64,000 nucleotides of DNA from a bacterium (GTDB lineage Bacteria > Margulisbacteria > Marinamargulisbacteria > JABIPA01): positions 1 through 64,000 of the forward strand of contig JABIPA010000068.1 in assembly GCA_018698675.1 (NCBI GenBank), given 5' to 3'. Of this stretch, positions 1 through 64,000 are shown one piece after another (the stretch's first letter is position 1; each line of letters begins with the position of its first letter). A model generated the notes under the pieces. It had not been told where the DNA came from. It did no database searches and saw only the letters and a program-made list of their open reading frames with translations. Both the position numbers and the translations under genes were made by a program.

Positions 1-536
1 GAATTCTTGTGTTTGAGGATTACGAGCATGCTAAGGCTAGAAATGCGACTATTTATGGTGAAATTGTTGGGTTTGGAAGTTCTGGAGATGCTTATCATAT
101 AACAGCTCCAGCTCCGGAAGGCGAAGGGGCTACTCGAGCAATGACAGCAGCTCTTGCCGACGCTGGAATCCAAACCACGGATATTGATTATATTAACGCT
201 CACGGTACGTCTACAGAGCTTAATGATAAGAATGAGACCATGGCGATAAAAGAAATTTTTGGAGACCATGCGTATAAATTAAAAGTCAGTTCGATAAAAT
301 CTATGACAGGGCATCCTTTAGGAGCAGCTGGTGCAATAGAAGCAATTGCTTGTATCAAGACATTTGTTGAGGGAAAGATTCCTCCAACTATTAATTGTGA
401 TGAAACAAGTGATGAGTGTGATTTGGATTATGTTCCGAATAAAGCAATTGAAGCAGATGTTACGTATGCAATGTCTAATTCTTTTGGATTTGGTGGACAT
501 AATGCGGTATTAATATTTAAAAAGCATACTTGCTAA
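1..536 (+). CDS. fabF: 3-oxoacyl-ACP synthase II (FabF), C-terminal part
   Basis: This condensing enzyme elongates acyl-ACP with malonyl-ACP in cytoplasmic fatty-acid synthesis. The reading frame is open from base 3, so the N-terminus with the active-site Cys lies outside the window. Both catalytic His motifs of the KAS II family are visible: NAHGTST near the middle and [12 protein letters not shown] after it. The usual Gly-rich end ([11 protein letters not shown]) precedes the stop. The last seven bases overlap the rnhB start, so the two genes are probably translationally coupled. Identity is secure; FabB is less likely given the GHPLGAAG block and the general FabF-like end. Confidence 0.93.
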
Positions 537-1099
537 TAGCAGGTGTTGATGAAGCAGGACGAGGGGCTCTGATTGGGCCCCTTGTTGTTGCGTCAGTAAT
601 TCTTCCTCCTTTCCCTGAATTAAAAGTTGATTTCGTAGATTCCAAAATAATAGGGCACAAGAAACGCGAATCGCTATTCTTATCTATCAAAACTTTGGCT
701 CTTGCCTATTCTGTTGTAGCAGTCTCCCCTAAAATGATCGATAAAGTAAATATTTTGGAAGCAACTTTATTTGGAATGAGAAAGGTGATTAAAAAACTTA
801 GATTGACTCCAAATGTTGTTTTAATTGATGGAAATAAGGTGCCTAAAATTGAAGGTGTTCCTGTTGGGTGCCTTGTTAAGGGAGATTCTCTTATTCCTGA
901 AATTAGTGCCGCGTCGATAGTTGCGAAGGTTGTGAGGGACCGATTAATGCTTAAATATCATAATAAGTATCCAGACTATTCGTTTGATTTACATAAGGGG
1001 TATGGGACGTCATTGCATTATCAGGAAATCATGAAAAATGGCATATTAGACGAACATCGAAAAAGCTTTAATTTAACTCGTCAGGGGGTTCTTTTTTGA
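530..1099 (+). CDS. rnhB: Ribonuclease HII
   Basis: Cleaves the RNA strand of RNA-DNA hybrids and removes misincorporated ribonucleotides. The N-terminal GVDEAGRG motif supplies D7 and E8. The other acidic residues expected of the family are D100 (LIDG) and D119 (VKGD), and the [11 protein letters not shown] block follows. The 189-residue length is normal. The start is TTG at 530: an in-frame stop lies only nine bases upstream and no ATG is available before the conserved motif, so TTG is effectively forced. It overlaps fabF upstream, and its stop shares one base with the yraN ATG. Confidence 0.95.
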
Positions 1100-1488
1100 T
1101 GAACAACCAAAGACCTGGGTCTAAATTAATATCCGCGATGGGGGCCGCTCAGAAGGGGAGTTTAGGGGAAATAGTGGCCAGAGACTATTTGGAAAAAGCA
1201 GGTGTGAAGATAATTGAAACAAATTATCATTCAAGATATGGTGAAATTGATATCATTGGATTGGAAGACGAGACCCTCGTTTTTTATGAAGTTAAAGCGT
1301 ACAAGAGACAATCCGTACATCCTGCCGAACTTATTACTTTAAAAAAGATTGGAAATATTAGAAAAACGGTTTTGGTGTTTTTAGACAAATTTGAAAATGG
1401 GAAATATTTAGATGCGATGTGTCGGATTGATTTGATTTGTATTAAAAATTTTGATCATGTGTTTGATCATATTAAAAATATTGCTTAA
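1099..1488 (+). CDS. yraN: YraN/UPF0102 family nuclease-like protein
   Basis: Small endonuclease-fold protein that often sits next to rnhB, as here. Its function is poorly defined. The family signature is present: GSLGE (E24), GEIDII (D51) and FYEVK (E64, K66), which together form the PD-(D/E)XK-type residue set. I chose the ATG at 1099, which overlaps the rnhB stop by one base, over a TTG three bases earlier. It has about ten more N-terminal residues than short homologues. The Arg after EVK is displaced (EVKAYKRQ rather than EVKTR). Confidence 0.88.
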   Translation: MNNQRPGSKLISAMGAAQKGSLGEIVARDYLEKAGVKIIETNYHSRYGEIDIIGLEDETLVFYEVKAYKRQSVHPAELITLKKIGNIRKTVLVFLDKFENGKYLDAMCRIDLICIKNFDHVFDHIKNIA

Positions 1489-1518
1489 AGAAGACTTATC
1501 CAAAAACAAAGAAGTTCT

Positions 1519-2337
1519 TTAACGAGTGGTTGATTTTTGAAGAAGAGTTGCTATGAAATATCCTGAAATTCCTAGACATACTGAAATCAGGCTAGAAATG
1601 TTCATGTTTATTCCAGGCCAAAGTTTTAAAAGAGAGCCAGCTAGAAACCCAATCACCGACATGTAAGCGATATTGTGATACTTTTTAAAAAGCCAGTGGA
1701 TGAATGAAGAAAAGAATAAAATGCCGCAAATTGCACCTATTCCCACTGCTCCGATAATTGGAAGGTTGAAACTTGAAATTGCATGCACAATTGGTTTGTA
1801 TGCGCCTAAGTAGAGTAGTATTAGAGATCCACTTATTCCAGGAATTACCATTGTCCCTGCTGCGATAAATCCAGAAACCCCGAAAAATAAAATACCAGGC
1901 GTGGTATTGCTAACTGTTGAGGAAGGGGTGACAAAAAATAGAGCGATCATGGAACATAGAGTTATGATACCTCCAATGGCTTCAGGCCAGTGTATTTTGT
2001 TAATCTTACTTAATTTGAATACAATTGGAATGGAGCCAAGGATTAGTCCAAAGAAAAACATGAAGACAGGTTGTGGGAATGCTGTTAATGCATACTCTAA
2101 AAATTTTGAAAAACTAGCGACGCCAAGAAGAACGCCTATTCCAATTTTTATAAGAAATCCAAGGTTTTTTGAAATTTCTTTGAATGAAAATGTGAAAACA
2201 GAATATATGGAAGTTATTAATTTTTCATAAATACCAAGAATTACGGCTAAAGTTCCTCCGCTTATTCCAGGTATTATGTTTGCAATACCTATGCAAAATC
2301 CATGAAATATTGTTTTAAGTGTTTCTCTTAGTATCAT
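1519..2337 (-). CDS. popT: DUF368 membrane protein, probable undecaprenyl-phosphate translocase
   Basis: Multi-pass inner-membrane protein of 272 residues. Two copies of the hallmark PGISG motif, near residues 23 and 166, mark the internal duplication typical of DUF368. The family (PopT) has been shown to recycle undecaprenyl phosphate across the membrane for peptidoglycan and envelope glycan synthesis; applying that here is by family. About eight hydrophobic segments are visible. It is last in a minus-strand run 29 bases after ychF and converges on yraN. Confidence 0.85.
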   Translation of the reverse strand: MILRETLKTIFHGFCIGIANIIPGISGGTLAVILGIYEKLITSIYSVFTFSFKEISKNLGFLIKIGIGVLLGVASFSKFLEYALTAFPQPVFMFFFGLILGSIPIVFKLSKINKIHWPEAIGGIITLCSMIALFFVTPSSTVSNTTPGILFFGVSGFIAAGTMVIPGISGSLILLYLGAYKPIVHAISSFNLPIIGAVGIGAICGILFFSSFIHWLFKKYHNIAYMSVIGFLAGSLLKLWPGINMNISSLISVCLGISGYFIATLLQKSTTR

Positions 2338-2366
2338 ATTATTTATTTTAGTTAGTCAGGATATTG

Positions 2367-3461
2367 CTAGTTGTTAAAAAGGAACTCTACAACGTCACCA
2401 TCTTCCATAACATAATCTTTACCTTCTTGACGGACGAGCCCTTTTTCTTTGCAGCCTTTCCATCCTTTATTTAGTTCAAAATTTTTGAACGAGACTATGT
2501 TAGCCCGAATAAATCCTTTTTCGAAATCCGTATGAATAACCCCTGCTGCCTGAGGCGCTTTGCAGTTGACTGGAATTGTCCAGGCACGCGTTTCTTTTTC
2601 TCCAGATGTAAGGTATGTTTCAAGCCCAAGAAGTGAAAATCCTGCGTTTGCTAGCTTATCTAAACCTGCAGACTCTAAATTTAACTCGGTTAAGAAGTCA
2701 GCTTTTTCGTCTGCATCTAGCTCGGAGAGCTCTTCTTCTAGTTTTACACATATTGGAAGTGCTATATCGCCAGTTTTTTTTGCGTACGCTATAACATCCG
2801 AAATGTGTTTTGACGGCGTATCGATTTGAGAGTCGTCAATATTTAGTACAAAAATAACTTTTTTTTGTGTTAAAAAGTTTAAACCTTTAATTATAAGTGT
2901 CTCATCATCATCTAAATCAATTTGGCGAACAGGAATGTTTTTTGCGAGATGTTCTTGAATTTTTTTGTAGACGTTTAATTTTTTAACTTCTTCTTTATTT
3001 TGAGATTTTACTTTTTTTGATTGTCCATGAACTAACTTATCAATTAGGTCTAAATCCGCATACAAAAGTTCGAGATGGATAATTTCGATATCTGAAATAG
3101 GATCAATTTTTCCGTTTACGTGTATTATATCGTCATTTTCGAAACAACGAACAACGTGTGCAATCGCGGATGTTTCTCTAATATTGGTAAGAAATTGATT
3201 TCCTAGGCCTTCTCCCTTAGACGCGCCTTCTACTAACCCTGCAATGTCAACAAACTCTATTGTCGCATGTATCGTTTTTACAGATCCTGTAATGCTAGAT
3301 AAAATATTTAGCCGTTCATCTGGAACTTCTACTGTTCCGACATTTGGTTCAATTGTACAGAAAGGATAATTTTCTGCCGCAACTCCAGCGTTTGTAATTG
3401 CATTGAATAGCGTAGACTTTCCAACGTTAGGAAGACCTACTAATCCTATTTTTAATTTCAT
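2367..3461 (-). CDS. ychF: Redox-regulated ribosome-binding ATPase YchF
   Basis: Universally conserved Obg-family P-loop NTPase (OLA1/YchF), 364 residues, normal length. The P-loop is GLPNVGKS (9-16), followed by the family's NAIT and ENYPFCTIEPN switch region and DIAGLVEGASKGEGLGNQFL (G3). The G4 position reads NIDD instead of NKxD, consistent with the ATP preference known for YchF. The C-terminal TGS-like domain ends with the usual GDVVEFLFN. The start ATG overlaps the stop of the preceding acidic-tail gene by four bases. Confidence 0.96.
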   Translation of the reverse strand: MKLKIGLVGLPNVGKSTLFNAITNAGVAAENYPFCTIEPNVGTVEVPDERLNILSSITGSVKTIHATIEFVDIAGLVEGASKGEGLGNQFLTNIRETSAIAHVVRCFENDDIIHVNGKIDPISDIEIIHLELLYADLDLIDKLVHGQSKKVKSQNKEEVKKLNVYKKIQEHLAKNIPVRQIDLDDDETLIIKGLNFLTQKKVIFVLNIDDSQIDTPSKHISDVIAYAKKTGDIALPICVKLEEELSELDADEKADFLTELNLESAGLDKLANAGFSLLGLETYLTSGEKETRAWTIPVNCKAPQAAGVIHTDFEKGFIRANIVSFKNFELNKGWKGCKEKGLVRQEGKDYVMEDGDVVEFLFNN

Positions 3462-4066
3462 TCTTCTGAGTCAGACAATTCTTCTTCGTCAGACTCTTCT
3501 TCTAGTACGACAGAAGGATCTTGAGTTTCATTATCTGAATCATTATCTTCGTCATCCTCTTCTTCATTACTTTCTCGATTATTATTGGCATTTTCGGCAG
3601 CTGCAGCAGCATTTGCTTCTTTTTTAAGGGCAGCCATTGCATCAACACGTGTTGCAATTAGATCTTCAATGTTTAACAAAGCATCTTCTTTGTATGTTTT
3701 GTATGTTTCGAAATCTGTGAACGATTCGCCTAAGTTGCTAACGTATCCATATCTTTTCCATATTCTGTCAAAAAATTTTGTAACAATAATATTATCCATA
3801 TTATTTACAAGAGATAACATTTGTTGAATTTTGGCAAATTTGTTGATTAATATTTGTGTTTTTAATGTTTCTTTTTGTTGAATTTTTTGGTACAAATCGT
3901 TGAAGAATGGAACGATTTGTTCTCCTCTAAGATAAACGTCTGTTTCGCTTATTCTACTTGAACTTTGTTCAAATACAATAAAGTTTTGAAACCTACCTGA
4001 ATTTTTTTTACTTGTTTCTATTGGTGATCCAAATGACACTATAATTCCTCCTCTAATATCCGACAT
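3458..4066 (-). CDS. Unknown protein with Ala-rich helix and acidic C-terminal tail
   Basis: I do not recognise this 202-residue protein. The first 30 residues look strand-forming. Residues 45-140 are mostly charged or amphipathic helix. An Ala-rich stretch (about 145-160) follows, and the last 45 residues are almost entirely Asp, Glu, Ser and Asn. There is no signal peptide or membrane span, so it is probably cytoplasmic. The start lies 28 bases inside the upstream Cys-cluster gene, and its stop overlaps the ychF ATG, so it is tightly coupled. The acidic tail could bind a basic partner or metal; that is inference from composition only. Confidence 0.7.
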   Translation of the reverse strand: MSDIRGGIIVSFGSPIETSKKNSGRFQNFIVFEQSSSRISETDVYLRGEQIVPFFNDLYQKIQQKETLKTQILINKFAKIQQMLSLVNNMDNIIVTKFFDRIWKRYGYVSNLGESFTDFETYKTYKEDALLNIEDLIATRVDAMAALKKEANAAAAAENANNNRESNEEEDDEDNDSDNETQDPSVVLEEESDEEELSDSEE

Positions 4067-4593
4067 CGATCGTTATTATTTATAATATGATCGATTTTGT
4101 TTGAAATTGATTTATTTTTAATTTTGGGTACCTTGGTCTTTATATTTATATAGTAGCCACAGGTGTTTGGAATTTTATCATCTTTAAGAAAAATACTGAA
4201 CGGGTAGCTCCTACAAAGTTTAGGTCTTCCTTGGTAGTCGCTGCAAATATTTTGGGGTGTTATACATGTACATGAAAAGTTTTTAATTTTCGTTCCACTT
4301 AGATAATTTGGGACAAATCTGTTGTATTTTTTGTCTTTGGTTTTTATTTTTTCAAATTTTTCTTTTGTATTAAGTGTAATTCCGTTTTTAACTAACATTA
4401 AGTTTTTACAACAATTTCCACTGGTTTGGCACTTTCCTGCTATATAAAAAATGTCACACTTTAAAAATTCCCAAATATAAGATTCAAAATTATTATTTTT
4501 TAGGGTTTTTTCATTGATGATATGGAGAAAATACCAGAAATAAAAGGAGACAATACTTCCTTTAGAAGACTTTAAATAATCTTGAAAGTTCAT
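4039..4593 (-). CDS. YkgJ-family cysteine-cluster protein
   Basis: 184-residue protein with the CxxCC-type metal-binding pattern of the YkgJ (UPF0153) family. Nine Cys are visible: C46, C55, C61, C62 (KCQTSGNCCK), C108, C110, C117, C127 and C145. The family block CSDYQGRPKLCRSYPF lies in the second half. Members are thought to bind zinc or an iron-sulfur cluster; the role is unknown. It begins six bases after the stop of the giant surface-protein gene, which suggests co-transcription, possibly with a maturation or redox role. Its 3' end overlaps the next gene by 28 bases. Confidence 0.8.
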   Translation of the reverse strand: MNFQDYLKSSKGSIVSFYFWYFLHIINEKTLKNNNFESYIWEFLKCDIFYIAGKCQTSGNCCKNLMLVKNGITLNTKEKFEKIKTKDKKYNRFVPNYLSGTKIKNFSCTCITPQNICSDYQGRPKLCRSYPFSIFLKDDKIPNTCGYYINIKTKVPKIKNKSISNKIDHIINNNDRCRILEEEL

Positions 4594-4599
4594 TTATTG

Positions 4600-7500
4600 T
4601 TATTTAATTTGATTTAGTTTCTTTAAAAGCGTTTCTATTGTTTTGTCTTGATTTTTTAGCTGGTCGTAAAGTTTTTCAAATTGACTATTTTGCTCTTCTT
4701 TTAAAGATGTTACATTTTTTTCTAACTCTTCAACTTTACTAAACTCTGAATAGTAATTTGGAACACTAAAATTAAAACCAACGGCTGCCTTTATAAGGTT
4801 AATATCGTCGCCGTCTGCACTTTCCCAAGCTCGTCCAACGACTAGATGTAACATATCTGCAGGAATCTCTTCTTTTGAAAGGGCTATCCCTACGCCATCG
4901 TTTTTACCTGAAGGTAATATGTATTGGCCCTTTTCAACATTACCCTGAACTTTTACAGAAATTTGTCCAAAAAAGGCGACAAGTTCATAGTCATCTAGTT
5001 TATCATCGCCCGGCCAGTTTCCCGCCACACCTGGGTTAGAACTTTTTACTAATGCTTGTTGTGCATTTTCAGTCTTTTTAGAAATGATTCCATTTACGAC
5101 ACCTACGATGTCGCCAGTTTCAAACGAATCTATTTTGTTTTCTTTAACTAAATATTCAGCATAATCTGCTCCGTATGTTGTAAAACGAACGCCTGTACCG
5201 TTGGAATTACCTTCTATTGTACCCAATGTTGCTAGATTCGTTTTAAACGTTACATATTTTGCATTTGGAACTATGTCTGTGCCGTTGGTTACGTGATGCA
5301 AGGCTAAACTATCGGCTAATGAACCGCCTGTATTTTGGATGACCATAATATGATCATCGAGGTCTTCAGCATCAGACGACGTTTTACCTGTTACATGTAG
5401 TCTAGCCTCTGCTTGACTCACAGATCCAGATTGACCGTCATAGATTCCAACATGGCCGTCCATTTGAACCGATAAGATTGGATTATATGTATCTTGGTTC
5501 ATGTACCCAACTACAAACTTATCGTTTTCATCAGCTTCTGCAGTCGTATTATAAGAACTAACTTGAACCCTCAATTCGGATTCTCCAGATGCTGCATTAT
5601 GACGGAACATGGCCATTGGATCACCGTTGTCATTTCCATATGTTAGCGATACATCAGGGGCTCCAGAAAAGAATAGCTTGTTGCCGTCTCCAGATGTTTC
5701 TGCGCTGTCGGTTCCAGATGGCGTTCTTAAAGCTCCAACTCTCACATCTCCGTTAACAACTAACGTTTTATCTGGGTTACTTGTTCCTATTCCTACTTTA
5801 TTTTTTGCTAAGGTTAGAACATTATGAGTCGCTTCATCTGCAGCATCTTCCATTTCAAATCCAATAATTCCATTTTTGTAATCGTGAATGGTCATTTCAG
5901 AGTAGGCACTACTAAATCTGGCTATTGCGCCTGCGTCAGGTTGTCTTACTTCTAATAAGTGAGCGGGACGGGTGGTTCCAATTCCTACAGATCCTCCCAT
6001 GAAAACAGCTGCATATTTTCCGCCATTGTTTCCTGGCTCTATAGAAGCTCCTGCAGGATCCCTTACTTCAAGATCTCTCATATCAATTTTAATTCCATAA
6101 GCTGCAGCGTCGCCATAGACGGCATATTTAAAGCCAGGGTCATAAATGCCCCCTTTTTCTTCCGAACTTATATTAATGTCAATTCCAATAACATCTTTTT
6201 GTGTGTCTCTACCAATAGATAAGTTTATTTTTTGTCCAGTTATGGAGGATGCGTCTAATTCGTCCGCTAAGAGAATAGCTCTGTCGATATATAAACTGTT
6301 GGAGATATTTACAGTTGAAACTGAAATACCACCCTGGGTTAATAAAATAGATTCTGCTTCAAGAGAACCCGCTATATGTAGACTGGCAGAAGGGACATCC
6401 GTTCCAATTCCAATAAATCCATTGTTAGAAACAATTAGAGCCGTCGTTCCATCTAATTTGTCTACTTTGAAAATGTGGTTCGTTGCTGCTTTTTTGCTGA
6501 TGTGAACAAGCGCTTCGGGTGCGGGTTCGTTTATACCTATGTTACCAGTGGCTGTAATTCGCAGTCTTTCGGACGTTCCAACTGAATTTGTATTCTCAAA
6601 AATGAGATCGTTCACTGGGTTTGAGTTGTTTCCCCATAATAGAAGTGAATCAAAGTCTCCTGAACCGTCTTCTTCTTGATTTTTCAGACCAAGATAGACC
6701 AAGTCAGAGTCTGTTCTTGTAATAAATCCCCTTGTGGACGTCCAGTCGAAAAATGAAGGTAACGTAACGAGACTTCCTGAATTTGCAGCTGATTCAATTA
6801 GTCCGTTTACATGAAGTCCATGTTCTGGCGTCGACGTACCAATTCCTACTTTACCATCTGCTTTAACGATAAATGCATAATCAGATGCAGCGTCGACTAG
6901 AAAGGGATCTGTTGAACTATCAATATTTTCAATATGTAGGTTAGCTAAAGGTAAACTAGTTCCAACACCTACAAAGCCATTCATAGTTACGACTAATGAA
7001 TAGTCTGTACCCGAATTAATTATAAGAGGAATTTCAGTGGTTCCATTACTAACAATGTGTAAATTTGAAGAAGGCTCTAATGTGTGAACTCCAACCTTTT
7101 TATCATTTCTAATAGCCAGTATGGGATTTCCTGAATTATTTTGAGCGATTAATGAGTATGTCGTGTCGGTATCTGTTTTTCCTTTAATATCTAAAGATGC
7201 TTCAGGCATTGAAATTCCAATTCCGACGTATCCATTTGCTGAGACAAGTAAGGCGTCAGAATATACGCCAGATGATTCCATATCTACTTTGAATACAGGG
7301 ATGTTAGGTTGTTTCGCATCGTCATTTCTTACATGAAGAGCAGCTTCTGGTCGAGATGTTCCGATACCGACGGACCCTCCTAAGAATTGAGCTGCTATTT
7401 TTGTTCCCCCAACGGAGTTCCCATCTGCATCGGACTGACCTGCTTTAAGTGTTGTCAGGTCAACTTTTAGACCGATTGCCGTTTCACCAGCAGCTAGCCG

Positions 7501-10500
7501 TCCAAAGTCATCCAGTGATTCTGGATCTTGACCTAATAACTCAATATTCATACCGTAAAATGTTTTTGTAGCTGATGTAATATCACTAGTGAATTCTAAA
7601 TTGATTTTTTGACCGATAAATTCTCCTGTCACACTATCGTCTATGTCAATTTCATGGGCAAGGGATGTCAGGTTATCGGAACTTCCTATTTTTATTATTT
7701 TGTTTGTAGAGTCATAAGTGAAATCAGCATCGTCTTTGAATTCAGAGTCTCCAAAATAAGGTATAACTCCCGCTGTACCTGAGTACATACTTGATATATT
7801 TACGGTGGATCCCGTTGGATATTTATAGACCAATGAATTGCTATTGTTTTCATCGGTAAAGAGAATGCCGTAATTAGCGTCTGTAGCTGGAGTAGAACCA
7901 GGCTTAAGATACAACGCCGTTTCAATTTTTACGTCAGAATTAAATGAAGTAATTCCTACAAAATTTACCATTCCCGTTGGATTAATTGTTATACCCGAAT
8001 TTCCAGAAATAATTGCAACGTCTAAACTTCCATTAATTGTAACCCCACCCGTAAAAATTGATCCGCCGGAGACATCTAATGATGCCGCTGGAGAATCTAC
8101 TCCGATACCTAACGAGTTAAATGTTGCCGTTTGTGCTGTTAAATTAGTAAATGAACCGGTGTTTGCTAAGAAATCGCCTGTCATTGAAATAGTATTTGCC
8201 GAAATAGTATTTGCATATAATGCGTTAATTGTAATTGAACCATTAAATGAAGCTGTGGACTCAACGACTAGTTCATTGAAGGTTGCGTTTTGTGCCGTTA
8301 AAGTATCGGTGATTATTAAGCTAGATGCATTAAGCGTACCAATTATTTCTAGAGTTGATTCAGGTGTCGATGTGCCTATTCCAACATTACCACCTAATAG
8401 TAATGCTGCGTACTTTGAAGTCGCATTACTGGAAACGTCTACATTTAAACCAATTGCGGTTGTATTGTCTCCGAATTCTAATTGAGACATATTTATGCTT
8501 ATTCCGGTGGCTGTACCGGTAAGTATGTCAGTAGCAGCATTATTAACTTTAAAGTTAATATCATACCCTGTAATGTCTTGTTGAAAATAAAATTTATTAC
8601 TTGCACTTGAACCAGCAATTTCAATATCCATTTTTTGCTGTGTATAAGGCGCTGTAAGTGCTGTACTAAACGTTTTGCTAAGGTTAAGAGCCGCATCTGG
8701 ATTTGTTGTACCAATTCCAACTTGCCCATCTCTGTTAACAAAGAATGATGGATTCCCGTTTGAATTTGTTATATTTAATGTTGTCCCTAATATTTCACCA
8801 AATGAACCTATATTTGCAGAAATTGTTCCGGCGACATCTAAACTTTCGGTAGGGGTGCTTGTTCCAATTCCAATGAATCCATTATTTTGAACATAAAAAA
8901 GAGAATTACCAGAATTGTTTTTAACATGTAATGAAGATGAACCTATTGAATCATTAATCCCCTTAACTTCTAGTGAAGACTCCGGAGAAGATGTTCCAAT
9001 TCCTACATATCCGTTTGCCGTAACAAAAAGTGAGTATAATTGTGGGGTACCTGAATGGTCTAATGTATCGACTCTAAAGACAGACTCTCCGGCTTCTTCA
9101 CTAACTATGTGTAGAGCCGCATTTGGCAGTGATGTTCCGATTCCAACGTTTCCGCCTTTAAATGACGCAGCATATTTATATCCTTTTAAAGTTGTAGATG
9201 ATGAATTACTAAATCCTTTCGCAATTAGTTGGGATACGTCTACATTAAGTCCAATACCGATTTCATTTTCAGCAAGGCGCCCAAATTGATATTCTGAGGT
9301 CGGATCCTCTGACTCGAACACGATATTTAACCCTGTGAACTTGTTGTCACCAAAACTGGTTGGAGCGACAGTTCTCTTAGATACTGACATGTTTATATGA
9401 TGACTGTTGTAGTTGCCTGTTGTCGTATCGTTCATTGTTGTAACTATTTCAAATTTTGTGAGACTATTTCCTGTTCCTACCTTTAATAAATTAGATTCAT
9501 CAATCCAATATAAAGCAGCTTCGTCACTTAGTGAATTTGATGAATCAAAAAATGGAATTTTCGAAGCTTCTCCAGTAAATGCATTTGTTAAATTTACGGA
9601 AGTGCCAGATTCTTTCATGTAATAAAGGTCAGAATCTATTTTGTTAACATAAAGTTGACCATAATTTGCTAAAGCACTAGGTGTGTCTCCCTCATAAAAA
9701 TGAAGTCCTTTTTGTGTCTTTAAATTTTGATTAAATGATGTTGTTGTTTCAAATATCAAGTTTCCGTTTCCAGTTATTGTAATTCCACTAGAGTTTGAAA
9801 TTTTATCTAAGGTTATATTTGAAACAGTAAGGTTTCCGCTTATAGCCATGTTACCAATGATATCTAAATTTGTTTGTGGCGTAGTCGTACCTATTCCAAG
9901 ATAACCTGTATCAGTTAATCTCATAGCTTCAGAGGAATCTCCTGATAAAGGATCTGTAATGAAAGCAAGATGAGATCCGAAATCTACTTCACTGTTGGAG
10001 CTTTTTATTGCAACAATTCCAGATCCTACAGTAGATGACGGGGCGGAGGAATGAGGGGCAAGTAATAAACCTGCATTTCTGCCTAATCCGTCTTCTAATG
10101 TTTGCACTTTTATTGAGTTCCAAGATTGGTTGTTAATAGCTGAATAAGATGAGCTATTTGTATAAACTAAATGAAGTGGTGCCGTAGGTGTAGTTGTACC
10201 AAGTCCGACATATGGAGAATTAGCTCCAACAAATAAGGATCCTTCATTCACATTAAAAGTAGCATCTGTCATTATGAAACTATCGATTACATCTATGGAG
10301 TTTGCAGTAACGTTTCCGGATACTAATAGTCCTGAAACTGGAGCAGATAAAACCCCAATTCCAACCCCTGTGCTAAAAAGACCGGATTGTGAAGACAATG
10401 TATTTGATACAATTAATTCTACTGTTTTTATCGTTTGGTTAACGGAAGCCGTATCAACGTCTAAAGAGCTTAAACTTGCGGTACTAACTTTTAGTTCGCT

Positions 10501-13500
10501 TAATAAAACCAAGGAATTTGCAGTAATATTGTTTAATACATGAAGCTCGTTCATTGTTACGGACCCATTTAATATTGTAGATTCGTTTACTACGAGATAG
10601 TTAAAGGTAGCTCTATCTGATTCTATATTACCTTCTAAAAATAAGTTGTCTGCAATTATATTTCCACTTACATGCAGCTCAGCATTTGGTGTTCGAGTTC
10701 CTATTCCGACAAATCCACCGTTAAATAGTCCAGCATATCTTGTACCACCCGTTCCAGAGACATCAATATTGAGTCCAATTGCAGTTGCATTTGCTTCAAG
10801 GCTTAAAGAAGATGTATCAATTTTTATTCCAGTTGCCGTTTTTTCATTAGCTAGCTTGTTTGAATTTGAATTAGATTCAACGTTTATATCTAGACCTGTT
10901 ATGTTTTTTCGTAAAAAGAAATGGGAGTCTTCAGCGGCGCCATCTATGGTAATAGCCACTTTTTCGACAGTGAAATCAGCACCTAATGGAGCTTCAATTG
11001 ATTTGTTAATTTCAAGTTGACCATATAAATTGGGGTTCGTTGTTCCTATTCCGATGTTTCCAAATTCATTTATATAGAAGGTACCATCACCAATATTGGC
11101 TGTCGTTGCGGTTATTCCATTATCAACAATCAAATTATTCGCCGAAATGGTTCCGACAACTTCAAGCTGCGTAGACGGCGTTGTTGTACCTATTCCAACG
11201 ACAGGTAGGTTTGTTGTTATTGACTTTGTAACAACAAGCGTATCGATTCCAATAGCTATTTCAGGGACAGAAAGAGAATCATTTAGGTTGAAATAGTTAG
11301 CGGAAACAGTCCCTGCTATTTCAAGGGCAACACTAGGGTCATCTACATTAATACCTACGTTTCCACCTTTAAATATTGCAGCTGCAACTTTTCCAGTTGA
11401 AGATGTTTGTACTCCTGAGACATCAACATTAAGACCAATGAAACTTGAGTTGTTCAAAAAGAAATCCGTCGCAGACTGACTTGCTTTAATATCTAAACCT
11501 TTTACCGTTACAGTGCCTGATTCTATCCCCCATTTTTTCTCAATATCTACGTTTATTTGATGACCTGTAAAGTTTTTTGTTTGAGCTTGTATTGAGTTGT
11601 GTTTAATCGAAGATTGAATATTTAGAGCGGTTGGAGCACCCATGCTAACACTATTTGTTACAGAAAACCCTCCGTCAACAAACGAATTGTTTAAATTGAA
11701 ATTTCCTGATACATCTAATTTTTTATTGTTATTATCCCAAGCGATACCAGATTCACCAATTGATTCTTCACCTGTCCAAAATGCAAGAAACCCGATATCT
11801 CCAGCTTCCTTTTTTAAAGGGGACGATATTTTTTTTAGCGTGTTTATTGGAGATTGATACCATAATTCGCCGTCTTCTACATAGAGGTTTCCGGACGCTT
11901 CACTAATGTTGGAAGATGTATCCATTAACCTTAAATTGTCGGCCGTCAAGTAACCGCCAATATCTAAGTTATCATTTAGGACAATTGTATTAGCAGAAAT
12001 TATTCCATCTACTTCTAGTTCTACAGACGGATTTAAAACGCCAATACCAACGTTTCCACTGATATAGTAAATATTTAACCCCTCGGTTTTCCACGGAGAT
12101 TCTTTCGGTTCGAATTTAGTATCTTGGATATATAAATCATTTTCAATATTCAGAGGACCGTCAACTAACATTGAATAAATTGATGAAACATTTGTCGTTC
12201 CAACAGCGACCTTGCCTTCTAATATACTATCTCCAACGACGTGAAGGTTTGTACTTGGGTCGTAGGTGCCAATACCAATGTTTTCGGACCCAATGCTAAT
12301 AACAGGGCTTGATTGGAAAAGACCAGATCCTGGTTGAATACTAAATATATCTTGGGTTACACCCATCGAATATTTATCTACTCCATCTAGGTCAAAAGTG
12401 ATTATGGGATCTTTACCACTCCTGTTTGATAGTTCTAATAAACTGTTTGGGGATGGCGTTCCAATTCCAATTAATCCTTGAGATCTATGGGTGTTTCCGT
12501 CAGATTTCGAAGGGTCTGCCCAAGGCGAACCTGGGTTCGGTTGCAGAGTTATTGTTGCGTCAGGATTGTCAGGATCTACAATTTGAAATGAAGTCCCTAA
12601 TATTTTTCCAACTACGGTTAACCTTTCTGTAGGGGTTGTTGTCCCTATACCTACATTTCCGGATGAGGTTACTACAAATACAGATGGCGTATTTGAGACG
12701 CTGTATCCCTCCGTATATAATAAATACTGATTAGGACTTGTATTTCTAATAGTTAAGGGAGCATTAGGTGTAACGGTTCCTATTCCAAAATTTCCATTCA
12801 TAATAGCTAAACGGGCCGTCCCTGGGTCCGATGTCCCTATGCCTACATTTCCTGATGTGTTAACAACTAGTGCATTTTTACCATCGTTATTTCCTATTGC
12901 CTTGAACAAATATTCTTTATTTTTGTCTCTTTGTATTGTCATTACGGCATCTGACGTTTCAGACGTACCTATACCTACGCCATTTGATGCTTTAATAACG
13001 AACTGGTTAGAACTTCCTGATTCAAAATTTGCATTTGAAGTAGGATCGTAATCTGCCCAAACAAAACTACCTTTATGAGCCGCAACTGCACGGTAACCAG
13101 CAGCGAAACTGTAATCACCTAAGGCTTGGTTTTCTCGACCACCGGGGACAACTGAATAGTCCCCTTCAGCGGTGTTTTTATACCCACCTAAGATTGCACT
13201 GCCTTCTCCACTAGAGATACCTCCGTAACCCATGGCAATTGAATAAGTTCCTATATTAATATTATCCCACTCGGTCCCTTCAACAGTACCTGCTCTAAAG
13301 GCAGCTTTGGCTGGAAAGAACATCATACGCGTACCTTTTCCCGAAGAGGGTAGGGCAATTTCTGAATTAATTGATCCTTGTATAACGACACCGGTGTTCC
13401 CACTGACATGCAAATTTGCCTCGGGATTACTTAGACCAACTCCTATTTTTTCGCCTTTAAAGGTAAATACAGGGATACTGAGATCTCCGCCTTTTGATAT

Positions 13501-15042
13501 GACAAATGCTTCTGGATTTGACTCTTCTATTCCTAATGTAAACAAATCTGTCCCGCCGATATCAAATGACATTGAGGCACTGCCAGTTGGAGATGCGATT
13601 TCAAGTAAGTTATTGGGTTGTGATGTTCCGATTCCTACGTTTCCTAAATCGTAAAATATTCGGTCATAATTTTCCAATGACCAATAGGTTCCTGCTAAAA
13701 GTTGGGTTTGAATTGGTTTTCCTCCAATTCTAAAATCGTTTGCGTTTATAATTCCATTAACGTCAAGATTGAATTCTGGAGTAGATGTACCAACACCTAC
13801 ATTTTCTGAATCAACAACAAATAATGTTTCATTATTAGAGTTTTTAACTTGTAAAAGTTTAACATTTTCAGTGTCCGAAGAAATTTCATGAATATCAAGT
13901 CTTGCAGTAGGGTTTTCTGTTCCAACTCCCAAATAAGAGTTTGCCGCGTCCCATTTAAATAAAGAAGAACCTGACAGTTGCTTTGTTCCCGTCCAATAAG
14001 CGACTTCATTTGTTTCAATGATTCCAGAAGGCTGTATACCTGTTAAAGACTCCCAGTTGGATCCTGTGTATCCTAAAAAATCTGACGATTTGTACTGGAT
14101 ACTTCCAGCTTCTGGAGTTCCTGTTTGCTTGGTTTCGCCTATTATGATTCCTCCATTTACATGTAGTAATTCTTTAGGAGTCGTTACCCCAATACCAACA
14201 TTTCCCGTATCGGTTCCGTCATTAAAAAATATATCATAGCTATTTTTTCCCACTTTCCAGGATAAAATTCCTTCAAGTTCTTTAATTAATGGTTTACCGT
14301 CAATGTAGTACTCTGCTGCGTTTACGGTACCTATGGTTTCTAGATGGTATTGAGGATTGGATGTACCAATTCCCACAAATCCGTCAGTGTAATAAAGATC
14401 CCCTGTGTCTCTTTTTTTCCAAGATAAAATAGACTCAATATCTTCTCCATTAATTTTGAAGTCTGTTGCGTTTATACTTCCTTTTACATCTAATGTGTAA
14501 TTAGGGGTAAGGTGACCAACTCCCACTTTGTTTGTTCTCGTATCCACAAACAAGCTTGAATCACCGACAACTAAATCGTTTTGTATATTTACAGTAGATA
14601 TAAATGTTCCAGATACTCTTTCTGCTTTAACTTCCTTAACTTCTTCAGCAAGCTTTGCCTGGATAGCATAGGGGGCTGAAGGGAGTGGGAAAATAACATG
14701 TTCTTCACTAGAATCAAGTTTCACTAATACTTTAAAGCGTGGGTTTTCTATATCGAACATGGTTGCTGTTAATACGGGTTCACTTGTTGGGTCTGCGCCT
14801 AGGATAATACTGAATGTACCGTTAACGAAAAGGACTCCATCAAAACTTTCATACCATACTAATTGGGTACTTCCATTTAATAGTTGGACGGTAACAGGGT
14901 ATCTGCCGTTAATAAGGCCTTGTGATGATGAAGAAAGGGTTGCTTGAAAGGTGATCTGCATTGGAGTTGTGTTAGAATACACGAACGAAGTTAGAAAAAG
15001 ACTAATAAAAATAGTTATAATAAATTGTTTCAATAGTTTCAT
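4600..15042 (-). CDS. Giant tail-fibre/adhesin-like surface protein (3480 aa)
   Basis: Predicted exported protein with a Sec signal peptide (1-23). Residues 25-135 form the N-terminal beta domain common to large 'tail fiber domain' proteins, ending in the typical SAPYAIQA motif. More than 30 repeats of the form (V/I)GIGTxxPxxxLxVxG follow. Residues about 600-690 resemble YadA/Hep_Hag head repeats (GSAILGGYKNTAEGDYS). Six copies of a larger module (GLNVDVS...KYAA.F.GGxVGIGT) lie between about 1150 and 3040. The conserved C-terminal domain starts at DYAEY (3293) and includes GDIVG and PSGKNDG. A coiled coil (about 3433-3480) ends the protein and may trimerise it. The role is probably surface adhesion or fibre formation. 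It is collinear with the 3718-residue protein at 18.2-29.4 kb. Confidence 0.85.
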   Translation of the reverse strand: MKLLKQFIITIFISLFLTSFVYSNTTPMQITFQATLSSSSQGLINGRYPVTVQLLNGSTQLVWYESFDGVLFVNGTFSIILGADPTSEPVLTATMFDIENPRFKVLVKLDSSEEHVIFPLPSAPYAIQAKLAEEVKEVKAERVSGTFISTVNIQNDLVVGDSSLFVDTRTNKVGVGHLTPNYTLDVKGSINATDFKINGEDIESILSWKKRDTGDLYYTDGFVGIGTSNPQYHLETIGTVNAAEYYIDGKPLIKELEGILSWKVGKNSYDIFFNDGTDTGNVGIGVTTPKELLHVNGGIIIGETKQTGTPEAGSIQYKSSDFLGYTGSNWESLTGIQPSGIIETNEVAYWTGTKQLSGSSLFKWDAANSYLGVGTENPTARLDIHEISSDTENVKLLQVKNSNNETLFVVDSENVGVGTSTPEFNLDVNGIINANDFRIGGKPIQTQLLAGTYWSLENYDRIFYDLGNVGIGTSQPNNLLEIASPTGSASMSFDIGGTDLFTLGIEESNPEAFVISKGGDLSIPVFTFKGEKIGVGLSNPEANLHVSGNTGVVIQGSINSEIALPSSGKGTRMMFFPAKAAFRAGTVEGTEWDNINIGTYSIAMGYGGISSGEGSAILGGYKNTAEGDYSVVPGGRENQALGDYSFAAGYRAVAAHKGSFVWADYDPTSNANFESGSSNQFVIKASNGVGIGTSETSDAVMTIQRDKNKEYLFKAIGNNDGKNALVVNTSGNVGIGTSDPGTARLAIMNGNFGIGTVTPNAPLTIRNTSPNQYLLYTEGYSVSNTPSVFVVTSSGNVGIGTTTPTERLTVVGKILGTSFQIVDPDNPDATITLQPNPGSPWADPSKSDGNTHRSQGLIGIGTPSPNSLLELSNRSGKDPIITFDLDGVDKYSMGVTQDIFSIQPGSGLFQSSPVISIGSENIGIGTYDPSTNLHVVGDSILEGKVAVGTTNVSSIYSMLVDGPLNIENDLYIQDTKFEPKESPWKTEGLNIYYISGNVGIGVLNPSVELEVDGIISANTIVLNDNLDIGGYLTADNLRLMDTSSNISEASGNLYVEDGELWYQSPINTLKKISSPLKKEAGDIGFLAFWTGEESIGESGIAWDNNNKKLDVSGNFNLNNSFVDGGFSVTNSVSMGAPTALNIQSSIKHNSIQAQTKNFTGHQINVDIEKKWGIESGTVTVKGLDIKASQSATDFFLNNSSFIGLNVDVSGVQTSSTGKVAAAIFKGGNVGINVDDPSVALEIAGTVSANYFNLNDSLSVPEIAIGIDTLVVTKSITTNLPVVGIGTTTPSTQLEVVGTISANNLIVDNGITATTANIGDGTFYINEFGNIGIGTTNPNLYGQLEINKSIEAPLGADFTVEKVAITIDGAAEDSHFFLRKNITGLDINVESNSNSNKLANEKTATGIKIDTSSLSLEANATAIGLNIDVSGTGGTRYAGLFNGGFVGIGTRTPNAELHVSGNIIADNLFLEGNIESDRATFNYLVVNESTILNGSVTMNELHVLNNITANSLVLLSELKVSTASLSSLDVDTASVNQTIKTVELIVSNTLSSQSGLFSTGVGIGVLSAPVSGLLVSGNVTANSIDVIDSFIMTDATFNVNEGSLFVGANSPYVGLGTTTPTAPLHLVYTNSSSYSAINNQSWNSIKVQTLEDGLGRNAGLLLAPHSSAPSSTVGSGIVAIKSSNSEVDFGSHLAFITDPLSGDSSEAMRLTDTGYLGIGTTTPQTNLDIIGNMAISGNLTVSNITLDKISNSSGITITGNGNLIFETTTSFNQNLKTQKGLHFYEGDTPSALANYGQLYVNKIDSDLYYMKESGTSVNLTNAFTGEASKIPFFDSSNSLSDEAALYWIDESNLLKVGTGNSLTKFEIVTTMNDTTTGNYNSHHINMSVSKRTVAPTSFGDNKFTGLNIVFESEDPTSEYQFGRLAENEIGIGLNVDVSQLIAKGFSNSSSTTLKGYKYAASFKGGNVGIGTSLPNAALHIVSEEAGESVFRVDTLDHSGTPQLYSLFVTANGYVGIGTSSPESSLEVKGINDSIGSSSLHVKNNSGNSLFYVQNNGFIGIGTSTPTESLDVAGTISANIGSFGEILGTTLNITNSNGNPSFFVNRDGQVGIGTTNPDAALNLSKTFSTALTAPYTQQKMDIEIAGSSASNKFYFQQDITGYDINFKVNNAATDILTGTATGISINMSQLEFGDNTTAIGLNVDVSSNATSKYAALLLGGNVGIGTSTPESTLEIIGTLNASSLIITDTLTAQNATFNELVVESTASFNGSITINALYANTISANTISMTGDFLANTGSFTNLTAQTATFNSLGIGVDSPAASLDVSGGSIFTGGVTINGSLDVAIISGNSGITINPTGMVNFVGITSFNSDVKIETALYLKPGSTPATDANYGILFTDENNSNSLVYKYPTGSTVNISSMYSGTAGVIPYFGDSEFKDDADFTYDSTNKIIKIGSSDNLTSLAHEIDIDDSVTGEFIGQKINLEFTSDITSATKTFYGMNIELLGQDPESLDDFGRLAAGETAIGLKVDLTTLKAGQSDADGNSVGGTKIAAQFLGGSVGIGTSRPEAALHVRNDDAKQPNIPVFKVDMESSGVYSDALLVSANGYVGIGISMPEASLDIKGKTDTDTTYSLIAQNNSGNPILAIRNDKKVGVHTLEPSSNLHIVSNGTTEIPLIINSGTDYSLVVTMNGFVGVGTSLPLANLHIENIDSSTDPFLVDAASDYAFIVKADGKVGIGTSTPEHGLHVNGLIESAANSGSLVTLPSFFDWTSTRGFITRTDSDLVYLGLKNQEEDGSGDFDSLLLWGNNSNPVNDLIFENTNSVGTSERLRITATGNIGINEPAPEALVHISKKAATNHIFKVDKLDGTTALIVSNNGFIGIGTDVPSASLHIAGSLEAESILLTQGGISVSTVNISNSLYIDRAILLADELDASSITGQKINLSIGRDTQKDVIGIDINISSEEKGGIYDPGFKYAVYGDAAAYGIKIDMRDLEVRDPAGASIEPGNNGGKYAAVFMGGSVGIGTTRPAHLLEVRQPDAGAIARFSSAYSEMTIHDYKNGIIGFEMEDAADEATHNVLTLAKNKVGIGTSNPDKTLVVNGDVRVGALRTPSGTDSAETSGDGNKLFFSGAPDVSLTYGNDNGDPMAMFRHNAASGESELRVQVSSYNTTAEADENDKFVVGYMNQDTYNPILSVQMDGHVGIYDGQSGSVSQAEARLHVTGKTSSDAEDLDDHIMVIQNTGGSLADSLALHHVTNGTDIVPNAKYVTFKTNLATLGTIEGNSNGTGVRFTTYGADYAEYLVKENKIDSFETGDIVGVVNGIISKKTENAQQALVKSSNPGVAGNWPGDDKLDDYELVAFFGQISVKVQGNVEKGQYILPSGKNDGVGIALSKEEIPADMLHLVVGRAWESADGDDINLIKAAVGFNFSVPNYYSEFSKVEELEKNVTSLKEEQNSQFEKLYDQLKNQDKTIETLLKKLNQIK
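5940..11580 (-). repeat. Six-copy protein-coding super-repeat in giant protein 1
   Basis: Within the 3480-residue gene a larger unit recurs six times, roughly at 11580-11320, 10920-10670, 9400-9110, 8600-8330, 7630-7330 and 6260-5950. Each unit has a Gx(D/K/N)IN strand, a GI(K/N)IDxSxL segment, an IGLNVDVS segment, a KYAAxFxGG turn and then a GIGT repeat. Copies are diverged at the DNA level, so they are old and not a tandem-duplication artefact. Positions are read by eye and approximate. Confidence 0.7.
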
Positions 15043-15087
15043 TGTTTAAACCTAATTTAAGATTATCCTTTCGTTATATATTATATA

Positions 15088-15116
15088 ATCGTGTAATACC
15101 TATTAAAAACTTGCAT
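15088..15116 (-). promoter_or_regulatory. Shared promoter-like motif upstream of giant gene 1
   Basis: On the minus strand ATGCAAGTTTTTA is followed 12 bases later by CGAT, which lies 45 bases before the ATG of the giant gene. The same 13 bases, spacing and distance (46) occur before the operon of giant gene 2. The layout resembles a sigma-28 promoter (AAGTTT then CGAT), but the gap between the two parts is two bases longer than the usual consensus. An AT-rich TATAAT lies just downstream of CGAT and could be an ordinary -10 instead. Confidence 0.45.
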
Positions 15117-15153
15117 GCTATTTGTGGATTAAATTTATATAGTATCATTGAAA

Positions 15154-16113
15154 TCAATTGTTTTCTATTCTAAGCCTATGTGTGAAGTATGAAATTGTTT
15201 TTTCTAATCCTTCGTGTAATTCAATTTTTGGAGACCAGTTTAGATATTTCTTTGCAAGAACTATTGATGGTTTCCTGATTTTAGGATCGTCTGACGGTAG
15301 TTGTTTGAATTCAATTGGAGATTTTGATTTTGTCATTTTAATTACTTTTTCAGCAAGTTCTAGAATAGTAAACTCATTCGGATTTCCGATGTTTACAGGT
15401 CCCGTAAATGACTTATCTTTTGTATTCATGAGTTTTATTAGTGCCTTAACAAGGTCGTTTATATAACAAAAAGATCGTGTTTGCGAACCGTCTCCATATA
15501 TTGTTAGTGGGCGATTCTCTAACGCTTGCGTTATAAAATTACTAACAACTCGTCCGTCGTTTTTAGCCATGTTTGGACCATACGTATTAAATATCCTGGC
15601 TACTTTTATTTCGACATTGTTTTGTCTGTGATAGTCAAAAAAGAGTGTTTCAGCGACTCTCTTTCCTTCGTCGTAGCAACTTCGCTCTCCTATAGGATTA
15701 ACATTTCCCCAGTAGGACTCTGGCTGAGGGTGGACTAAAGGGTCTCCGTAGATTTCGGAAGTAGAGGCTTGTAAAACTTTAGCATGAACTCTTTTTGCTA
15801 TACCAAGAACGTGAATAGCTCCTAATATAGATGTTTTAATTGTTTTGACTGGATTTAGTTGGTATTGAATTGGAGAAGCCGGGCATGCAAGATTATAGAT
15901 TTCATCTACCTCAAGTAAAATTGGTAGAGTTATATCATGTCTTATGAATTCGAAGTTTTGATTATTTAACAAATGTTTAATATTTGTTTTAGAGCCAGTA
16001 AAAAGGTTGTCTAAACATATAATGTAATGGCCGTCTTTGATAAGTTGATCGCATAAATGACTACCTATAAAACCGGCGCCACCCGTTACGAGAATTTTTT
16101 TTTGTTTATTCAT
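15154..16113 (-). CDS. NAD-dependent UDP-glucuronate decarboxylase (UDP-xylose synthase)
   Basis: Short-chain dehydrogenase-type enzyme that would convert UDP-glucuronate to UDP-xylose for envelope polysaccharide. The Rossmann motif [10 protein letters not shown] is at 11-20. The catalytic Tyr/Lys pair is Y147 and K151 in SCYDEGKR, preceded by STSE (117-120) with the Glu used in decarboxylation. NTYGPNM and [12 protein letters not shown] are typical of UXS-type enzymes. 319 residues is normal. It stands alone, divergent from the Nudix gene. dTDP-glucose 4,6-dehydratase is the main alternative, but the SCYDEGKR block favours UXS. Confidence 0.87.
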
Positions 16114-16205
16114 AGTTTATACATAAGGTAGTTTAATTTAAATTTTCGATTAGTAAAACTAAATTTTTGACAATGTATAAAATAAATATGTAGGATTGTA
16201 TTCTT

Positions 16206-16742
16206 ATGCCTAACCATACCGAGACAACCATCGAGTCGGAATTAATTTATTCTGGAAAAATTGTAGAACTTCGTAAGGACACTGTTGAGTTGTCTGATGG
16301 AACATTTTCTACCAGAGAATTGGTTTTGCATGCTCCAGCAGTTGTCGTTTTACCATTATTAAATGAAAATGAAGTTATATTGGTTTCTCAATACAGAAAG
16401 CCACTTGAAAAAACGTTATTGGAAATTCCTGCGGGATTAATAAATCCAAATGAAGATCCTCTTAATGCAGCAAAAAGGGAATTAAGAGAAGAAACTGGGT
16501 ATACCTCTTTGGATTGGGAATGTTTGGGCGAATATTATCCAACTCCTGGATTTTGTAATGAAATATATCATGTGTATCTTGCAAAGAATCTTATATCTGG
16601 AGTTCAGGACTTGGATGAGGATGAACGTATATCTGTTGAGGTTTTTTCTGTTGATAAATTGAAGCGATATATCAAAAATAATTGGATTAAAGATGCTAAG
16701 ACTGTTTTAGCATTTTATTTGAGTTTAGATAAAATTAAATAA
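16206..16742 (+). CDS. Nudix hydrolase, ADP-ribose pyrophosphatase type
   Basis: 178-residue cytoplasmic hydrolase with a perfect Nudix box: G77, E83, R91, E92, E95, E96, G98. The N-terminal VELRKDTVEL...TRELVLHAPAVVVLP and QYRKPLEKTLLEIPAGLI blocks are typical of the ADP-ribose/NudF subgroup, as is a Pro about 16 residues after the box (YYPTPGF). It probably cleaves ADP-ribose to AMP and ribose 5-phosphate. A TAGGA sequence ten bases before the ATG may be the ribosome site. The Xer gene follows after 12 bases. Confidence 0.9.
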   Translation: MPNHTETTIESELIYSGKIVELRKDTVELSDGTFSTRELVLHAPAVVVLPLLNENEVILVSQYRKPLEKTLLEIPAGLINPNEDPLNAAKRELREETGYTSLDWECLGEYYPTPGFCNEIYHVYLAKNLISGVQDLDEDERISVEVFSVDKLKRYIKNNWIKDAKTVLAFYLSLDKIK

Positions 16743-16754
16743 ATTAGAATAACT

Positions 16755-17609
16755 ATGAAACGGTTTTTGGAAGAGTATTGTAGATATTTGGCGATTGAAA
16801 AGGGCTTATCTTCAAACACAGTTGATTCGTATAAACGGGATTTGAATCTTTATTTTTCTTTGTATTCTGATATATCGGAATCTTCTATTTCTTCTTATTA
16901 TTTTGACCTGGAAAAGGCTTTGTACGCGTCATCTTCAATTGCACGCTACGTAACTTCTTTGAAAATGTATTATCTGTATTTGAAGGAAGAGTCCTTAATT
17001 GATTTTGACTTATCAGGGAGTTTTATGACGATAAAAAAGGCTAAAAAGTTACCTCTTGTATTGAAAGAACTTGAATTTAAAGAATTGATTCAGTCTATTT
17101 CCGATGAAGATTTATTTTGCTTAAGAGATAAAGCCTTGATTTGGGTTTTATATAGCGGAGGTTTGAGAGTAAGTGAAGTTATTAATTTGAAATTAAGCCA
17201 TATTGTAGGAAGGGACTTTATTAGAATTATTGGGAAGGGAAGTAAAGAGAGGGTTGTTCCTATGAGTACAATTGCATTTGGGTTTCTTTCTGAATACATA
17301 AAGAGTCAAAGACAAATGATGGTGAGAAGAACTAATCCTGAATTTGTATTTTTGAGCAGATCTGGGAAACCGTTATCACGACAGGCCGTATTTCAATTGT
17401 TGAGGAAGTATGGAAAACGAATTGGTGTTTTAATATCGCCTCATATTTTAAGGCATAGCATTGCGACTCATTTATTAAATAAAAGTGGAGATATTAGAGG
17501 GGTACAAGAATTTTTGGGGCATTCTGATATTAAGTCAACGCAAGTGTATACAAACTTATCTCTTGATAAAGATAGAGAAAATTATCTAAAATCACATCCA
17601 CGGTCATGA
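16755..17609 (+). CDS. Tyrosine recombinase, XerC/XerD family
   Basis: 284-residue site-specific recombinase with the full catalytic set: R138 (GGLRVSE), K161 (GKGSKERVVP), H230 and R233 (HILRH), H256 (LGH) and nucleophile Y265. The N-terminal SAM-like DNA-binding domain (1-95) is typical of Xer proteins. Compact size, no transposon or prophage neighbours and a chromosomal housekeeping context point to dimer resolution at dif rather than mobile-element integration. Only one Xer is in the window, so C versus D cannot be decided. The stop overlaps the next ATG (ATGA). Confidence 0.9.
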   Translation: MKRFLEEYCRYLAIEKGLSSNTVDSYKRDLNLYFSLYSDISESSISSYYFDLEKALYASSSIARYVTSLKMYYLYLKEESLIDFDLSGSFMTIKKAKKLPLVLKELEFKELIQSISDEDLFCLRDKALIWVLYSGGLRVSEVINLKLSHIVGRDFIRIIGKGSKERVVPMSTIAFGFLSEYIKSQRQMMVRRTNPEFVFLSRSGKPLSRQAVFQLLRKYGKRIGVLISPHILRHSIATHLLNKSGDIRGVQEFLGHSDIKSTQVYTNLSLDKDRENYLKSHPRS

Positions 17610-18238
17610 TATTTATTCCTTTTGGTTGTTTAATTTTTTCGGTGATTATTCATGAATTGGCTCATGGGTATATGGCGTTGCGTCTCGGGGATTCTACGGC
17701 TAGGGATAGGGGACGTCTATCGTTTAACCCAATAAAACACTTAGATCCTATGGGATCTGTTTTGATTCCTGGATTATTGATGATTTCCGGAGCTCCTTTT
17801 TTATTGGGATGGGCAAAACCGGTTCCCGTAGACACTTCTAATTTTAAGAGTCCTGTTAAAGACATGATGTTTGTTGCGTTGGCAGGCCCCATGTCTAATC
17901 TTTTTATTGGGTTCACTTCTTTACTCGTCTACTCAGTTTTTATGAACAATGGTTTTTTTGAGCAAAATATCCAGTTTTATCGTTTGTCCACAAACGTAGT
18001 GGCCTACTTTTTTCAACTTAATATTTATTTGGCCGTATTTAATTTGTTGCCTATTCCGCCCTTAGATGGGTCAAGAATTTTGGCATTTTTTTTGAGTAGG
18101 GAATATCAGGCGAAACTTTATAGGCTAGAACAGTATGGGTTTTTAATTATATTTTTATTAGCGACGTTTGATATGTTATCTCCAATTGTGACGATATTAT
18201 CATATCCGTTAATTGGATTAGCTAGGTATTTATTTTAA
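17606..18238 (+). CDS. Site-2 protease family (M50) membrane metalloprotease
   Basis: 210-residue integral membrane zinc protease. HELAH (16-20) provides two zinc ligands and the catalytic Glu. The partner motif NLLPIPPLDGSRI (146-158) supplies the third ligand, D154. AGPMSN (93-98) is another family landmark. It has no PDZ domain, so it is the minimal S2P type rather than an RseP. It overlaps the Xer gene by four bases, and its stop overlaps the stop of the giant gene on the other strand. The substrate is unknown. Confidence 0.9.
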   Translation: MIFIPFGCLIFSVIIHELAHGYMALRLGDSTARDRGRLSFNPIKHLDPMGSVLIPGLLMISGAPFLLGWAKPVPVDTSNFKSPVKDMMFVALAGPMSNLFIGFTSLLVYSVFMNNGFFEQNIQFYRLSTNVVAYFFQLNIYLAVFNLLPIPPLDGSRILAFFLSREYQAKLYRLEQYGFLIIFLLATFDMLSPIVTILSYPLIGLARYLF

Positions 18239-21200
18239 TTTGCTTTAGACGTTAATCTTTCGATGTCTATTTTTATTTTATCTATTATGAGTTGTCTATT
18301 ATTAATTTTAGATTTTAACGTATCTATTTTTTGAGCTCCTTCGGATTTAAATAGATGTTGTTTTTGTTTTAGATTGCTTAACTTTTTAATTGATTCGGCT
18401 AAGACAAGCTTTCCAAAAGGAAATCCAACAACTGCGTTAACTTTTTTTCTTCCGAAAGTTATCGACGTTTCCCAAGATCTAGCAACTATCTTATCAACGT
18501 TATCTTTATTAATTTTTTCGGGACGGATTCCTATTCCGTAGCCATCGTTTTTACCGGACGGAATGATATAATCGCCGGCTCTTATTTGACCTTTAATTTT
18601 TATTGGAACTTGTCCTAAAAAAGCGGTTAATACAAGATTAGAGTCATCGCCCTGCCAGTTTCCAGCGATTATTGGAGCAGAACTAACAACCATGTGATGT
18701 TGCGTTTGATTCGTTTTTTTAGTTGCTTTTCCATTGATAATTCCAATTATGTCTCCACTTTCCATTGATTCTGTTTCGTTTAATTTTTCTATATATTCCG
18801 CATAGTCAGCTGCTCCAGAAGAGAAGGTAATACCTCCTTCTACGTTGGTATCAGCATCGTAACTACCTTCTATTGCTCCAATTGGAACAGGTGTTTCTTC
18901 GGTTCCATTAAAAAATGTAATGAAATTTGATGTGTGAGGAGGAAATGTGGTAAGTCCATATCCGTCATGTTGAATTGTTAAAATTCCTTTCGTTACCGTA
19001 TATCCAGCGGCTATTCCATTTGAATAAGAAAGTCCCTCCATTGTATTTTCAAGGTAAACTAGGTTTTGGTCTATGCTTGTCAAATCGTCTGAAAATGGCC
19101 ATTTATGGAAGTCGTTTCCAAGAGTATCAGGAGATCCATATACATGAAGTGCAGCTATCGGATCACTTGTACCTATGCCAATTCCTCCTTCCGGGGTAGG
19201 AGGAACAATAACTTGAAAGGCAGGATCTACAGACTCGTCTATTTCGTTAGGGATTCCATAAGCTTTCGCGGTAAAGATGGATTCCCACTCATTTTCACCA
19301 TGACCTACAGTAAACTTTGCGTTAGGATCTTCTAATAAAAGCTCCCCAATGATTACTCTAAGAGAAGATATAGACAAATCAGGATTTGCAGCTGATTTCG
19401 TATTATATCTTCCCATATAAAATGGATCTGAGTTGTCTGTATTCCAGTTATCGTAAGCTCCGACCATTGGGCCTCCAGAAAAATATAGCAAACTTCCCCA
19501 ATTGGATTCTTCGACGACGACCTCTTCATAATTTATACCTATACTAATATCTCCACTAACAGATAATGCTTCTTGTGGCAGATTGTATATAGGAGAATTG
19601 TTTGCTATTAAATTGATTCCGACTGCAGGTTCATATTCACCGTCTCCGTTTTTGATGTGTCCAATTCCTAAAGTAGGGTTCGATGTTGCGAGTGAATTTT
19701 CTGAGACTAGAAATTCTGTGTAAGTAATTACTCTTCCATCTTGTATCGGTTGTTTTCCTTGATCGTTAAACATTAAGGAAGACTCGTCTCCTCTTAACAT
19801 CAAGGTAACTCCTGATTCAATTAATGTGTCACTGCTCATTAAATCGGTAAGTTTTACGTGTAAGGCAACATCTGTGGACGGTGTTATCGTCCCAATTCCA
19901 ACGGTACCGCCTTGCGTTCCCAGTGGATACTTATAGCCATGAAATTCACCGAATCCAGGAGCTGGTTCTTGGCCATGGTCAGGGTCATTTATATTGACGT
20001 CGCTAAGATCTACTCTCAAGCCATAAAAAGCTTCGTCCGAAACATTCCATGTGACAGAGCCCAAGTACTTATTTTGTCTTATTTGTGCTTTTGAGTTGTA
20101 ATCATCGTTGTCAATGGTAGCGCCCATTTTAAAGGCCACTTCTAGTCCATGAACATCTTGTGAAAAATCAGTTTTAACGGTAGTTTCGATTTGTTCGAAA
20201 ACGTATTTTTCGATTGATGTTGTATTTCCTGAAAGGACAAAGTTTTCTGATGGTGCCGTAACCGGAATAAAAATATCTGTTGCTAAGTCATATTGTAGTA
20301 TATATAAACCCGGCAAATTTAATATCGTTCCTATATTGGATTCGTTATTAATCGCCCAATCGCTTGCCGAATCAGGGTGTATGATTAAATTGAAAGTATT
20401 TGTGTCAGCTGTGGAATCTCCTGTGTATGTGCCGACCGTAACATCGTAAGTACTTGATGTTTCTGAGTTAAACGCAATTTTTCCATCTTCATCAATTTCA
20501 AAAATATTATAAGTGGTACTTTTATCCATATATAATATGGGGTGACTTGATGACCTTTGCTTAATTGTTAAAGGAATATCTGAAACTGACGTACCGATTC
20601 CTACTAATCCTTCCGAAGTATTTGATGAAATTCGAAGCGCTTCGCCAGTTAATCTATTTTCAAATATAAATGATTGGTTACCGGAGTCTCCCCAAGACGC
20701 ATAGACATGACCATTGTTAGAGCTAACACCAAAATATAAATCATCGGTACCAGAAACGGAGCTAAGTCCAATTGTTCCTAGCGTATTTGATGTAATAGGA
20801 TCTGTGTTGAGAGAGTTGTCGTCGCCCGAGTGTATTTTAGACGCTGTTTTTAATTTAATATTAGAACTTATATCGACTCCATCCGAATTATCAAAATCGA
20901 AGCCTATCTGTCCCGAAGGTGTTATTTCAAAATACACATTATTTCCAGATGAAACTTTAAACATTGTATTTTCATTTTTAGATGTGATATGAAATTGACC
21001 TAGAGGCACTTCCGTATTTATTCCGAGAGTACCGTTTGCAACGACATTAAAAAAGTTTGAGTTGTTGTTTGGACTTACTATAAAAGGTATATCTACGTCA
21101 AAGTTCAGATGAAGTGCTGCTTCAGGAGATGTTGTCCCAATACCTATGGTTTTGTCATTTTGAATTGCAAGCATACCCTCTGAAGAGTTTCTAACAATTA

Positions 21201-24200
21201 AACTTTTATCTGAATTGGAATCAGACGGCCCTTTAATTGATAATAGTTTTTTATCGGTGGGAGTAATTCCAATTCCTATATTAAAAGAGGTTACAAGTAG
21301 TCCCAGCTCTCCATTTTTCCCTGTAGTTTTAAAACCTGGGGGGAATGTTGATGAAGTGTGACTAGCGTTGTATGATGGCGAAATTTGTAAAGTCGCTGTA
21401 GCCACATCTGCACCAATTATATCCGCACCAATTTTAACCGGTGCACCAGTAAATATTGCCGCAAATTTATCGGCATTTATATAATCGTTGTTTGCAGCAA
21501 AATATTTTGCTTTTAATGTAGATATATCAACTTTTAATCCAGTTGCGTAATTGGGGTCTGATCCCGCGAGACCAATTTTCTTATTTCCATTTAGTTCGAT
21601 TAGATTTCCAATAAATGTTGAATTCGTATTTATTACTCTAGGTTCAAAAGTCATTGTGTTTTTCAAGCTGCTAACTGGGTCTGTGGATTCAGATGAATTA
21701 AGCGTGCTAGAAATACTTAAACTTGCACTAGTAATAGTGAAGACATCTGTTGCACTATTTACCCAAGAAAAGTCTGGATTAGAGACAAGAACCCCAGAGG
21801 AATCATAATAAACAAAGTTTCCATTTGTTGTAATATTTATAGATGAAATATTTGCTGTGACAGTTTTTATATCATTGTTGTATACGCTATAGAGATGCCC
21901 TTGTTTGTTAGTGAACAAAGGTTGATAGACTCCAGATGCATTTGGAGTGGCGCCGTGCTTTAAAAATTTTATTCCTGCCTGAGATTGGATGGATTCCGAG
22001 ATGTTTACTGTATTAGGAAACCTAATTAATGAGTTTTTGATTGTTAAGTCTCCGGGGGAGTTTATTTCGTCTGAACTATTTTTGAATTTAAGGATGTCTA
22101 TCGTTGTATCAGCTAGTATGGCTTTTCCGTTTATATTAAAGCTACTTGTTGCAGATGTAGTAGGAACACCTAAGGTATTAAATGTTGCAACAATACCTCT
22201 TACGCTTGACGAGAAATTTAGAATGGTTCCATTTATCATTTCTTTTAGCATCTCATTAGAGTTTCCAAGAGACAGCGTGTCTAATGCGACAATGCTGTTT
22301 GCTTTGAATTTATTTAACGTAATATCTGATGTAACAACTAGATTTGTAAATATGCCTTTATTAATGTAGGGAAGAGATTTATCTTGATTTGAGAAATAAT
22401 TTGTTGCTTTTACCTCTCCAATAACCTCCAATTCTGTCGTTGGTAAACTAGTTCCTATACCGACATACCCTCCGTTTAATAAAGCTGAGTAGTTATTAGT
22501 TGCTTTGGATCCTAAGTCGACGATAACTCCTCTGATGTTTCCACTAGAAAGCTCATTCATCATTAAATTGATACCCTTAACGGTTATATCTCCTGAATTA
22601 TCTATTTTCCCTATAATATTCTTTGAAGTAGTTGCGTTAATTGACGATACAAATGTTAATGCAAGCCCGGCCAAGTCTCTGGATGAAGTGGTGTCTACAA
22701 TTAATGATTCTTTTGTTAAAGAGAAACCTCCGTCAGGATTTTCGTCGAACGATTTTATATAGTGAAAATCGGCTTCTGGTGCAGTGGTTCCTACTCCTAT
22801 TTTTCCTGTGGTATCTATTATAAGCCCAGAATCCATACTAATTTTGTTTGCATTTAATTCGTTTGTTTTTAGAGCTGTTGCTAGTATTGTTTCATCTGAT
22901 TCGATACCAAAAGAAGTAAGGGTTGAGACAGAATTCGAAATATTAATAGCGCCGTTGTTTTGAATTTCTAAAAGAGATGTTCCTTTCGAGTTAATGACTG
23001 ATAATGCTTTATCGGTAGCGTCGTTTTCCCCCGTGACAACTAGGCGGCCACTTCCAGTACTATTTGTCGATAAGTCATTTTTTCCAATAATAACATTTCC
23101 AGTTGGATTCACAATTAGAGCGTCATCTGTCGTATTAGTATCGTCTAAACTTTTGACCCACAATACATGATTTACGGAACTACTCGTATTTGTAATTGAA
23201 TTAATATGAAGAGAAGCTGACGGACTTAATGGGGTATCTGCTCCAACATAAACACTGGCTCCAGAAAATAGTGCCGGGTACTTAAATGCAGTTTTTTGTT
23301 CACCTGATTCTGTTAAATAATTTGCTTGTAAAGTACTTAGATCTACCTTTATTCCATATAGTAAATCATCTGTTGCTAAGGCAGCCGTACTTCCAGTGTT
23401 CGCCGTCGTAGTTATCGATAACCCACTAAAAATGGTAGATCCTATTGTTTGAGGTGTGACCCGTCTGGTAAACAGTGTGTTTATCGATTCAATCTGAATA
23501 TCACCCGTTTCTTCAGGCGATAGATAGGTCTCATGAAAGAGACGGGCCCCTATGTTCTCTGAGCCTATTGTTAAGACATTTATGTCATCATTTAATAAAA
23601 TATTTAGGCCGGAAACTGATGTCAGACTATGGTTATAATCAAAATATGGAACTCTACTTGAAATGGAACTTAATGGTTTTGATAAGTTACCTGTAATGTT
23701 TGTTCCATCAGAATGCGTGGTCGTAAAAAATAAATCATCGTTACTCGCTTTAGAAACAAAAATATTTGAATAATTTTGCAGAACGGATGGTGTTGTTACT
23801 GTTTCTTCTAAAAGGGCAACTGTTGTTAATATTGAATTGTTGAACTCTGTGGTTAATTTAATGTTTATAGATGGGGAAATTGTAACCGTGGATTCTGCTG
23901 TAATTAGAGGGGTAATTAAGCCAGAGGTTATCGACGATATTGTATCTACTGAGGTGTTTCCTGAAACGTGAAATTTTTGTTCAGGATTAGTTCTGCCCAA
24001 TCCAATATACCCTTTTTCTAAGATCGTTAATCGTTCAAAAGCCGTTCCTACGCTATTTGAATTAATAAAAACTAGAGAGGATCCGGTCACGCTTGAATTG
24101 GTTGTTGATACAGCCACTATTCCTGCAATTGTGTTGCCAATATTAAACTCGATTCCCGCGGCAGAACCAGTTGATCCTGGATCTCCTCCTGTATTTTGAA

Positions 24201-27200
24201 CATATATAGATCCCCATGTTTTATTATCAGAAGAGTCATATGTTTTATTTGACGAGAGGGCTATGTCTAGTCTTTTTTGCGCTGATGTAGTACCTATTCC
24301 TAGATACTGATTCTCTCCATAAGTTCTTAAAATATTATTTGTTATAACAAAAGATCCTGCTGTAGCAGAGTTAGAGACGACTAAAGAATCCATAGTAATA
24401 AGATCGTCAACAAACACTCCCTCGGGATGAATGGTGCTTGTGTTAACACCTAGACTAGTAAACGTTGCGTCATTTGCAGAAAGGGACTCGCTGATGAGCG
24501 TATTTACCGTCGTCGTACCATTTACAGAGAGAGTACGTTCGACAAATAAATATCCAATATCAGATTCTATGCTATTTAAACTAATTGGCTCCGAAACGAA
24601 CATGTCGTCGTATTGATAAAGGGTTGTAAGAGAGACCTCATTCATAACAGACGATCCTAACAAATAGTCGTCCGTTCCAACTAAATTATTAAAGGATGCT
24701 GAATCTTGACTGGTAAGAAAAGCTGCAGTAGGAAAACTAAACGCTCTGATTGTTCCGTTAACATGTAATGATGCTGACGAAGCAGGGGATGATGTTCCAA
24801 TGCCGATATTTCCGTTTTCAAAAATAGCTGAGTATTGGGTCCCTATATTTCCTGTTGATGTTACTATATCTATACCAACAATTTTTGAATCCGTTTCCCC
24901 TGTTAAATTTGATAGATCAATGTTAATAGGCGTTGCGTAAACGTCTGCATCAGCTTCGAATCCTAATGAATTAAATTCGTCGTTTGATTCAATAGACGCC
25001 TCTAAGGCGGTAATGTTTTCAGTAGTCAGACTAGACGCCAAATTATTATTGAGAGTGACACTTGTTTTTTTGAAGAAAAAATCGTCGCCCCTACTTGTAA
25101 ATGTTCTATTAAGTTCAAATAAAGCGGTAGGTTCCGTTGTTCCAAGTCCAACTCTTCCATTTGATATATGAAATGTTTCATTTTCGAATCTAAGTGTAGT
25201 TGAATCTATTCCTCCTGCGCTTAGGTTTGTACCTCTTGAGTCGCCAATTACTTCAAGATTCGTTTGCGGGGCGCTAGTACCTATACCAATATTGTCACTA
25301 ACAAACAGGCTAAAATTTCCGATGTTCGCAGCAAGTGCGCTAAGTCTATTTGTAATGTTTATTTTTGTTGCAATAATACTACCTTGTACATCTAAATCAG
25401 CGTTTGGAGTTCCACCGACCCCGACCTGCCCATGAAAAATAGCCGCCCTCTTAAACCCTTCACTTCCAACCGCTGCACTTTGTACGTTTACATCTTCTAT
25501 ATCAACATTTAGTCCTATTCCTATCCCGTTTTGAGAAAAGGAGATACCTTCTGGTTGATTTAGCGAGATGTCTAGTCCTTTTAGGAGGAAAGGATCACCA
25601 CTTAAACTGCTAGGCCAACCATCTATTGTTATGTTGATGCTGGAATTCGTATGGTCAAACGAATTTTCATGGTCTCCGTCATGCGTTAATGTTGAAGAAA
25701 CCTCATAAGCCTGATAGATATTAGGTGATCCTATTTTGATTTCGTTTAAATATTCGGCATCGTTATCTAGAACCGTTCTAAATGAATTTGTATAATTACC
25801 GGTAAGCGTAATACTAGGCGTTACGTCGTTCCAGACTACGTCAGCTTCATAAAGATAGGACCTTTCGCCTGATTCATGAGGAATTACCCAAAATACAAGT
25901 TTTCCTGATGGGTTATCAGTAGTCGCTCTTCCTTCCGATAAAACTTTCGAAATATTGTTAATAGTTGATGTTGTTTCTAATAACAAATTATTGTCAACGA
26001 TTTTTAAATCGGCAAAGTCATCAGCGGACGAATGGTCTCTAAATTGAAATTTAGAAAGTTTAACTACATTGTTTATTTTTAATTCTTCATTGACATGATA
26101 ACTGTTTCCCTGAATGGAACCACTTACACTTAACTCTGTTTGAGGGAATTTTGTATTAACACCTACGAATGAGCGTTGGGTTGAACTTACAATATTATTA
26201 TAATAAATACGATCCGGTGATTGTAATGGTTCCCATTTTACTCCGGCGGGCGAATATTTTTCGCCTTTGACAAATAAAGAATAAGTATTTAACGAAGGGA
26301 CTTGTGTGTTTTTAGTTGATAAATTTTCTTTTAAAACACCTAAGGTATTTCCAAATATTATTGGTTTTGTTGAATGTAATATCGACTCGGGTAGGGTAGT
26401 TCCTATACCCACTCCCATTTCACTATCATTAGCATTTATCACGATTGAAGGAGTAAGTGAATCTAGAGAACCTCCTTCGTTAAAGTGAAAATAAGGCAAA
26501 TCACTTTTTACACCTATAGAGTACTTGTCTTCTGCATCGATTTCGAAAGTTATGACGGGGTCCGATCCCGTAGGGTTTATTGTCAATTTACTTAACTCAA
26601 GTAAAGAATTTGGGGAAGTTGTGCCAATTCCAACATAGTTGTGTGTTGATTCAATATTACCTTCGTCATTTACGTTTCCAGAAGGGAAAAATAAATTTGG
26701 AGTCGTTTGTTCCCAAGACCAGACAATTAATGGCTTATCGCCTGATAATTCTTCTCCGGTAGGAAGCGTGTACCCAGTCGCTGCAATATTTCCACTTGTT
26801 ATATATATTCCTGCATCAATCTGATTTGGGAATTTACCGATCCCAACACGCTGTATATTATCTACAACGAATGCTGGTGAGACTGTTTCATCTTCAACTC
26901 CGTACGCAGTAAATACGTTATACGTTAAAACGTTATTTTCTTCACTAAGTGTATTTATTAAATATTTGCTATCAATCGTCAGGTCGGCGATTGTGTTTGT
27001 TGTGTTTACCGCAGTTTTACCGTCAACAATGAGCGACGATGTTATTATAGATGAAGAAGGAACGGAACCTAAAATAACATTGCCAGATGGAAGTATAGAA
27101 AAAAGACTATCGTTGTTTTCGTCAACGATATTTATTATTTTCTTCGAGTTTTCTGTTGTTGCAACGCTTATCGAAAGCTCTGTAGCGCTCGTTTTTGTAG

Positions 27201-29391
27201 TTCCAATTCCAACTCCATTTGCAAATACGACAAATTGATTTTCTGTACCAGTGGATGTTTTTCCTATACTTGAATGACCCCAAATGAATGAACCATGGTG
27301 AAGAGCTTGCACATTGCTTCCTAAAGCTAAACTATATATTCCCTGTGTTTCAGAATTTTGACCTCCTAAGACGGATGAATATGCTCCACCAACCTTATTT
27401 TGTCTACCACCAAGTGCCGACGTGTAGTTACCACTTGCTATAGAATTTCTACCAATTACTTGACTGTATTTACCGACATTTGAATATTGACCAACTGGAT
27501 TGTACTCTTCCGTTCTTTGAACATGATCCCAATCTTCACCTTTTGCAGGAGAGAATGTGTCTAAATGCCCAATTCTCAAGGCACTTCGAACAGGATACCA
27601 AATTAGTCTAGTTCCGTTTCCAGTTGCACCCATCGGTTCGTAGCTAGCGTCGTCACTTATCGATTCAAATTCAGAATTTCCAGTTTTATCCTCAACACGT
27701 TTTAAAAAAGATCCACTAAAAATAGATCCTATACTTCCGCTAACGTGAAGATTCCCTTGTGGTTCTTCAACACCTATACCCATTCTGTCATCAATACTTA
27801 CAAATAATGGAAATGACGAGCCTAGGGTTTTTCCAAATTCAACCTTAAATAGTCCATTTTTTCCAGCTTCAACTCCAAGTGTGTAAGATGAACTATCACC
27901 TAAGCTGAATGTCATTGCTGGGTCAATGTCAGGGGCGCCAACTCGTTGCGCTAGCTCTAAGCGATTCGATGGGTCTGGACGACCTATTCCTACATTTCCT
28001 TGATTGTAATAAATTCCATTTGGACCATAAAACCAGAACGTTCCAGATCGTATAGCGTTTCTAAAGTCGACTCCACCTAATAGTATTTTTCTAGCATTTA
28101 AAAGGCCTTCTACGTCAACTAAGAACTCAGGTGTGGTTGTACCAACTCCTATATTTCCATTTCCATCTATTTGAAATATTTTTTCGTTTTCGGTAGATGT
28201 TACAGATAAAATTATGTTTTCCGTTGTTTCTGTACTTTTAGATAATATTCCAACGGTAGCAAAAGGAATGGTTGTACCTAATCCTAATTGTATTTTATCT
28301 TCATTGAATTTGAAGGAAGTTAAACTACTAATAGATTCTCCGTCGGAATCTGGGAAATGTACGATACTATTTTTAATTCCGACTCCACCTAACCCTGTTA
28401 GTGATTTCCATCCTTCTTGGGTATATCCTTCAAATTCTGCATTTGTCCACTTTATGCTACCTTCTTCGTTACCTAGTGTGTTTCCAACAATTATTCCGTT
28501 TCTTATGTGTAATTTTTCTTTAGCGGAGATATACCCGATAGATACATTTCCTTCTAGATTTTGGTAATAGGTGTCGCTTGAATTTTCAGTTGGGCTCACC
28601 CACTCGAGAGCTGCGGTTAATACAGAGCCGCTAACAAGATATTCAGTGGCATTTATTGTTCCAGCAATATCTACCGTGTATTTTGGCCGACTTAATCCAA
28701 TTCCGATGAAGTCTGCTGCATCTTTAGGAATATATAATTTGTTGTTTTCTGTTGGTTTCCAGGTTAAAGCGTTACTTAGTTCTATTCCGTCTTTATAATA
28801 AGACGTTCCATTAGTTGTTCCTTTTACATCAACTTTATAGTTTGGAGTTGCTTGGTTGATTCCAAAGAAACTCTTTAATTTATTGTAATAAAAAGTAGGG
28901 TTAAATGATGTGCTTGATTCAGAAAAAACACGAATGTCAGAATTGATATTTACTGTCGATATAAAATTCCCGGTAACTTTATGGGATTCAATGTTTAGAA
29001 CATCATCTGCTAGTTCAGTTTTTATTACATAAGGAATAGATGTTAAAGGAAAAATACGTTTATCCCCGTTTAAAGAAATAGAAATGTTTGGACTTGATAG
29101 TGATAAGAGGTGTGGGTCTAATGGATGTTCTGGGGACCCTAGTTCAAGCGTAAAGTATCCATTTACAAATGTAATTTCTTTTGTTTCAGTAAACACGGCA
29201 TTTGCTGTAGGAGAACTTGTGTTTTGTAGGCCAATTGTTACTATAAACGGATCTGATGGGCGGACGTCAGTTCCAGTATGGACAAATACTCCAGAGATAG
29301 CTAATGGTCTTGGTTGGGCAAGCGAATAGGCATATGTGTAAAAAGATAGAATACACAGTAATGTAAGTAACCATTTTTTTAGTTGATTCAT
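18235..29391 (-). CDS. Giant tail-fibre/adhesin-like surface protein (3718 aa)
   Basis: The largest gene here. A signal peptide (1-24) precedes the same N-terminal beta domain as in the 3480-residue protein (ending TSIPYVIKT). GIGT-type repeats follow, then a YadA/Hep_Hag-like head block at about 630-725 (ALGGRQNKVGGAYSSVLGG). Six copies of the larger module come next. The C-terminal domain begins DYAEY at 3529 (GDIIG, PSGKNDG), and the last 60 residues are a basic coiled coil. The two giants align end to end in domain order but are well diverged, so they are old paralogues. It lies 18 bases downstream of the PorV-like gene, as third gene of an operon. Probable role: exported surface fibre or adhesin. 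Confidence 0.85.
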   Translation of the reverse strand: MNQLKKWLLTLLCILSFYTYAYSLAQPRPLAISGVFVHTGTDVRPSDPFIVTIGLQNTSSPTANAVFTETKEITFVNGYFTLELGSPEHPLDPHLLSLSSPNISISLNGDKRIFPLTSIPYVIKTELADDVLNIESHKVTGNFISTVNINSDIRVFSESSTSFNPTFYYNKLKSFFGINQATPNYKVDVKGTTNGTSYYKDGIELSNALTWKPTENNKLYIPKDAADFIGIGLSRPKYTVDIAGTINATEYLVSGSVLTAALEWVSPTENSSDTYYQNLEGNVSIGYISAKEKLHIRNGIIVGNTLGNEEGSIKWTNAEFEGYTQEGWKSLTGLGGVGIKNSIVHFPDSDGESISSLTSFKFNEDKIQLGLGTTIPFATVGILSKSTETTENIILSVTSTENEKIFQIDGNGNIGVGTTTPEFLVDVEGLLNARKILLGGVDFRNAIRSGTFWFYGPNGIYYNQGNVGIGRPDPSNRLELAQRVGAPDIDPAMTFSLGDSSSYTLGVEAGKNGLFKVEFGKTLGSSFPLFVSIDDRMGIGVEEPQGNLHVSGSIGSIFSGSFLKRVEDKTGNSEFESISDDASYEPMGATGNGTRLIWYPVRSALRIGHLDTFSPAKGEDWDHVQRTEEYNPVGQYSNVGKYSQVIGRNSIASGNYTSALGGRQNKVGGAYSSVLGGQNSETQGIYSLALGSNVQALHHGSFIWGHSSIGKTSTGTENQFVVFANGVGIGTTKTSATELSISVATTENSKKIINIVDENNDSLFSILPSGNVILGSVPSSSIITSSLIVDGKTAVNTTNTIADLTIDSKYLINTLSEENNVLTYNVFTAYGVEDETVSPAFVVDNIQRVGIGKFPNQIDAGIYITSGNIAATGYTLPTGEELSGDKPLIVWSWEQTTPNLFFPSGNVNDEGNIESTHNYVGIGTTSPNSLLELSKLTINPTGSDPVITFEIDAEDKYSIGVKSDLPYFHFNEGGSLDSLTPSIVINANDSEMGVGIGTTLPESILHSTKPIIFGNTLGVLKENLSTKNTQVPSLNTYSLFVKGEKYSPAGVKWEPLQSPDRIYYNNIVSSTQRSFVGVNTKFPQTELSVSGSIQGNSYHVNEELKINNVVKLSKFQFRDHSSADDFADLKIVDNNLLLETTSTINNISKVLSEGRATTDNPSGKLVFWVIPHESGERSYLYEADVVWNDVTPSITLTGNYTNSFRTVLDNDAEYLNEIKIGSPNIYQAYEVSSTLTHDGDHENSFDHTNSSINITIDGWPSSLSGDPFLLKGLDISLNQPEGISFSQNGIGIGLNVDIEDVNVQSAAVGSEGFKRAAIFHGQVGVGGTPNADLDVQGSIIATKINITNRLSALAANIGNFSLFVSDNIGIGTSAPQTNLEVIGDSRGTNLSAGGIDSTTLRFENETFHISNGRVGLGTTEPTALFELNRTFTSRGDDFFFKKTSVTLNNNLASSLTTENITALEASIESNDEFNSLGFEADADVYATPINIDLSNLTGETDSKIVGIDIVTSTGNIGTQYSAIFENGNIGIGTSSPASSASLHVNGTIRAFSFPTAAFLTSQDSASFNNLVGTDDYLLGSSVMNEVSLTTLYQYDDMFVSEPISLNSIESDIGYLFVERTLSVNGTTTVNTLISESLSANDATFTSLGVNTSTIHPEGVFVDDLITMDSLVVSNSATAGSFVITNNILRTYGENQYLGIGTTSAQKRLDIALSSNKTYDSSDNKTWGSIYVQNTGGDPGSTGSAAGIEFNIGNTIAGIVAVSTTNSSVTGSSLVFINSNSVGTAFERLTILEKGYIGLGRTNPEQKFHVSGNTSVDTISSITSGLITPLITAESTVTISPSINIKLTTEFNNSILTTVALLEETVTTPSVLQNYSNIFVSKASNDDLFFTTTHSDGTNITGNLSKPLSSISSRVPYFDYNHSLTSVSGLNILLNDDINVLTIGSENIGARLFHETYLSPEETGDIQIESINTLFTRRVTPQTIGSTIFSGLSITTTANTGSTAALATDDLLYGIKVDLSTLQANYLTESGEQKTAFKYPALFSGASVYVGADTPLSPSASLHINSITNTSSSVNHVLWVKSLDDTNTTDDALIVNPTGNVIIGKNDLSTNSTGSGRLVVTGENDATDKALSVINSKGTSLLEIQNNGAINISNSVSTLTSFGIESDETILATALKTNELNANKISMDSGLIIDTTGKIGVGTTAPEADFHYIKSFDENPDGGFSLTKESLIVDTTSSRDLAGLALTFVSSINATTSKNIIGKIDNSGDITVKGINLMMNELSSGNIRGVIVDLGSKATNNYSALLNGGYVGIGTSLPTTELEVIGEVKATNYFSNQDKSLPYINKGIFTNLVVTSDITLNKFKANSIVALDTLSLGNSNEMLKEMINGTILNFSSSVRGIVATFNTLGVPTTSATSSFNINGKAILADTTIDILKFKNSSDEINSPGDLTIKNSLIRFPNTVNISESIQSQAGIKFLKHGATPNASGVYQPLFTNKQGHLYSVYNNDIKTVTANISSINITTNGNFVYYDSSGVLVSNPDFSWVNSATDVFTITSASLSISSTLNSSESTDPVSSLKNTMTFEPRVINTNSTFIGNLIELNGNKKIGLAGSDPNYATGLKVDISTLKAKYFAANNDYINADKFAAIFTGAPVKIGADIIGADVATATLQISPSYNASHTSSTFPPGFKTTGKNGELGLLVTSFNIGIGITPTDKKLLSIKGPSDSNSDKSLIVRNSSEGMLAIQNDKTIGIGTTSPEAALHLNFDVDIPFIVSPNNNSNFFNVVANGTLGINTEVPLGQFHITSKNENTMFKVSSGNNVYFEITPSGQIGFDFDNSDGVDISSNIKLKTASKIHSGDDNSLNTDPITSNTLGTIGLSSVSGTDDLYFGVSSNNGHVYASWGDSGNQSFIFENRLTGEALRISSNTSEGLVGIGTSVSDIPLTIKQRSSSHPILYMDKSTTYNIFEIDEDGKIAFNSETSSTYDVTVGTYTGDSTADTNTFNLIIHPDSASDWAINNESNIGTILNLPGLYILQYDLATDIFIPVTAPSENFVLSGNTTSIEKYVFEQIETTVKTDFSQDVHGLEVAFKMGATIDNDDYNSKAQIRQNKYLGSVTWNVSDEAFYGLRVDLSDVNINDPDHGQEPAPGFGEFHGYKYPLGTQGGTVGIGTITPSTDVALHVKLTDLMSSDTLIESGVTLMLRGDESSLMFNDQGKQPIQDGRVITYTEFLVSENSLATSNPTLGIGHIKNGDGEYEPAVGINLIANNSPIYNLPQEALSVSGDISIGINYEEVVVEESNWGSLLYFSGGPMVGAYDNWNTDNSDPFYMGRYNTKSAANPDLSISSLRVIIGELLLEDPNAKFTVGHGENEWESIFTAKAYGIPNEIDESVDPAFQVIVPPTPEGGIGIGTSDPIAALHVYGSPDTLGNDFHKWPFSDDLTSIDQNLVYLENTMEGLSYSNGIAAGYTVTKGILTIQHDGYGLTTFPPHTSNFITFFNGTEETPVPIGAIEGSYDADTNVEGGITFSSGAADYAEYIEKLNETESMESGDIIGIINGKATKKTNQTQHHMVVSSAPIIAGNWQGDDSNLVLTAFLGQVPIKIKGQIRAGDYIIPSGKNDGYGIGIRPEKINKDNVDKIVARSWETSITFGRKKVNAVVGFPFGKLVLAESIKKLSNLKQKQHLFKSEGAQKIDTLKSKINNRQLIIDKIKIDIERLTSKAN
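19850..25650 (-). repeat. Six-copy protein-coding super-repeat in giant protein 2
   Basis: The larger module of giant protein 1 recurs here as well, six times, roughly at 25650-25390, 25040-24750, 23450-23200, 22690-22420, 21630-21410 and 20170-19860. Recognisable parts are G(L/I)xVDLSxL, a K(Y/F)xAxFxG turn and a following GIGT-like turn. Some copies have degenerate GIGT turns (YVGADTP, KIGADI). Copy number and order match the other giant gene. Boundaries are approximate. Confidence 0.65.
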
Positions 29392-29409
29392 ATACGTTTA
29401 CCTAAGTTA

Positions 29410-30348
29410 TTAAAATTTGAATCCAAAAGAAAAGTAATGGAATTGATTGAATTCATTTAGATCAAGTCCGTCATTATCAAGTTTAATTTCAAAAGCATAG
29501 TCAAATTGCATTCCTGTTAGCTCTAATCCCACTCCACCATTAAGTCTAGGGCTGGTTTCTCTTAAAACGGGCACTTCTCTATATCCTCCTGAAACTTCAA
29601 TTATAGACAAAAAAGAAGGCCTATAACTAATTCCAGCTGATTTTAGAAATAATCTATTACTATTAATTGTTTTAAATTGTCCATAAACTCGAAGGTCACC
29701 TAAAGTATACCTCATGGAGCCTACAGTTTGGAGAGGAAGATTTTCCTTTCCACCATTTGTGTATTCAACTTTCATTGATGACATAACATTTTTGAGCGAT
29801 ATTGACAGCATAAGTGGATCCGAATCGATAATAAGACCTGCGTCGATATTCATTCCATTTCCTTCAGTCGTGTATATAGATTGTTTGAAAAGAGAACCAC
29901 TTATTCCCCAATGCAATGTGTCTGATTGAGAGAATTGTAATGCCACCTTCATTAGAGAATTTGTGGAATTAAAATAAGAGGTTGCTTCAAATTCAGATGT
30001 ATCGTCATAAAAAACTTCTTCAGTAAAAGGGATTCCTGAAACAGAAGCGTCAAAATATCCGAAAGCTAATACACCAAATTTAAATCTGTATGCGATGGAT
30101 CCATTTAAATAATTTACCTCGTTCATCAATTTACTTGTGAAGAGGGTCCCCGAAACTTTATTTAATCGATAAAGACCTGCTGGGTTCTCAAAAATTGAAT
30201 TGGAAAAAGAACTAAACCCTTCAATATTTCCGATTCGTATTGACTGAGCGGACGAACCAATTTCTGTTACTTCAAAATAATCTGCGATTCCAAATGTAGG
30301 AACAAATGAAACGAGTAACGATATTAAAATTAAACTTAGTTTTTTCAT
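29410..30348 (-). CDS. PorV/PorQ-like outer-membrane beta-barrel protein
   Basis: 312-residue protein with a signal peptide (about 1-21). It shows the layout of the PorV/PorQ (UPF0164) family: an early block with SSAQSIRIGN...SNSIFENPAGL, then alternating beta strands to a C-terminal aromatic end (YFSFGFKF) typical of outer-membrane barrels. In type IX secretion PorV shuttles cargo with C-terminal sorting domains; applying that here is inference. It starts inside the stop of the FlgD-Ig-like gene (ATGA overlap) and is followed after 18 bases by giant gene 2, so the three are almost certainly co-expressed. Confidence 0.72.
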   Translation of the reverse strand: MKKLSLILISLLVSFVPTFGIADYFEVTEIGSSAQSIRIGNIEGFSSFSNSIFENPAGLYRLNKVSGTLFTSKLMNEVNYLNGSIAYRFKFGVLAFGYFDASVSGIPFTEEVFYDDTSEFEATSYFNSTNSLMKVALQFSQSDTLHWGISGSLFKQSIYTTEGNGMNIDAGLIIDSDPLMLSISLKNVMSSMKVEYTNGGKENLPLQTVGSMRYTLGDLRVYGQFKTINSNRLFLKSAGISYRPSFLSIIEVSGGYREVPVLRETSPRLNGGVGLELTGMQFDYAFEIKLDNDGLDLNEFNQFHYFSFGFKF

Positions 30349-30947
30349 GGAATAACCGCCATTTTTCCTCTAGCCAATACATTGTTGTCGTTCATAATAA
30401 TAAAAAAGTAAACCCCTGCTGATAATGAAAGACCGTTTAAGGATGACGAATCTAATGTAAGTTTATTGTATCCAGATTTTCCGCCTTCAGTTCCTGATAG
30501 GTAACTACCCTTAAATACTTGGTTTGCTAACATATTAAAAATTCTAATTTCAATATCCATGTGTTTTGATAACCGATACCCTAACGTTGTTCCGGTTGAT
30601 TGTTTAAAAGGATTAGGGAATGTTAATGCATCTCCTAGTACTTCTGCCTTAATATTGTCTTCTTCTGAATCAGCGGTGATTCCTCTAGTGATTTCCGACA
30701 TATTTTGCCCAATGCTGGAGAAGCCTACTCGAAGCAATTCGATGTTTTCAGTTTTGTTGTTTAAATTGACGGAATTAGATTGAAGAGGGATTCCTTTAAA
30801 GAAATTATTTACTCCAGATCCAAAATGAACAAAAGAATTAAGAGAAAATTTATTTAAAGAAAGAGCATGCGTAGACGAGGTTATAGATACTAATATTAAT
30901 AATATCATCCATCTTTGTATTCTTTGTTTAAATGTGTTTTTGTCCAT
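30345..30947 (-). CDS. Small secreted protein with FlgD-Ig/type IX sorting-like C-terminal domain
   Basis: 200 residues. An N-terminal hydrophobic signal (about 8-28, ending THA) precedes an uncharacterised 80-residue stretch. From about residue 113 the chain matches the FlgD-Ig/Por-tail pattern: FPNPF, a T.LGYRLS strand, a D.EIRIFNM strand, G...LSAGVYFFI and a final RGKMAVIP strand. Such domains act as export and attachment signals on many diderm surface proteins. It is the first gene of the operon with the PorV-like barrel and giant protein 2. It could be an anchor or export partner for the giant chain. Confidence 0.7.
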   Translation of the reverse strand: MDKNTFKQRIQRWMILLILVSITSSTHALSLNKFSLNSFVHFGSGVNNFFKGIPLQSNSVNLNNKTENIELLRVGFSSIGQNMSEITRGITADSEEDNIKAEVLGDALTFPNPFKQSTGTTLGYRLSKHMDIEIRIFNMLANQVFKGSYLSGTEGGKSGYNKLTLDSSSLNGLSLSAGVYFFIIMNDNNVLARGKMAVIP

Positions 30948-30993
30948 TTTTTTTTATAACCCTTTAATTTAATTATGTCTCTATAACTTACCT

Positions 30994-31022
30994 ATCGTAG
31001 AAATAGATATAAAAACTTGCAT
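30994..31022 (-). promoter_or_regulatory. Shared promoter-like motif upstream of the giant-2 operon
   Basis: The minus strand repeats the 13-base ATGCAAGTTTTTA, followed 12 bases later by CGAT, which lies 46 bases before the ATG of the FlgD-Ig-like gene. Both motif and geometry match the site before giant gene 1, while the intervening bases differ. This is what a shared promoter or operator would look like. A GTTATAG lies downstream of CGAT, where a weak -10 might be. Confidence 0.45.
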
Positions 31023-31031
31023 TCAAATTAT

Positions 31032-31742
31032 TTAAAATATTCCGTATTTAAATCCATAACAAATTGTTTTAACCCACTCTACTATTATTTGTTCTGCCAT
31101 TTCGTGGTGCTTCCACCAGTTTTTATAATCAATAGAGTCTGGAGCTGCAACAATCTGGATGTTTATAGACGGATTTAGATACTTTTTAAATGTTTTGAAG
31201 CTTCTATTTGTGTGGTACGCAGATGTTACAATTATTATTGATTTGGTATTCATTTTTTCTAAAATAGGGTTTAAGTTGATAGGATGGTCCATCGTACTAA
31301 ATGAATTTGTTTCAAGAGATATATTCTTGGATGGAACCTTTAAACTTATTGCGTATTTTTTCATATAAAATGGAAATGTATTGTTAAATAAAGGACCTCC
31401 AGTGAAAATAATTTTATTTGCATATTCTTTTTCAAATAAAAGAGATCCTTTTTTGACCCTTTCTCCATGACCTCCAGATAGAACAATTAGCACGTCAGCT
31501 TTTTTAACAGAGCCTGTTGAGTAGACGAGATGACTTCCGATTTGTCTTAATGTTATTGGATTCAATATGACAAACGAGAAAAATAGAATACACCCAATTA
31601 TTCCTATGTATATTTTTTTATTCGATGAGCAGTTGAAATGTCGTTTTATTTGTTGAATAAAGGAAGGTGTTTTGTCGACTATGATATTTCGTAGTTTGAT
31701 GACTGAAAGCCTATATATTTTTAAATTATTTTTTAATTTCAT
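31032..31742 (-). CDS. YdcF/SanA-type DUF218 membrane-anchored protein
   Basis: 236 residues. A single hydrophobic segment (about 48-68) anchors a DUF218 domain. The core reads VLIVLSGGHGERVKKG, then IIFTGGP, the conserved SLETNSFSTMDH region and IIIVTSAYHTNRS, all typical of YdcF/ElyC/SanA proteins. Relatives are linked to envelope carbon and peptidoglycan metabolism, but the reaction is not established. It lies upstream of the giant-2 operon on the same strand, but the shared promoter-like motif falls just before the start of that operon. Confidence 0.82.
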   Translation of the reverse strand: MKLKNNLKIYRLSVIKLRNIIVDKTPSFIQQIKRHFNCSSNKKIYIGIIGCILFFSFVILNPITLRQIGSHLVYSTGSVKKADVLIVLSGGHGERVKKGSLLFEKEYANKIIFTGGPLFNNTFPFYMKKYAISLKVPSKNISLETNSFSTMDHPINLNPILEKMNTKSIIIVTSAYHTNRSFKTFKKYLNPSINIQIVAAPDSIDYKNWWKHHEMAEQIIVEWVKTICYGFKYGIF

Positions 31743-31806
31743 ATAAAAAAACGTGTCTTGAAACCTTTTTAATACTTTTAATACAATAACTAAGTAAAAT
31801 AAGAGA

Positions 31807-32775
31807 ATGAATTATACTCAATATATAGATGTACCACAAAATAATAATGATAAACCTAGTAAAACGATATTGATTTTAGGAGGAACAGGGTTTGTTGGAT
31901 CATTTTTATATCCATATTTGTTGAAACAAGGATATTTGGTTTTATTGCTTGTCAGACATGAATCTAGATTTTTTTCAAAATGTATTCACCCTAAATTAGT
32001 TGTTTATGATTATAATTTATTTTTTGATCAGCCGCCAAGTTTTGTAGGAGATATTAATGTTGTTATAAATTTGGCTGGATATTCGATAGGGGCTAAAAGG
32101 TGGTCTATGCGTGTTAAGCGTAAGATTAAAGACTCTAGGGTGAAATTAACTCAGAGAGTTGTTTCTTTTCTTAAGGCTAGGACGTTGGATTGCGTTTGGA
32201 TAAATGCTTCTGCTATTGGATTTTATGGCAATAGAGGAGCTCAGCGGTTGTATGAAGACTCGTTTAAGGGTGAGGGTTTTTTATCAGATGTATGCGAGCA
32301 GTGGGAGGGTGCTTTGGATGAATTACCTTCTAATAATAGAGTTGTTAAGTTGAGATTAGGGCTTATTTTAGATCCTTCTTCAGAAGCATGTAAAAAAATG
32401 TTCTTTCCTTTTCGGTTTGGTTTTGGAGGCTGTATAGGATCTTCTTTGGATTGGATTTCATGGATTAGTATACATGATGTTGTTGGCGCTATTGAATTTG
32501 CAATTAAAAATAAGGGTGTAGAAGGCGTTGTAAATTTGGTGTCTCCTAGCCCAGTTCAAAAAGAATTCTTTTTTTCTGCGATTGCTGGGTTGTTTGGAAC
32601 AGCTTCTTGGGCTAATGTCCCTCAATGGATAATAAAGCTATTATTAGGCGAAATGAGTTGTTTGGTTTTGGATAGTCAGCGTGTTTTTCCTAACGTCCTT
32701 ATAAAGAAAGGTTATTCTTTTAAAGTTTCTCACTTGGAAATTGCATTGAAAGGAAATAATAAAAGTGATGCGTAA
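31807..32775 (+). CDS. TIGR01777 family NAD(P)-binding epimerase-like protein (YfcH type)
   Basis: 322-residue Rossmann protein. The nucleotide-binding motif ILGGTGFVGSFL lies at about 24-35 and the family's NVVINLAGYSI...RW and ASAIGFYGNRG segments follow. WEGAL and RLGLILD match the YfcH/TIGR01777 group. An N-terminal tail of about 20 residues precedes the fold. The C-terminal DUF1731-like part (LLGEMSCLVLDSQRVFPN) is present. Substrate unknown. The 3' end overlaps the yitT-like start by eight bases. Confidence 0.88.
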   Translation: MNYTQYIDVPQNNNDKPSKTILILGGTGFVGSFLYPYLLKQGYLVLLLVRHESRFFSKCIHPKLVVYDYNLFFDQPPSFVGDINVVINLAGYSIGAKRWSMRVKRKIKDSRVKLTQRVVSFLKARTLDCVWINASAIGFYGNRGAQRLYEDSFKGEGFLSDVCEQWEGALDELPSNNRVVKLRLGLILDPSSEACKKMFFPFRFGFGGCIGSSLDWISWISIHDVVGAIEFAIKNKGVEGVVNLVSPSPVQKEFFFSAIAGLFGTASWANVPQWIIKLLLGEMSCLVLDSQRVFPNVLIKKGYSFKVSHLEIALKGNNKSDA

Positions 32776-33625
32776 ATCTATGAATTTTTTAATTGTTGCA
32801 AATGCTGCATTTATTGGGATTGGTGTCTTAGTTTCGTGTTTTAGCATTCGATCATTTTTAATACCTAATCATTTTATTGACGGAGGAGTCACTGGTGTTT
32901 CTATGCTTGTCGCCGAGTTTTTTAATTTTCCATTATCTGTAGTTTTATTTTGTATGAATTTACCTTTTGTTTATTTAGGGTTAAAGAAGATTTCTGTCCG
33001 ATTTGCTTTTTTCGGGTTTATTGGAATTCTTTTTTTTTCGGTATGTCTTCATTTGTTTCCTTATATTCATATCACCAATGACCGTGTTTTAGGCGCCGTG
33101 TTTGGAGGTCTTTTTTTGGGGATGGGTATTGGGCTCGCAATTAGAGGGGGCGGTGTTTTGGATGGTTCCGAAATGTTGGCAATTGTATTAAGTAAAAGAT
33201 TTGGAGTGACAGTCGGGAATGTTTTGATTTTTGTGAATATTATTGTTTTTTCATTTGCTGCGTTTTTTTTAGGAGTTGAGAACGCTATGTATTCTGTTTT
33301 GGTATATCTATGTGCTTCAAAATCTATAAACTTCATCATATACGGAATCGAAGAATTTGTAAGTGTAATGGTTATGTCTTCAAAGATTGACGATATAAAA
33401 GAAACTATTTTACATGATTTTCGAAGGGGCGCGACAATCCTTCAGGCAAAGGGTGGATACTATAATACGGATCAACCTATATTGATGTGTGTTGTTACTC
33501 AATATGAATTGGAAAAACTAAAAGTAATTGTTTATGAGAACGATAGGGATGCTTTTTTGTTGACTCATAAAGTTAATGAGTATTCTGGTGGGCATATAAA
33601 GAGAATTTTTAAAAGGTCCCATTAA
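32768..33625 (+). CDS. YitT family membrane protein (DUF161 with DUF2179)
   Basis: Inner-membrane protein with about five or six spans followed by a cytoplasmic DUF2179 domain (about 210-280, ending in the VNEYSGGHIKRIF region). The FLIPNHFIDGGVTGVSML segment near the N-terminus and the Gly-rich RGGGVLDGSEMLA segment are hallmarks of YitT proteins. The function is unproven. I use the ATG at 32768; a GTG one codon upstream is also possible. It overlaps the preceding epimerase gene. Confidence 0.88.
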   Translation: MRKSMNFLIVANAAFIGIGVLVSCFSIRSFLIPNHFIDGGVTGVSMLVAEFFNFPLSVVLFCMNLPFVYLGLKKISVRFAFFGFIGILFFSVCLHLFPYIHITNDRVLGAVFGGLFLGMGIGLAIRGGGVLDGSEMLAIVLSKRFGVTVGNVLIFVNIIVFSFAAFFLGVENAMYSVLVYLCASKSINFIIYGIEEFVSVMVMSSKIDDIKETILHDFRRGATILQAKGGYYNTDQPILMCVVTQYELEKLKVIVYENDRDAFLLTHKVNEYSGGHIKRIFKRSH

Positions 33626-33763
33626 ATATATTTTTTGATTTTCAGTTGAAAATTTGGTACTCTTTTAGAGTATATTTTAATATTAAAATAATTTATTGTG
33701 TTTGATTTAGTTTTATTTGGGTATTATTAAGTTAGTATCAAAATTTATTTGGAGGTCTGAATT

Positions 33764-34495
33764 ATGGGATTAGGATTTGGTGGATTATCGTCGGTTGGGG
33801 CCCAAGCAGGATTAGCAGGTGGAGCTGGTCTTTCTAGTATTACTTCGGCTAATCAGGATAAAGCGGCTGAATTTTCTTCTGTTTTTGAGACTATGATGCA
33901 GTCTATGTCGAGCGGTGAATCTGGATTAGGTGGATCTTATATGTCGCCTAGTTTGATGAAAATGGCGGATGTAAATGCGAAAAATTCAGTTCACTCCGGA
34001 CCAAGTACAATTCCTGATGTTTTAAAACAATTTCTTGGACAGGATATTAAGCTTGAAAATGGTGAGTTTTCTGGAGTAGCTAAAGAAGTTGTTCTTTCAG
34101 AAGACGGTTATTTTGTAAATGTTATGAATGCTGAATCAGAAAAAATGGAACGTGTTAAAGTTAAGTTTAGTGCGAATGAAGATGCAAAAGATACAAGTAT
34201 GACGTCGGCTAGTAAATTGGGCCAGTCCGTTCGATTAGAACAGGCTAAGTTTATGAACCAAATTATGAACAGTACGAATAAAGATTATGATGCTCTTGAA
34301 AGTAAATCGAATGTAGATTTGGGTCAGTATATGAATATGGCTAAACTTCAACATAGTGAGAAAATGGGAGCTGCTGATATTACTTATTATTTAGGTGATC
34401 AGCCGATTAAAGGGAAAATTGCTGGAATAAAAGGTGGAGCTATTTACCTTAGTGATGGAACTCCTTTGGATATTTCATTCGAAGTTACTTCTTAA
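33764..34495 (+). CDS. FlgD-like (flagellar hook-cap family) protein
   Basis: 243-residue soluble-looking protein with a clear ribosome site (GGAGG, eight bases before ATG). Residues about 90-145 have a FlgD-type beta layout (LGQDIKLENGEFSGVAKEV). Residues about 165-205 read FMNQIMNSTNKDYDALESKS then LGQYMNMAKLQ, which parallels the FLKLL..QL.NQDPLNPMDN..F..QLAQF signature of FlgD. A second GKIAGIKGGAIYLSDGTPLDIS block follows. The order of parts differs from textbook FlgD, and the Ig domain is missing. No other flagellar gene is adjacent; the FliF-FliG/MotAB locus is 11 kb away. Assignment rests on pattern only. Confidence 0.55.
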   Translation: MGLGFGGLSSVGAQAGLAGGAGLSSITSANQDKAAEFSSVFETMMQSMSSGESGLGGSYMSPSLMKMADVNAKNSVHSGPSTIPDVLKQFLGQDIKLENGEFSGVAKEVVLSEDGYFVNVMNAESEKMERVKVKFSANEDAKDTSMTSASKLGQSVRLEQAKFMNQIMNSTNKDYDALESKSNVDLGQYMNMAKLQHSEKMGAADITYYLGDQPIKGKIAGIKGGAIYLSDGTPLDISFEVTS

Positions 34496-34572
34496 TTACG
34501 AATTTCTAATTTAAAATATGATTTAGGGTTACGCGCTTGTTGGACACTACAAGTCGTGTGAAATTTTTTTAC

Positions 34573-34606
34573 CTAAAAATAGGTGCTCTCTATTTTTAGA
34601 GTTTTT
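34573..34606 (+). terminator. Hairpin terminator between convergent genes
   Basis: A perfect 10-base stem, CTAAAAATAG paired with CTATTTTTAG around a seven-base loop, followed by GTTTTT. The stem is AT-rich, so it is a modest terminator. It sits between the FlgD-like gene (+) and the endonuclease Q gene (-) and could serve both. Confidence 0.5.
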
Positions 34607-34619
34607 AAATTATTTGTAT

Positions 34620-35972
34620 TTATTCAGTCAAAATTTGTTTAATTTTTTGAAATTCTAATACGTCAAAATCTACAGATTCTTTTTTTGAATATTTGTGCTT
34701 GAGATTTAATTTGACGGGCTTTGTTTTATTCGTTTTTTTGAAAACGTTTATTTTTCCAAAGACACCATCATACCCTTCTGAAATATTTATTTCGCCATTT
34801 CGCAATCGACTAACTCCTTCAGCAAGAATCGGAAGATTCTTAGATTTTATTTCTTCTATTTCGGTATTTAATAATATATCAAATTCAGAACCAAGTTTTG
34901 ATAAAGTGGATAAATAATCCGATTGAACTCGTTTGCTTTTGGGGCCCACTCCTGCAATTTCTGACAAGAGTTCAGGAAGAGGGGTTATTGAATTGAATGA
35001 TTCATTTTTGATTTGAATTGCATTTTTTCGATCTGCTAGTTCTGCAACTCTGTACATGACTCCTTTTGTTACTGTTTGATTACAGATTGGGCACAAAGCT
35101 CCGTGGGTTAGTGTTTCTAAAGGGTTCCAAAACACTCTGCAATTACGGTGTCCATCATAATGGTATTTACCTTCTTGAGGATAGAATTCGACGGTACCTT
35201 TTAGACCTATTCCTGTTTTTAGGGCTTCGTAAATATGGTTATAGGTTAGCTCTGTGTCGAATAAATTTGCCTCTCTTCCAAGTTTATCTGGGGAATGAGC
35301 ATCTGAATTTGATACTAGATTGTATCTATCTAAAAATGAACAGATTCTATTCATTGGAGGGTCGCTCGATAGACCTGTTTCGACTGCATATATATAAGGA
35401 GTGAGATCTTCGAAACATTCTTCGATGCTGTCGAAACCAGATTTTGATCCTAATGCTGAAAACCAAGGCGTCCAAATATGGGCTGGAATAAATATCGAAG
35501 AAATAGATGATTCTAACGTGAGATGTAATAAATCTTTGGAATCTAGGCCCAGTATAGGTCGTCCATCAGATCTTATGTTTCCAATTAACTCTAATTTACC
35601 TTGAAACCATTTTACGACTTCAAGGTTTGGAAAGATACAGACATTATGAACTTTTCTTACTTTTCCGTTTTTTTTATAAATATTGCTGATTTCTGTCGTC
35701 GGAATAAAATAGACTTGTTTTGAATGGAGAGATGAATTCTTTTCTAGAGGAAGCTCTAATTTGTATTCGGATTTTAATTTATATAGTCCGTTTGGACATG
35801 GTTCTAGCTTTTTAGATAGTTCTTGATACCAGCCAGGGTGTTGGCAATCGCCCGTTCCGACAACCGAAATTCCTTTTAACCTTGCCCAGTAATCTAAGTG
35901 CTCGGGGGTCAAAAATTTGCTTGTTGCTCTCGAAAAATGAGAATGTATGTGAAAATCGCCTATAAATTTCAT
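34620..35972 (-). CDS. Endonuclease Q family PHP-domain DNA repair nuclease
   Basis: 450 residues. The N-terminal PHP domain shows metal ligands DFHIHSHFS (6-14) and GTGDCQHPGW (about 40-49), with further His and Asp at NSDAHSPDKLG. A zinc-finger-like segment follows (CRVFWNP...CPICNQTVTKGV), then the conserved RVAELADR. This arrangement is that of endonuclease Q, which nicks 5' of deaminated bases such as uracil and hypoxanthine. The family is best known from archaea and some bacteria. Monocistronic, with about 250 bases of leader in which I see no gene. Confidence 0.83.
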   Translation of the reverse strand: MKFIGDFHIHSHFSRATSKFLTPEHLDYWARLKGISVVGTGDCQHPGWYQELSKKLEPCPNGLYKLKSEYKLELPLEKNSSLHSKQVYFIPTTEISNIYKKNGKVRKVHNVCIFPNLEVVKWFQGKLELIGNIRSDGRPILGLDSKDLLHLTLESSISSIFIPAHIWTPWFSALGSKSGFDSIEECFEDLTPYIYAVETGLSSDPPMNRICSFLDRYNLVSNSDAHSPDKLGREANLFDTELTYNHIYEALKTGIGLKGTVEFYPQEGKYHYDGHRNCRVFWNPLETLTHGALCPICNQTVTKGVMYRVAELADRKNAIQIKNESFNSITPLPELLSEIAGVGPKSKRVQSDYLSTLSKLGSEFDILLNTEIEEIKSKNLPILAEGVSRLRNGEINISEGYDGVFGKINVFKKTNKTKPVKLNLKHKYSKKESVDFDVLEFQKIKQILTE

Positions 35973-36224
35973 GATTTATCCTTTTATATTTAGAAAACAA
36001 TATTACCCGGCTAGTGAATTAATTTTAGCGGTACTTTTTTAATTTTATTAAATTATTTAGTTTTTGTTAATTTTAATTAGTTTGATCTTTTATAAAACTT
36101 GATTTTGATTAAAATATTTGGAACTTATCTCATTCGTATTTTGTAAAAGTGAAAGAGAAAGTTTAATTATGCATAAGAATATTTGCCTGTATTCTTTTTG
36201 TGTCGATTAGGCTTTCTCGTTTAT

Positions 36225-37882
36225 TTATTTGATTTGTAATGGAGAAATTAATGAATTGTCGAAATGAAGAGGCGCTTCAAATCCAAGTAAATTACAAATT
36301 GTAGACGCTACATTTGAGAGGCCAGGCGATGAAATAGGGGCAATTTGATAAGAATGTGTAAAAAGTGGATCAACTATGGCGAATGGTACTGAATTAAGGC
36401 TATGAGCAGTTTTTGTTTTTTTAATACCGTTTTTTAATACATACATTTCATCTGCATTTCCATGATCTGCTAAAACAATGGCCGTGCCTTTTAATTTATT
36501 TATAGTTTCTAATAATCTACTAAGTTGGTAGTCAGCGGCTTCGACAGATTTAACAGTTGCGTCGAAATTTCCAGTATGACCGATCATATCTCCATTAGGA
36601 AAATTGATTCTTCCAAAATCGTATTGTCCTGAATTTAACAATTCAATTGTTTTATCGGCGATTTCTGGAGCTCTCATTTCTGGTTTTTGGTCGAAGGGAA
36701 CAGTATAACTAGGTATTTCTATGTATTTTTCTAAAGATTTATCAATGTATCCAGAACTATTTCCATTCCAGAAATAAGTCACGTGTCCGTATTTTTGGGT
36801 CTCAGAAATAGCAAATGAACGAATTCCTTCATGACATAAATATTTGCTTATAGGATCTTTAATATATGGTGGTTGAACAAGGTAGTTTTTTGGAATGTTA
36901 AGGTCACCGTCGTATGATAACATTCCCGAATAATGGATGTTTGGAATTTGGTCACGAGAAAATTTGTTAAAATTGGGGGAGTCGAACGCCATAGACATTT
37001 CTATAGCGCGGTCACCTCGAAAATTGAAGAATATTACCGAATCATTTTTCTTGATTTTTCCAATTGGGATAGACGAGCTGTTAGAAATTACAAACGGAGG
37101 CAAATATTGATCATTAATATTGGAATCTTCTGTGTACATTGTTTTGATCGCTTGTTTAGCAGAACTAAATTGGCGGGCATTCCCTAAAACGTGAGTGTCC
37201 CAACCTTTTTTAACCATTTCCCAATCAGCATTATATCTATCCATAGTGATAAGCATTCTGCCTCCACCCGAGGCAATGGCATAATCGAATCCTTCTGAAT
37301 TATTTATTTCTGATAATTTACCTTCTAATTGATCGATATAGCTTAAAGCAGACCTCTCGTCGACATCTCTTCCGTCTAATAAACAATGAATTCTTACTTT
37401 TTTAACATTTTCTTTCGCAGATTTATCTAACATATCCATTAAATGATTTATGTGAGAATGGACGTTTCCGTCAGATAAAAGTCCTAAAAAATGGAGGGTC
37501 GACTCGAATTTTATACAATGATTTATCGAAGAATTCCACGTTTCGAGTTATAAATTTTTCTTGTTTTAATAGCGTTATTTACTAAGGTTGCTCCTTGAGG
37601 AAGGGATCTTCCAGCGCCTAAAGTGTTATGTCCAACCTCACTATTTCCCATGTCGTCGTCAGATGGCATTCCAACTGCTGTTCCGTGCGCTTTCAACTCT
37701 GTGTATAAATGAGACGAAATAAGTGAGTCCAAGCATGGCGTATTTGCTACATGTACGGCGTTGGATTTGTCTTTTTTACCAATACCTATCCCATCAAGAA
37801 TAATTAACAATAAAGGACCTATGTTTTTTTTGAAATGAAGGGATTTTTTTAGTGAGTATTTCATGGAAATATTAAAGCCCAT
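36225..37882 (-). pseudogene. gpmI: Cofactor-independent phosphoglycerate mutase, frameshifted
   Basis: Interconverts 3- and 2-phosphoglycerate in glycolysis. The N-terminal piece (37523-37882) carries LIILDGIGIG with the metal Asp and GNSEVGHN with the catalytic Ser. The rest (from 37439 down, in another frame) carries HCLLDGRDV, FNFRGDRA, NFPNGDMIGHTG and VLADHGNADEM. Reading the second frame backwards gives TWNSSINHC...STLHFLGLLSDGNVHSH, exactly the missing family sequence. One lost A in the run at 37541-37543 (TTT on the plus strand) restores one full chain. Either a real inactivation or a sequencing error. The start may be the ATG at 37863 rather than 37882. Confidence 0.88.
37541..37543 (-). 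other. gpmI: Frameshift site in gpmI homopolymer
   Basis: On the coding strand the sequence is TCGAAACG. With a fourth A the upstream frame (KIYNSK) reads straight into the downstream frame (TWNSS). The site is not a canonical slippery heptamer and no strong downstream hairpin is evident, so programmed frameshifting is unlikely. Confidence 0.75.
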
Positions 37883-38109
37883 CCCTCATCGAATAACAAG
37901 GGCTTTAAAATGGTTTTAGAATGGCAGTCCTTTTTTTCTATTGGCCAATATTTTTTTAATGCCGATGTTTTTCATTAGTACGGTTTGTTCGTTGGAAATT
38001 ATTAATTTGTGTTTAGACATTATTGTGTGGTTGGAGTAAAATAATTTGGTTATACCAGTCATTAATTAGATGTCGTTTAAAGAATTTTGAAAAAGAGTAG
38101 AGGCAATAT

Positions 38110-39378
38110 ATGAAAAAAAGTCCGTTTAAAATAATTGCAATTGGTTTAGCTACCTTAGTTGTGTTCGCGTTTTGTTCAAATTTAATTGGAAAATCTGAGT
38201 CGGATGGTTTTTATAAAAATGACTTTAGCTTATTAAATGTCGTTAAATTTTGGGTGACGTCCGAATATGTTGATAAAGAAATTGATCGTCGAAATTTGGA
38301 ATATGGTGCAATTAAAGGCTATTTAGCTGAATTAGACGATCCTTACACTAGATTTTTGGAACCAAAAAGTCATTCAGAAATGAAAGTTCGGATGAGTGGT
38401 GAATTTTTTGGAATTGGTATTCATATTGGAATGAAAGACAAAGGCTTAACCGTTATTTCTCCTATTGAAGGAACTCCTGCTTATAAAGCCGGGTTAAAGT
38501 CTCTAGATAAAATTGTGAGTATCGATGGAGACTCAACGAAAGGTATGAGTTTAAACGAAGCAGTTACTAAAATTAGAGGGCCTAAAAATACTAAGGTGGT
38601 TTTAGGCATTTTAAGAGAAGGAACAAAAGAACCATTTGATGTCGATATTATAAGAGATAAAATCCCTTTAAAATCAGTCGATAAGTTTGAAGTATTGCCA
38701 GAAACTTTAGGAGAACTAGCCGTTCCGGAGAAAATTGGGTATTTGAGACTAGCCACATTTGAAAGTAAAAAAGCTGATTCGGAATTAGCAGACGGTATAA
38801 AAGAGCTTCTTAAAAAAGGAGCAAAAGGATTGATTGTTGATTTAAGGTATAACGGTGGTGGGTTGTTAGGAAATGCAATATCTATTTCTTCTATGTTTCT
38901 AGATGAGGGAGATGTCGTTCATACTGTTGACAGAAATGGAAAGAAAAATTCAGAGTCAGTAAGTGGACGCGCTATATATCCTAAAGGGCCTTTAGTTGTC
39001 TTGGTAAATCAGGGGTCTGCATCTGCATCTGAGATTTTTGCTGGAGCGATCAAAGATAACGAACGTGGAATCATTGTAGGAAGAGATACTTTTGGAAAAG
39101 CATCTGTTCAAAAAATATTTCCTTTACCAGATGACTCCGCGGTCTTAATTACGATCGCTAGATACTATACGCCTGATATGGTAGATATCACTAAAAAAGG
39201 TATTAAAGTAGATATTGACGCTAAAATTCCTACCGATAATATCAAAATGATGGAAGAAACAGATTATAAATATTCAATAGAGACAGATTACCAATTGAAG
39301 ATTGCCGTACAAGAATTATTGAAACTGATTTCAGAATCTAATGAAGAGAAAGATTCTGATGGCGATACAAATGGCTAA
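38110..39378 (+). CDS. S41 family C-terminal processing peptidase (CtpA/Prc-like)
   Basis: 422-residue exported serine protease anchored or secreted by an N-terminal hydrophobic segment (8-24). A PDZ domain spans about 95-175 (GEFFGIGIHIGM, ISPIEGTPAYKAGLK). The catalytic dyad is S305 in GSASASE with K330 (TFGKAS) 25 residues on, and Q334 completes the usual trio. DLRYNGGG is the family's oxyanion-region motif. It trims or degrades envelope proteins from their C-termini. It lies five bases before hemA and may be co-transcribed with the tetrapyrrole genes. Confidence 0.93.
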   Translation: MKKSPFKIIAIGLATLVVFAFCSNLIGKSESDGFYKNDFSLLNVVKFWVTSEYVDKEIDRRNLEYGAIKGYLAELDDPYTRFLEPKSHSEMKVRMSGEFFGIGIHIGMKDKGLTVISPIEGTPAYKAGLKSLDKIVSIDGDSTKGMSLNEAVTKIRGPKNTKVVLGILREGTKEPFDVDIIRDKIPLKSVDKFEVLPETLGELAVPEKIGYLRLATFESKKADSELADGIKELLKKGAKGLIVDLRYNGGGLLGNAISISSMFLDEGDVVHTVDRNGKKNSESVSGRAIYPKGPLVVLVNQGSASASEIFAGAIKDNERGIIVGRDTFGKASVQKIFPLPDDSAVLITIARYYTPDMVDITKKGIKVDIDAKIPTDNIKMMEETDYKYSIETDYQLKIAVQELLKLISESNEEKDSDGDTNG

Positions 39379-39383
39379 TTGTT

Positions 39384-40391
39384 ATGGATTCAATCGGTCT
39401 TTTTGAAGCGAGTTTTCAGCAGGTATCTTGGGAAAATTTAGAATCAGTTTGTTTTAGATCTCAAGATATCCCTTCTTTTTTGAGGCAAGTTAAAAAAAGT
39501 CCCTTAATTAATGAATGTGTACTTTTGTCTACTTGCAACCGTATAGAATTATATTTTGAAGCAGATAATTTAGTTAGTGCTAAAAAGGTGCTGTTAAGCA
39601 TAATGAGTCAATTCCAATCTATTGATGAGGAGAAGCTAGCCCAAATATTTCTTTTTAAAAAAGGGCAGGATGTTATTCGACATTTGTTTGAAGTGTCGTG
39701 TGGTATGAAATCTATGGTTTTTGGTGAAAACGAAATTTTAGGCCAGATTAAAAATGCTTACTTTGTAGCGAACACAGAAGGAACAACCAAAAAATATTTA
39801 AACAAAGTTTTTCAAATGGGGATTTCTGTTGGCAAGAAAGTTAGGTCTCATACGTCTATTAGTAAAGGGGCTTCTTCTGTAACTTCTATAGGTATTGATG
39901 CTATAAGGGCTAAGTTTCCGCAGTACTTGAATATGAGCGTGTTAGTAGTAGGTGCGGGTACTATGGGGTTAAGATCTATAAAGAAGCTCGTTGCGTTGGG
40001 GCATAACAATATAACCATCATTAATCGGACGGATGATAAACTGGATAGAATTTGTTCAAAGTATGAATTGCAAACATTTCCGTTCGAATTATTGGATAAA
40101 AGAGCTGGAGATTTTCATTTAATTATTGCAGCAACTGGGTCCAAGGAATATATTTTGCACCCAAGAAACTTGAGTTCTAACAGCAAAACTCAATTTATAG
40201 TGGATCTTGGTATGCCTAGAAATGTAGACGCAGAGGTTTCTTCTTTTGTGACAGTGCATACATTAAGTCAGTTAAAGGAATACGCTGTTAAAACTCTTGA
40301 TAAGCGACAAGAGGATGAGGTGAATGCTATGAAAATAGTTGATGAAGAGCTTATTAAGCTTGAAGAGTGGAAAAATTATTCTTATGCATGA
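39384..40391 (+). CDS. hemA: Glutamyl-tRNA reductase, short form
   Basis: First enzyme of the C5 pathway; reduces Glu-tRNA to glutamate-1-semialdehyde with NADPH. LLSTCNRIELY carries the nucleophilic Cys, and GMKSMVFGENEILGQIKNAY is a strong family signature. The NADPH-binding GAGTMG segment follows. At 335 residues it is much shorter than the usual 400-430. It ends in the spinal helix, so the C-terminal dimerisation helices are missing. The stop is clean, with hemC starting eight bases inside it, so this looks like a natural short form rather than a frameshift. Confidence 0.93.
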   Translation: MDSIGLFEASFQQVSWENLESVCFRSQDIPSFLRQVKKSPLINECVLLSTCNRIELYFEADNLVSAKKVLLSIMSQFQSIDEEKLAQIFLFKKGQDVIRHLFEVSCGMKSMVFGENEILGQIKNAYFVANTEGTTKKYLNKVFQMGISVGKKVRSHTSISKGASSVTSIGIDAIRAKFPQYLNMSVLVVGAGTMGLRSIKKLVALGHNNITIINRTDDKLDRICSKYELQTFPFELLDKRAGDFHLIIAATGSKEYILHPRNLSSNSKTQFIVDLGMPRNVDAEVSSFVTVHTLSQLKEYAVKTLDKRQEDEVNAMKIVDEELIKLEEWKNYSYA

Positions 40392-41298
40392 GATTCCAGA
40401 TAGAACTATTTTACCTAAGTCGGTACGACTGGGAACACGAGGTTCCGCGTTGGCTCAAGTTCAAACACGGATGGTGAAAGCTAATATTCTCTCTAAATAC
40501 CCGGATATAGATGTAGAAATAGTTCCTATAATGACAAAAGGCGATAGTGATAAATCAACAAACTTAAAAGATTTGGGTGGAAAAGGAATTTTTATTAAAG
40601 AACTTGAACACGCCCTTTTAGACAATAAAATCGATATTGCTGTGCATAGCTTTAAAGACGTTACCTCTCGGTTAGCGAAAGGGTGTTGTTTAGAAGGCTT
40701 TTTTACTCCTGAGACACAAAGCGATGTGCTTGTTTACTCTAAACCATTTGATGAATTGAAAAATCCGGTAATCGGAACTGGAAGTGCTAGGCGTCAAGCA
40801 TGGTTAGAAATGAAATTTCCCACATGGTCGTGTATTCCTATTCGAGGAAATGTAGAAACTAGATTGAATTTAGTTGGGCAAACCGTAGATGGTGTTATGT
40901 TGTCTTACGCTGGATTGATTCGCTTGGATAAAAAACCGAAGTTTTATGAAGTGTTGGACCCTGGATTTTGTTATCCAGCTCCAGGGCAGGGTGTTATATG
41001 CTTGGAGACGACGGATTTCAAAAATGAGATGGTGAATTTGTGTCGTTCTATTTCAGATTCTAGGCAATTAAAAATTTCAAAAATGGAATACGAGCTTTTA
41101 AAGGCGATTGAGTTTGATTGTAACATTCCGTTAGGAATTACCTCTGAGCTGAAAGGGAATGAATTGCTTGTAAATTGGTTTTTTAAATCTGGAGGAGCGG
41201 TTCCTCAAACTCATACTGGAAAAGAAATATTCTTAGTGGAGGATCACGTTAATTCCATTCGATTATTTGGAGAGTCGTTGAAGAGGTTATCGCTGTAA
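40384..41298 (+). CDS. hemC: Porphobilinogen deaminase
   Basis: Joins four porphobilinogens into hydroxymethylbilane. LGTRGSALAQVQ opens the fold; KDLGGKGIFIKELE, IAVHSFKDV, GTGSARRQAWL and RGNVETRLN are all present. The dipyrromethane-cofactor Cys is in EFDCNIPLG. I start at the ATG at 40384, which gives a 304-residue protein beginning MHEIPD and overlaps hemA by eight bases. An ATG 45 bases upstream in the same frame would lie deep in hemA and add residues not found in the family. Confidence 0.94.
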   Translation: MHEIPDRTILPKSVRLGTRGSALAQVQTRMVKANILSKYPDIDVEIVPIMTKGDSDKSTNLKDLGGKGIFIKELEHALLDNKIDIAVHSFKDVTSRLAKGCCLEGFFTPETQSDVLVYSKPFDELKNPVIGTGSARRQAWLEMKFPTWSCIPIRGNVETRLNLVGQTVDGVMLSYAGLIRLDKKPKFYEVLDPGFCYPAPGQGVICLETTDFKNEMVNLCRSISDSRQLKISKMEYELLKAIEFDCNIPLGITSELKGNELLVNWFFKSGGAVPQTHTGKEIFLVEDHVNSIRLFGESLKRLSL

Positions 41299-41299
41299 C

Positions 41300-42793
41300 G
41301 TGAGTTATCAACCCCGAGAATTCGCAAAAGAACCATTGGTTGTATTGATAGGTGCTGGACCTGGAGACCCTGATTTATTATCCGTTAAAGGGAAAATGTT
41401 TCTGGAAATGGCAGATGTTATTCTTTATGACGCTTTAGTTCATCCTACTCTTCTTTCATTTGCGAAGAGTGATTGTAATTTAATAGATGTTGGCAAACGA
41501 AAAGGGGCCCATTCGAAAAAACAAGATGAAATTCACGAGTTAATTTCGAAAAATTATTCGGGTAGTCGTTTGATTGTTAGATTAAAAGGTGGAGACCCGA
41601 TGATTTTTGGACGAGGGGGCGAAGAGCTTGATTATATTCGATCGAAAAATTGGAACGTCATTGTTGTTCCAGGAATCTCTTCTCTTACCGGTATTTCATC
41701 TTCTTTAGGTTTGTCTTTAACGCATCGAGATATTGCACGTTCGTTAACAGCGATAACGGGTCGGTTTAAGGATGCTAATGTTGAAAACCCATGGGATATC
41801 ATTATTCCAGATTCTGATACCTTAGTATTTTTTATGGCCGTAACGACTTTGAACGTTTTGGTGGAAAGACTTCTTGTTGAAAAAAAATGGGTACATAAAA
41901 CGCCCTGCGCATTAATTTATCATGGGACGATGTCTTCCCAAAAAATCGTATCAGGAACGTTAGGAACGATAGTAGAAGAACAACTAAAAGAAGGCATTAA
42001 ACCTCCAGCCATTTTTATTGTAGGTGATGTTGTTGCTTCGTTGACTTATCGTAAAGTTCAAAAACTATTCGGAACGAGAGTGATTCTTTTTCGGGATAAG
42101 GATAAAAATCAGGAATGGAAAGAGTTTTTGAGTTTGTTAGGTGTCGATGTAGTTCTTTTTCCTGTTGCTAAATTTGAGGCAATGGAAGTAAAAGAGTCTA
42201 AGATTAACTTATTATTGCAGAGTTCTATTGTTTTATTTACTAGCCAAACAGCCGTTCGTTATTTCATTGATTTAATATTAAAAAATGGCTTAGATTTAAG
42301 AATCCTTTCCGGAAAAAAGATTATCTCTGTAGGTCCATCGACGACCAATTGTTTGTCTAAGTATGGTATTCGTCCTGATTTCGAACCAACTGTTCCAAAT
42401 ATTGAAGGCGTCATTTCAGAGTACCCGAAGGATTATAACGGATCCGTTTTTTTTCCATGTTCCGATGTTTCTGATTTATCTGTAAAAACAGACTTTTTTG
42501 ATTTAGGTGTTGATTTGGTTTTTTCTCCTATTTATAAGCCAGTTTTTGAGCTACCTTCATACTCCATAAATTTTAATGATTCTGATATTTTGATTTTTAC
42601 GAGTCCGTCGCAAGCTGCGTTTGTTTTAGATAATATTAAAATTTCTGAGACGAATGTAATAATTGCAATTGGACGAACAACCTATAGTTTCTTGATTAAG
42701 AGAGAATTGAAAAATGAAATGTATGTTTCAGAAACTCCATGTGTAAATGGGGTCCTTAAAATACTAGTAAGATTAAATAACGAAGAGGTATAA
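41300..42793 (+). CDS. Fused uroporphyrinogen-III methyltransferase / uroporphyrinogen-III synthase
   Basis: Bifunctional 497-residue chain. Residues about 12-250 are SUMT (CobA/CysG-A): IGAGPGDPDLLSVKG, VRLKGGDPMIFGRGGEE, ALIYHGTMSSQ and KPPAIFIVGDVV. Residues about 255-490 are a HemD domain (FGTRVILFRD, LFTSQTAVRYF, IISVGPSTTNCL, IFTSPSQAAFV). HemD closes hydroxymethylbilane to uroporphyrinogen III, and SUMT diverts it to precorrin-2 for siroheme or cobalamin. The start is GTG, one base after the hemC stop. Such cobA-hemD fusions occur in several low-GC lineages. Confidence 0.93.
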   Translation: MSYQPREFAKEPLVVLIGAGPGDPDLLSVKGKMFLEMADVILYDALVHPTLLSFAKSDCNLIDVGKRKGAHSKKQDEIHELISKNYSGSRLIVRLKGGDPMIFGRGGEELDYIRSKNWNVIVVPGISSLTGISSSLGLSLTHRDIARSLTAITGRFKDANVENPWDIIIPDSDTLVFFMAVTTLNVLVERLLVEKKWVHKTPCALIYHGTMSSQKIVSGTLGTIVEEQLKEGIKPPAIFIVGDVVASLTYRKVQKLFGTRVILFRDKDKNQEWKEFLSLLGVDVVLFPVAKFEAMEVKESKINLLLQSSIVLFTSQTAVRYFIDLILKNGLDLRILSGKKIISVGPSTTNCLSKYGIRPDFEPTVPNIEGVISEYPKDYNGSVFFPCSDVSDLSVKTDFFDLGVDLVFSPIYKPVFELPSYSINFNDSDILIFTSPSQAAFVLDNIKISETNVIIAIGRTTYSFLIKRELKNEMYVSETPCVNGVLKILVRLNNEEV

Positions 42794-42794
42794 A

Positions 42795-43778
42795 ATGATA
42801 TTAAATTCTTTTTCTCGAATGCATCGATATAGACAATCTCCTAATTTAAGAAAAATGTTATCTGAACATAAACTGCATAGAAGTGATTTTATATACCCTT
42901 TATTTGTTAGCGAACAGTTAAAAGACGGTGAAAAAGCACCCATAGATGGATTACCAGGTGTTTTTCAATATTCTGTTGAATCTGTTTTAGATGAATGTGA
43001 TAGGGCTGTATCTAAAGGTATCCTGTCTATTATTTTATTTGGAATTCCGACCGTGAAGGATTTAAAGGCTTCCAAATCATATGTGTCAGATGGGGTTGTT
43101 CAACGTGCTATTAAACGTATTAAATCTAAGTATCCCGACTTATATATTATTGCTGACTTATGCCTTTGCGCTTATACCTCTCATGGACATTGTGGCGTAA
43201 TTGAACATGACGAGATAGATAATGATGAAACTCTTTTAATCATGAATAAAATTGCGAATTCGTATGCTGTTGCAGGCGTTGATTGTGTTGCTCCTTCGGG
43301 GATGATGGATGGAACGGTTCAATCGTTGAGAAACTCTCTTGATTCGGCTAATTATTCCTCAGTTTCAATTATGGCGTACTCTGCTAAATTTGAGTCTTCT
43401 CTTTATGGCCCATTTCGCGAGGCATCTGGAGTCAGTGATTCTTTTAAAGGAGATAGAAAAGGTTATCAAATTGCCCCTACTCAATATAAAGAAGGTCTTA
43501 TGGAGGCAAGTTTGGATTTTGAAGAAGGCTCTGATTTTGTAATTGTTAAACCAGCATTGTGGTATATGGATGTTATTAAAACCTTGTCTGAAGAAGGTCC
43601 GTTACCGGTAGTTGGATACCACGTTTCTGGCGAGTATTCGATGATTAAAGCAGCTGGTAAAGCAGGTATGATAGATGAATCATTGGCTATGAGAGAAGCG
43701 ATGCTTTGTTTAAAGAGGTCTGGGTGTTCGTTAATAATTTCTTATGCTGCTTGTGATGTGGTTTGCGATTCTATTTGA
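42795..43778 (+). CDS. hemB: Delta-aminolevulinic acid dehydratase (porphobilinogen synthase), zinc type
   Basis: Condenses two 5-aminolevulinates to porphobilinogen. 327 residues, full length. DLCLCAYTSHGHCGV provides the three-Cys zinc site. The Schiff-base lysines are in MAYSAKFESSLYGPFR and DFVIVKPALWY. DCVAPSGMMDG is also conserved. It starts one base after the fusion gene's stop and is the fourth gene of the operon. Confidence 0.96.
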   Translation: MILNSFSRMHRYRQSPNLRKMLSEHKLHRSDFIYPLFVSEQLKDGEKAPIDGLPGVFQYSVESVLDECDRAVSKGILSIILFGIPTVKDLKASKSYVSDGVVQRAIKRIKSKYPDLYIIADLCLCAYTSHGHCGVIEHDEIDNDETLLIMNKIANSYAVAGVDCVAPSGMMDGTVQSLRNSLDSANYSSVSIMAYSAKFESSLYGPFREASGVSDSFKGDRKGYQIAPTQYKEGLMEASLDFEEGSDFVIVKPALWYMDVIKTLSEEGPLPVVGYHVSGEYSMIKAAGKAGMIDESLAMREAMLCLKRSGCSLIISYAACDVVCDSI

Positions 43779-43888
43779 ACTTAGTTAGCTAAGTAAATTG
43801 AAACCTATTTCGTCGTATGGTAGGCTTAAACGTAAGTTTTTAACCTCGTTTTAATATTGAATTTAGTTTCTTGGAGAATTTTTAATTG

Positions 43889-45166
43889 ATGCAACATTCC
43901 AATTTTTTTGATGACGCGAAGAAAGTTTTAGTTGGTGGAGTAAATAGTCCTGTACGTTCGTTTTCTTCTGTTGATGGAGATCCTGTTTTTGTAAAAAAAG
44001 GTAAAGGGTCTCGCTTTGTTGGAGAAAATGGTCAATCATACATCGATTATGTATTGTCATGGGGGCCTCTTTTATTTGGACATGCGCACCCAGAAATATT
44101 ATCCTATATTCAATCTACTATCTCCGATGGAACATCATTTGGAGCTCCTACTTTATTAGAGACAAAATTAGCGAACCTTGTCATAAGTTTTTTTCCAAGC
44201 ATAGAGAAGATTAGATTTGTAAACTCGGGTACGGAGGCTTCAATGTCTGCGATACGATTGGCGCGTGGATATACAGGTAAATCGTACATCGTAAAATTTG
44301 AAGGTTGTTACCACGGACATGTAAGTAGTTTATTGGTTTCGGCGGGTTCAGGTGCTCTTACTCATGGACAACCAGATAGTTTGGGCGTTTTAAAAGACGA
44401 AGTGAGCCATACATTGCTTGCAGAATATAATAACTCAGATCAAGTTGAAGATTTATTTAGACGTTATGGCGATAATATTGCGGGAGTTATTGTTGAACCT
44501 GTTGCGGGTAATATGGGGGTCGTTTTACCTAAAAATGGTTTTTTGGAGACACTTAGAACTTTAACTTCGAAACATAATTCATGTCTGATTTTTGATGAAG
44601 TAATGACTGGTTTCAGAGCTGGTATTCATGGCGCTCAACAGGTATTTGAAATAAAACCTGATATTACTATTTTAGGGAAAGTAATTGGAGGCGGACTTCC
44701 TTGTGGAGCGTATGGTGCTTCAAAAGAGATTATGTCATGTATTTCTCCCGAAGGTGGTGTCTATCAGGCTGGGACATTATCTGGGAATCCAGTAACGATG
44801 GCAGCTGGAATTGCCACTTTAGAGAAGCTCAAAAACGAACCAACTATTTTTGATTCAATAGAGGAAAAAACTAAACGTTTAATAGATGGTCTTCATACTG
44901 TAATGAAGAAGACAAATTTACCGTTTAAGACTCATTCTGTAGGAACTATGTTTTCTTTGTTTTTTACGGATGGAGTAATAGAAAATTTGTCGGATGTTAA
45001 GAAATCTCAATCGATTGATTTTAGAAAATTTTATCGGCGTGTACTTGAAAAAGGGGTCTATTTGGCGCCATCTCCTTTTGAAGCAGGCTTTATGTCGTCT
45101 GCTCATTCTGTTACTGATATTGAACAAACTATAGATGCCATTTATTATGGTGTTTCAGATTTCTAA
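43889..45166 (+). CDS. hemL: Glutamate-1-semialdehyde 2,1-aminomutase
   Basis: PLP enzyme that converts glutamate-1-semialdehyde to 5-aminolevulinate, the step after HemA. GGVNSPVRSF near the N-terminus, VNSGTEASMSAIRLARG, FEGCYHGH, DEVMTGFR and TILGKVIGGGLPCGAYG (PLP Lys 264) are all classic. 425 residues. I choose the ATG at 43889 with a GGAG about 13 bases upstream; a TTG lies one codon earlier. A 110-base gap separates it from hemB, so it may have its own promoter. Confidence 0.96.
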   Translation: MQHSNFFDDAKKVLVGGVNSPVRSFSSVDGDPVFVKKGKGSRFVGENGQSYIDYVLSWGPLLFGHAHPEILSYIQSTISDGTSFGAPTLLETKLANLVISFFPSIEKIRFVNSGTEASMSAIRLARGYTGKSYIVKFEGCYHGHVSSLLVSAGSGALTHGQPDSLGVLKDEVSHTLLAEYNNSDQVEDLFRRYGDNIAGVIVEPVAGNMGVVLPKNGFLETLRTLTSKHNSCLIFDEVMTGFRAGIHGAQQVFEIKPDITILGKVIGGGLPCGAYGASKEIMSCISPEGGVYQAGTLSGNPVTMAAGIATLEKLKNEPTIFDSIEEKTKRLIDGLHTVMKKTNLPFKTHSVGTMFSLFFTDGVIENLSDVKKSQSIDFRKFYRRVLEKGVYLAPSPFEAGFMSSAHSVTDIEQTIDAIYYGVSDF

Positions 45167-45224
45167 TTGTTGGGAAAGAATTATACACTCCAGAGTGAAT
45201 ATAAGAATTGAATAGGAGAAACAA

Positions 45225-46343
45225 ATGAAGGTTTTCATAATTTCTAGTTTCATGTTTGCATTAGTTGTTCCAACTTTATCGTTTGAATCAACTGCTGATA
45301 AGGATGTTTTTGGGATTTCGATGTTAGAAACATACACGCAATCGATAGGAACTATTTTACTATCTCAGAATCAAGAAAATGGAGGCGATTCTTTTTTCAA
45401 TGATGATGAAACGTCAGATGCTGTTGAGAAAAAAGATTTAACAGATGACGAAATTGGAGAGTTAAACGATCAATATAATCGAGCTGTTAGAGAAAAGAAT
45501 TTTTCTAAACAGTTAGATGTTTTACAAAAATTGCCGGAATCTTCTATAAGTACCAAACAAAAAATCCAAATTGCGCAATTAGAGTTGTTTCATAAAGTTG
45601 AAGTCGAAGATAAAGAGAATTCGGAACTATTTAAAACAGATGGAGATGTATCTAAGTCGTTGAAGGTTCGATTGTCTGGTATTTATCGTGAAGCTCAGCA
45701 GCTATATATTGATGGTGAAAAAAAGATAGCTAGAGATATGCTAATTCATAGTATTTATCTTCATCGACGATTTTTTAAGGCGAAAAAATTCTTAGAATAT
45801 GGATTTGACCTTAAAGTTGGTTCTTATAAAGTAGAGAATATGGAATCTAAATACTGGAATCGTTCGTCTATTTCATTTTATGGAGGGAATTATCAAGGTG
45901 CAATTGAGGATCTTGAAATATTGACATACTTGGACCGAAAAAATCAGGAAATTTATGACCGTTTGGGATCTAGTTATTATATGAGTGGTCAAAAAAAGAA
46001 AGCTATTGGTGCATGGGAAACGTCTTTGTTTCTTGTTCCAGATAATACAGAATTATCCGATATTATTAATAAAACGAAAAAACTTCTAAAAGAAGAAAAT
46101 GATGAAAATAAGCGACGATTGGCAGAACGTAAAGCTTCGGAGAAACAGGATGAAGAGACGGTTGAAGTTGAAACACAATTGATGAGAGTGGCTGCAAAAC
46201 GTGACCAAGCATATAGTTATGCTCAAGAGTTGAAGGCTCAAGGTTTTTCAGCAATTGTCGAAGAAATGGAAAATGGAAAATTTGCAGTAAAGGTACCCAA
46301 ATCTGAATTGAATAAAGGTACGAAGAAAGAAGAGAATAAATAA
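45225..46343 (+). CDS. Exported TPR protein with SPOR-like C-terminus
   Basis: 372 residues. A signal peptide (about 1-19) is followed by an acidic low-complexity stretch (45-80). A helical region with TPR-like repeats follows (about 150-285: GIYREAQQLYIDGEKKIARDML, YQGAIEDLEILTYLDRKN and GSSYYMSGQKKKAIGAWETSL). A charged linker leads to a SPOR-like unit (about 308-358: RVAAKRDQAYSYAQELKAQG...AVKVPKSE), the fold that binds denuded peptidoglycan. AGGAG precedes the ATG. It is the first gene before the FliF-FliG/MotAB set. It could help place the motor in the cell wall, as TPR proteins do in other MotAB-type machines; that is inference. Confidence 0.75.
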   Translation: MKVFIISSFMFALVVPTLSFESTADKDVFGISMLETYTQSIGTILLSQNQENGGDSFFNDDETSDAVEKKDLTDDEIGELNDQYNRAVREKNFSKQLDVLQKLPESSISTKQKIQIAQLELFHKVEVEDKENSELFKTDGDVSKSLKVRLSGIYREAQQLYIDGEKKIARDMLIHSIYLHRRFFKAKKFLEYGFDLKVGSYKVENMESKYWNRSSISFYGGNYQGAIEDLEILTYLDRKNQEIYDRLGSSYYMSGQKKKAIGAWETSLFLVPDNTELSDIINKTKKLLKEENDENKRRLAERKASEKQDEETVEVETQLMRVAAKRDQAYSYAQELKAQGFSAIVEEMENGKFAVKVPKSELNKGTKKEENK

Positions 46344-46472
46344 GATACAAGTTTTTGGCGAAAGATATTTTGTTTTAGATTTCATTTTGATTTATGTGAT
46401 TTACATATCTTTAGTATTGAGGTCTTGGTTTAGTTGTTAGGATGTTCGTTGAATAGGAAAGGATAAAAATCT

Positions 46473-47924
46473 ATGAAAAAGTTAATTGTTGTACTGGCTT
46501 TGTTGTTTTTTTCACCATCATTGTTTGCTGGATATGTAGAAAAAATCGAGCTTGAAAATAGTATGACTGAGAAAGCTCAAAAGGCAATCGACGGTGTATA
46601 CGGGAAAGGGCGGATTTTTGTTCGAACTAAGGTAGATCTAGCGAAAGATTCGTGGAGCATTAAGTACACGGAACAGTCAAAAATCAAAGTTGAAAAATCT
46701 ACTGCGGTGAAAACAACAAAAGAAAAAATATTAATTCTTCCTGGATACCCAGTTATTAAAAACCTTTCTCCTGATAAATTACAACAGTTACCTTATAACT
46801 CTAGAGTAGAACGAACTCCCCCTAAGATTAATAAAATTACAGTTGATTTGATTGTTGATAAGAAGTTTCCTAATTCTAAACTTAATAAAGTTAAGAAATT
46901 AATTGAGAACGTTTTGGAACTGAATCCAAAACGTGGCGATAAAGTTAATTCTGAACGGAAAAAATTCCTAAAAGGAGCGGCTGTTCCTCCAACTCAAAAT
47001 ATTGTTATAGCAGGCGAAAATGAAAATATATTTGGAATATCAAATGTTCTGGATATGATTACTATATTACTTTTACTTGTTGGTATTGGACTGTATGGTT
47101 TCTTCGCCTCTAAAGCATCGGCTGCATCTGGAGAAGGTAGTGGTGGAAGTGGTGGAGATAGTCCAAATATTAGTGTAAATCCGAATATTGAACTTCCGAA
47201 AGGTGGCAGTGGTGGCGGTGGGCGTATGAAACTAACCCAAACTGCTCCAGTTAAACAATACTTTGACTTTGTTCAAGATGATAATATCGAAAAGTTAATT
47301 TTTGTTTTGAAAAAAGATGAGACGCCTATAGAACAGGTTGCTGTTGTTGTGTCTTTTCTTGAGGCACACTTAGCTTCTCGATTGTTAACGGAATATGATT
47401 TAAATGATCAAGCTAAAATCGGGACGATGATTATAGATGCTCAATTACTTAAACGGGCTGTATTAGACAAAATTGAATCTAAAATAAAAGATTCTTTAGA
47501 ATGCTTAACAGGTGGGAAATCTATATTTAAAGATGTTTTTGACTTTATTCCGAGTGAAGTGAAGAAACAGATTTTAGATGTTCTAGGAAAGTCGGATCCT
47601 AAGGGATATAAGAAGTTTAGAGCTAATGTTGTCATTTTTGATGACCTTAAGTTTTTATCTGATGATGAATTGAAGACAGTTTTCTCTGATGCTAATTTAG
47701 AAATGTTATCTAAAGCATTGATAGGTGTTAGTAAAGATGTCCATCAAAAAATATACTCAAACTTAAATCCGAGTGCAAAAGATATGGTTGAGCAGTATTT
47801 GAAATTAAAAGGAAAGACCTCTACTAAGAAAGATATTGATAAAGCTCAGGCATATATTATTGATATTGTTCTTAGGCTAGAAAGCGAAGGCCTTGTAAAG
47901 TTACGTGAGAAAATTGGAAATTAA
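46473..47924 (+). CDS. Single-chain FliF-FliG-like rotor protein
   Basis: 483 residues; not an ordinary family member. Order: signal peptide (1-19); an exported domain (22-165) resembling the third ring-building and beta-collar part of FliF (AIDGVYGKGRIFVRTKVDL, LPGYPVIKNL, KITVDLIVDKKF, LELNPKRGD); one membrane span (about 191-212); a Gly/Ser-rich linker (216-250); a FliG middle domain (about 260-345, YFDFVQDDNIEKLIFVLKK); and a FliG C-terminal domain (385-480, VVIFDDLKFLSDDELK, NLNPSAKDMVEQYLK). FliG's N-terminal, FliF-binding domain is absent, as expected if fusion replaces it. By hand alignment, charged torque residues of FliG-C are mostly lost. 34 bases before motA. Confidence 0.8.
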   Translation: MKKLIVVLALLFFSPSLFAGYVEKIELENSMTEKAQKAIDGVYGKGRIFVRTKVDLAKDSWSIKYTEQSKIKVEKSTAVKTTKEKILILPGYPVIKNLSPDKLQQLPYNSRVERTPPKINKITVDLIVDKKFPNSKLNKVKKLIENVLELNPKRGDKVNSERKKFLKGAAVPPTQNIVIAGENENIFGISNVLDMITILLLLVGIGLYGFFASKASAASGEGSGGSGGDSPNISVNPNIELPKGGSGGGGRMKLTQTAPVKQYFDFVQDDNIEKLIFVLKKDETPIEQVAVVVSFLEAHLASRLLTEYDLNDQAKIGTMIIDAQLLKRAVLDKIESKIKDSLECLTGGKSIFKDVFDFIPSEVKKQILDVLGKSDPKGYKKFRANVVIFDDLKFLSDDELKTVFSDANLEMLSKALIGVSKDVHQKIYSNLNPSAKDMVEQYLKLKGKTSTKKDIDKAQAYIIDIVLRLESEGLVKLREKIGN

Positions 47925-47958
47925 TTTAGATCAAATTGTAAAAAAAGGAATAAAGTAA

Positions 47959-48741
47959 ATGGATATAAATGGGATTCTTGGTATAGCTTTAACTTATGCG
48001 GCTTTTTATTATGGTGTTCCTGCGTTAAGGGAGTCCTTTTCAGTTTACGTTGATGTGAATTCGTTTATTTTAGTTTTTGGAGGAACTGTTTCAGCTACGT
48101 TGCTAAGTACGTCGTGGAAAGAATTTAAAGCTATTTTAGTCGTTTTTAAACAGCTGGTTTTTAAACCTAAGAAATTAGATCCTAAAGTAGCGGTTTCATT
48201 ATTAGTTAAAATATCTGAATTATCTCAAACTCAAAGTAAACAATCTTTGGTTAAAGAAGGCGAAGGGGTTGGCGACGGATTTTTAGAACATGGATTGGGT
48301 TTGGTTGGAGCCGGACTTGATAGAGCCTTTATTGAAAAAGCTTTGGAAACAGATATTAATGAAATTAAAAGAAGACATGATTCTGTAATTAGTAAAGTAA
48401 GGACAATGGGAACCTTTGCTCCAATGTTTGGTATGGTTGGGACCGTAATTGGAGTTACTCAGGTACTTCAGAACGTAACAGATATCGATACCATCGTTTC
48501 GGGGATGTCTCTTGCATTGTTAACGACTCTCTATGGTCTTATTTTGTCTACTGTAATATTTATTCCTACGGCAAATAAACTTAAAGGGAAAAGTGCAAAA
48601 GAGTTAGTAACTAAAGAAATTATTGTTCAGGGGATTCTTTCAATATTAGATAAGGAAATCCCTCTTAAAGTTGAAAAGTACTTAATGGCATTTTTAGAAA
48701 CTAAAGCTAAAACCGAACAAAAAGGAAAAAAAGGTAAGTAG
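47959..48741 (+). CDS. motA: MotA-type stator protein
   Basis: 260-residue inner-membrane ion-channel subunit, partner of MotB. Four spans are visible (about 4-22, 34-51, 150-172 and 183-204), with a cytoplasmic loop between spans 2 and 3. The two conserved prolines are P155 (FAPMFGMVGTVIGV) and P203 (FIPTANKLKGKS), 48 residues apart as in flagellar MotA. The loop segment that normally carries the FliG-contacting Arg reads TQSKQSLVKE; the Glu is kept but Gln replaces the Arg. ExbB/TolQ is less likely because the loop is long and a true MotB follows directly. Confidence 0.88.
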   Translation: MDINGILGIALTYAAFYYGVPALRESFSVYVDVNSFILVFGGTVSATLLSTSWKEFKAILVVFKQLVFKPKKLDPKVAVSLLVKISELSQTQSKQSLVKEGEGVGDGFLEHGLGLVGAGLDRAFIEKALETDINEIKRRHDSVISKVRTMGTFAPMFGMVGTVIGVTQVLQNVTDIDTIVSGMSLALLTTLYGLILSTVIFIPTANKLKGKSAKELVTKEIIVQGILSILDKEIPLKVEKYLMAFLETKAKTEQKGKKGK

Positions 48742-49413
48742 ATGGCTATCCAGAAAGTTGTAGAAGCAGAAGAAGAGGATAATGGTAGTGAGGTAGGAAC
48801 CGTATACGGTGACATGATTACCTTTATGATGTGTCTTTTTATCATGTTATTCGTTTTGGTTTATAATGAAAAAACGGATGATACTTTTTTTGTACAGATG
48901 CGCTTGAAGTTTGGGGCTAAAGATATTGAACAACAAGAGCATCTTACATCTGAATCTTTATTTATTAGTAAAATTGCTGGATATATTAAAGAAGAAGAAT
49001 TGGAAGATGAAGTTCAAGTACTTGTTGATGAACAAAAAATTAAGCTCATACTGAATTCCCCGATATTGTTTGAAAGTGGCGCTGCTACGTTGACCCCTCA
49101 TGGGTTTAAGGTCATGAGAGGTTTAGGTAAGGTTCTAGGACATGTTAGAAATCCACTTATTATAGAAGGTCATACAGATAATGTTCCTATTCGTACAGAG
49201 GAATTTGAGTCTAACTGGGTATTGTCCTTTTTTCGTGCTTATTCTGTTGTTAAATTTTTTATGGCTAATATGGATTACCCAGCAGATCAGTTGTCTGCAA
49301 TTGGGTATGGAGAATATCGGCCAGTTGCTGTAAATGATACCCGTGAAGGCCGTCAGAAGAATCGACGGATAGAAATTAACCTAATTCGCGTCTCTCAATC
49401 TGAATCCAACTAA
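48742..49413 (+). CDS. motB: MotB-type stator protein
   Basis: 223 residues. A short cytoplasmic tail is followed by one membrane span (about 24-43) starting VYGDMITFMMCLFIML, where D24 is the ion-binding Asp. The plug/linker (44-105) leads to an OmpA-type peptidoglycan-binding domain (about 110-216): LFESGAATLTPHG, EGHTDNVPI, NWVLSFFRAYSVVKF and RQKNRRIEI. It starts immediately after the motA stop. It would form a 5:2 stator with MotA. Flagellar-type MotB rather than TolR or a simple OmpA lipoprotein, given the span and Asp. Confidence 0.92.
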   Translation: MAIQKVVEAEEEDNGSEVGTVYGDMITFMMCLFIMLFVLVYNEKTDDTFFVQMRLKFGAKDIEQQEHLTSESLFISKIAGYIKEEELEDEVQVLVDEQKIKLILNSPILFESGAATLTPHGFKVMRGLGKVLGHVRNPLIIEGHTDNVPIRTEEFESNWVLSFFRAYSVVKFFMANMDYPADQLSAIGYGEYRPVAVNDTREGRQKNRRIEINLIRVSQSESN

Positions 49414-49730
49414 GGACTCTTTTAAAGGGGGTTGTTTTTACGATAAACTTTTACTTATATATTTTTGATATATGACGCTAAAATCTAGAGCCACACCGAA
49501 ATTTTTTTTAGATAGATTGGAATTTTCTTAATTTTTTGTTGAACATGTAAGTTTAATATTAATTCATTTTTTTTTCATATAGGACATCGAAATTTATTTT
49601 ATACATACATTTTATTGATAGATGTTGAGATGGCTTATATTGAGTAAACTATTTTGTGTTTTATGGAGAACTGGTAATGAAGTTTAAACCGAAGCATTAA
49701 CTATTAATATAAGCTAAAAAAATTTAATAA
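49414..49730. other. Intergenic region after motB
   Basis: AT-rich and T-tract-rich sequence between the convergent motB and rho genes. I see no open frame of credible length, tRNA or repeated element. It may simply be the long 3' region of the motor operon. Confidence 0.6.
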
Positions 49731-49776
49731 AAGGCGAAAACATCATCAAATGATGAGATGTCTTCGCCTTTTTGTC
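49731..49776 (-). terminator. Rho-independent terminator downstream of rho
   Basis: An inverted repeat with AAGGCGAA at one end and TTCGCCTT at the other, plus an inner ACATCATCA/TGATGAGATGT part, flanked by T-runs on both strands. It lies 10-55 bases beyond the rho stop and could also terminate transcription arriving from motB. Confidence 0.75.
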
Positions 49777-49785
49777 TTTTAGAGA

Positions 49786-51084
49786 TTATCCAAAAATAGG
49801 AGAATTTAAAAATTCTTCGTTAGATTTACTATGTTTAAGTAGTTTTATGAGTTCTTCAGTAGAACTATCAGAATCAATGTTTTTTCTTAGAAGATACGCT
49901 TTTTTAAGTGTTTCGGCACTGAGTAGAAGTTCTTCTTTTCTAGTTCCAGAATTAATGATATCAATTGCTGGAAAGATACGTCTGTTTGCAAGCTTTCTAT
50001 CAAGGTGTAACTCCATGTTACCTGTACCTTTAAACTCTTCATAGATGATGTCGTCCATTCTTGAACCAGTGTCTACAAGAGCAGTTGCAATGATTGTTAA
50101 ACTTCCTCCGCCTTCAATGTTTCTAGCACCACCAAAGAAACGCTTTGGCTTATGAAGAGAACTAGGATCAAGACCACCAGAAAGAGTTCTTCCAGAAGGC
50201 GGTACAACTAAGTTATAAGCTCTTGCAAGTCTCGTAATACTGTCTAGAAGGATTACAACATCTTTTCCGCATTCTACCAAGCGGCGAGCACTTTCAAGAA
50301 CTAATTCCGAAACTCGAACGTGTTGCTCAGGAGGCTCATCAAATGTTGAATAAACAACTTCACCGTCAATTGATCTTGCCATGTCCGTTACTTCCTCTGG
50401 ACGTTCGTCAATTAGAAGTACTTTGATAACAACTTCAGGATTGTTTTTGCTAATGCTGTTAGCAATATCTTTTAACATGGTTGTTTTTCCAGCTTTTGGA
50501 GGAGAAACAATCAAAGAACGTTGACCTTTTCCAATAGGCATCAACATATCCATAATTCTGGCACCAATTTCTTTAGGGCCAATTTCAAGTTTTAATTGTT
50601 CGTCAGGGTATATAGGGACAAGGTTTGTGAATACTGTTCTGTCTTTAATTTGTTCAGGGTCTTCCCAGTTAATAGCTTCAACTCTTAGAAGAGAGAAGTA
50701 TCGTTCTCCGTCTTTTGGAGGCCTTACTTGACCAGATATAGTATCTCCAGTTAATAGTCCAAATCGTCTTATTTGTGTTTGAGAAACATAAATATCTTCT
50801 GTACTAGGTAAATAATTGTATGTTCTTAGAAAACCGTAGCCGTCCGGTAATATTTCTAGAACGCCTCGTGCAAAAATCAGACCATTTTGTTCTGTTTTTG
50901 CTTGAAGTATTTTGAATATCAATTGGTGTTTTTGTAATTGTTTGTAATCTTCAACTTTTAATTTATCAGCTAAAATATGTAATTTTGAAACTGGGCTTTT
51001 TTGTAGTTCGACAATATCTAATCTATCGTCATTTTCTTCGAGAGCTTTTTTTTCTTCGCTCGTTTTTGAAACTTTGCTATCCAT
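49786..51084 (-). CDS. rho: Transcription termination factor Rho
   Basis: 432-residue hexameric RNA-dependent ATPase. The RNA-binding cold-shock-like domain includes [12 protein letters not shown] (about 76-87) and [18 protein letters not shown]. The Walker A is PPKAGKTT (195-202), and [16 protein letters not shown] marks the Walker B/Q-loop region. The catalytic Glu and R-loop segments ([26 protein letters not shown]) are intact. A good GGAG ribosome site precedes the ATG. The N-terminal helical domain is short (about 60 residues). Confidence 0.97.
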
Positions 51085-51386
51085 CGTGTATCTCCTTGGC
51101 CGGATAAATTTATTAAACTATATTATTTAGTTATTTTTGGAAAAATCATGTACTTGTGACATGGTTATTTTAGATATTCATTTTACTTAATTTTATTCAG
51201 GAATATCCTAAGAGGCGACCGTTATTTTATCAAAAACTTTGTCGATTGTCAATTGGGACTTTTTCGAGACAAAAGAATTTTCGTTTTTGACAATGGTGAT
51301 CTCGTTTTATGCAATTTTTTTATATATTAAAATAATTTAAGTTTTTCAGTTGGGATAGGAACCGGTTTATTTCTTCGGTCTTAATG
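51085..51386. other. Intergenic region upstream of rho
   Basis: Leader region of rho and 3' flank of the antiporter gene. AT-rich, with no credible reading frame or RNA gene. A long leader is expected if rho is autoregulated, but no specific structure is obvious here. Confidence 0.5.
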
Positions 51387-51424
51387 TTTTAGGCACAACA
51401 AGGTTGAAGTGTTGTGCCTAAAAC
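51387..51424. repeat. Perfect 14-base inverted repeat downstream of the antiporter gene
   Basis: TTTTAGGCACAACA and its exact complement flank a 10-base loop. It lies 27 bases past the NhaC-like stop, so a transcription-end hairpin is the obvious reading. After the stem the sequence on either strand is A-rich or mixed, and the T-run is inside the stem rather than after it. It could instead be a processing or stability hairpin. Confidence 0.55.
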
Positions 51425-51450
51425 TAGTTTGTTTATATTAGTATATATTT

Positions 51451-53250
51451 TTACGCAAATAAGAGAACCATAACAGTCCATCCAATTCCAGCAATTCCAG
51501 CTGCAAATGAAGCAGGGACTATTTGAGTTTTAACGTGGTCCATTAAATCGCAACCGCAAGTGAGTGAGCTTAATATAGTTGTGTCTGAAATAGGAGAGCA
51601 TTGGTCACCATAAACACTTCCATTAAGGACAGCTGCAAAGCATATAGAGATATAGAATACTAAGTTTTCAACACCTTGTGTTGAAGCTACAGCAAAGGCG
51701 AGTGGCATTGCTAATGGAAATGCCACGGCATATGTTCCCCAACTTGTTCCTGTCGCAAATGCTATAAACATAGTCAATACTTGTAACGCTACAGGTAATA
51801 ACCAAAATGGAATTTTCGCTCCTAGAAGTTCTACTAAAAATATTCCTCCTCCAGCATCTTTACTTAAATTACCGATAGTTATTGCTAGAAGTAAGACTGC
51901 GGCACCTACAACGACTCCTTTTAGACCATCTTCAATTCCAACCATCAAGTCAGATAGTTTCATTCCTCTAAACAAAGCCGATGCTATTGCTACAACCAAT
52001 GCAAGTGAAAAAGCTAATCTAACTTGAGGGGATCCTCCAACTAAATAGGTTACGATTGATGTTCCAATTAAAACGATTAACGGAACAAAAAATTCTGCAA
52101 CGTGAGAAGTATAACCTTTTGGTAAATGGGATTCACTTAATTCTTTTGAACTAAGGGGTTCTGCTCCAGGTGCATCTAGTTCGCCTGTTTCCCTTGCTCT
52201 TTTAATCGCTTTCTTCATTCGTTTACCGATAAATGGCGCCTTATCGATACAAAGTAAGAATGTGAAAAGAACGGCGATCGCACTGTAAAAAGAATACTTA
52301 ACGCTGCCGAAAAAGAAAGCAACTCTTGCTTGTTCTGTGGCTAACCACGAAATTCCTGCTACATAAATAAAGGATTGAACATATCCAGGCCACGCGTTGA
52401 ATGCGAGCACAGATGCGATAGGTGATGCTGTTGAGTCGACGATGTAAGATAGTTCTTCGTGACTAATTCGTTCTTTATCAGCTAAAGGTTTTACGGTTGT
52501 TCCAACAAGAACCGTACTAACCGTTCCTCCTTGAAAGAAGATAACGCCTAGAAGCCATGCTACAAGTCTTGCCGATCGTGGGCCCGTTACATAGTTTTTC
52601 GTCATATAATCTGCAAAGGCTTGAGCGGCTCCGGTTTTGGACCAGATTCCCATTAACCCGCCTAATAAAAAGAGGTATAAAAGTAAAATTCCAGCAGCCC
52701 CTTTTGATGCGAAACTAGGTACAAATACGGCTTCTGTAATATCGTAAAGACCGAGAAGTAATGCGCCTGAAAAAATTCCTCCAACGAGGGCTGCAAAAGG
52801 TGCTCTCGTTAGCCAACATAAAACGATTGCAACAATAGCAGGCAAAAAGGAGTAATACCCCCAATGCCGTTGAGATTTAAGTGTGTAATAAAGTATGGTT
52901 TCTTCTCCATTAATTACTTTTGATTCAAAAACTACTTCAGATTTAATCGGCGTTTCACCTGATTCATTTATTTGAGCTATTGATGTTGGGTTAAGCGAAG
53001 AGTCGGAAATTGAAACTGGAGTACTTACTAGTTTCTTTTTACCTTTATATGTATACCAGTAGTCATTTGTACTTGCTTCAATGTGCATATCAATACTTGT
53101 TTTTGAAACAGACCAAGTAGGCGAAATGTTTTTACCAACAAAGAATGACAGTAAAAGACTCAAGACGAAGAATACTGATGCTGGGCTTAAAATTCGGTTT
53201 AAAAACCCTGGCTTAAAATAATTTGTATTTTTGGCAACTTTATTTGACAT
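51451..53250 (-). CDS. NhaC-family Na+/H+ antiporter-like membrane protein
   Basis: 599-residue inner-membrane transporter. After the first span (about 24-40) comes an exported domain of about 90 residues (48-135) rich in polar and beta-prone residues. A large membrane region of about ten spans follows. NhaC-family features include the GGLMGIWSKTGAAQAFADY and FFQGGTVSTVLVG segments, the ATGTSWGTYAVAFPLAMPLA segment and a GDQCSPISDTTILSS motif. It probably exchanges Na+ for H+ or a related solute pair. Monocistronic, between convergent-facing untranslated regions. Confidence 0.85.
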   Translation of the reverse strand: MSNKVAKNTNYFKPGFLNRILSPASVFFVLSLLLSFFVGKNISPTWSVSKTSIDMHIEASTNDYWYTYKGKKKLVSTPVSISDSSLNPTSIAQINESGETPIKSEVVFESKVINGEETILYYTLKSQRHWGYYSFLPAIVAIVLCWLTRAPFAALVGGIFSGALLLGLYDITEAVFVPSFASKGAAGILLLYLFLLGGLMGIWSKTGAAQAFADYMTKNYVTGPRSARLVAWLLGVIFFQGGTVSTVLVGTTVKPLADKERISHEELSYIVDSTASPIASVLAFNAWPGYVQSFIYVAGISWLATEQARVAFFFGSVKYSFYSAIAVLFTFLLCIDKAPFIGKRMKKAIKRARETGELDAPGAEPLSSKELSESHLPKGYTSHVAEFFVPLIVLIGTSIVTYLVGGSPQVRLAFSLALVVAIASALFRGMKLSDLMVGIEDGLKGVVVGAAVLLLAITIGNLSKDAGGGIFLVELLGAKIPFWLLPVALQVLTMFIAFATGTSWGTYAVAFPLAMPLAFAVASTQGVENLVFYISICFAAVLNGSVYGDQCSPISDTTILSSLTCGCDLMDHVKTQIVPASFAAGIAGIGWTVMVLLFA

Positions 53251-53590
53251 AGTTTTGGTGTCCTCTCTAGTAATTAGATATATTTAAATTTTTTGTTACG
53301 TGAATAAAAAAAGTGTATCAAGAAAAATTTAAGGGGTCTAGCTTCATTTCCGAGGGCGTAGAATACTTAAAAATTTGTTTTCAGGTACGCTGTATACGTG
53401 GTGGCTAAAATTTTTTAAATTTGTGCTTAATTTATAGGGTTTTATTTTTAGTAAATCCTATGGATATGAGCGGGTTATATTTCTATATTTGAGCTGCGTA
53501 GGAATTTTTGTTTAAAGAAATTACTATACTTGGGATTAGAGAATTAAGGGTGCGCGTTTCATAGTAGATAACGAATGAACACTCTTTCCA
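53251..53590. other. Intergenic region between rlmD-like and NhaC-like genes
   Basis: Holds the leader of the antiporter gene. One weak stem (ATAGGGTTT with AAATCCTAT) is visible at about 53434-53462. No RNA gene, repeat or open frame convinced me. Confidence 0.4.
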
Positions 53591-54967
53591 TTAGTCTATT
53601 CTCTTGAGTAAGCTAATTGTTTCCATATGGAACGTGTTTGGGAACATATCGACCGGTTGAAGGGATTGTAGTTCATATTTATGAGCTTTTAAGTCATTTA
53701 TATCTCTTGCCATAGTTGTAGGGTTACAGGAAACATAAATAATATAAGGACATTGAATTTCACCAATCCGTTTAAGTGCTTTAGGAACCATTCCCGAACG
53801 CGGTGGATCGACAACAACTACGTCTGGTGAAAATGTATTGAATTTTAAAATATTCTTTACTCGTCCACACATGAACTCAATATTTGAAATGTTATTTTGT
53901 TTTGTGTTTATTTTTGCGTCTTCAATTGCCGCCGGATTTTCTTCGATGCCAATTACATTTTTAACTTTTGATGCTAAGAACAGACCGATAGTTCCTGTTC
54001 CACAATAAAGATCCATAACCGTATCTGTTTTTGAAAGAGGTAATTGCTTCGATACCGCTGTGTACAACTCTTCAAATAGTAATGCATTTGTTTGAAAAAA
54101 GGATAATGGTGACAGTCTCACGGTTAAGGGGCCTAGTGTTTCTTCTAAAAATGGATGTCCAGACAAGTGGTGAATTGATTTTGAAAAAGCAGTGTCAGAA
54201 ATATCTTTGTTTGAACTTAAATATACTGATGTTACTTCTTTAAATGTCTCTTGGAGTTGTTTTGCAAAGCGAGAATAAAGTTGGTTTGGGTCATCATTTA
54301 CGGATAAATTGATTAAATACTGGTCATCGCTTTTTGTACGTTTAATTATTAAGTGTCTTAGAATTCCTTTGTGGGTTGTCGGACACCAGCTTGTTAGATC
54401 TGTTTCGTTGAAAAAGGATTCGGTCCAGCTGAGTATTTTACTTGAAACTTCTGACATAAGGTAACATTTGTTTAGAGGGATAATTGTGCTGAAATCTCCT
54501 CGTTTTTTTTGTCCAATAATTAGTTTGTCTTTGTCGGTAGCAGATGTTCCAAAAGAGAATTCCATTTTATTTCTATAATAAATTGATTGAGGTGATTCTA
54601 TAAATGGTTTTATTTTTTCTTTTTCTTCGGGTAGAAATGTGGTGAAGCAGTCGTCTAAAATAGTATGTTTAAGTTTAATTTGATTTTCATACGAAACATC
54701 TAAGATTTGGCACCCACCACATAGACCATATTTGTCACAAATCGCTTTTTCTCTAAACTCAGATTGCTCAAGGACTTCAAGACAAACGGCTTGTGCCCAC
54801 GATTTTCTTTTTTTTATGATTTTTGCAGATACATAGTCGCCAGGTAAGGTGTTCGGAACAAAGACGACAAAATTTGAAAGTCTGCCCATACCCCAACCTT
54901 GATAAACAATTTTTTCTATCTTGAGTTTGATAATGTCGTATTGGTGAAGCTTAATTGATTCTTTCAT
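53591..54967 (-). CDS. rlmD: 23S rRNA (uracil-C5)-methyltransferase, RlmD/RumA type
   Basis: 458 residues. An N-terminal TRAM RNA-binding domain (about 8-65) precedes an iron-sulfur motif with C77, C83 and C86 (CDKYGLCGGC) and a probable fourth Cys near 168. The SAM-binding motif is DLYCGTGTIGLF. VVVDPPRSG and the catalytic VSCNPTTMARD are also present. It methylates U1939-type positions; the exact target in this group (RlmD versus RlmCD) cannot be told. It is last in the opp-trpS run, 21 bases after the glycosidase-like gene. Confidence 0.9.
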   Translation of the reverse strand: MKESIKLHQYDIIKLKIEKIVYQGWGMGRLSNFVVFVPNTLPGDYVSAKIIKKRKSWAQAVCLEVLEQSEFREKAICDKYGLCGGCQILDVSYENQIKLKHTILDDCFTTFLPEEKEKIKPFIESPQSIYYRNKMEFSFGTSATDKDKLIIGQKKRGDFSTIIPLNKCYLMSEVSSKILSWTESFFNETDLTSWCPTTHKGILRHLIIKRTKSDDQYLINLSVNDDPNQLYSRFAKQLQETFKEVTSVYLSSNKDISDTAFSKSIHHLSGHPFLEETLGPLTVRLSPLSFFQTNALLFEELYTAVSKQLPLSKTDTVMDLYCGTGTIGLFLASKVKNVIGIEENPAAIEDAKINTKQNNISNIEFMCGRVKNILKFNTFSPDVVVVDPPRSGMVPKALKRIGEIQCPYIIYVSCNPTTMARDINDLKAHKYELQSLQPVDMFPNTFHMETISLLKRID

Positions 54968-54988
54968 ATGTATGTATATATCCCTTGT

Positions 54989-57241
54989 TTATTTATTTGA
55001 ATTATTTAAGTCGTCAGTATTATCTGGAGTGAAAAACAGTGACGTGAATGGTTCGTTTTGTGGCACATCGAAGCTAGCCGTGTTGTTGCTAAATTCTTTT
55101 CCTTTATGTGAAACCATTTTTACTTTTTTAGGAAAACAAACGGTTATTGATATAGGGTTTTTATGGAATTTTGAGTCAATTTCTAATTTATATTGATCGC
55201 CAACTTTTTCTAGTAGGAGAGACACTGTACCAAATTTTGTAGGGGCGTTTTTAATAGCAAGTGGCGAACCAAATTTAGGAAGCATTTTTGGTGAAAGAAA
55301 TGGAAATAAAATTAATTTTTTTGTTTTATCATTTAAAATACAATTTCTGACAAATGATATGTATTCTGCGGAGGCCGTTAAACTATGACCGCTTCCAGCA
55401 CTACCGCCTTCTGAAATAGGATGGACTGTATCTGGCCAACTACCTGTTTCAAGACACTTTCCTTGTATCCAATTTAAAATTGAAAAACATAGATCTTTCT
55501 TTCGCTCTAATAGAAGTTGAGCGAGTTGAAAATTTTGAAGGATTGGAAAGCCATTTGGAAATGATGTGTTGAAAACTTTATCTTTATAAAATAAGTTTTT
55601 TTCTAGTTGTTTCAAAAGAGTGTCTATAATTGAGTCATTTGCATTAACTAGGTTCAGGGGATAAACCAAATTTAAAAGATTTAATAAAGAGGGTGTAACT
55701 ACTTGAGAGGTTTGTACCGAAAAACTTTTTAATTGGTCAAAAATATGGGATGCCAGTTTCGTTGTAATTCCTTGGAAATATGATTTATCGGACATTTTTT
55801 CTAATATGGATGCAATTTTAATAGCAGATTCAAGGCCGGATAATGACCAAATCGATTTTTCAAAGTTTGGGTCTAGGATTATTGTGTACGTATTTTTATT
55901 TTTTTCAATTTTTTCTATTTCTTTTTTTACGTACGAATATGTTTCTGTTAACAATGATTTGTTATTTGAAATTAAATAAGTATCTAAAATAGTTTTTATA
56001 ATTATTGGATTGCACTCCGTTTGTTTTTCAGGTGCGTTTAATGATTTTACAAACTCAAGAACCAATTTTTTAGATAATATTTTTTGACCTGAGTTGTTTA
56101 AAGCGTTTATAAGTTGAGGAATTTCTATTCCTTTGGATGTAGGAAGAGATTGAATTGTTTCAATCTCTTTTAGAGATGCTAAATTTGAGAGATGGAAGAA
56201 TGACTTTGTAATTAACGACGTCATAGCCATATCGGGTAACTGAATGCTCGTGTGTTTTTGCTGCATTAGACTGTAATACTCTTTGTTTTTTTCTAAAACT
56301 TCTTCGAAATCAGGAACTATTGTTTCTGTTTTAGATTCTTCAGAAAACGTTTTTTGATTTACATTGCTAATTGAAAAATGGAATTCGTTTTTTTTCGTTT
56401 GGTCCAATTGATAGGTTAAGAATGAACCAGCCATTTTAAGTGAACATGTTGCGGAGAGAAGCATTTCGATAGTTTTTGATATCTCGAATTCTTGGCATGT
56501 TTCATAATTTCCGCAAATGACGTTTTTAGGAGGTGTTTTTGGTTGGATTATGTGGTTTTTATTTATAATTAATGCGTGGCTTGAAAGATATTGTATCGTT
56601 TCGATTGAGCCAGCGCCTTCGGGAGAGAAGGGTTTAATGTTGATTATGAGCTCATTTTTAGATTCAGAATCAGTTGTTGTCGAATTGTCTTTTTTTGAGA
56701 TCGTTAGTTTAAGCAGAACCACGGATGTTGATGTGGATGGACAAACAGAACATGTGGCAACAAACGATTCGAAGTCATAATGCGTTTCTAGGCATCCCGT
56801 TTCGGTATTAAGTTGTTGAGAAATAGACTCACATTCGGACGAACGAAATGATTTATTTTTATCATTTAAAATTTGAAAATCGATAGACCATAAAAACGGA
56901 CCAAAATTAACAAGGCCTTTCGGATCTATTAGAATTTCATTTTTAAGAGTATTTGTTTTTAATTTTGTCCAATTTCTAAAACAGTCGTTGTTTAAAAGTG
57001 TTGGGTTAGATTGAGATTGGTAATAGGCGCCAGATGGGTTTAATTGAGACTTTATCCAAAATGGCCATGACGTGAGCTTATGAGTGAATAATAATATTCT
57101 ATTTTTTTTTCCAATTGAATCTAGTGATTTCTGGTATTTGGATTTAACGGATAAGTTTTGCAAGAGATCGTATTGAAATGATGAGAAATTACTAGTGACG
57201 GATTGTTTTTTTGTTTTTGATTTTGTTTTGAAAATATTCAT
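54989..57241 (-). CDS. Large protein with probable (alpha/alpha)-barrel glycosidase-like domain
   Basis: 750 residues, not confidently identified. The N-terminal 290 residues are beta-rich and suggest a sugar-binding sandwich. The rest is helical. A segment near 615-650 (CLETGSWPDTVHPISEGG then SGHSLTASAEYISFVRN) resembles six-hairpin glycosidases. A short C-terminal beta region closes it. No signal peptide, so probably cytoplasmic. It starts four bases inside trpS and is followed by rlmD. Candidates are GH15- or GH94-like enzymes; the catalytic acids are not identified. Confidence 0.6.
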   Translation of the reverse strand: MNIFKTKSKTKKQSVTSNFSSFQYDLLQNLSVKSKYQKSLDSIGKKNRILLFTHKLTSWPFWIKSQLNPSGAYYQSQSNPTLLNNDCFRNWTKLKTNTLKNEILIDPKGLVNFGPFLWSIDFQILNDKNKSFRSSECESISQQLNTETGCLETHYDFESFVATCSVCPSTSTSVVLLKLTISKKDNSTTTDSESKNELIINIKPFSPEGAGSIETIQYLSSHALIINKNHIIQPKTPPKNVICGNYETCQEFEISKTIEMLLSATCSLKMAGSFLTYQLDQTKKNEFHFSISNVNQKTFSEESKTETIVPDFEEVLEKNKEYYSLMQQKHTSIQLPDMAMTSLITKSFFHLSNLASLKEIETIQSLPTSKGIEIPQLINALNNSGQKILSKKLVLEFVKSLNAPEKQTECNPIIIKTILDTYLISNNKSLLTETYSYVKKEIEKIEKNKNTYTIILDPNFEKSIWSLSGLESAIKIASILEKMSDKSYFQGITTKLASHIFDQLKSFSVQTSQVVTPSLLNLLNLVYPLNLVNANDSIIDTLLKQLEKNLFYKDKVFNTSFPNGFPILQNFQLAQLLLERKKDLCFSILNWIQGKCLETGSWPDTVHPISEGGSAGSGHSLTASAEYISFVRNCILNDKTKKLILFPFLSPKMLPKFGSPLAIKNAPTKFGTVSLLLEKVGDQYKLEIDSKFHKNPISITVCFPKKVKMVSHKGKEFSNNTASFDVPQNEPFTSLFFTPDNTDDLNNSNK

Positions 57242-58227
57242 AATTTTAGAGCATTTTTAACTTCATTCATTGTTTCAGAGGCAACTTTTTTTGCTTTTAG
57301 TTGTCCGTCTCTAAGTATCTCTTCAACATTTTTTGTGTTTGATTCGAGTTCAGCACGTTTTTCTCTGAAGGTAGAAAGAGAATCGCCTATTAATGCGCCC
57401 ATTTCTTTTTTACATTGGACGCATCCAATTTCTCCTTTTTTGCAAAGGGTTTCGATTTCTAAGACCCTTTCTGGAGAGTTATATATTTTTTGGAACGAAA
57501 AAACGGGGCATATTTCTGGATTACCAGGATCTGTTCGTTTGATTCTGTCCGGATCTGTAATCATTTTCATTGATAGTTTCGTTATATCTTCTGAAGAACT
57601 GTTTATTGGAATGGTGTTATTGTATGATTTTGACATTTTTTTACCGTCAGTTCCTATAACAACAGGGTGCTTTGTTAATATTTCTTCGGGGATAGGGAAA
57701 ACATCTCCATAAAGATGATTAAATCTCCTCGCTATTTCTCTTGTAAGTTCGAGATGTGGAATTTGATCGTGACCAACGGGTACGGTTTGAGCTTTATAAA
57801 GTAATATATCGGCCGCCATTAAAACTGGATATCCTAAAAATCCATATGTATCTAAGTTTTTTTCTTTTAATTCTTCGATTTTTCCTTTGTAGTTTGGGAC
57901 TCGAGTAAGCCAAGGAATAGGGGTTAGCATTGATAGTATTAGATGTAATTCGGCATGCTCTTTAATATCTGATTGAAAGTAAAAACAGCATTTTTCAGGA
58001 TTTATTCCCGAAGCAAGTAAATCTAGAGCAAGTTCCATTTTATTGGATCTTAAGGATGATGTTCCTTCATAAAGGGTTGTTAGAGAATGTAAATCAGCGA
58101 TCATTAAAAAAGACTCATATTTATTTTGCAAGTCTACCCAGTTTTGTATTGCACCTAGGTAATTTCCAAGATGCATTTGACCGGTTGGTTGGATACCGCT
58201 AACTAATCGTTTTTTTGAGGCGTTCAT
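57238..58227 (-). CDS. trpS: Tryptophanyl-tRNA synthetase with probable iron-sulfur motif
   Basis: 329-residue class I synthetase charging tRNA-Trp. The HIGH-equivalent is MHLGNYLG (18-25), and KMSKS is at 197-201. Four Cys near the anticodon-binding part, C240, C262, C269 and C272, have spacing 21, 6 and 2. This nearly matches the [4Fe-4S] pattern known from the Thermotoga enzyme (22, 6, 2). Single-gene identity is certain; cluster binding is inferred. It overlaps the next gene by four bases and lies 60 bases after oppD. Confidence 0.96.
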   Translation of the reverse strand: MNASKKRLVSGIQPTGQMHLGNYLGAIQNWVDLQNKYESFLMIADLHSLTTLYEGTSSLRSNKMELALDLLASGINPEKCCFYFQSDIKEHAELHLILSMLTPIPWLTRVPNYKGKIEELKEKNLDTYGFLGYPVLMAADILLYKAQTVPVGHDQIPHLELTREIARRFNHLYGDVFPIPEEILTKHPVVIGTDGKKMSKSYNNTIPINSSSEDITKLSMKMITDPDRIKRTDPGNPEICPVFSFQKIYNSPERVLEIETLCKKGEIGCVQCKKEMGALIGDSLSTFREKRAELESNTKNVEEILRDGQLKAKKVASETMNEVKNALKL

Positions 58228-58287
58228 TTAGTTTTGAGAATAACGAAAAATATTCTGGAGGTCCAGGATAGACCTTGTTTGAGATGT

Positions 58288-59268
58288 CTATTTAGGTTTG
58301 TTTTCGAACAGATGGCATGCAACTTTAGATGTTTTTGAATTTTTTAAATGGTTTTGGAAAGGAGGTTCACTTATTTCGCATGTATCGAAGGCTTTTGGGC
58401 ACCTCGTATGAAATCGACAACCTGTTGGAATATTGAGAGGGCTTGGGATATCTCCTTTTAAAAGTGTTGGTTCCTTTTTTATCGATGGGTCCGGATTAGG
58501 AATAGAGTCAATTAGGGCCTGTGTGTAAGGGTGTTGTGGTGATTTGAATATATCAAGGGGCGTTCCACTTTCGACTATTTTTCCTAGATACATTATTAAA
58601 ACATGGTCGCAATGTTGAGCGATTACTCCTAAATCATGAGAAATGAGTAGTATGGACATTTTGTTTTTTATTTTGAGTTCGTTTAAAAGATGGAGGATTT
58701 GGGCTTGAATGGTTACATCTAAGGAAGCTGTTGGTTCGTCTGCAATGAGTAGCTTGGGATTCATTGCGATTGTTATTGCTATCATGATTCGTTGGCACAT
58801 TCCGAGCGAAAATTGGTGGGGATAATCGTTTAACCGTTTTTTTGCATCCGGAATATTTACTTCTGTTAGAAGATGCTCTGCTTTTTCTAATGCGTTAAGT
58901 TTGGAAAGCTTTGGGTTATGTAGTTGTAATGTCTCTACTAGTTGATTCCCAATTGTGAAAACAGGATTGAGGGCGGCTAGCGGGTTTTGAAATATGAGAC
59001 CGATTTCTTTACCTCTTATTGATTGGAAACTTTTTTCGGAAGAAGATAATAAATCTTCGTCTTTCCATAAAACTTTTCCAGATGTTGTTTTTCCATTAGA
59101 AGAAAGGAGTTGTAGTATTGAAAGTGCTGTTACGCTTTTTCCTGAACCAGATTCACCTACTAAGCCTATTGTCGAATTTTCTGGAACGTCAAAAGAGACA
59201 TCATCGACGGCAGTTACCGTGTTTTGTCCTGTTTTGAAGATAGTGGTTATATTTTCTACTTTTAGCAT
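58288..59268 (-). CDS. oppD: Oligopeptide/dipeptide ABC transporter ATPase (OppD/DppD)
   Basis: 326-residue ATPase for the adjacent permeases. Walker A GESGSGKS (38-45) and Walker B LLIADEPTASLD are normal. The ABC signature is unusual: HQFSLGMCQRI instead of FSGGM(R/K)QR, losing the first conserved Gly. The C-terminal Opp/Dpp segment is present (GCRFHTRCPKAFDTC...ACHLF), with the Cys seen in this family. No second ATPase (OppF) follows. It may act as a homodimer or borrow a partner elsewhere. Confidence 0.92.
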   Translation of the reverse strand: MLKVENITTIFKTGQNTVTAVDDVSFDVPENSTIGLVGESGSGKSVTALSILQLLSSNGKTTSGKVLWKDEDLLSSSEKSFQSIRGKEIGLIFQNPLAALNPVFTIGNQLVETLQLHNPKLSKLNALEKAEHLLTEVNIPDAKKRLNDYPHQFSLGMCQRIMIAITIAMNPKLLIADEPTASLDVTIQAQILHLLNELKIKNKMSILLISHDLGVIAQHCDHVLIMYLGKIVESGTPLDIFKSPQHPYTQALIDSIPNPDPSIKKEPTLLKGDIPSPLNIPTGCRFHTRCPKAFDTCEISEPPFQNHLKNSKTSKVACHLFENKPK

Positions 59269-59271
59269 AAA

Positions 59272-60087
59272 TTAGGATTCTTTCGGGTTGAATTTTGCAC
59301 GACAATCATCTCCTAAAATGTTTAAAGCAAGAACCGTTAATGTAATAAATGTACCTGGTACAATTGCCATCCAAGGAGATTCTCTCATATATCCTAAGCT
59401 ATTATCCAACATATTACCCCAACTTGCATCTGGTGGCTGAACCCCTAGGCCAAGAAAGCTTAAAACGGATTCGGTTAGAATTGCCGAACCCATACCTAGA
59501 GTTGCAGCAACAATAACAGGGGGAAGGGTGTGCGGTAGAATATGTTTAAACAGTAGTTTCGTATTTGAAATTCCTCTAGCTTTTGCTGCAGTAATAAATA
59601 GTTGTTCTCGTATACTCAAAACTTCAGCACGTACAATTCGTGTCACGCCCATCCAGCTTGTAAGGCCAATAACAATCATCACGTTCCATATACTTGGGGT
59701 GAGAATAACTTGAATAGTTAAAATTAAAAATATTGTAGGAATCGCCATCATTAAATCGACAAATCTCATTAAAATAGAGTCTACTGCTTTTGAACTAAAA
59801 CCTGAAATTAGTCCTAAGATAAGACCAATACTTATAGAGATACTTACGGAAACGACCGCAACTAGAATAGATATTCTCGCACCAGAAAATGTCCGAATAA
59901 ATAAGTCCCGTCCTAAATCATCGGTTCCAAACCAGTTCGTTAAAGACGGGGCTAGAGCATCTCCTATTAGATCTGGATTAAATGTATTTGGGTCTGTATT
60001 TGAAAGGAGAGGTAAGAAAATTGCTAAAAAAACGAGACCTGCTAGAAAAATTAGTGATAGTAAAGATAATGGTTTGAATTTTTTCAT
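59272..60087 (-). CDS. oppC: Oligopeptide/dipeptide ABC transporter permease (OppC/DppC)
   Basis: 271 residues, six spans. The family's N-terminal periplasmic motif (HGTDDLGRD-like, FGTDDLGRDLFIRTFSGAR) is present. The ATPase-contacting loop is AKARGISNTKLLFKHILP, and the ending block GLGVQPPDASWGNML is highly typical. It starts four bases inside oppB and is followed after three bases by oppD. Confidence 0.94.
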   Translation of the reverse strand: MKKFKPLSLLSLIFLAGLVFLAIFLPLLSNTDPNTFNPDLIGDALAPSLTNWFGTDDLGRDLFIRTFSGARISILVAVVSVSISISIGLILGLISGFSSKAVDSILMRFVDLMMAIPTIFLILTIQVILTPSIWNVMIVIGLTSWMGVTRIVRAEVLSIREQLFITAAKARGISNTKLLFKHILPHTLPPVIVAATLGMGSAILTESVLSFLGLGVQPPDASWGNMLDNSLGYMRESPWMAIVPGTFITLTVLALNILGDDCRAKFNPKES

Positions 60088-61049
60088 TTTAGCCTGATTC
60101 TTGGATCTGCGTATGTATAAGCGATGTCGGCAAATAAGTTTCCTAGAATAATTAAAATTGAAGAAAAGACGATGGATCCCATAATGACCGGGTAGTCTCT
60201 AGAAAAAATGGACGCTATGCCAAGCTGTCCCATTCCAGGCCAAGAGAAAATATATTCGATGATGAAGGAGCCTCCAATAAGACCTGGTAAACTCAAGCCA
60301 AGAATTGTGATGATGGGAATTGACGCATTTTTAAACGCGTGAATAAAAAGTAATTTGGTTTTTGAAATTCCTCTGGCTTTTGCAGCAAGAATATAGTCTT
60401 GGCTTAAAATTTTGATGATTCCGAATCTGTGGTACCTTGTAAGACTAGCGAGTCCCCCTATTACAATGGTAAGTAACGGCAAGGCGAGATGTTTTGATAT
60501 ATCAATTAATTGAATCCATAAAGATGCCTCAGAAAGTTGAGGGTCTATAAACCCGGAAGTTGGCAAAATATTTAATTTTAAAGAAAATCCCAAAATTAAC
60601 ATAAGTCCAAGCCAGAACGTTGGAATTGATAGACCAATAAATGAAAAAATAAGGACAAAGTTATCGAAAAAACTATCTTTTTTTGCGCCGGAAATAAGAC
60701 CTAATGGCAATGTTATTCCTAATATTAGAATTAGTGATGAAATCGATAGGAGTAGTGTTGCGGGCATTCTTTCTTTTAACATGGCAGTCACTGGTTTCGA
60801 ATATGAATAGGAGCGGCCTAAATCTCCTTTTAATGCGTTTTTCAACCACCGTCCATATTGAACGACAACAGGATCGTTCAGGCCTAAATTAGTTTTAATT
60901 TTTTGAGTGTCTTCTATTGATAAGCTTGGATCAGCCCATTCGTTAAGAGGGGATCCTGGTGCCAAGTTAATGAGTATGAACGAAATAAATGTAATTCCGA
61001 TTAGTAATGGAATTGAACTAAAAAGGCGTTTTAGAAAATAACCAAACAT
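60084..61049 (-). CDS. oppB: Oligopeptide/dipeptide ABC transporter permease (OppB/DppB)
   Basis: 321 residues. It opens with the standard MFGYFLKRLFSSIPLLIGITF and LAPGSPL. The ATPase-contact loop reads AKARGISKTKLLFIHAFKN, and the end IEYIFSWPGMGQLGIA is classic. Six spans. It lies three bases after the solute-binding protein gene. Confidence 0.94.
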   Translation of the reverse strand: MFGYFLKRLFSSIPLLIGITFISFILINLAPGSPLNEWADPSLSIEDTQKIKTNLGLNDPVVVQYGRWLKNALKGDLGRSYSYSKPVTAMLKERMPATLLLSISSLILILGITLPLGLISGAKKDSFFDNFVLIFSFIGLSIPTFWLGLMLILGFSLKLNILPTSGFIDPQLSEASLWIQLIDISKHLALPLLTIVIGGLASLTRYHRFGIIKILSQDYILAAKARGISKTKLLFIHAFKNASIPIITILGLSLPGLIGGSFIIEYIFSWPGMGQLGIASIFSRDYPVIMGSIVFSSILIILGNLFADIAYTYADPRIRLK

Positions 61050-61052
61050 ATG

Positions 61053-62732
61053 TTAATCGGTTACCCAAACGTTTTCTATAATATTAAACAACCCTGAAGG
61101 ACCTGGTTTTGATAGTCCATGAACTCTAGTGTTCACACCCGCAATCGATTTAGATGAAAAGAGAAAAAGATATGGGCAGTCTATTCCTATTATATTAAAA
61201 CACTCCGAATATATTTCTTTTCGTTTTTCTTTGTTAAGCTCAGTTCGGCCCTTTTCTAATAGGGAATCTACTTTTTTATTTGAATATCCAACAAAATTAA
61301 ATCCTTTAGGGTACTGTGTCGAGTGCCATGTTGAGTAACCGTCCGGGTCTATTCCCAAGCTCCAACCAAGCATAGCTGCTTCGAATGGTTTTGGTTCTTC
61401 TTCGGACTCTAGTTTATTTAAGAACGATTTCCATTCCATTTGGCTAATCGTCATATTTATTCCGACATTTTTTAGATATTGTTGAATAATTTGAGCAGAT
61501 TTTTTACTTGTTTTACTTCCTTTACTTGTCATTAAATTGAAGCTTATTGCTTTGTTGTTATGTTTGAAGATTTTTAGTTTTGGATCCCAAACAAGGCCCA
61601 TTTCTTTTAGAAGCAATTTTGATTTTTCCGGGTTGTAGTCGAAAGAAATGGGGGTATCTGGATATGCCCAAGATACTGGTGTGGAAGGGATATGAACGGG
61701 ACTTCCTAATCCTTTTAAAACACCTTTTACTAAAGCCTTTCTATTAATTGCGTGAGACATTGCTTGTCGGAATTTTAAGTCTGAGAAGGGCCATTTTTTT
61801 AAGTTAAATCCTAGATAACTGTAGCCTAAGTTTTCGTATGTGTATGTTTTTATGTGAGGGATTTTATTTGTTTTATTTAGGTCTTTTGCTGGAACACCTG
61901 CTACGTCTAGTTCTTTTTTTTCTAAGGATACGAGAGCTGTATTTGAATCCGGTATAATTTTATAAAGTATAGATTTAACTTTTGCTTTATTTCCAAAAAA
62001 TGATTCGTTTCGAGTCACTTCGATAAATTGGCTCGTTTTCCATCTCTTGAATTTAAAGGGGCCTGTCCCTATTGGAGCATGGTTAAAAGAAGCTGTGTTT
62101 ATGTCATCGTTTTCTAAAATATGTTTTGGAATGATGTGCATGGAAATTTTGGCTAAAAAGGGTGCGAATGGTTCTGATAGGGTAATTTTGAAAACGGTGT
62201 CTGATATGACAGTTGTTTTGATTTCTTCTCCATTTATTATAAAGCCTGAGCGTCGAACGGTATTTGTTTTTGGGTCTAATATTTTATCAAAGGTAAATTT
62301 CACATCTTCCGCTGTAAGAGGGTGTCCGTCATGCCATTTGATATTTGGTTTTAGAGTAAATACATATGATTTGTTATTGTTCGTGACGGTATAGGATTCC
62401 AAAAGATCCGGGACAAGTTCTAATTTATCGTTTACTTTAAATAATCCGTTAAAAATAACATCTTCAATTTTCGAAGAGGCGACATCTGACGACAAAATTG
62501 GGTTTAGGGAACCAGGTTCAGAAGATAGGTGATAGATAAGTGTTCCATTTAGGTTTGTAGATATATTTGTTTTTGGAGCTGTTGTATTTTTCTTGGAACA
62601 ACCTGTAATTGATAGCCCAATACAACAAATTATTAAGGATATAAATATGGTTATGAAGTTATTGAGTAGAAGATATTCTTTTTTAATCGAAGGTGATACG
62701 TGGGGATTAATTTTGAAATTCATATGATTCAT
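61053..62732 (-). CDS. oppA: Peptide-binding lipoprotein, SBP family 5 (OppA/DppA-like)
   Basis: 559 residues. The hydrophobic stretch (about 27-44) ends in a lipobox (SITGC, Cys45). Family 5 hallmarks are YHLSSEPGSLNPILSSD, WHDGHPLTAEDVKFTF, PIGTGPFKFKRW, LKFRQAMSHAINRKAL and WSLGIDPDGYSTWHS. The signal region is unusually long (45 residues), but no later start codon exists before the lipobox. A GGAAAA lies eight bases before the ATG. Opp genes B, C and D follow directly. It may bind peptides, nickel or sugars; ligand unknown. Confidence 0.92.
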   Translation of the reverse strand: MNHMNFKINPHVSPSIKKEYLLLNNFITIFISLIICCIGLSITGCSKKNTTAPKTNISTNLNGTLIYHLSSEPGSLNPILSSDVASSKIEDVIFNGLFKVNDKLELVPDLLESYTVTNNNKSYVFTLKPNIKWHDGHPLTAEDVKFTFDKILDPKTNTVRRSGFIINGEEIKTTVISDTVFKITLSEPFAPFLAKISMHIIPKHILENDDINTASFNHAPIGTGPFKFKRWKTSQFIEVTRNESFFGNKAKVKSILYKIIPDSNTALVSLEKKELDVAGVPAKDLNKTNKIPHIKTYTYENLGYSYLGFNLKKWPFSDLKFRQAMSHAINRKALVKGVLKGLGSPVHIPSTPVSWAYPDTPISFDYNPEKSKLLLKEMGLVWDPKLKIFKHNNKAISFNLMTSKGSKTSKKSAQIIQQYLKNVGINMTISQMEWKSFLNKLESEEEPKPFEAAMLGWSLGIDPDGYSTWHSTQYPKGFNFVGYSNKKVDSLLEKGRTELNKEKRKEIYSECFNIIGIDCPYLFLFSSKSIAGVNTRVHGLSKPGPSGLFNIIENVWVTD

Positions 62733-63285
62733 ATTTATTTTCCAGTACTTAGATAGTCTAGGTCTATTTTTTTAAATAGATCTGATTGTAAAGAGATCCA
62801 GTGAGTTTTGCATTTTTTTGAAAATATTATTATAACAGCCATTTATTGTCTAAGCCCATTACTTGATGGTTCTATTTATTTTTTTACTAATTATTCTATC
62901 AATGTTTTTTGTTTTAGTGTAAAACAAACTTAACCATGGTCATTTTCCCAAGATAAACTAGTGTTGTTGTCTAAAAGAGTGATTAACGAAAGGTCGGCAG
63001 CATGTTAGGAAATGGCTTTTGCCACTTGGATATATTTTATTGTTTTTTAAATTTATGTTTGTGTGTGATGTCTATCCATTCGTTTATACCCCTCAATAGC
63101 GTACCTTATTCCCATTTAATATGATGGATTGATTTTCGAATAAACGTTTAGTTATATAAGATGTTTGTTTGTTAAAAATATCTATAAACTAAAAGGACTC
63201 TAGCAAATAATGTTCTTTAAATTGGTAATAAAAAATATAGTTGTAACCGGCAGCTATTGCGTAATCTCATTTATGTTTTTTTAGG
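62733..63285. other. Intergenic region upstream of oppA
   Basis: About 550 bases without a convincing gene. Near 62759-62783 there is a hairpin (AGGTCTATTT pairing with AAATAGATCT, one wobble) in the likely oppA leader. The rest is AT-rich. No tRNA or small-RNA fold stood out. Confidence 0.45.
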
Positions 63286-64000
63286 TTATTCTTCATCATC
63301 AGTTATTTTTCCAACTTTTTTGCTTACTAAGGTAATAACTCCTATTAAAACCAATACCAGTAAAAACAAAGCTAGTTTGAACAAAAAAGAATAATCTTTT
63401 TCATCGGAATTTTTGGTGTTAGATATGTCCGGGTCATAAAACGCATTATTTTTTTGATGGCTAATTTTTAATACATTCATTTTTCTTAATTCAGAAATAA
63501 ATTCTTGTGTTTGTGAATATTTTTGAATGTCGTAGGTCGGAAAATGATCTGTCTGACCTCCATAATATATAGAAAGAGGTGTTTCTTGATTTGGAGAGAA
63601 AACGAAATGATAACGTCTTCTGTTTAATTGTAGACTAGTTATGGATATTGGCGGATTATCTTCGTTGTTAATAATAAGTCGAAATTGTTTTCCAGATGCT
63701 CCATTTAAAGAGATTAAAAACCTATTATTTTTATTTGTTTTCATTTTTAGATTTCTGATGGTTCTCCATGTTTTTGAATTATTTTTTAAAACTTGAACAG
63801 TCATTGGTCGTTCGAATACTTTTCTTTTTGTATCGATAGTAATCGATTGCAAAGGAGCCCCTATACTGTCTATTAAAACTTCAGTTTTATGGCTGTTTTC
63901 TTCTATATGAGCAGACCATGAAGGCGTTTTTGGTTCTGTTTCTACGGCTGAAGTGGGAATGAGTTTAGATTGAGAGAAATAAAATATGACATGATCTACT
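63286..64000 (-). CDS. DUF3999-like membrane-anchored protein, C-terminal part
   Basis: The frame is open to the right edge, so the N-terminus lies outside. Visible are a beta-rich exported region (EVLIDSIGAPLQSITID, QFRLIINNEDNPPISITSLQL, SIYYGGQTDHFPTYDIQKY) and one membrane span near the C-terminus, followed by a short charged tail. This pattern fits DUF3999, whose members are predicted periplasmic proteins anchored at the C-terminus. Function unknown. The true chain is longer than the 188 residues after the first TTG. Confidence 0.7.
   Translation of the reverse strand, partial: VDHVIFYFSQSKLIPTSAVETEPKTPSWSAHIEENSHKTEVLIDSIGAPLQSITIDTKRKVFERPMTVQVLKNNSKTWRTIRNLKMKTNKNNRFLISLNGASGKQFRLIINNEDNPPISITSLQLNRRRYHFVFSPNQETPLSIYYGGQTDHFPTYDIQKYSQTQEFISELRKMNVLKISHQKNNAFYDPDISNTKNSDEKDYSFLFKLALFLLVLVLIGVITLVSKKVGKITDDEE

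Follow-up and report, generated by a model that had tools for sequence, protein, structure and literature searches.

A FliF–FliG fusion protein encoded with its own MotA/MotB-like stator and without flagellar filament genes in an uncultured bacterial group

In the flagellar motor FliF and FliG, the two components of the turning ring, are separate proteins. A single open reading frame in a 64,000-nucleotide stretch of contig JABIPA010000068.1 (assembly GCA_018698675.1), hereafter the window, appeared to join parts of both, which raised the questions of whether this fusion is real and whether it serves a flagellum or another machine. The reading frame encodes 483 amino acids from an ATG start codon and lies on the plus strand among the following genes, whereby the names hemL and rho-like were assigned by eye from the translations.

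43886–45166 (+), hemL
45225–46343 (+), periplasmic TPR protein (372 aa) with an N-terminal signal/anchor, a TPR bundle and a C-terminal SPOR-like beta-alpha-beta-beta domain, first gene of the operon
46473–47924 (+), FliF–FliG fusion (FliFG, 483 aa), the predicted rotor chain
47959–48741 (+), MotA-like stator protein (260 aa)
48742–49413 (+), MotB-like stator protein (223 aa) with MotB plug, OmpA peptidoglycan-binding domain and ion-site Asp24

The MotB-like gene is followed by a convergent rho-like gene. Within the fusion, the following segments were distinguished.

46473–46529 (+), signal peptide or first hydrophobic segment (residues 1–19), MKKLIVVLALLFFSPSLFAGY
46542–46961 (+), FliF ring-building motif 3 (RBM3), S-ring-type domain (residues 24–163), with a collar-like low-confidence insert at residues 72–105
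47037–47108 (+), single transmembrane span (residues ~189–212), equivalent of FliF TM2
47127–47246 (+), Gly/Ser-rich disordered cytoplasmic linker (residues 219–258), in place of the FliF tail and FliG_N
47259–47504 (+), FliG middle domain (residues ~263–344)
47583–47900 (+), FliG C-terminal domain (residues 371–476)
47769–47810 (+), remodelled torque helix (residues 433–446)

Hydropathy analysis placed hydrophobic segments at residues ~4–22 and ~189–212. Pfam searches gave matches above the curated cut-off for FliG_C at 371–476 (64 bits, E 1.8e-17) and for YscJ_FliF_C (PF08345) at 110–159 (24.8 bits, cut-off 23.8), while FliG_M at 287–343 remained below its cut-off (17.7 bits). The TIGR00207 fliG model matched residues 253–474 with 67 bits, which is below its equivalog cut-off. 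No match was obtained to PF01514, which represents RBM1/2, or to PF14842, which represents FliG_N. Among 24 family members, FliG_C was detected in 24 and FliG_M in 23, but YscJ_FliF_C passed E 0.1 in only 9. A profile–profile comparison of the exported part with canonical FliF of the same phylum aligned it together with the span to the RBM3–TM2 region (hhalign probability 92%, E 5.8e-7).

The AlphaFold model supported this domain assignment. The separate domains were predicted with confidence (pLDDT mostly 83–92 in RBM3 and 85–93 in FliG), the exported domain showing the order alpha, beta, collar-like hairpin with a disordered tip, beta, alpha, beta. A helix covers residues 189–218, and pLDDT fell below 50 at residues 219–258, a region that is also variable in the family alignment. 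As pTM was 0.40, only the separate domains can be trusted and not their arrangement. A Foldseek search of the PDB with this model returned FliG M/C structures and FliF S-ring/RBM3 structures (7cg7, 6sd3, 6scn, 8ftf, 6sd1 and 8z4d) and nothing else at E<=0.001, with SpoIIIAG and EscJ/PrgK-type ring-building proteins far behind. An unrelated N-terminal domain can thus be rejected. These data confirm the initial annotation, which had described a reduced FliF with one span joined to the FliG middle and C domains, with loss of FliG_N. Its suggestion that the fusion replaced the N-domain has an experimental precedent in an engineered Salmonella FliF–FliG deletion fusion that lacks most of FliG_N and is motile (PMC7355467).

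The fusion is not an artefact of assembly or a frameshift, since a copy with 94% identity is present in a second genome of the genus. Full-length homologues were found in 19 of the 27 genomes of the class, including that of the window, with relatives at 29–94% identity by tblastn and 26–40% in the alignment. In addition, one is split over contigs (genome G012) and one is divergent (genome G003). In 13 genomes, again including that of the window, the order TPR–FliFG–MotA–MotB is contiguous, with gaps of −44 to +42 bp in the 12 relatives measured, i.e. an operon, and hemL is usually located just upstream. Five class members (loci L056, L061, L063, L068 and L072) have TPR–FliFG without adjacent MotA/MotB. 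Four of these retain only a more distant MotA elsewhere and none was found in genome G026, which is 55% complete.

Three further families of the phylum (f19, f21 and f23) contain several fusion or FliG-M/C genes per genome (up to 8 profile matches, canonical FliG included), often beside their own MotAB, a second M/C-only FliG and homologous giant exported proteins with weak Ig-like matches. The same genomes have flagellin and a separate canonical FliG of 337–343 aa. Thus, the fusion is a different machine from the flagellum. In a tree of FliG M/C parts of the phylum, the fusions and M/C-only copies were divided from the separate FliGs by a 99/91 branch. A single origin of the fusion is not excluded by this tree, but it is not shown either.

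The genome of the window (2.49 Mb, 74 contigs, 91% complete) encodes one FlhA, one PF01514 FliF, FliM, FliN and rod/ring proteins, but no flagellin. PF00669 was detected in 0 of 27 genomes of the class. The export and rod genes lie on other contigs than the operon. The flagellar FliG of this genome (locus L045, 8542–9273, minus strand; 243 aa) consists of FliG_N, an acidic linker and a partial FliG_M and lacks FliG_C. It belongs to a set of flagellar-type export, rod, FliF and FliM/FliN genes (L045 and L042/L043, contigs 31 and 74) that occurs without flagellin in most genomes of the phylum (FlhA in 49/56), while those with true flagella mostly have two FlhA and two FliF. This set may represent a phylum-wide non-rotating, filament-less flagellar-type secretion system. 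Only two MotA-like stators were found in the genome of the window, one in the operon described here and one in a second motor-like operon on contig 15 (locus L044, 1774–10632, minus strand), whereas a third, weak hit is TolQ/ExbB-sized. The second operon encodes MotA, MotB, a FliM-middle-domain-like protein (171 aa, Pfam FliM below cut-off), a phosphofructokinase-like protein (by eye), a FliF-like membrane protein, a FliG with all three domains and two OM/TPR-type proteins. Hence, FliG_C occurs in this genome only next to these two stators.

The stator proteins were examined for residues required for function. The MotA-like protein matched Pfam MotA_ExbB (E 2.5e-25) and is closest to solved flagellar MotA pentamers (E 3.7e-39). 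The equivalents of MotA P173 and P222 were present in 21/21 sequences and the MotB ion-site Asp in 20 of 20 readable sequences, so the stator should conduct ions. In contrast, the equivalent of MotA R90 is not conserved, and Glu was found at the E98 position in 9/21 sequences. In the rotor chain, using the presumed E. coli numbering, mapped through the T. maritima FliG sequence, the equivalents of K264, R281 and R297 are lost in 28/28 fusions, D288 is replaced by Q in 25/28 and D289 by Y, F or W in 23/28. The canonical FliGs of the same phylum keep K, R, E, E, R at these positions. The EHPQ motif for FliM binding is not conserved in the fusions. This is what one expects from a dedicated rotor–stator pair without a switch complex, but it could also mean that the stator contact is weak or different.

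Evidence for a periplasmic partner came from the upstream gene. A Pfam TPR match was found in 18/18 orthologues, and the AlphaFold model of the TPR protein (pLDDT 82) showed a TPR bundle at residues 74–311, supported by Foldseek TPR hits, followed by a strand at 317–323, a helix at 326–338 and strands at 344–347 and 353–358. The SPOR resemblance of this terminal domain is by eye and was not confirmed by Pfam. In two families, the TPR region, with SLH-like repeats, and the FliFG region are one protein (loci L054, 855 aa; L046, 911 aa; L048, 886 aa), whereas in the sister operon L052 they are two adjacent genes. PorV/UPF0164-like outer-membrane proteins (by eye) are encoded beside them at these loci. 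Such natural fusions are good evidence that the TPR protein acts with FliFG on the periplasmic side.

Taken together, the data are best explained by a dedicated, non-flagellar, ion-driven rotary motor with FliFG as its rotor. We hold this view with reasonable though not full confidence, as the motor core is well supported by sequence while ring formation, rotation, direction and load are inferred. In this model, the exported RBM3 domain builds an S-ring-like ring in the periplasm, and the single span and flexible linker hang a ring of FliG M/C domains on the cytoplasmic face with fixed 1:1 stoichiometry, so that FliG_N and the FliF tail are not needed. The co-encoded MotA5:MotB2-type stator, anchored to peptidoglycan by its OmpA domain, would use the ion gradient to turn MotA against FliG_C through a remodelled interface that would not cross-react with flagellar parts. 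With no FliM-binding motif and no FliM/FliN in the operon, it is probably a one-direction motor. The TPR protein would ride on the RBM3 ring and pass the motion to the cell wall, outer membrane or a surface protein, the load most likely being surface movement (gliding-type) or an envelope process and not a flagellar filament. It is possible, although somewhat less likely than not, that these proteins constitute a previously undescribed family of stand-alone rotary motors in an uncultured phylum, duplicated into several parallel motors per cell in some lineages, that drives periplasmic or surface machinery. We found no description of a natural FliF–FliG fusion, of non-flagellar FliG or of this lineage in the open-access papers searched, which does not prove that none exists.

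A more specific form of this model, in which the rotor is a gliding or surface-motility motor that in families f19 and f23 moves the giant Ig-domain exported proteins encoded next to it, remains tentative and rather unlikely. Homologous giant genes (loci L078, L079, L053 and L080; over 1350–2090 aa, cut by locus ends) lie directly beside FliFG–FliG2(–MotAB) and start with signal-like hydrophobic segments, and OM-barrel-like genes lie beside other copies. L052 and L055 instead have long coiled-coil proteins, DivIVA-like in L052. However, the giant proteins have only weak Ig-like matches, no adhesin gene is adjacent in the window operon and no motility is recorded for this lineage. Two giant reading frames of the window (4600–15042, minus strand, 3480 aa; 18235–29391, minus strand, 3718 aa) gave no Pfam match above cut-off and are not adjacent, and we do not claim them as the load.

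Alternatively, the complex might be a linear force transducer or regulated channel of the Tol–Pal/TonB or AglRQS kind, in which MotAB drives conformational change of FliFG and the TPR protein without a rotating ring. The small operon with a periplasmic TPR/SPOR-like partner would fit, and MotAB-like motors power Tol, Ton, Agl and Gld systems (PMC9389320). We consider this unlikely, as those systems have no FliG/FliF rotor, the retention of RBM3 and FliG M/C in one chain is a specific signature of ring rotors and the stator is MotA-type and not TolQ/ExbB-type. Still more doubtful is the idea that FliFG supplies the missing torque domain to the flagellar-type export/rod apparatus, which has FliF, FliM, FliN and FlhA but no FliG_C of its own in the window genome. 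FliFG brings its own RBM3 and span and lacks FliG_N, so it cannot sit on the canonical FliF in the usual way, its FliM-binding motif is lost and it is not linked to the flagellar-type genes. Moreover, families of the phylum that have the apparatus but no fusion exist (f20, f22 and f26), and fusions also coexist with complete flagella. A decayed flagellar remnant without function, suggested by the lack of flagellin and the truncated flagellar FliG, is very improbable given intact reading frames and operon in about 20 class genomes at 26–94% identity, invariant functional residues and expansion to several copies elsewhere.

The flagellar rotor is usually thought to exist only as part of a flagellum. 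A conserved operon with just the rotor face, S-ring, stator and a periplasmic partner would show that the torque-generating core can work as an independent module. It provides a minimal rotor (one gene) plus stator (two genes) for testing what is needed to convert ion flow to rotation, and bears on whether the flagellar motor and export apparatus joined, or can be separated, in evolution. The replacement of the charged torque interface by a Q/aromatic pair is a natural test of which contacts are needed.

Compared with the bacterial flagellar rotor, i.e. the FliF MS-ring and FliG of the C-ring with the MotA/MotB stator, FliFG shares the RBM3/S-ring domain, one span and the FliG M/C domains, together with a MotA5MotB2-type stator with ion-site Asp and peptidoglycan-binding domain. 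It differs in being one chain without RBM1–2, the first TM, FliG_N or a FliM site, in its replaced charged torque interface, in the absence of export gate, rod, hook or filament from the operon and in its periplasmic TPR partner. Engineered FliF–FliG fusions, namely the Salmonella full-frame and deletion fusions and the Vibrio FliFG used for the S-ring structures 8z4d/8z4g, likewise form a covalent FliF–FliG rotor, but they keep whole FliF and serve a flagellum, while the fusion described here is natural, much shorter and separate from flagella. GldLM, AglRQS, TolQR and ExbBD are also ion-driven inner-membrane motors acting on the periplasm or outer membrane, but they have no FliF/FliG-type rotor ring, whereas here a flagellar rotor face is kept. 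Finally, SpoIIIAG and the EscJ–PrgK ring-building proteins share the RBM fold, with weak Foldseek hits, but have no FliG domains and no stator and match less well than FliF RBM3.
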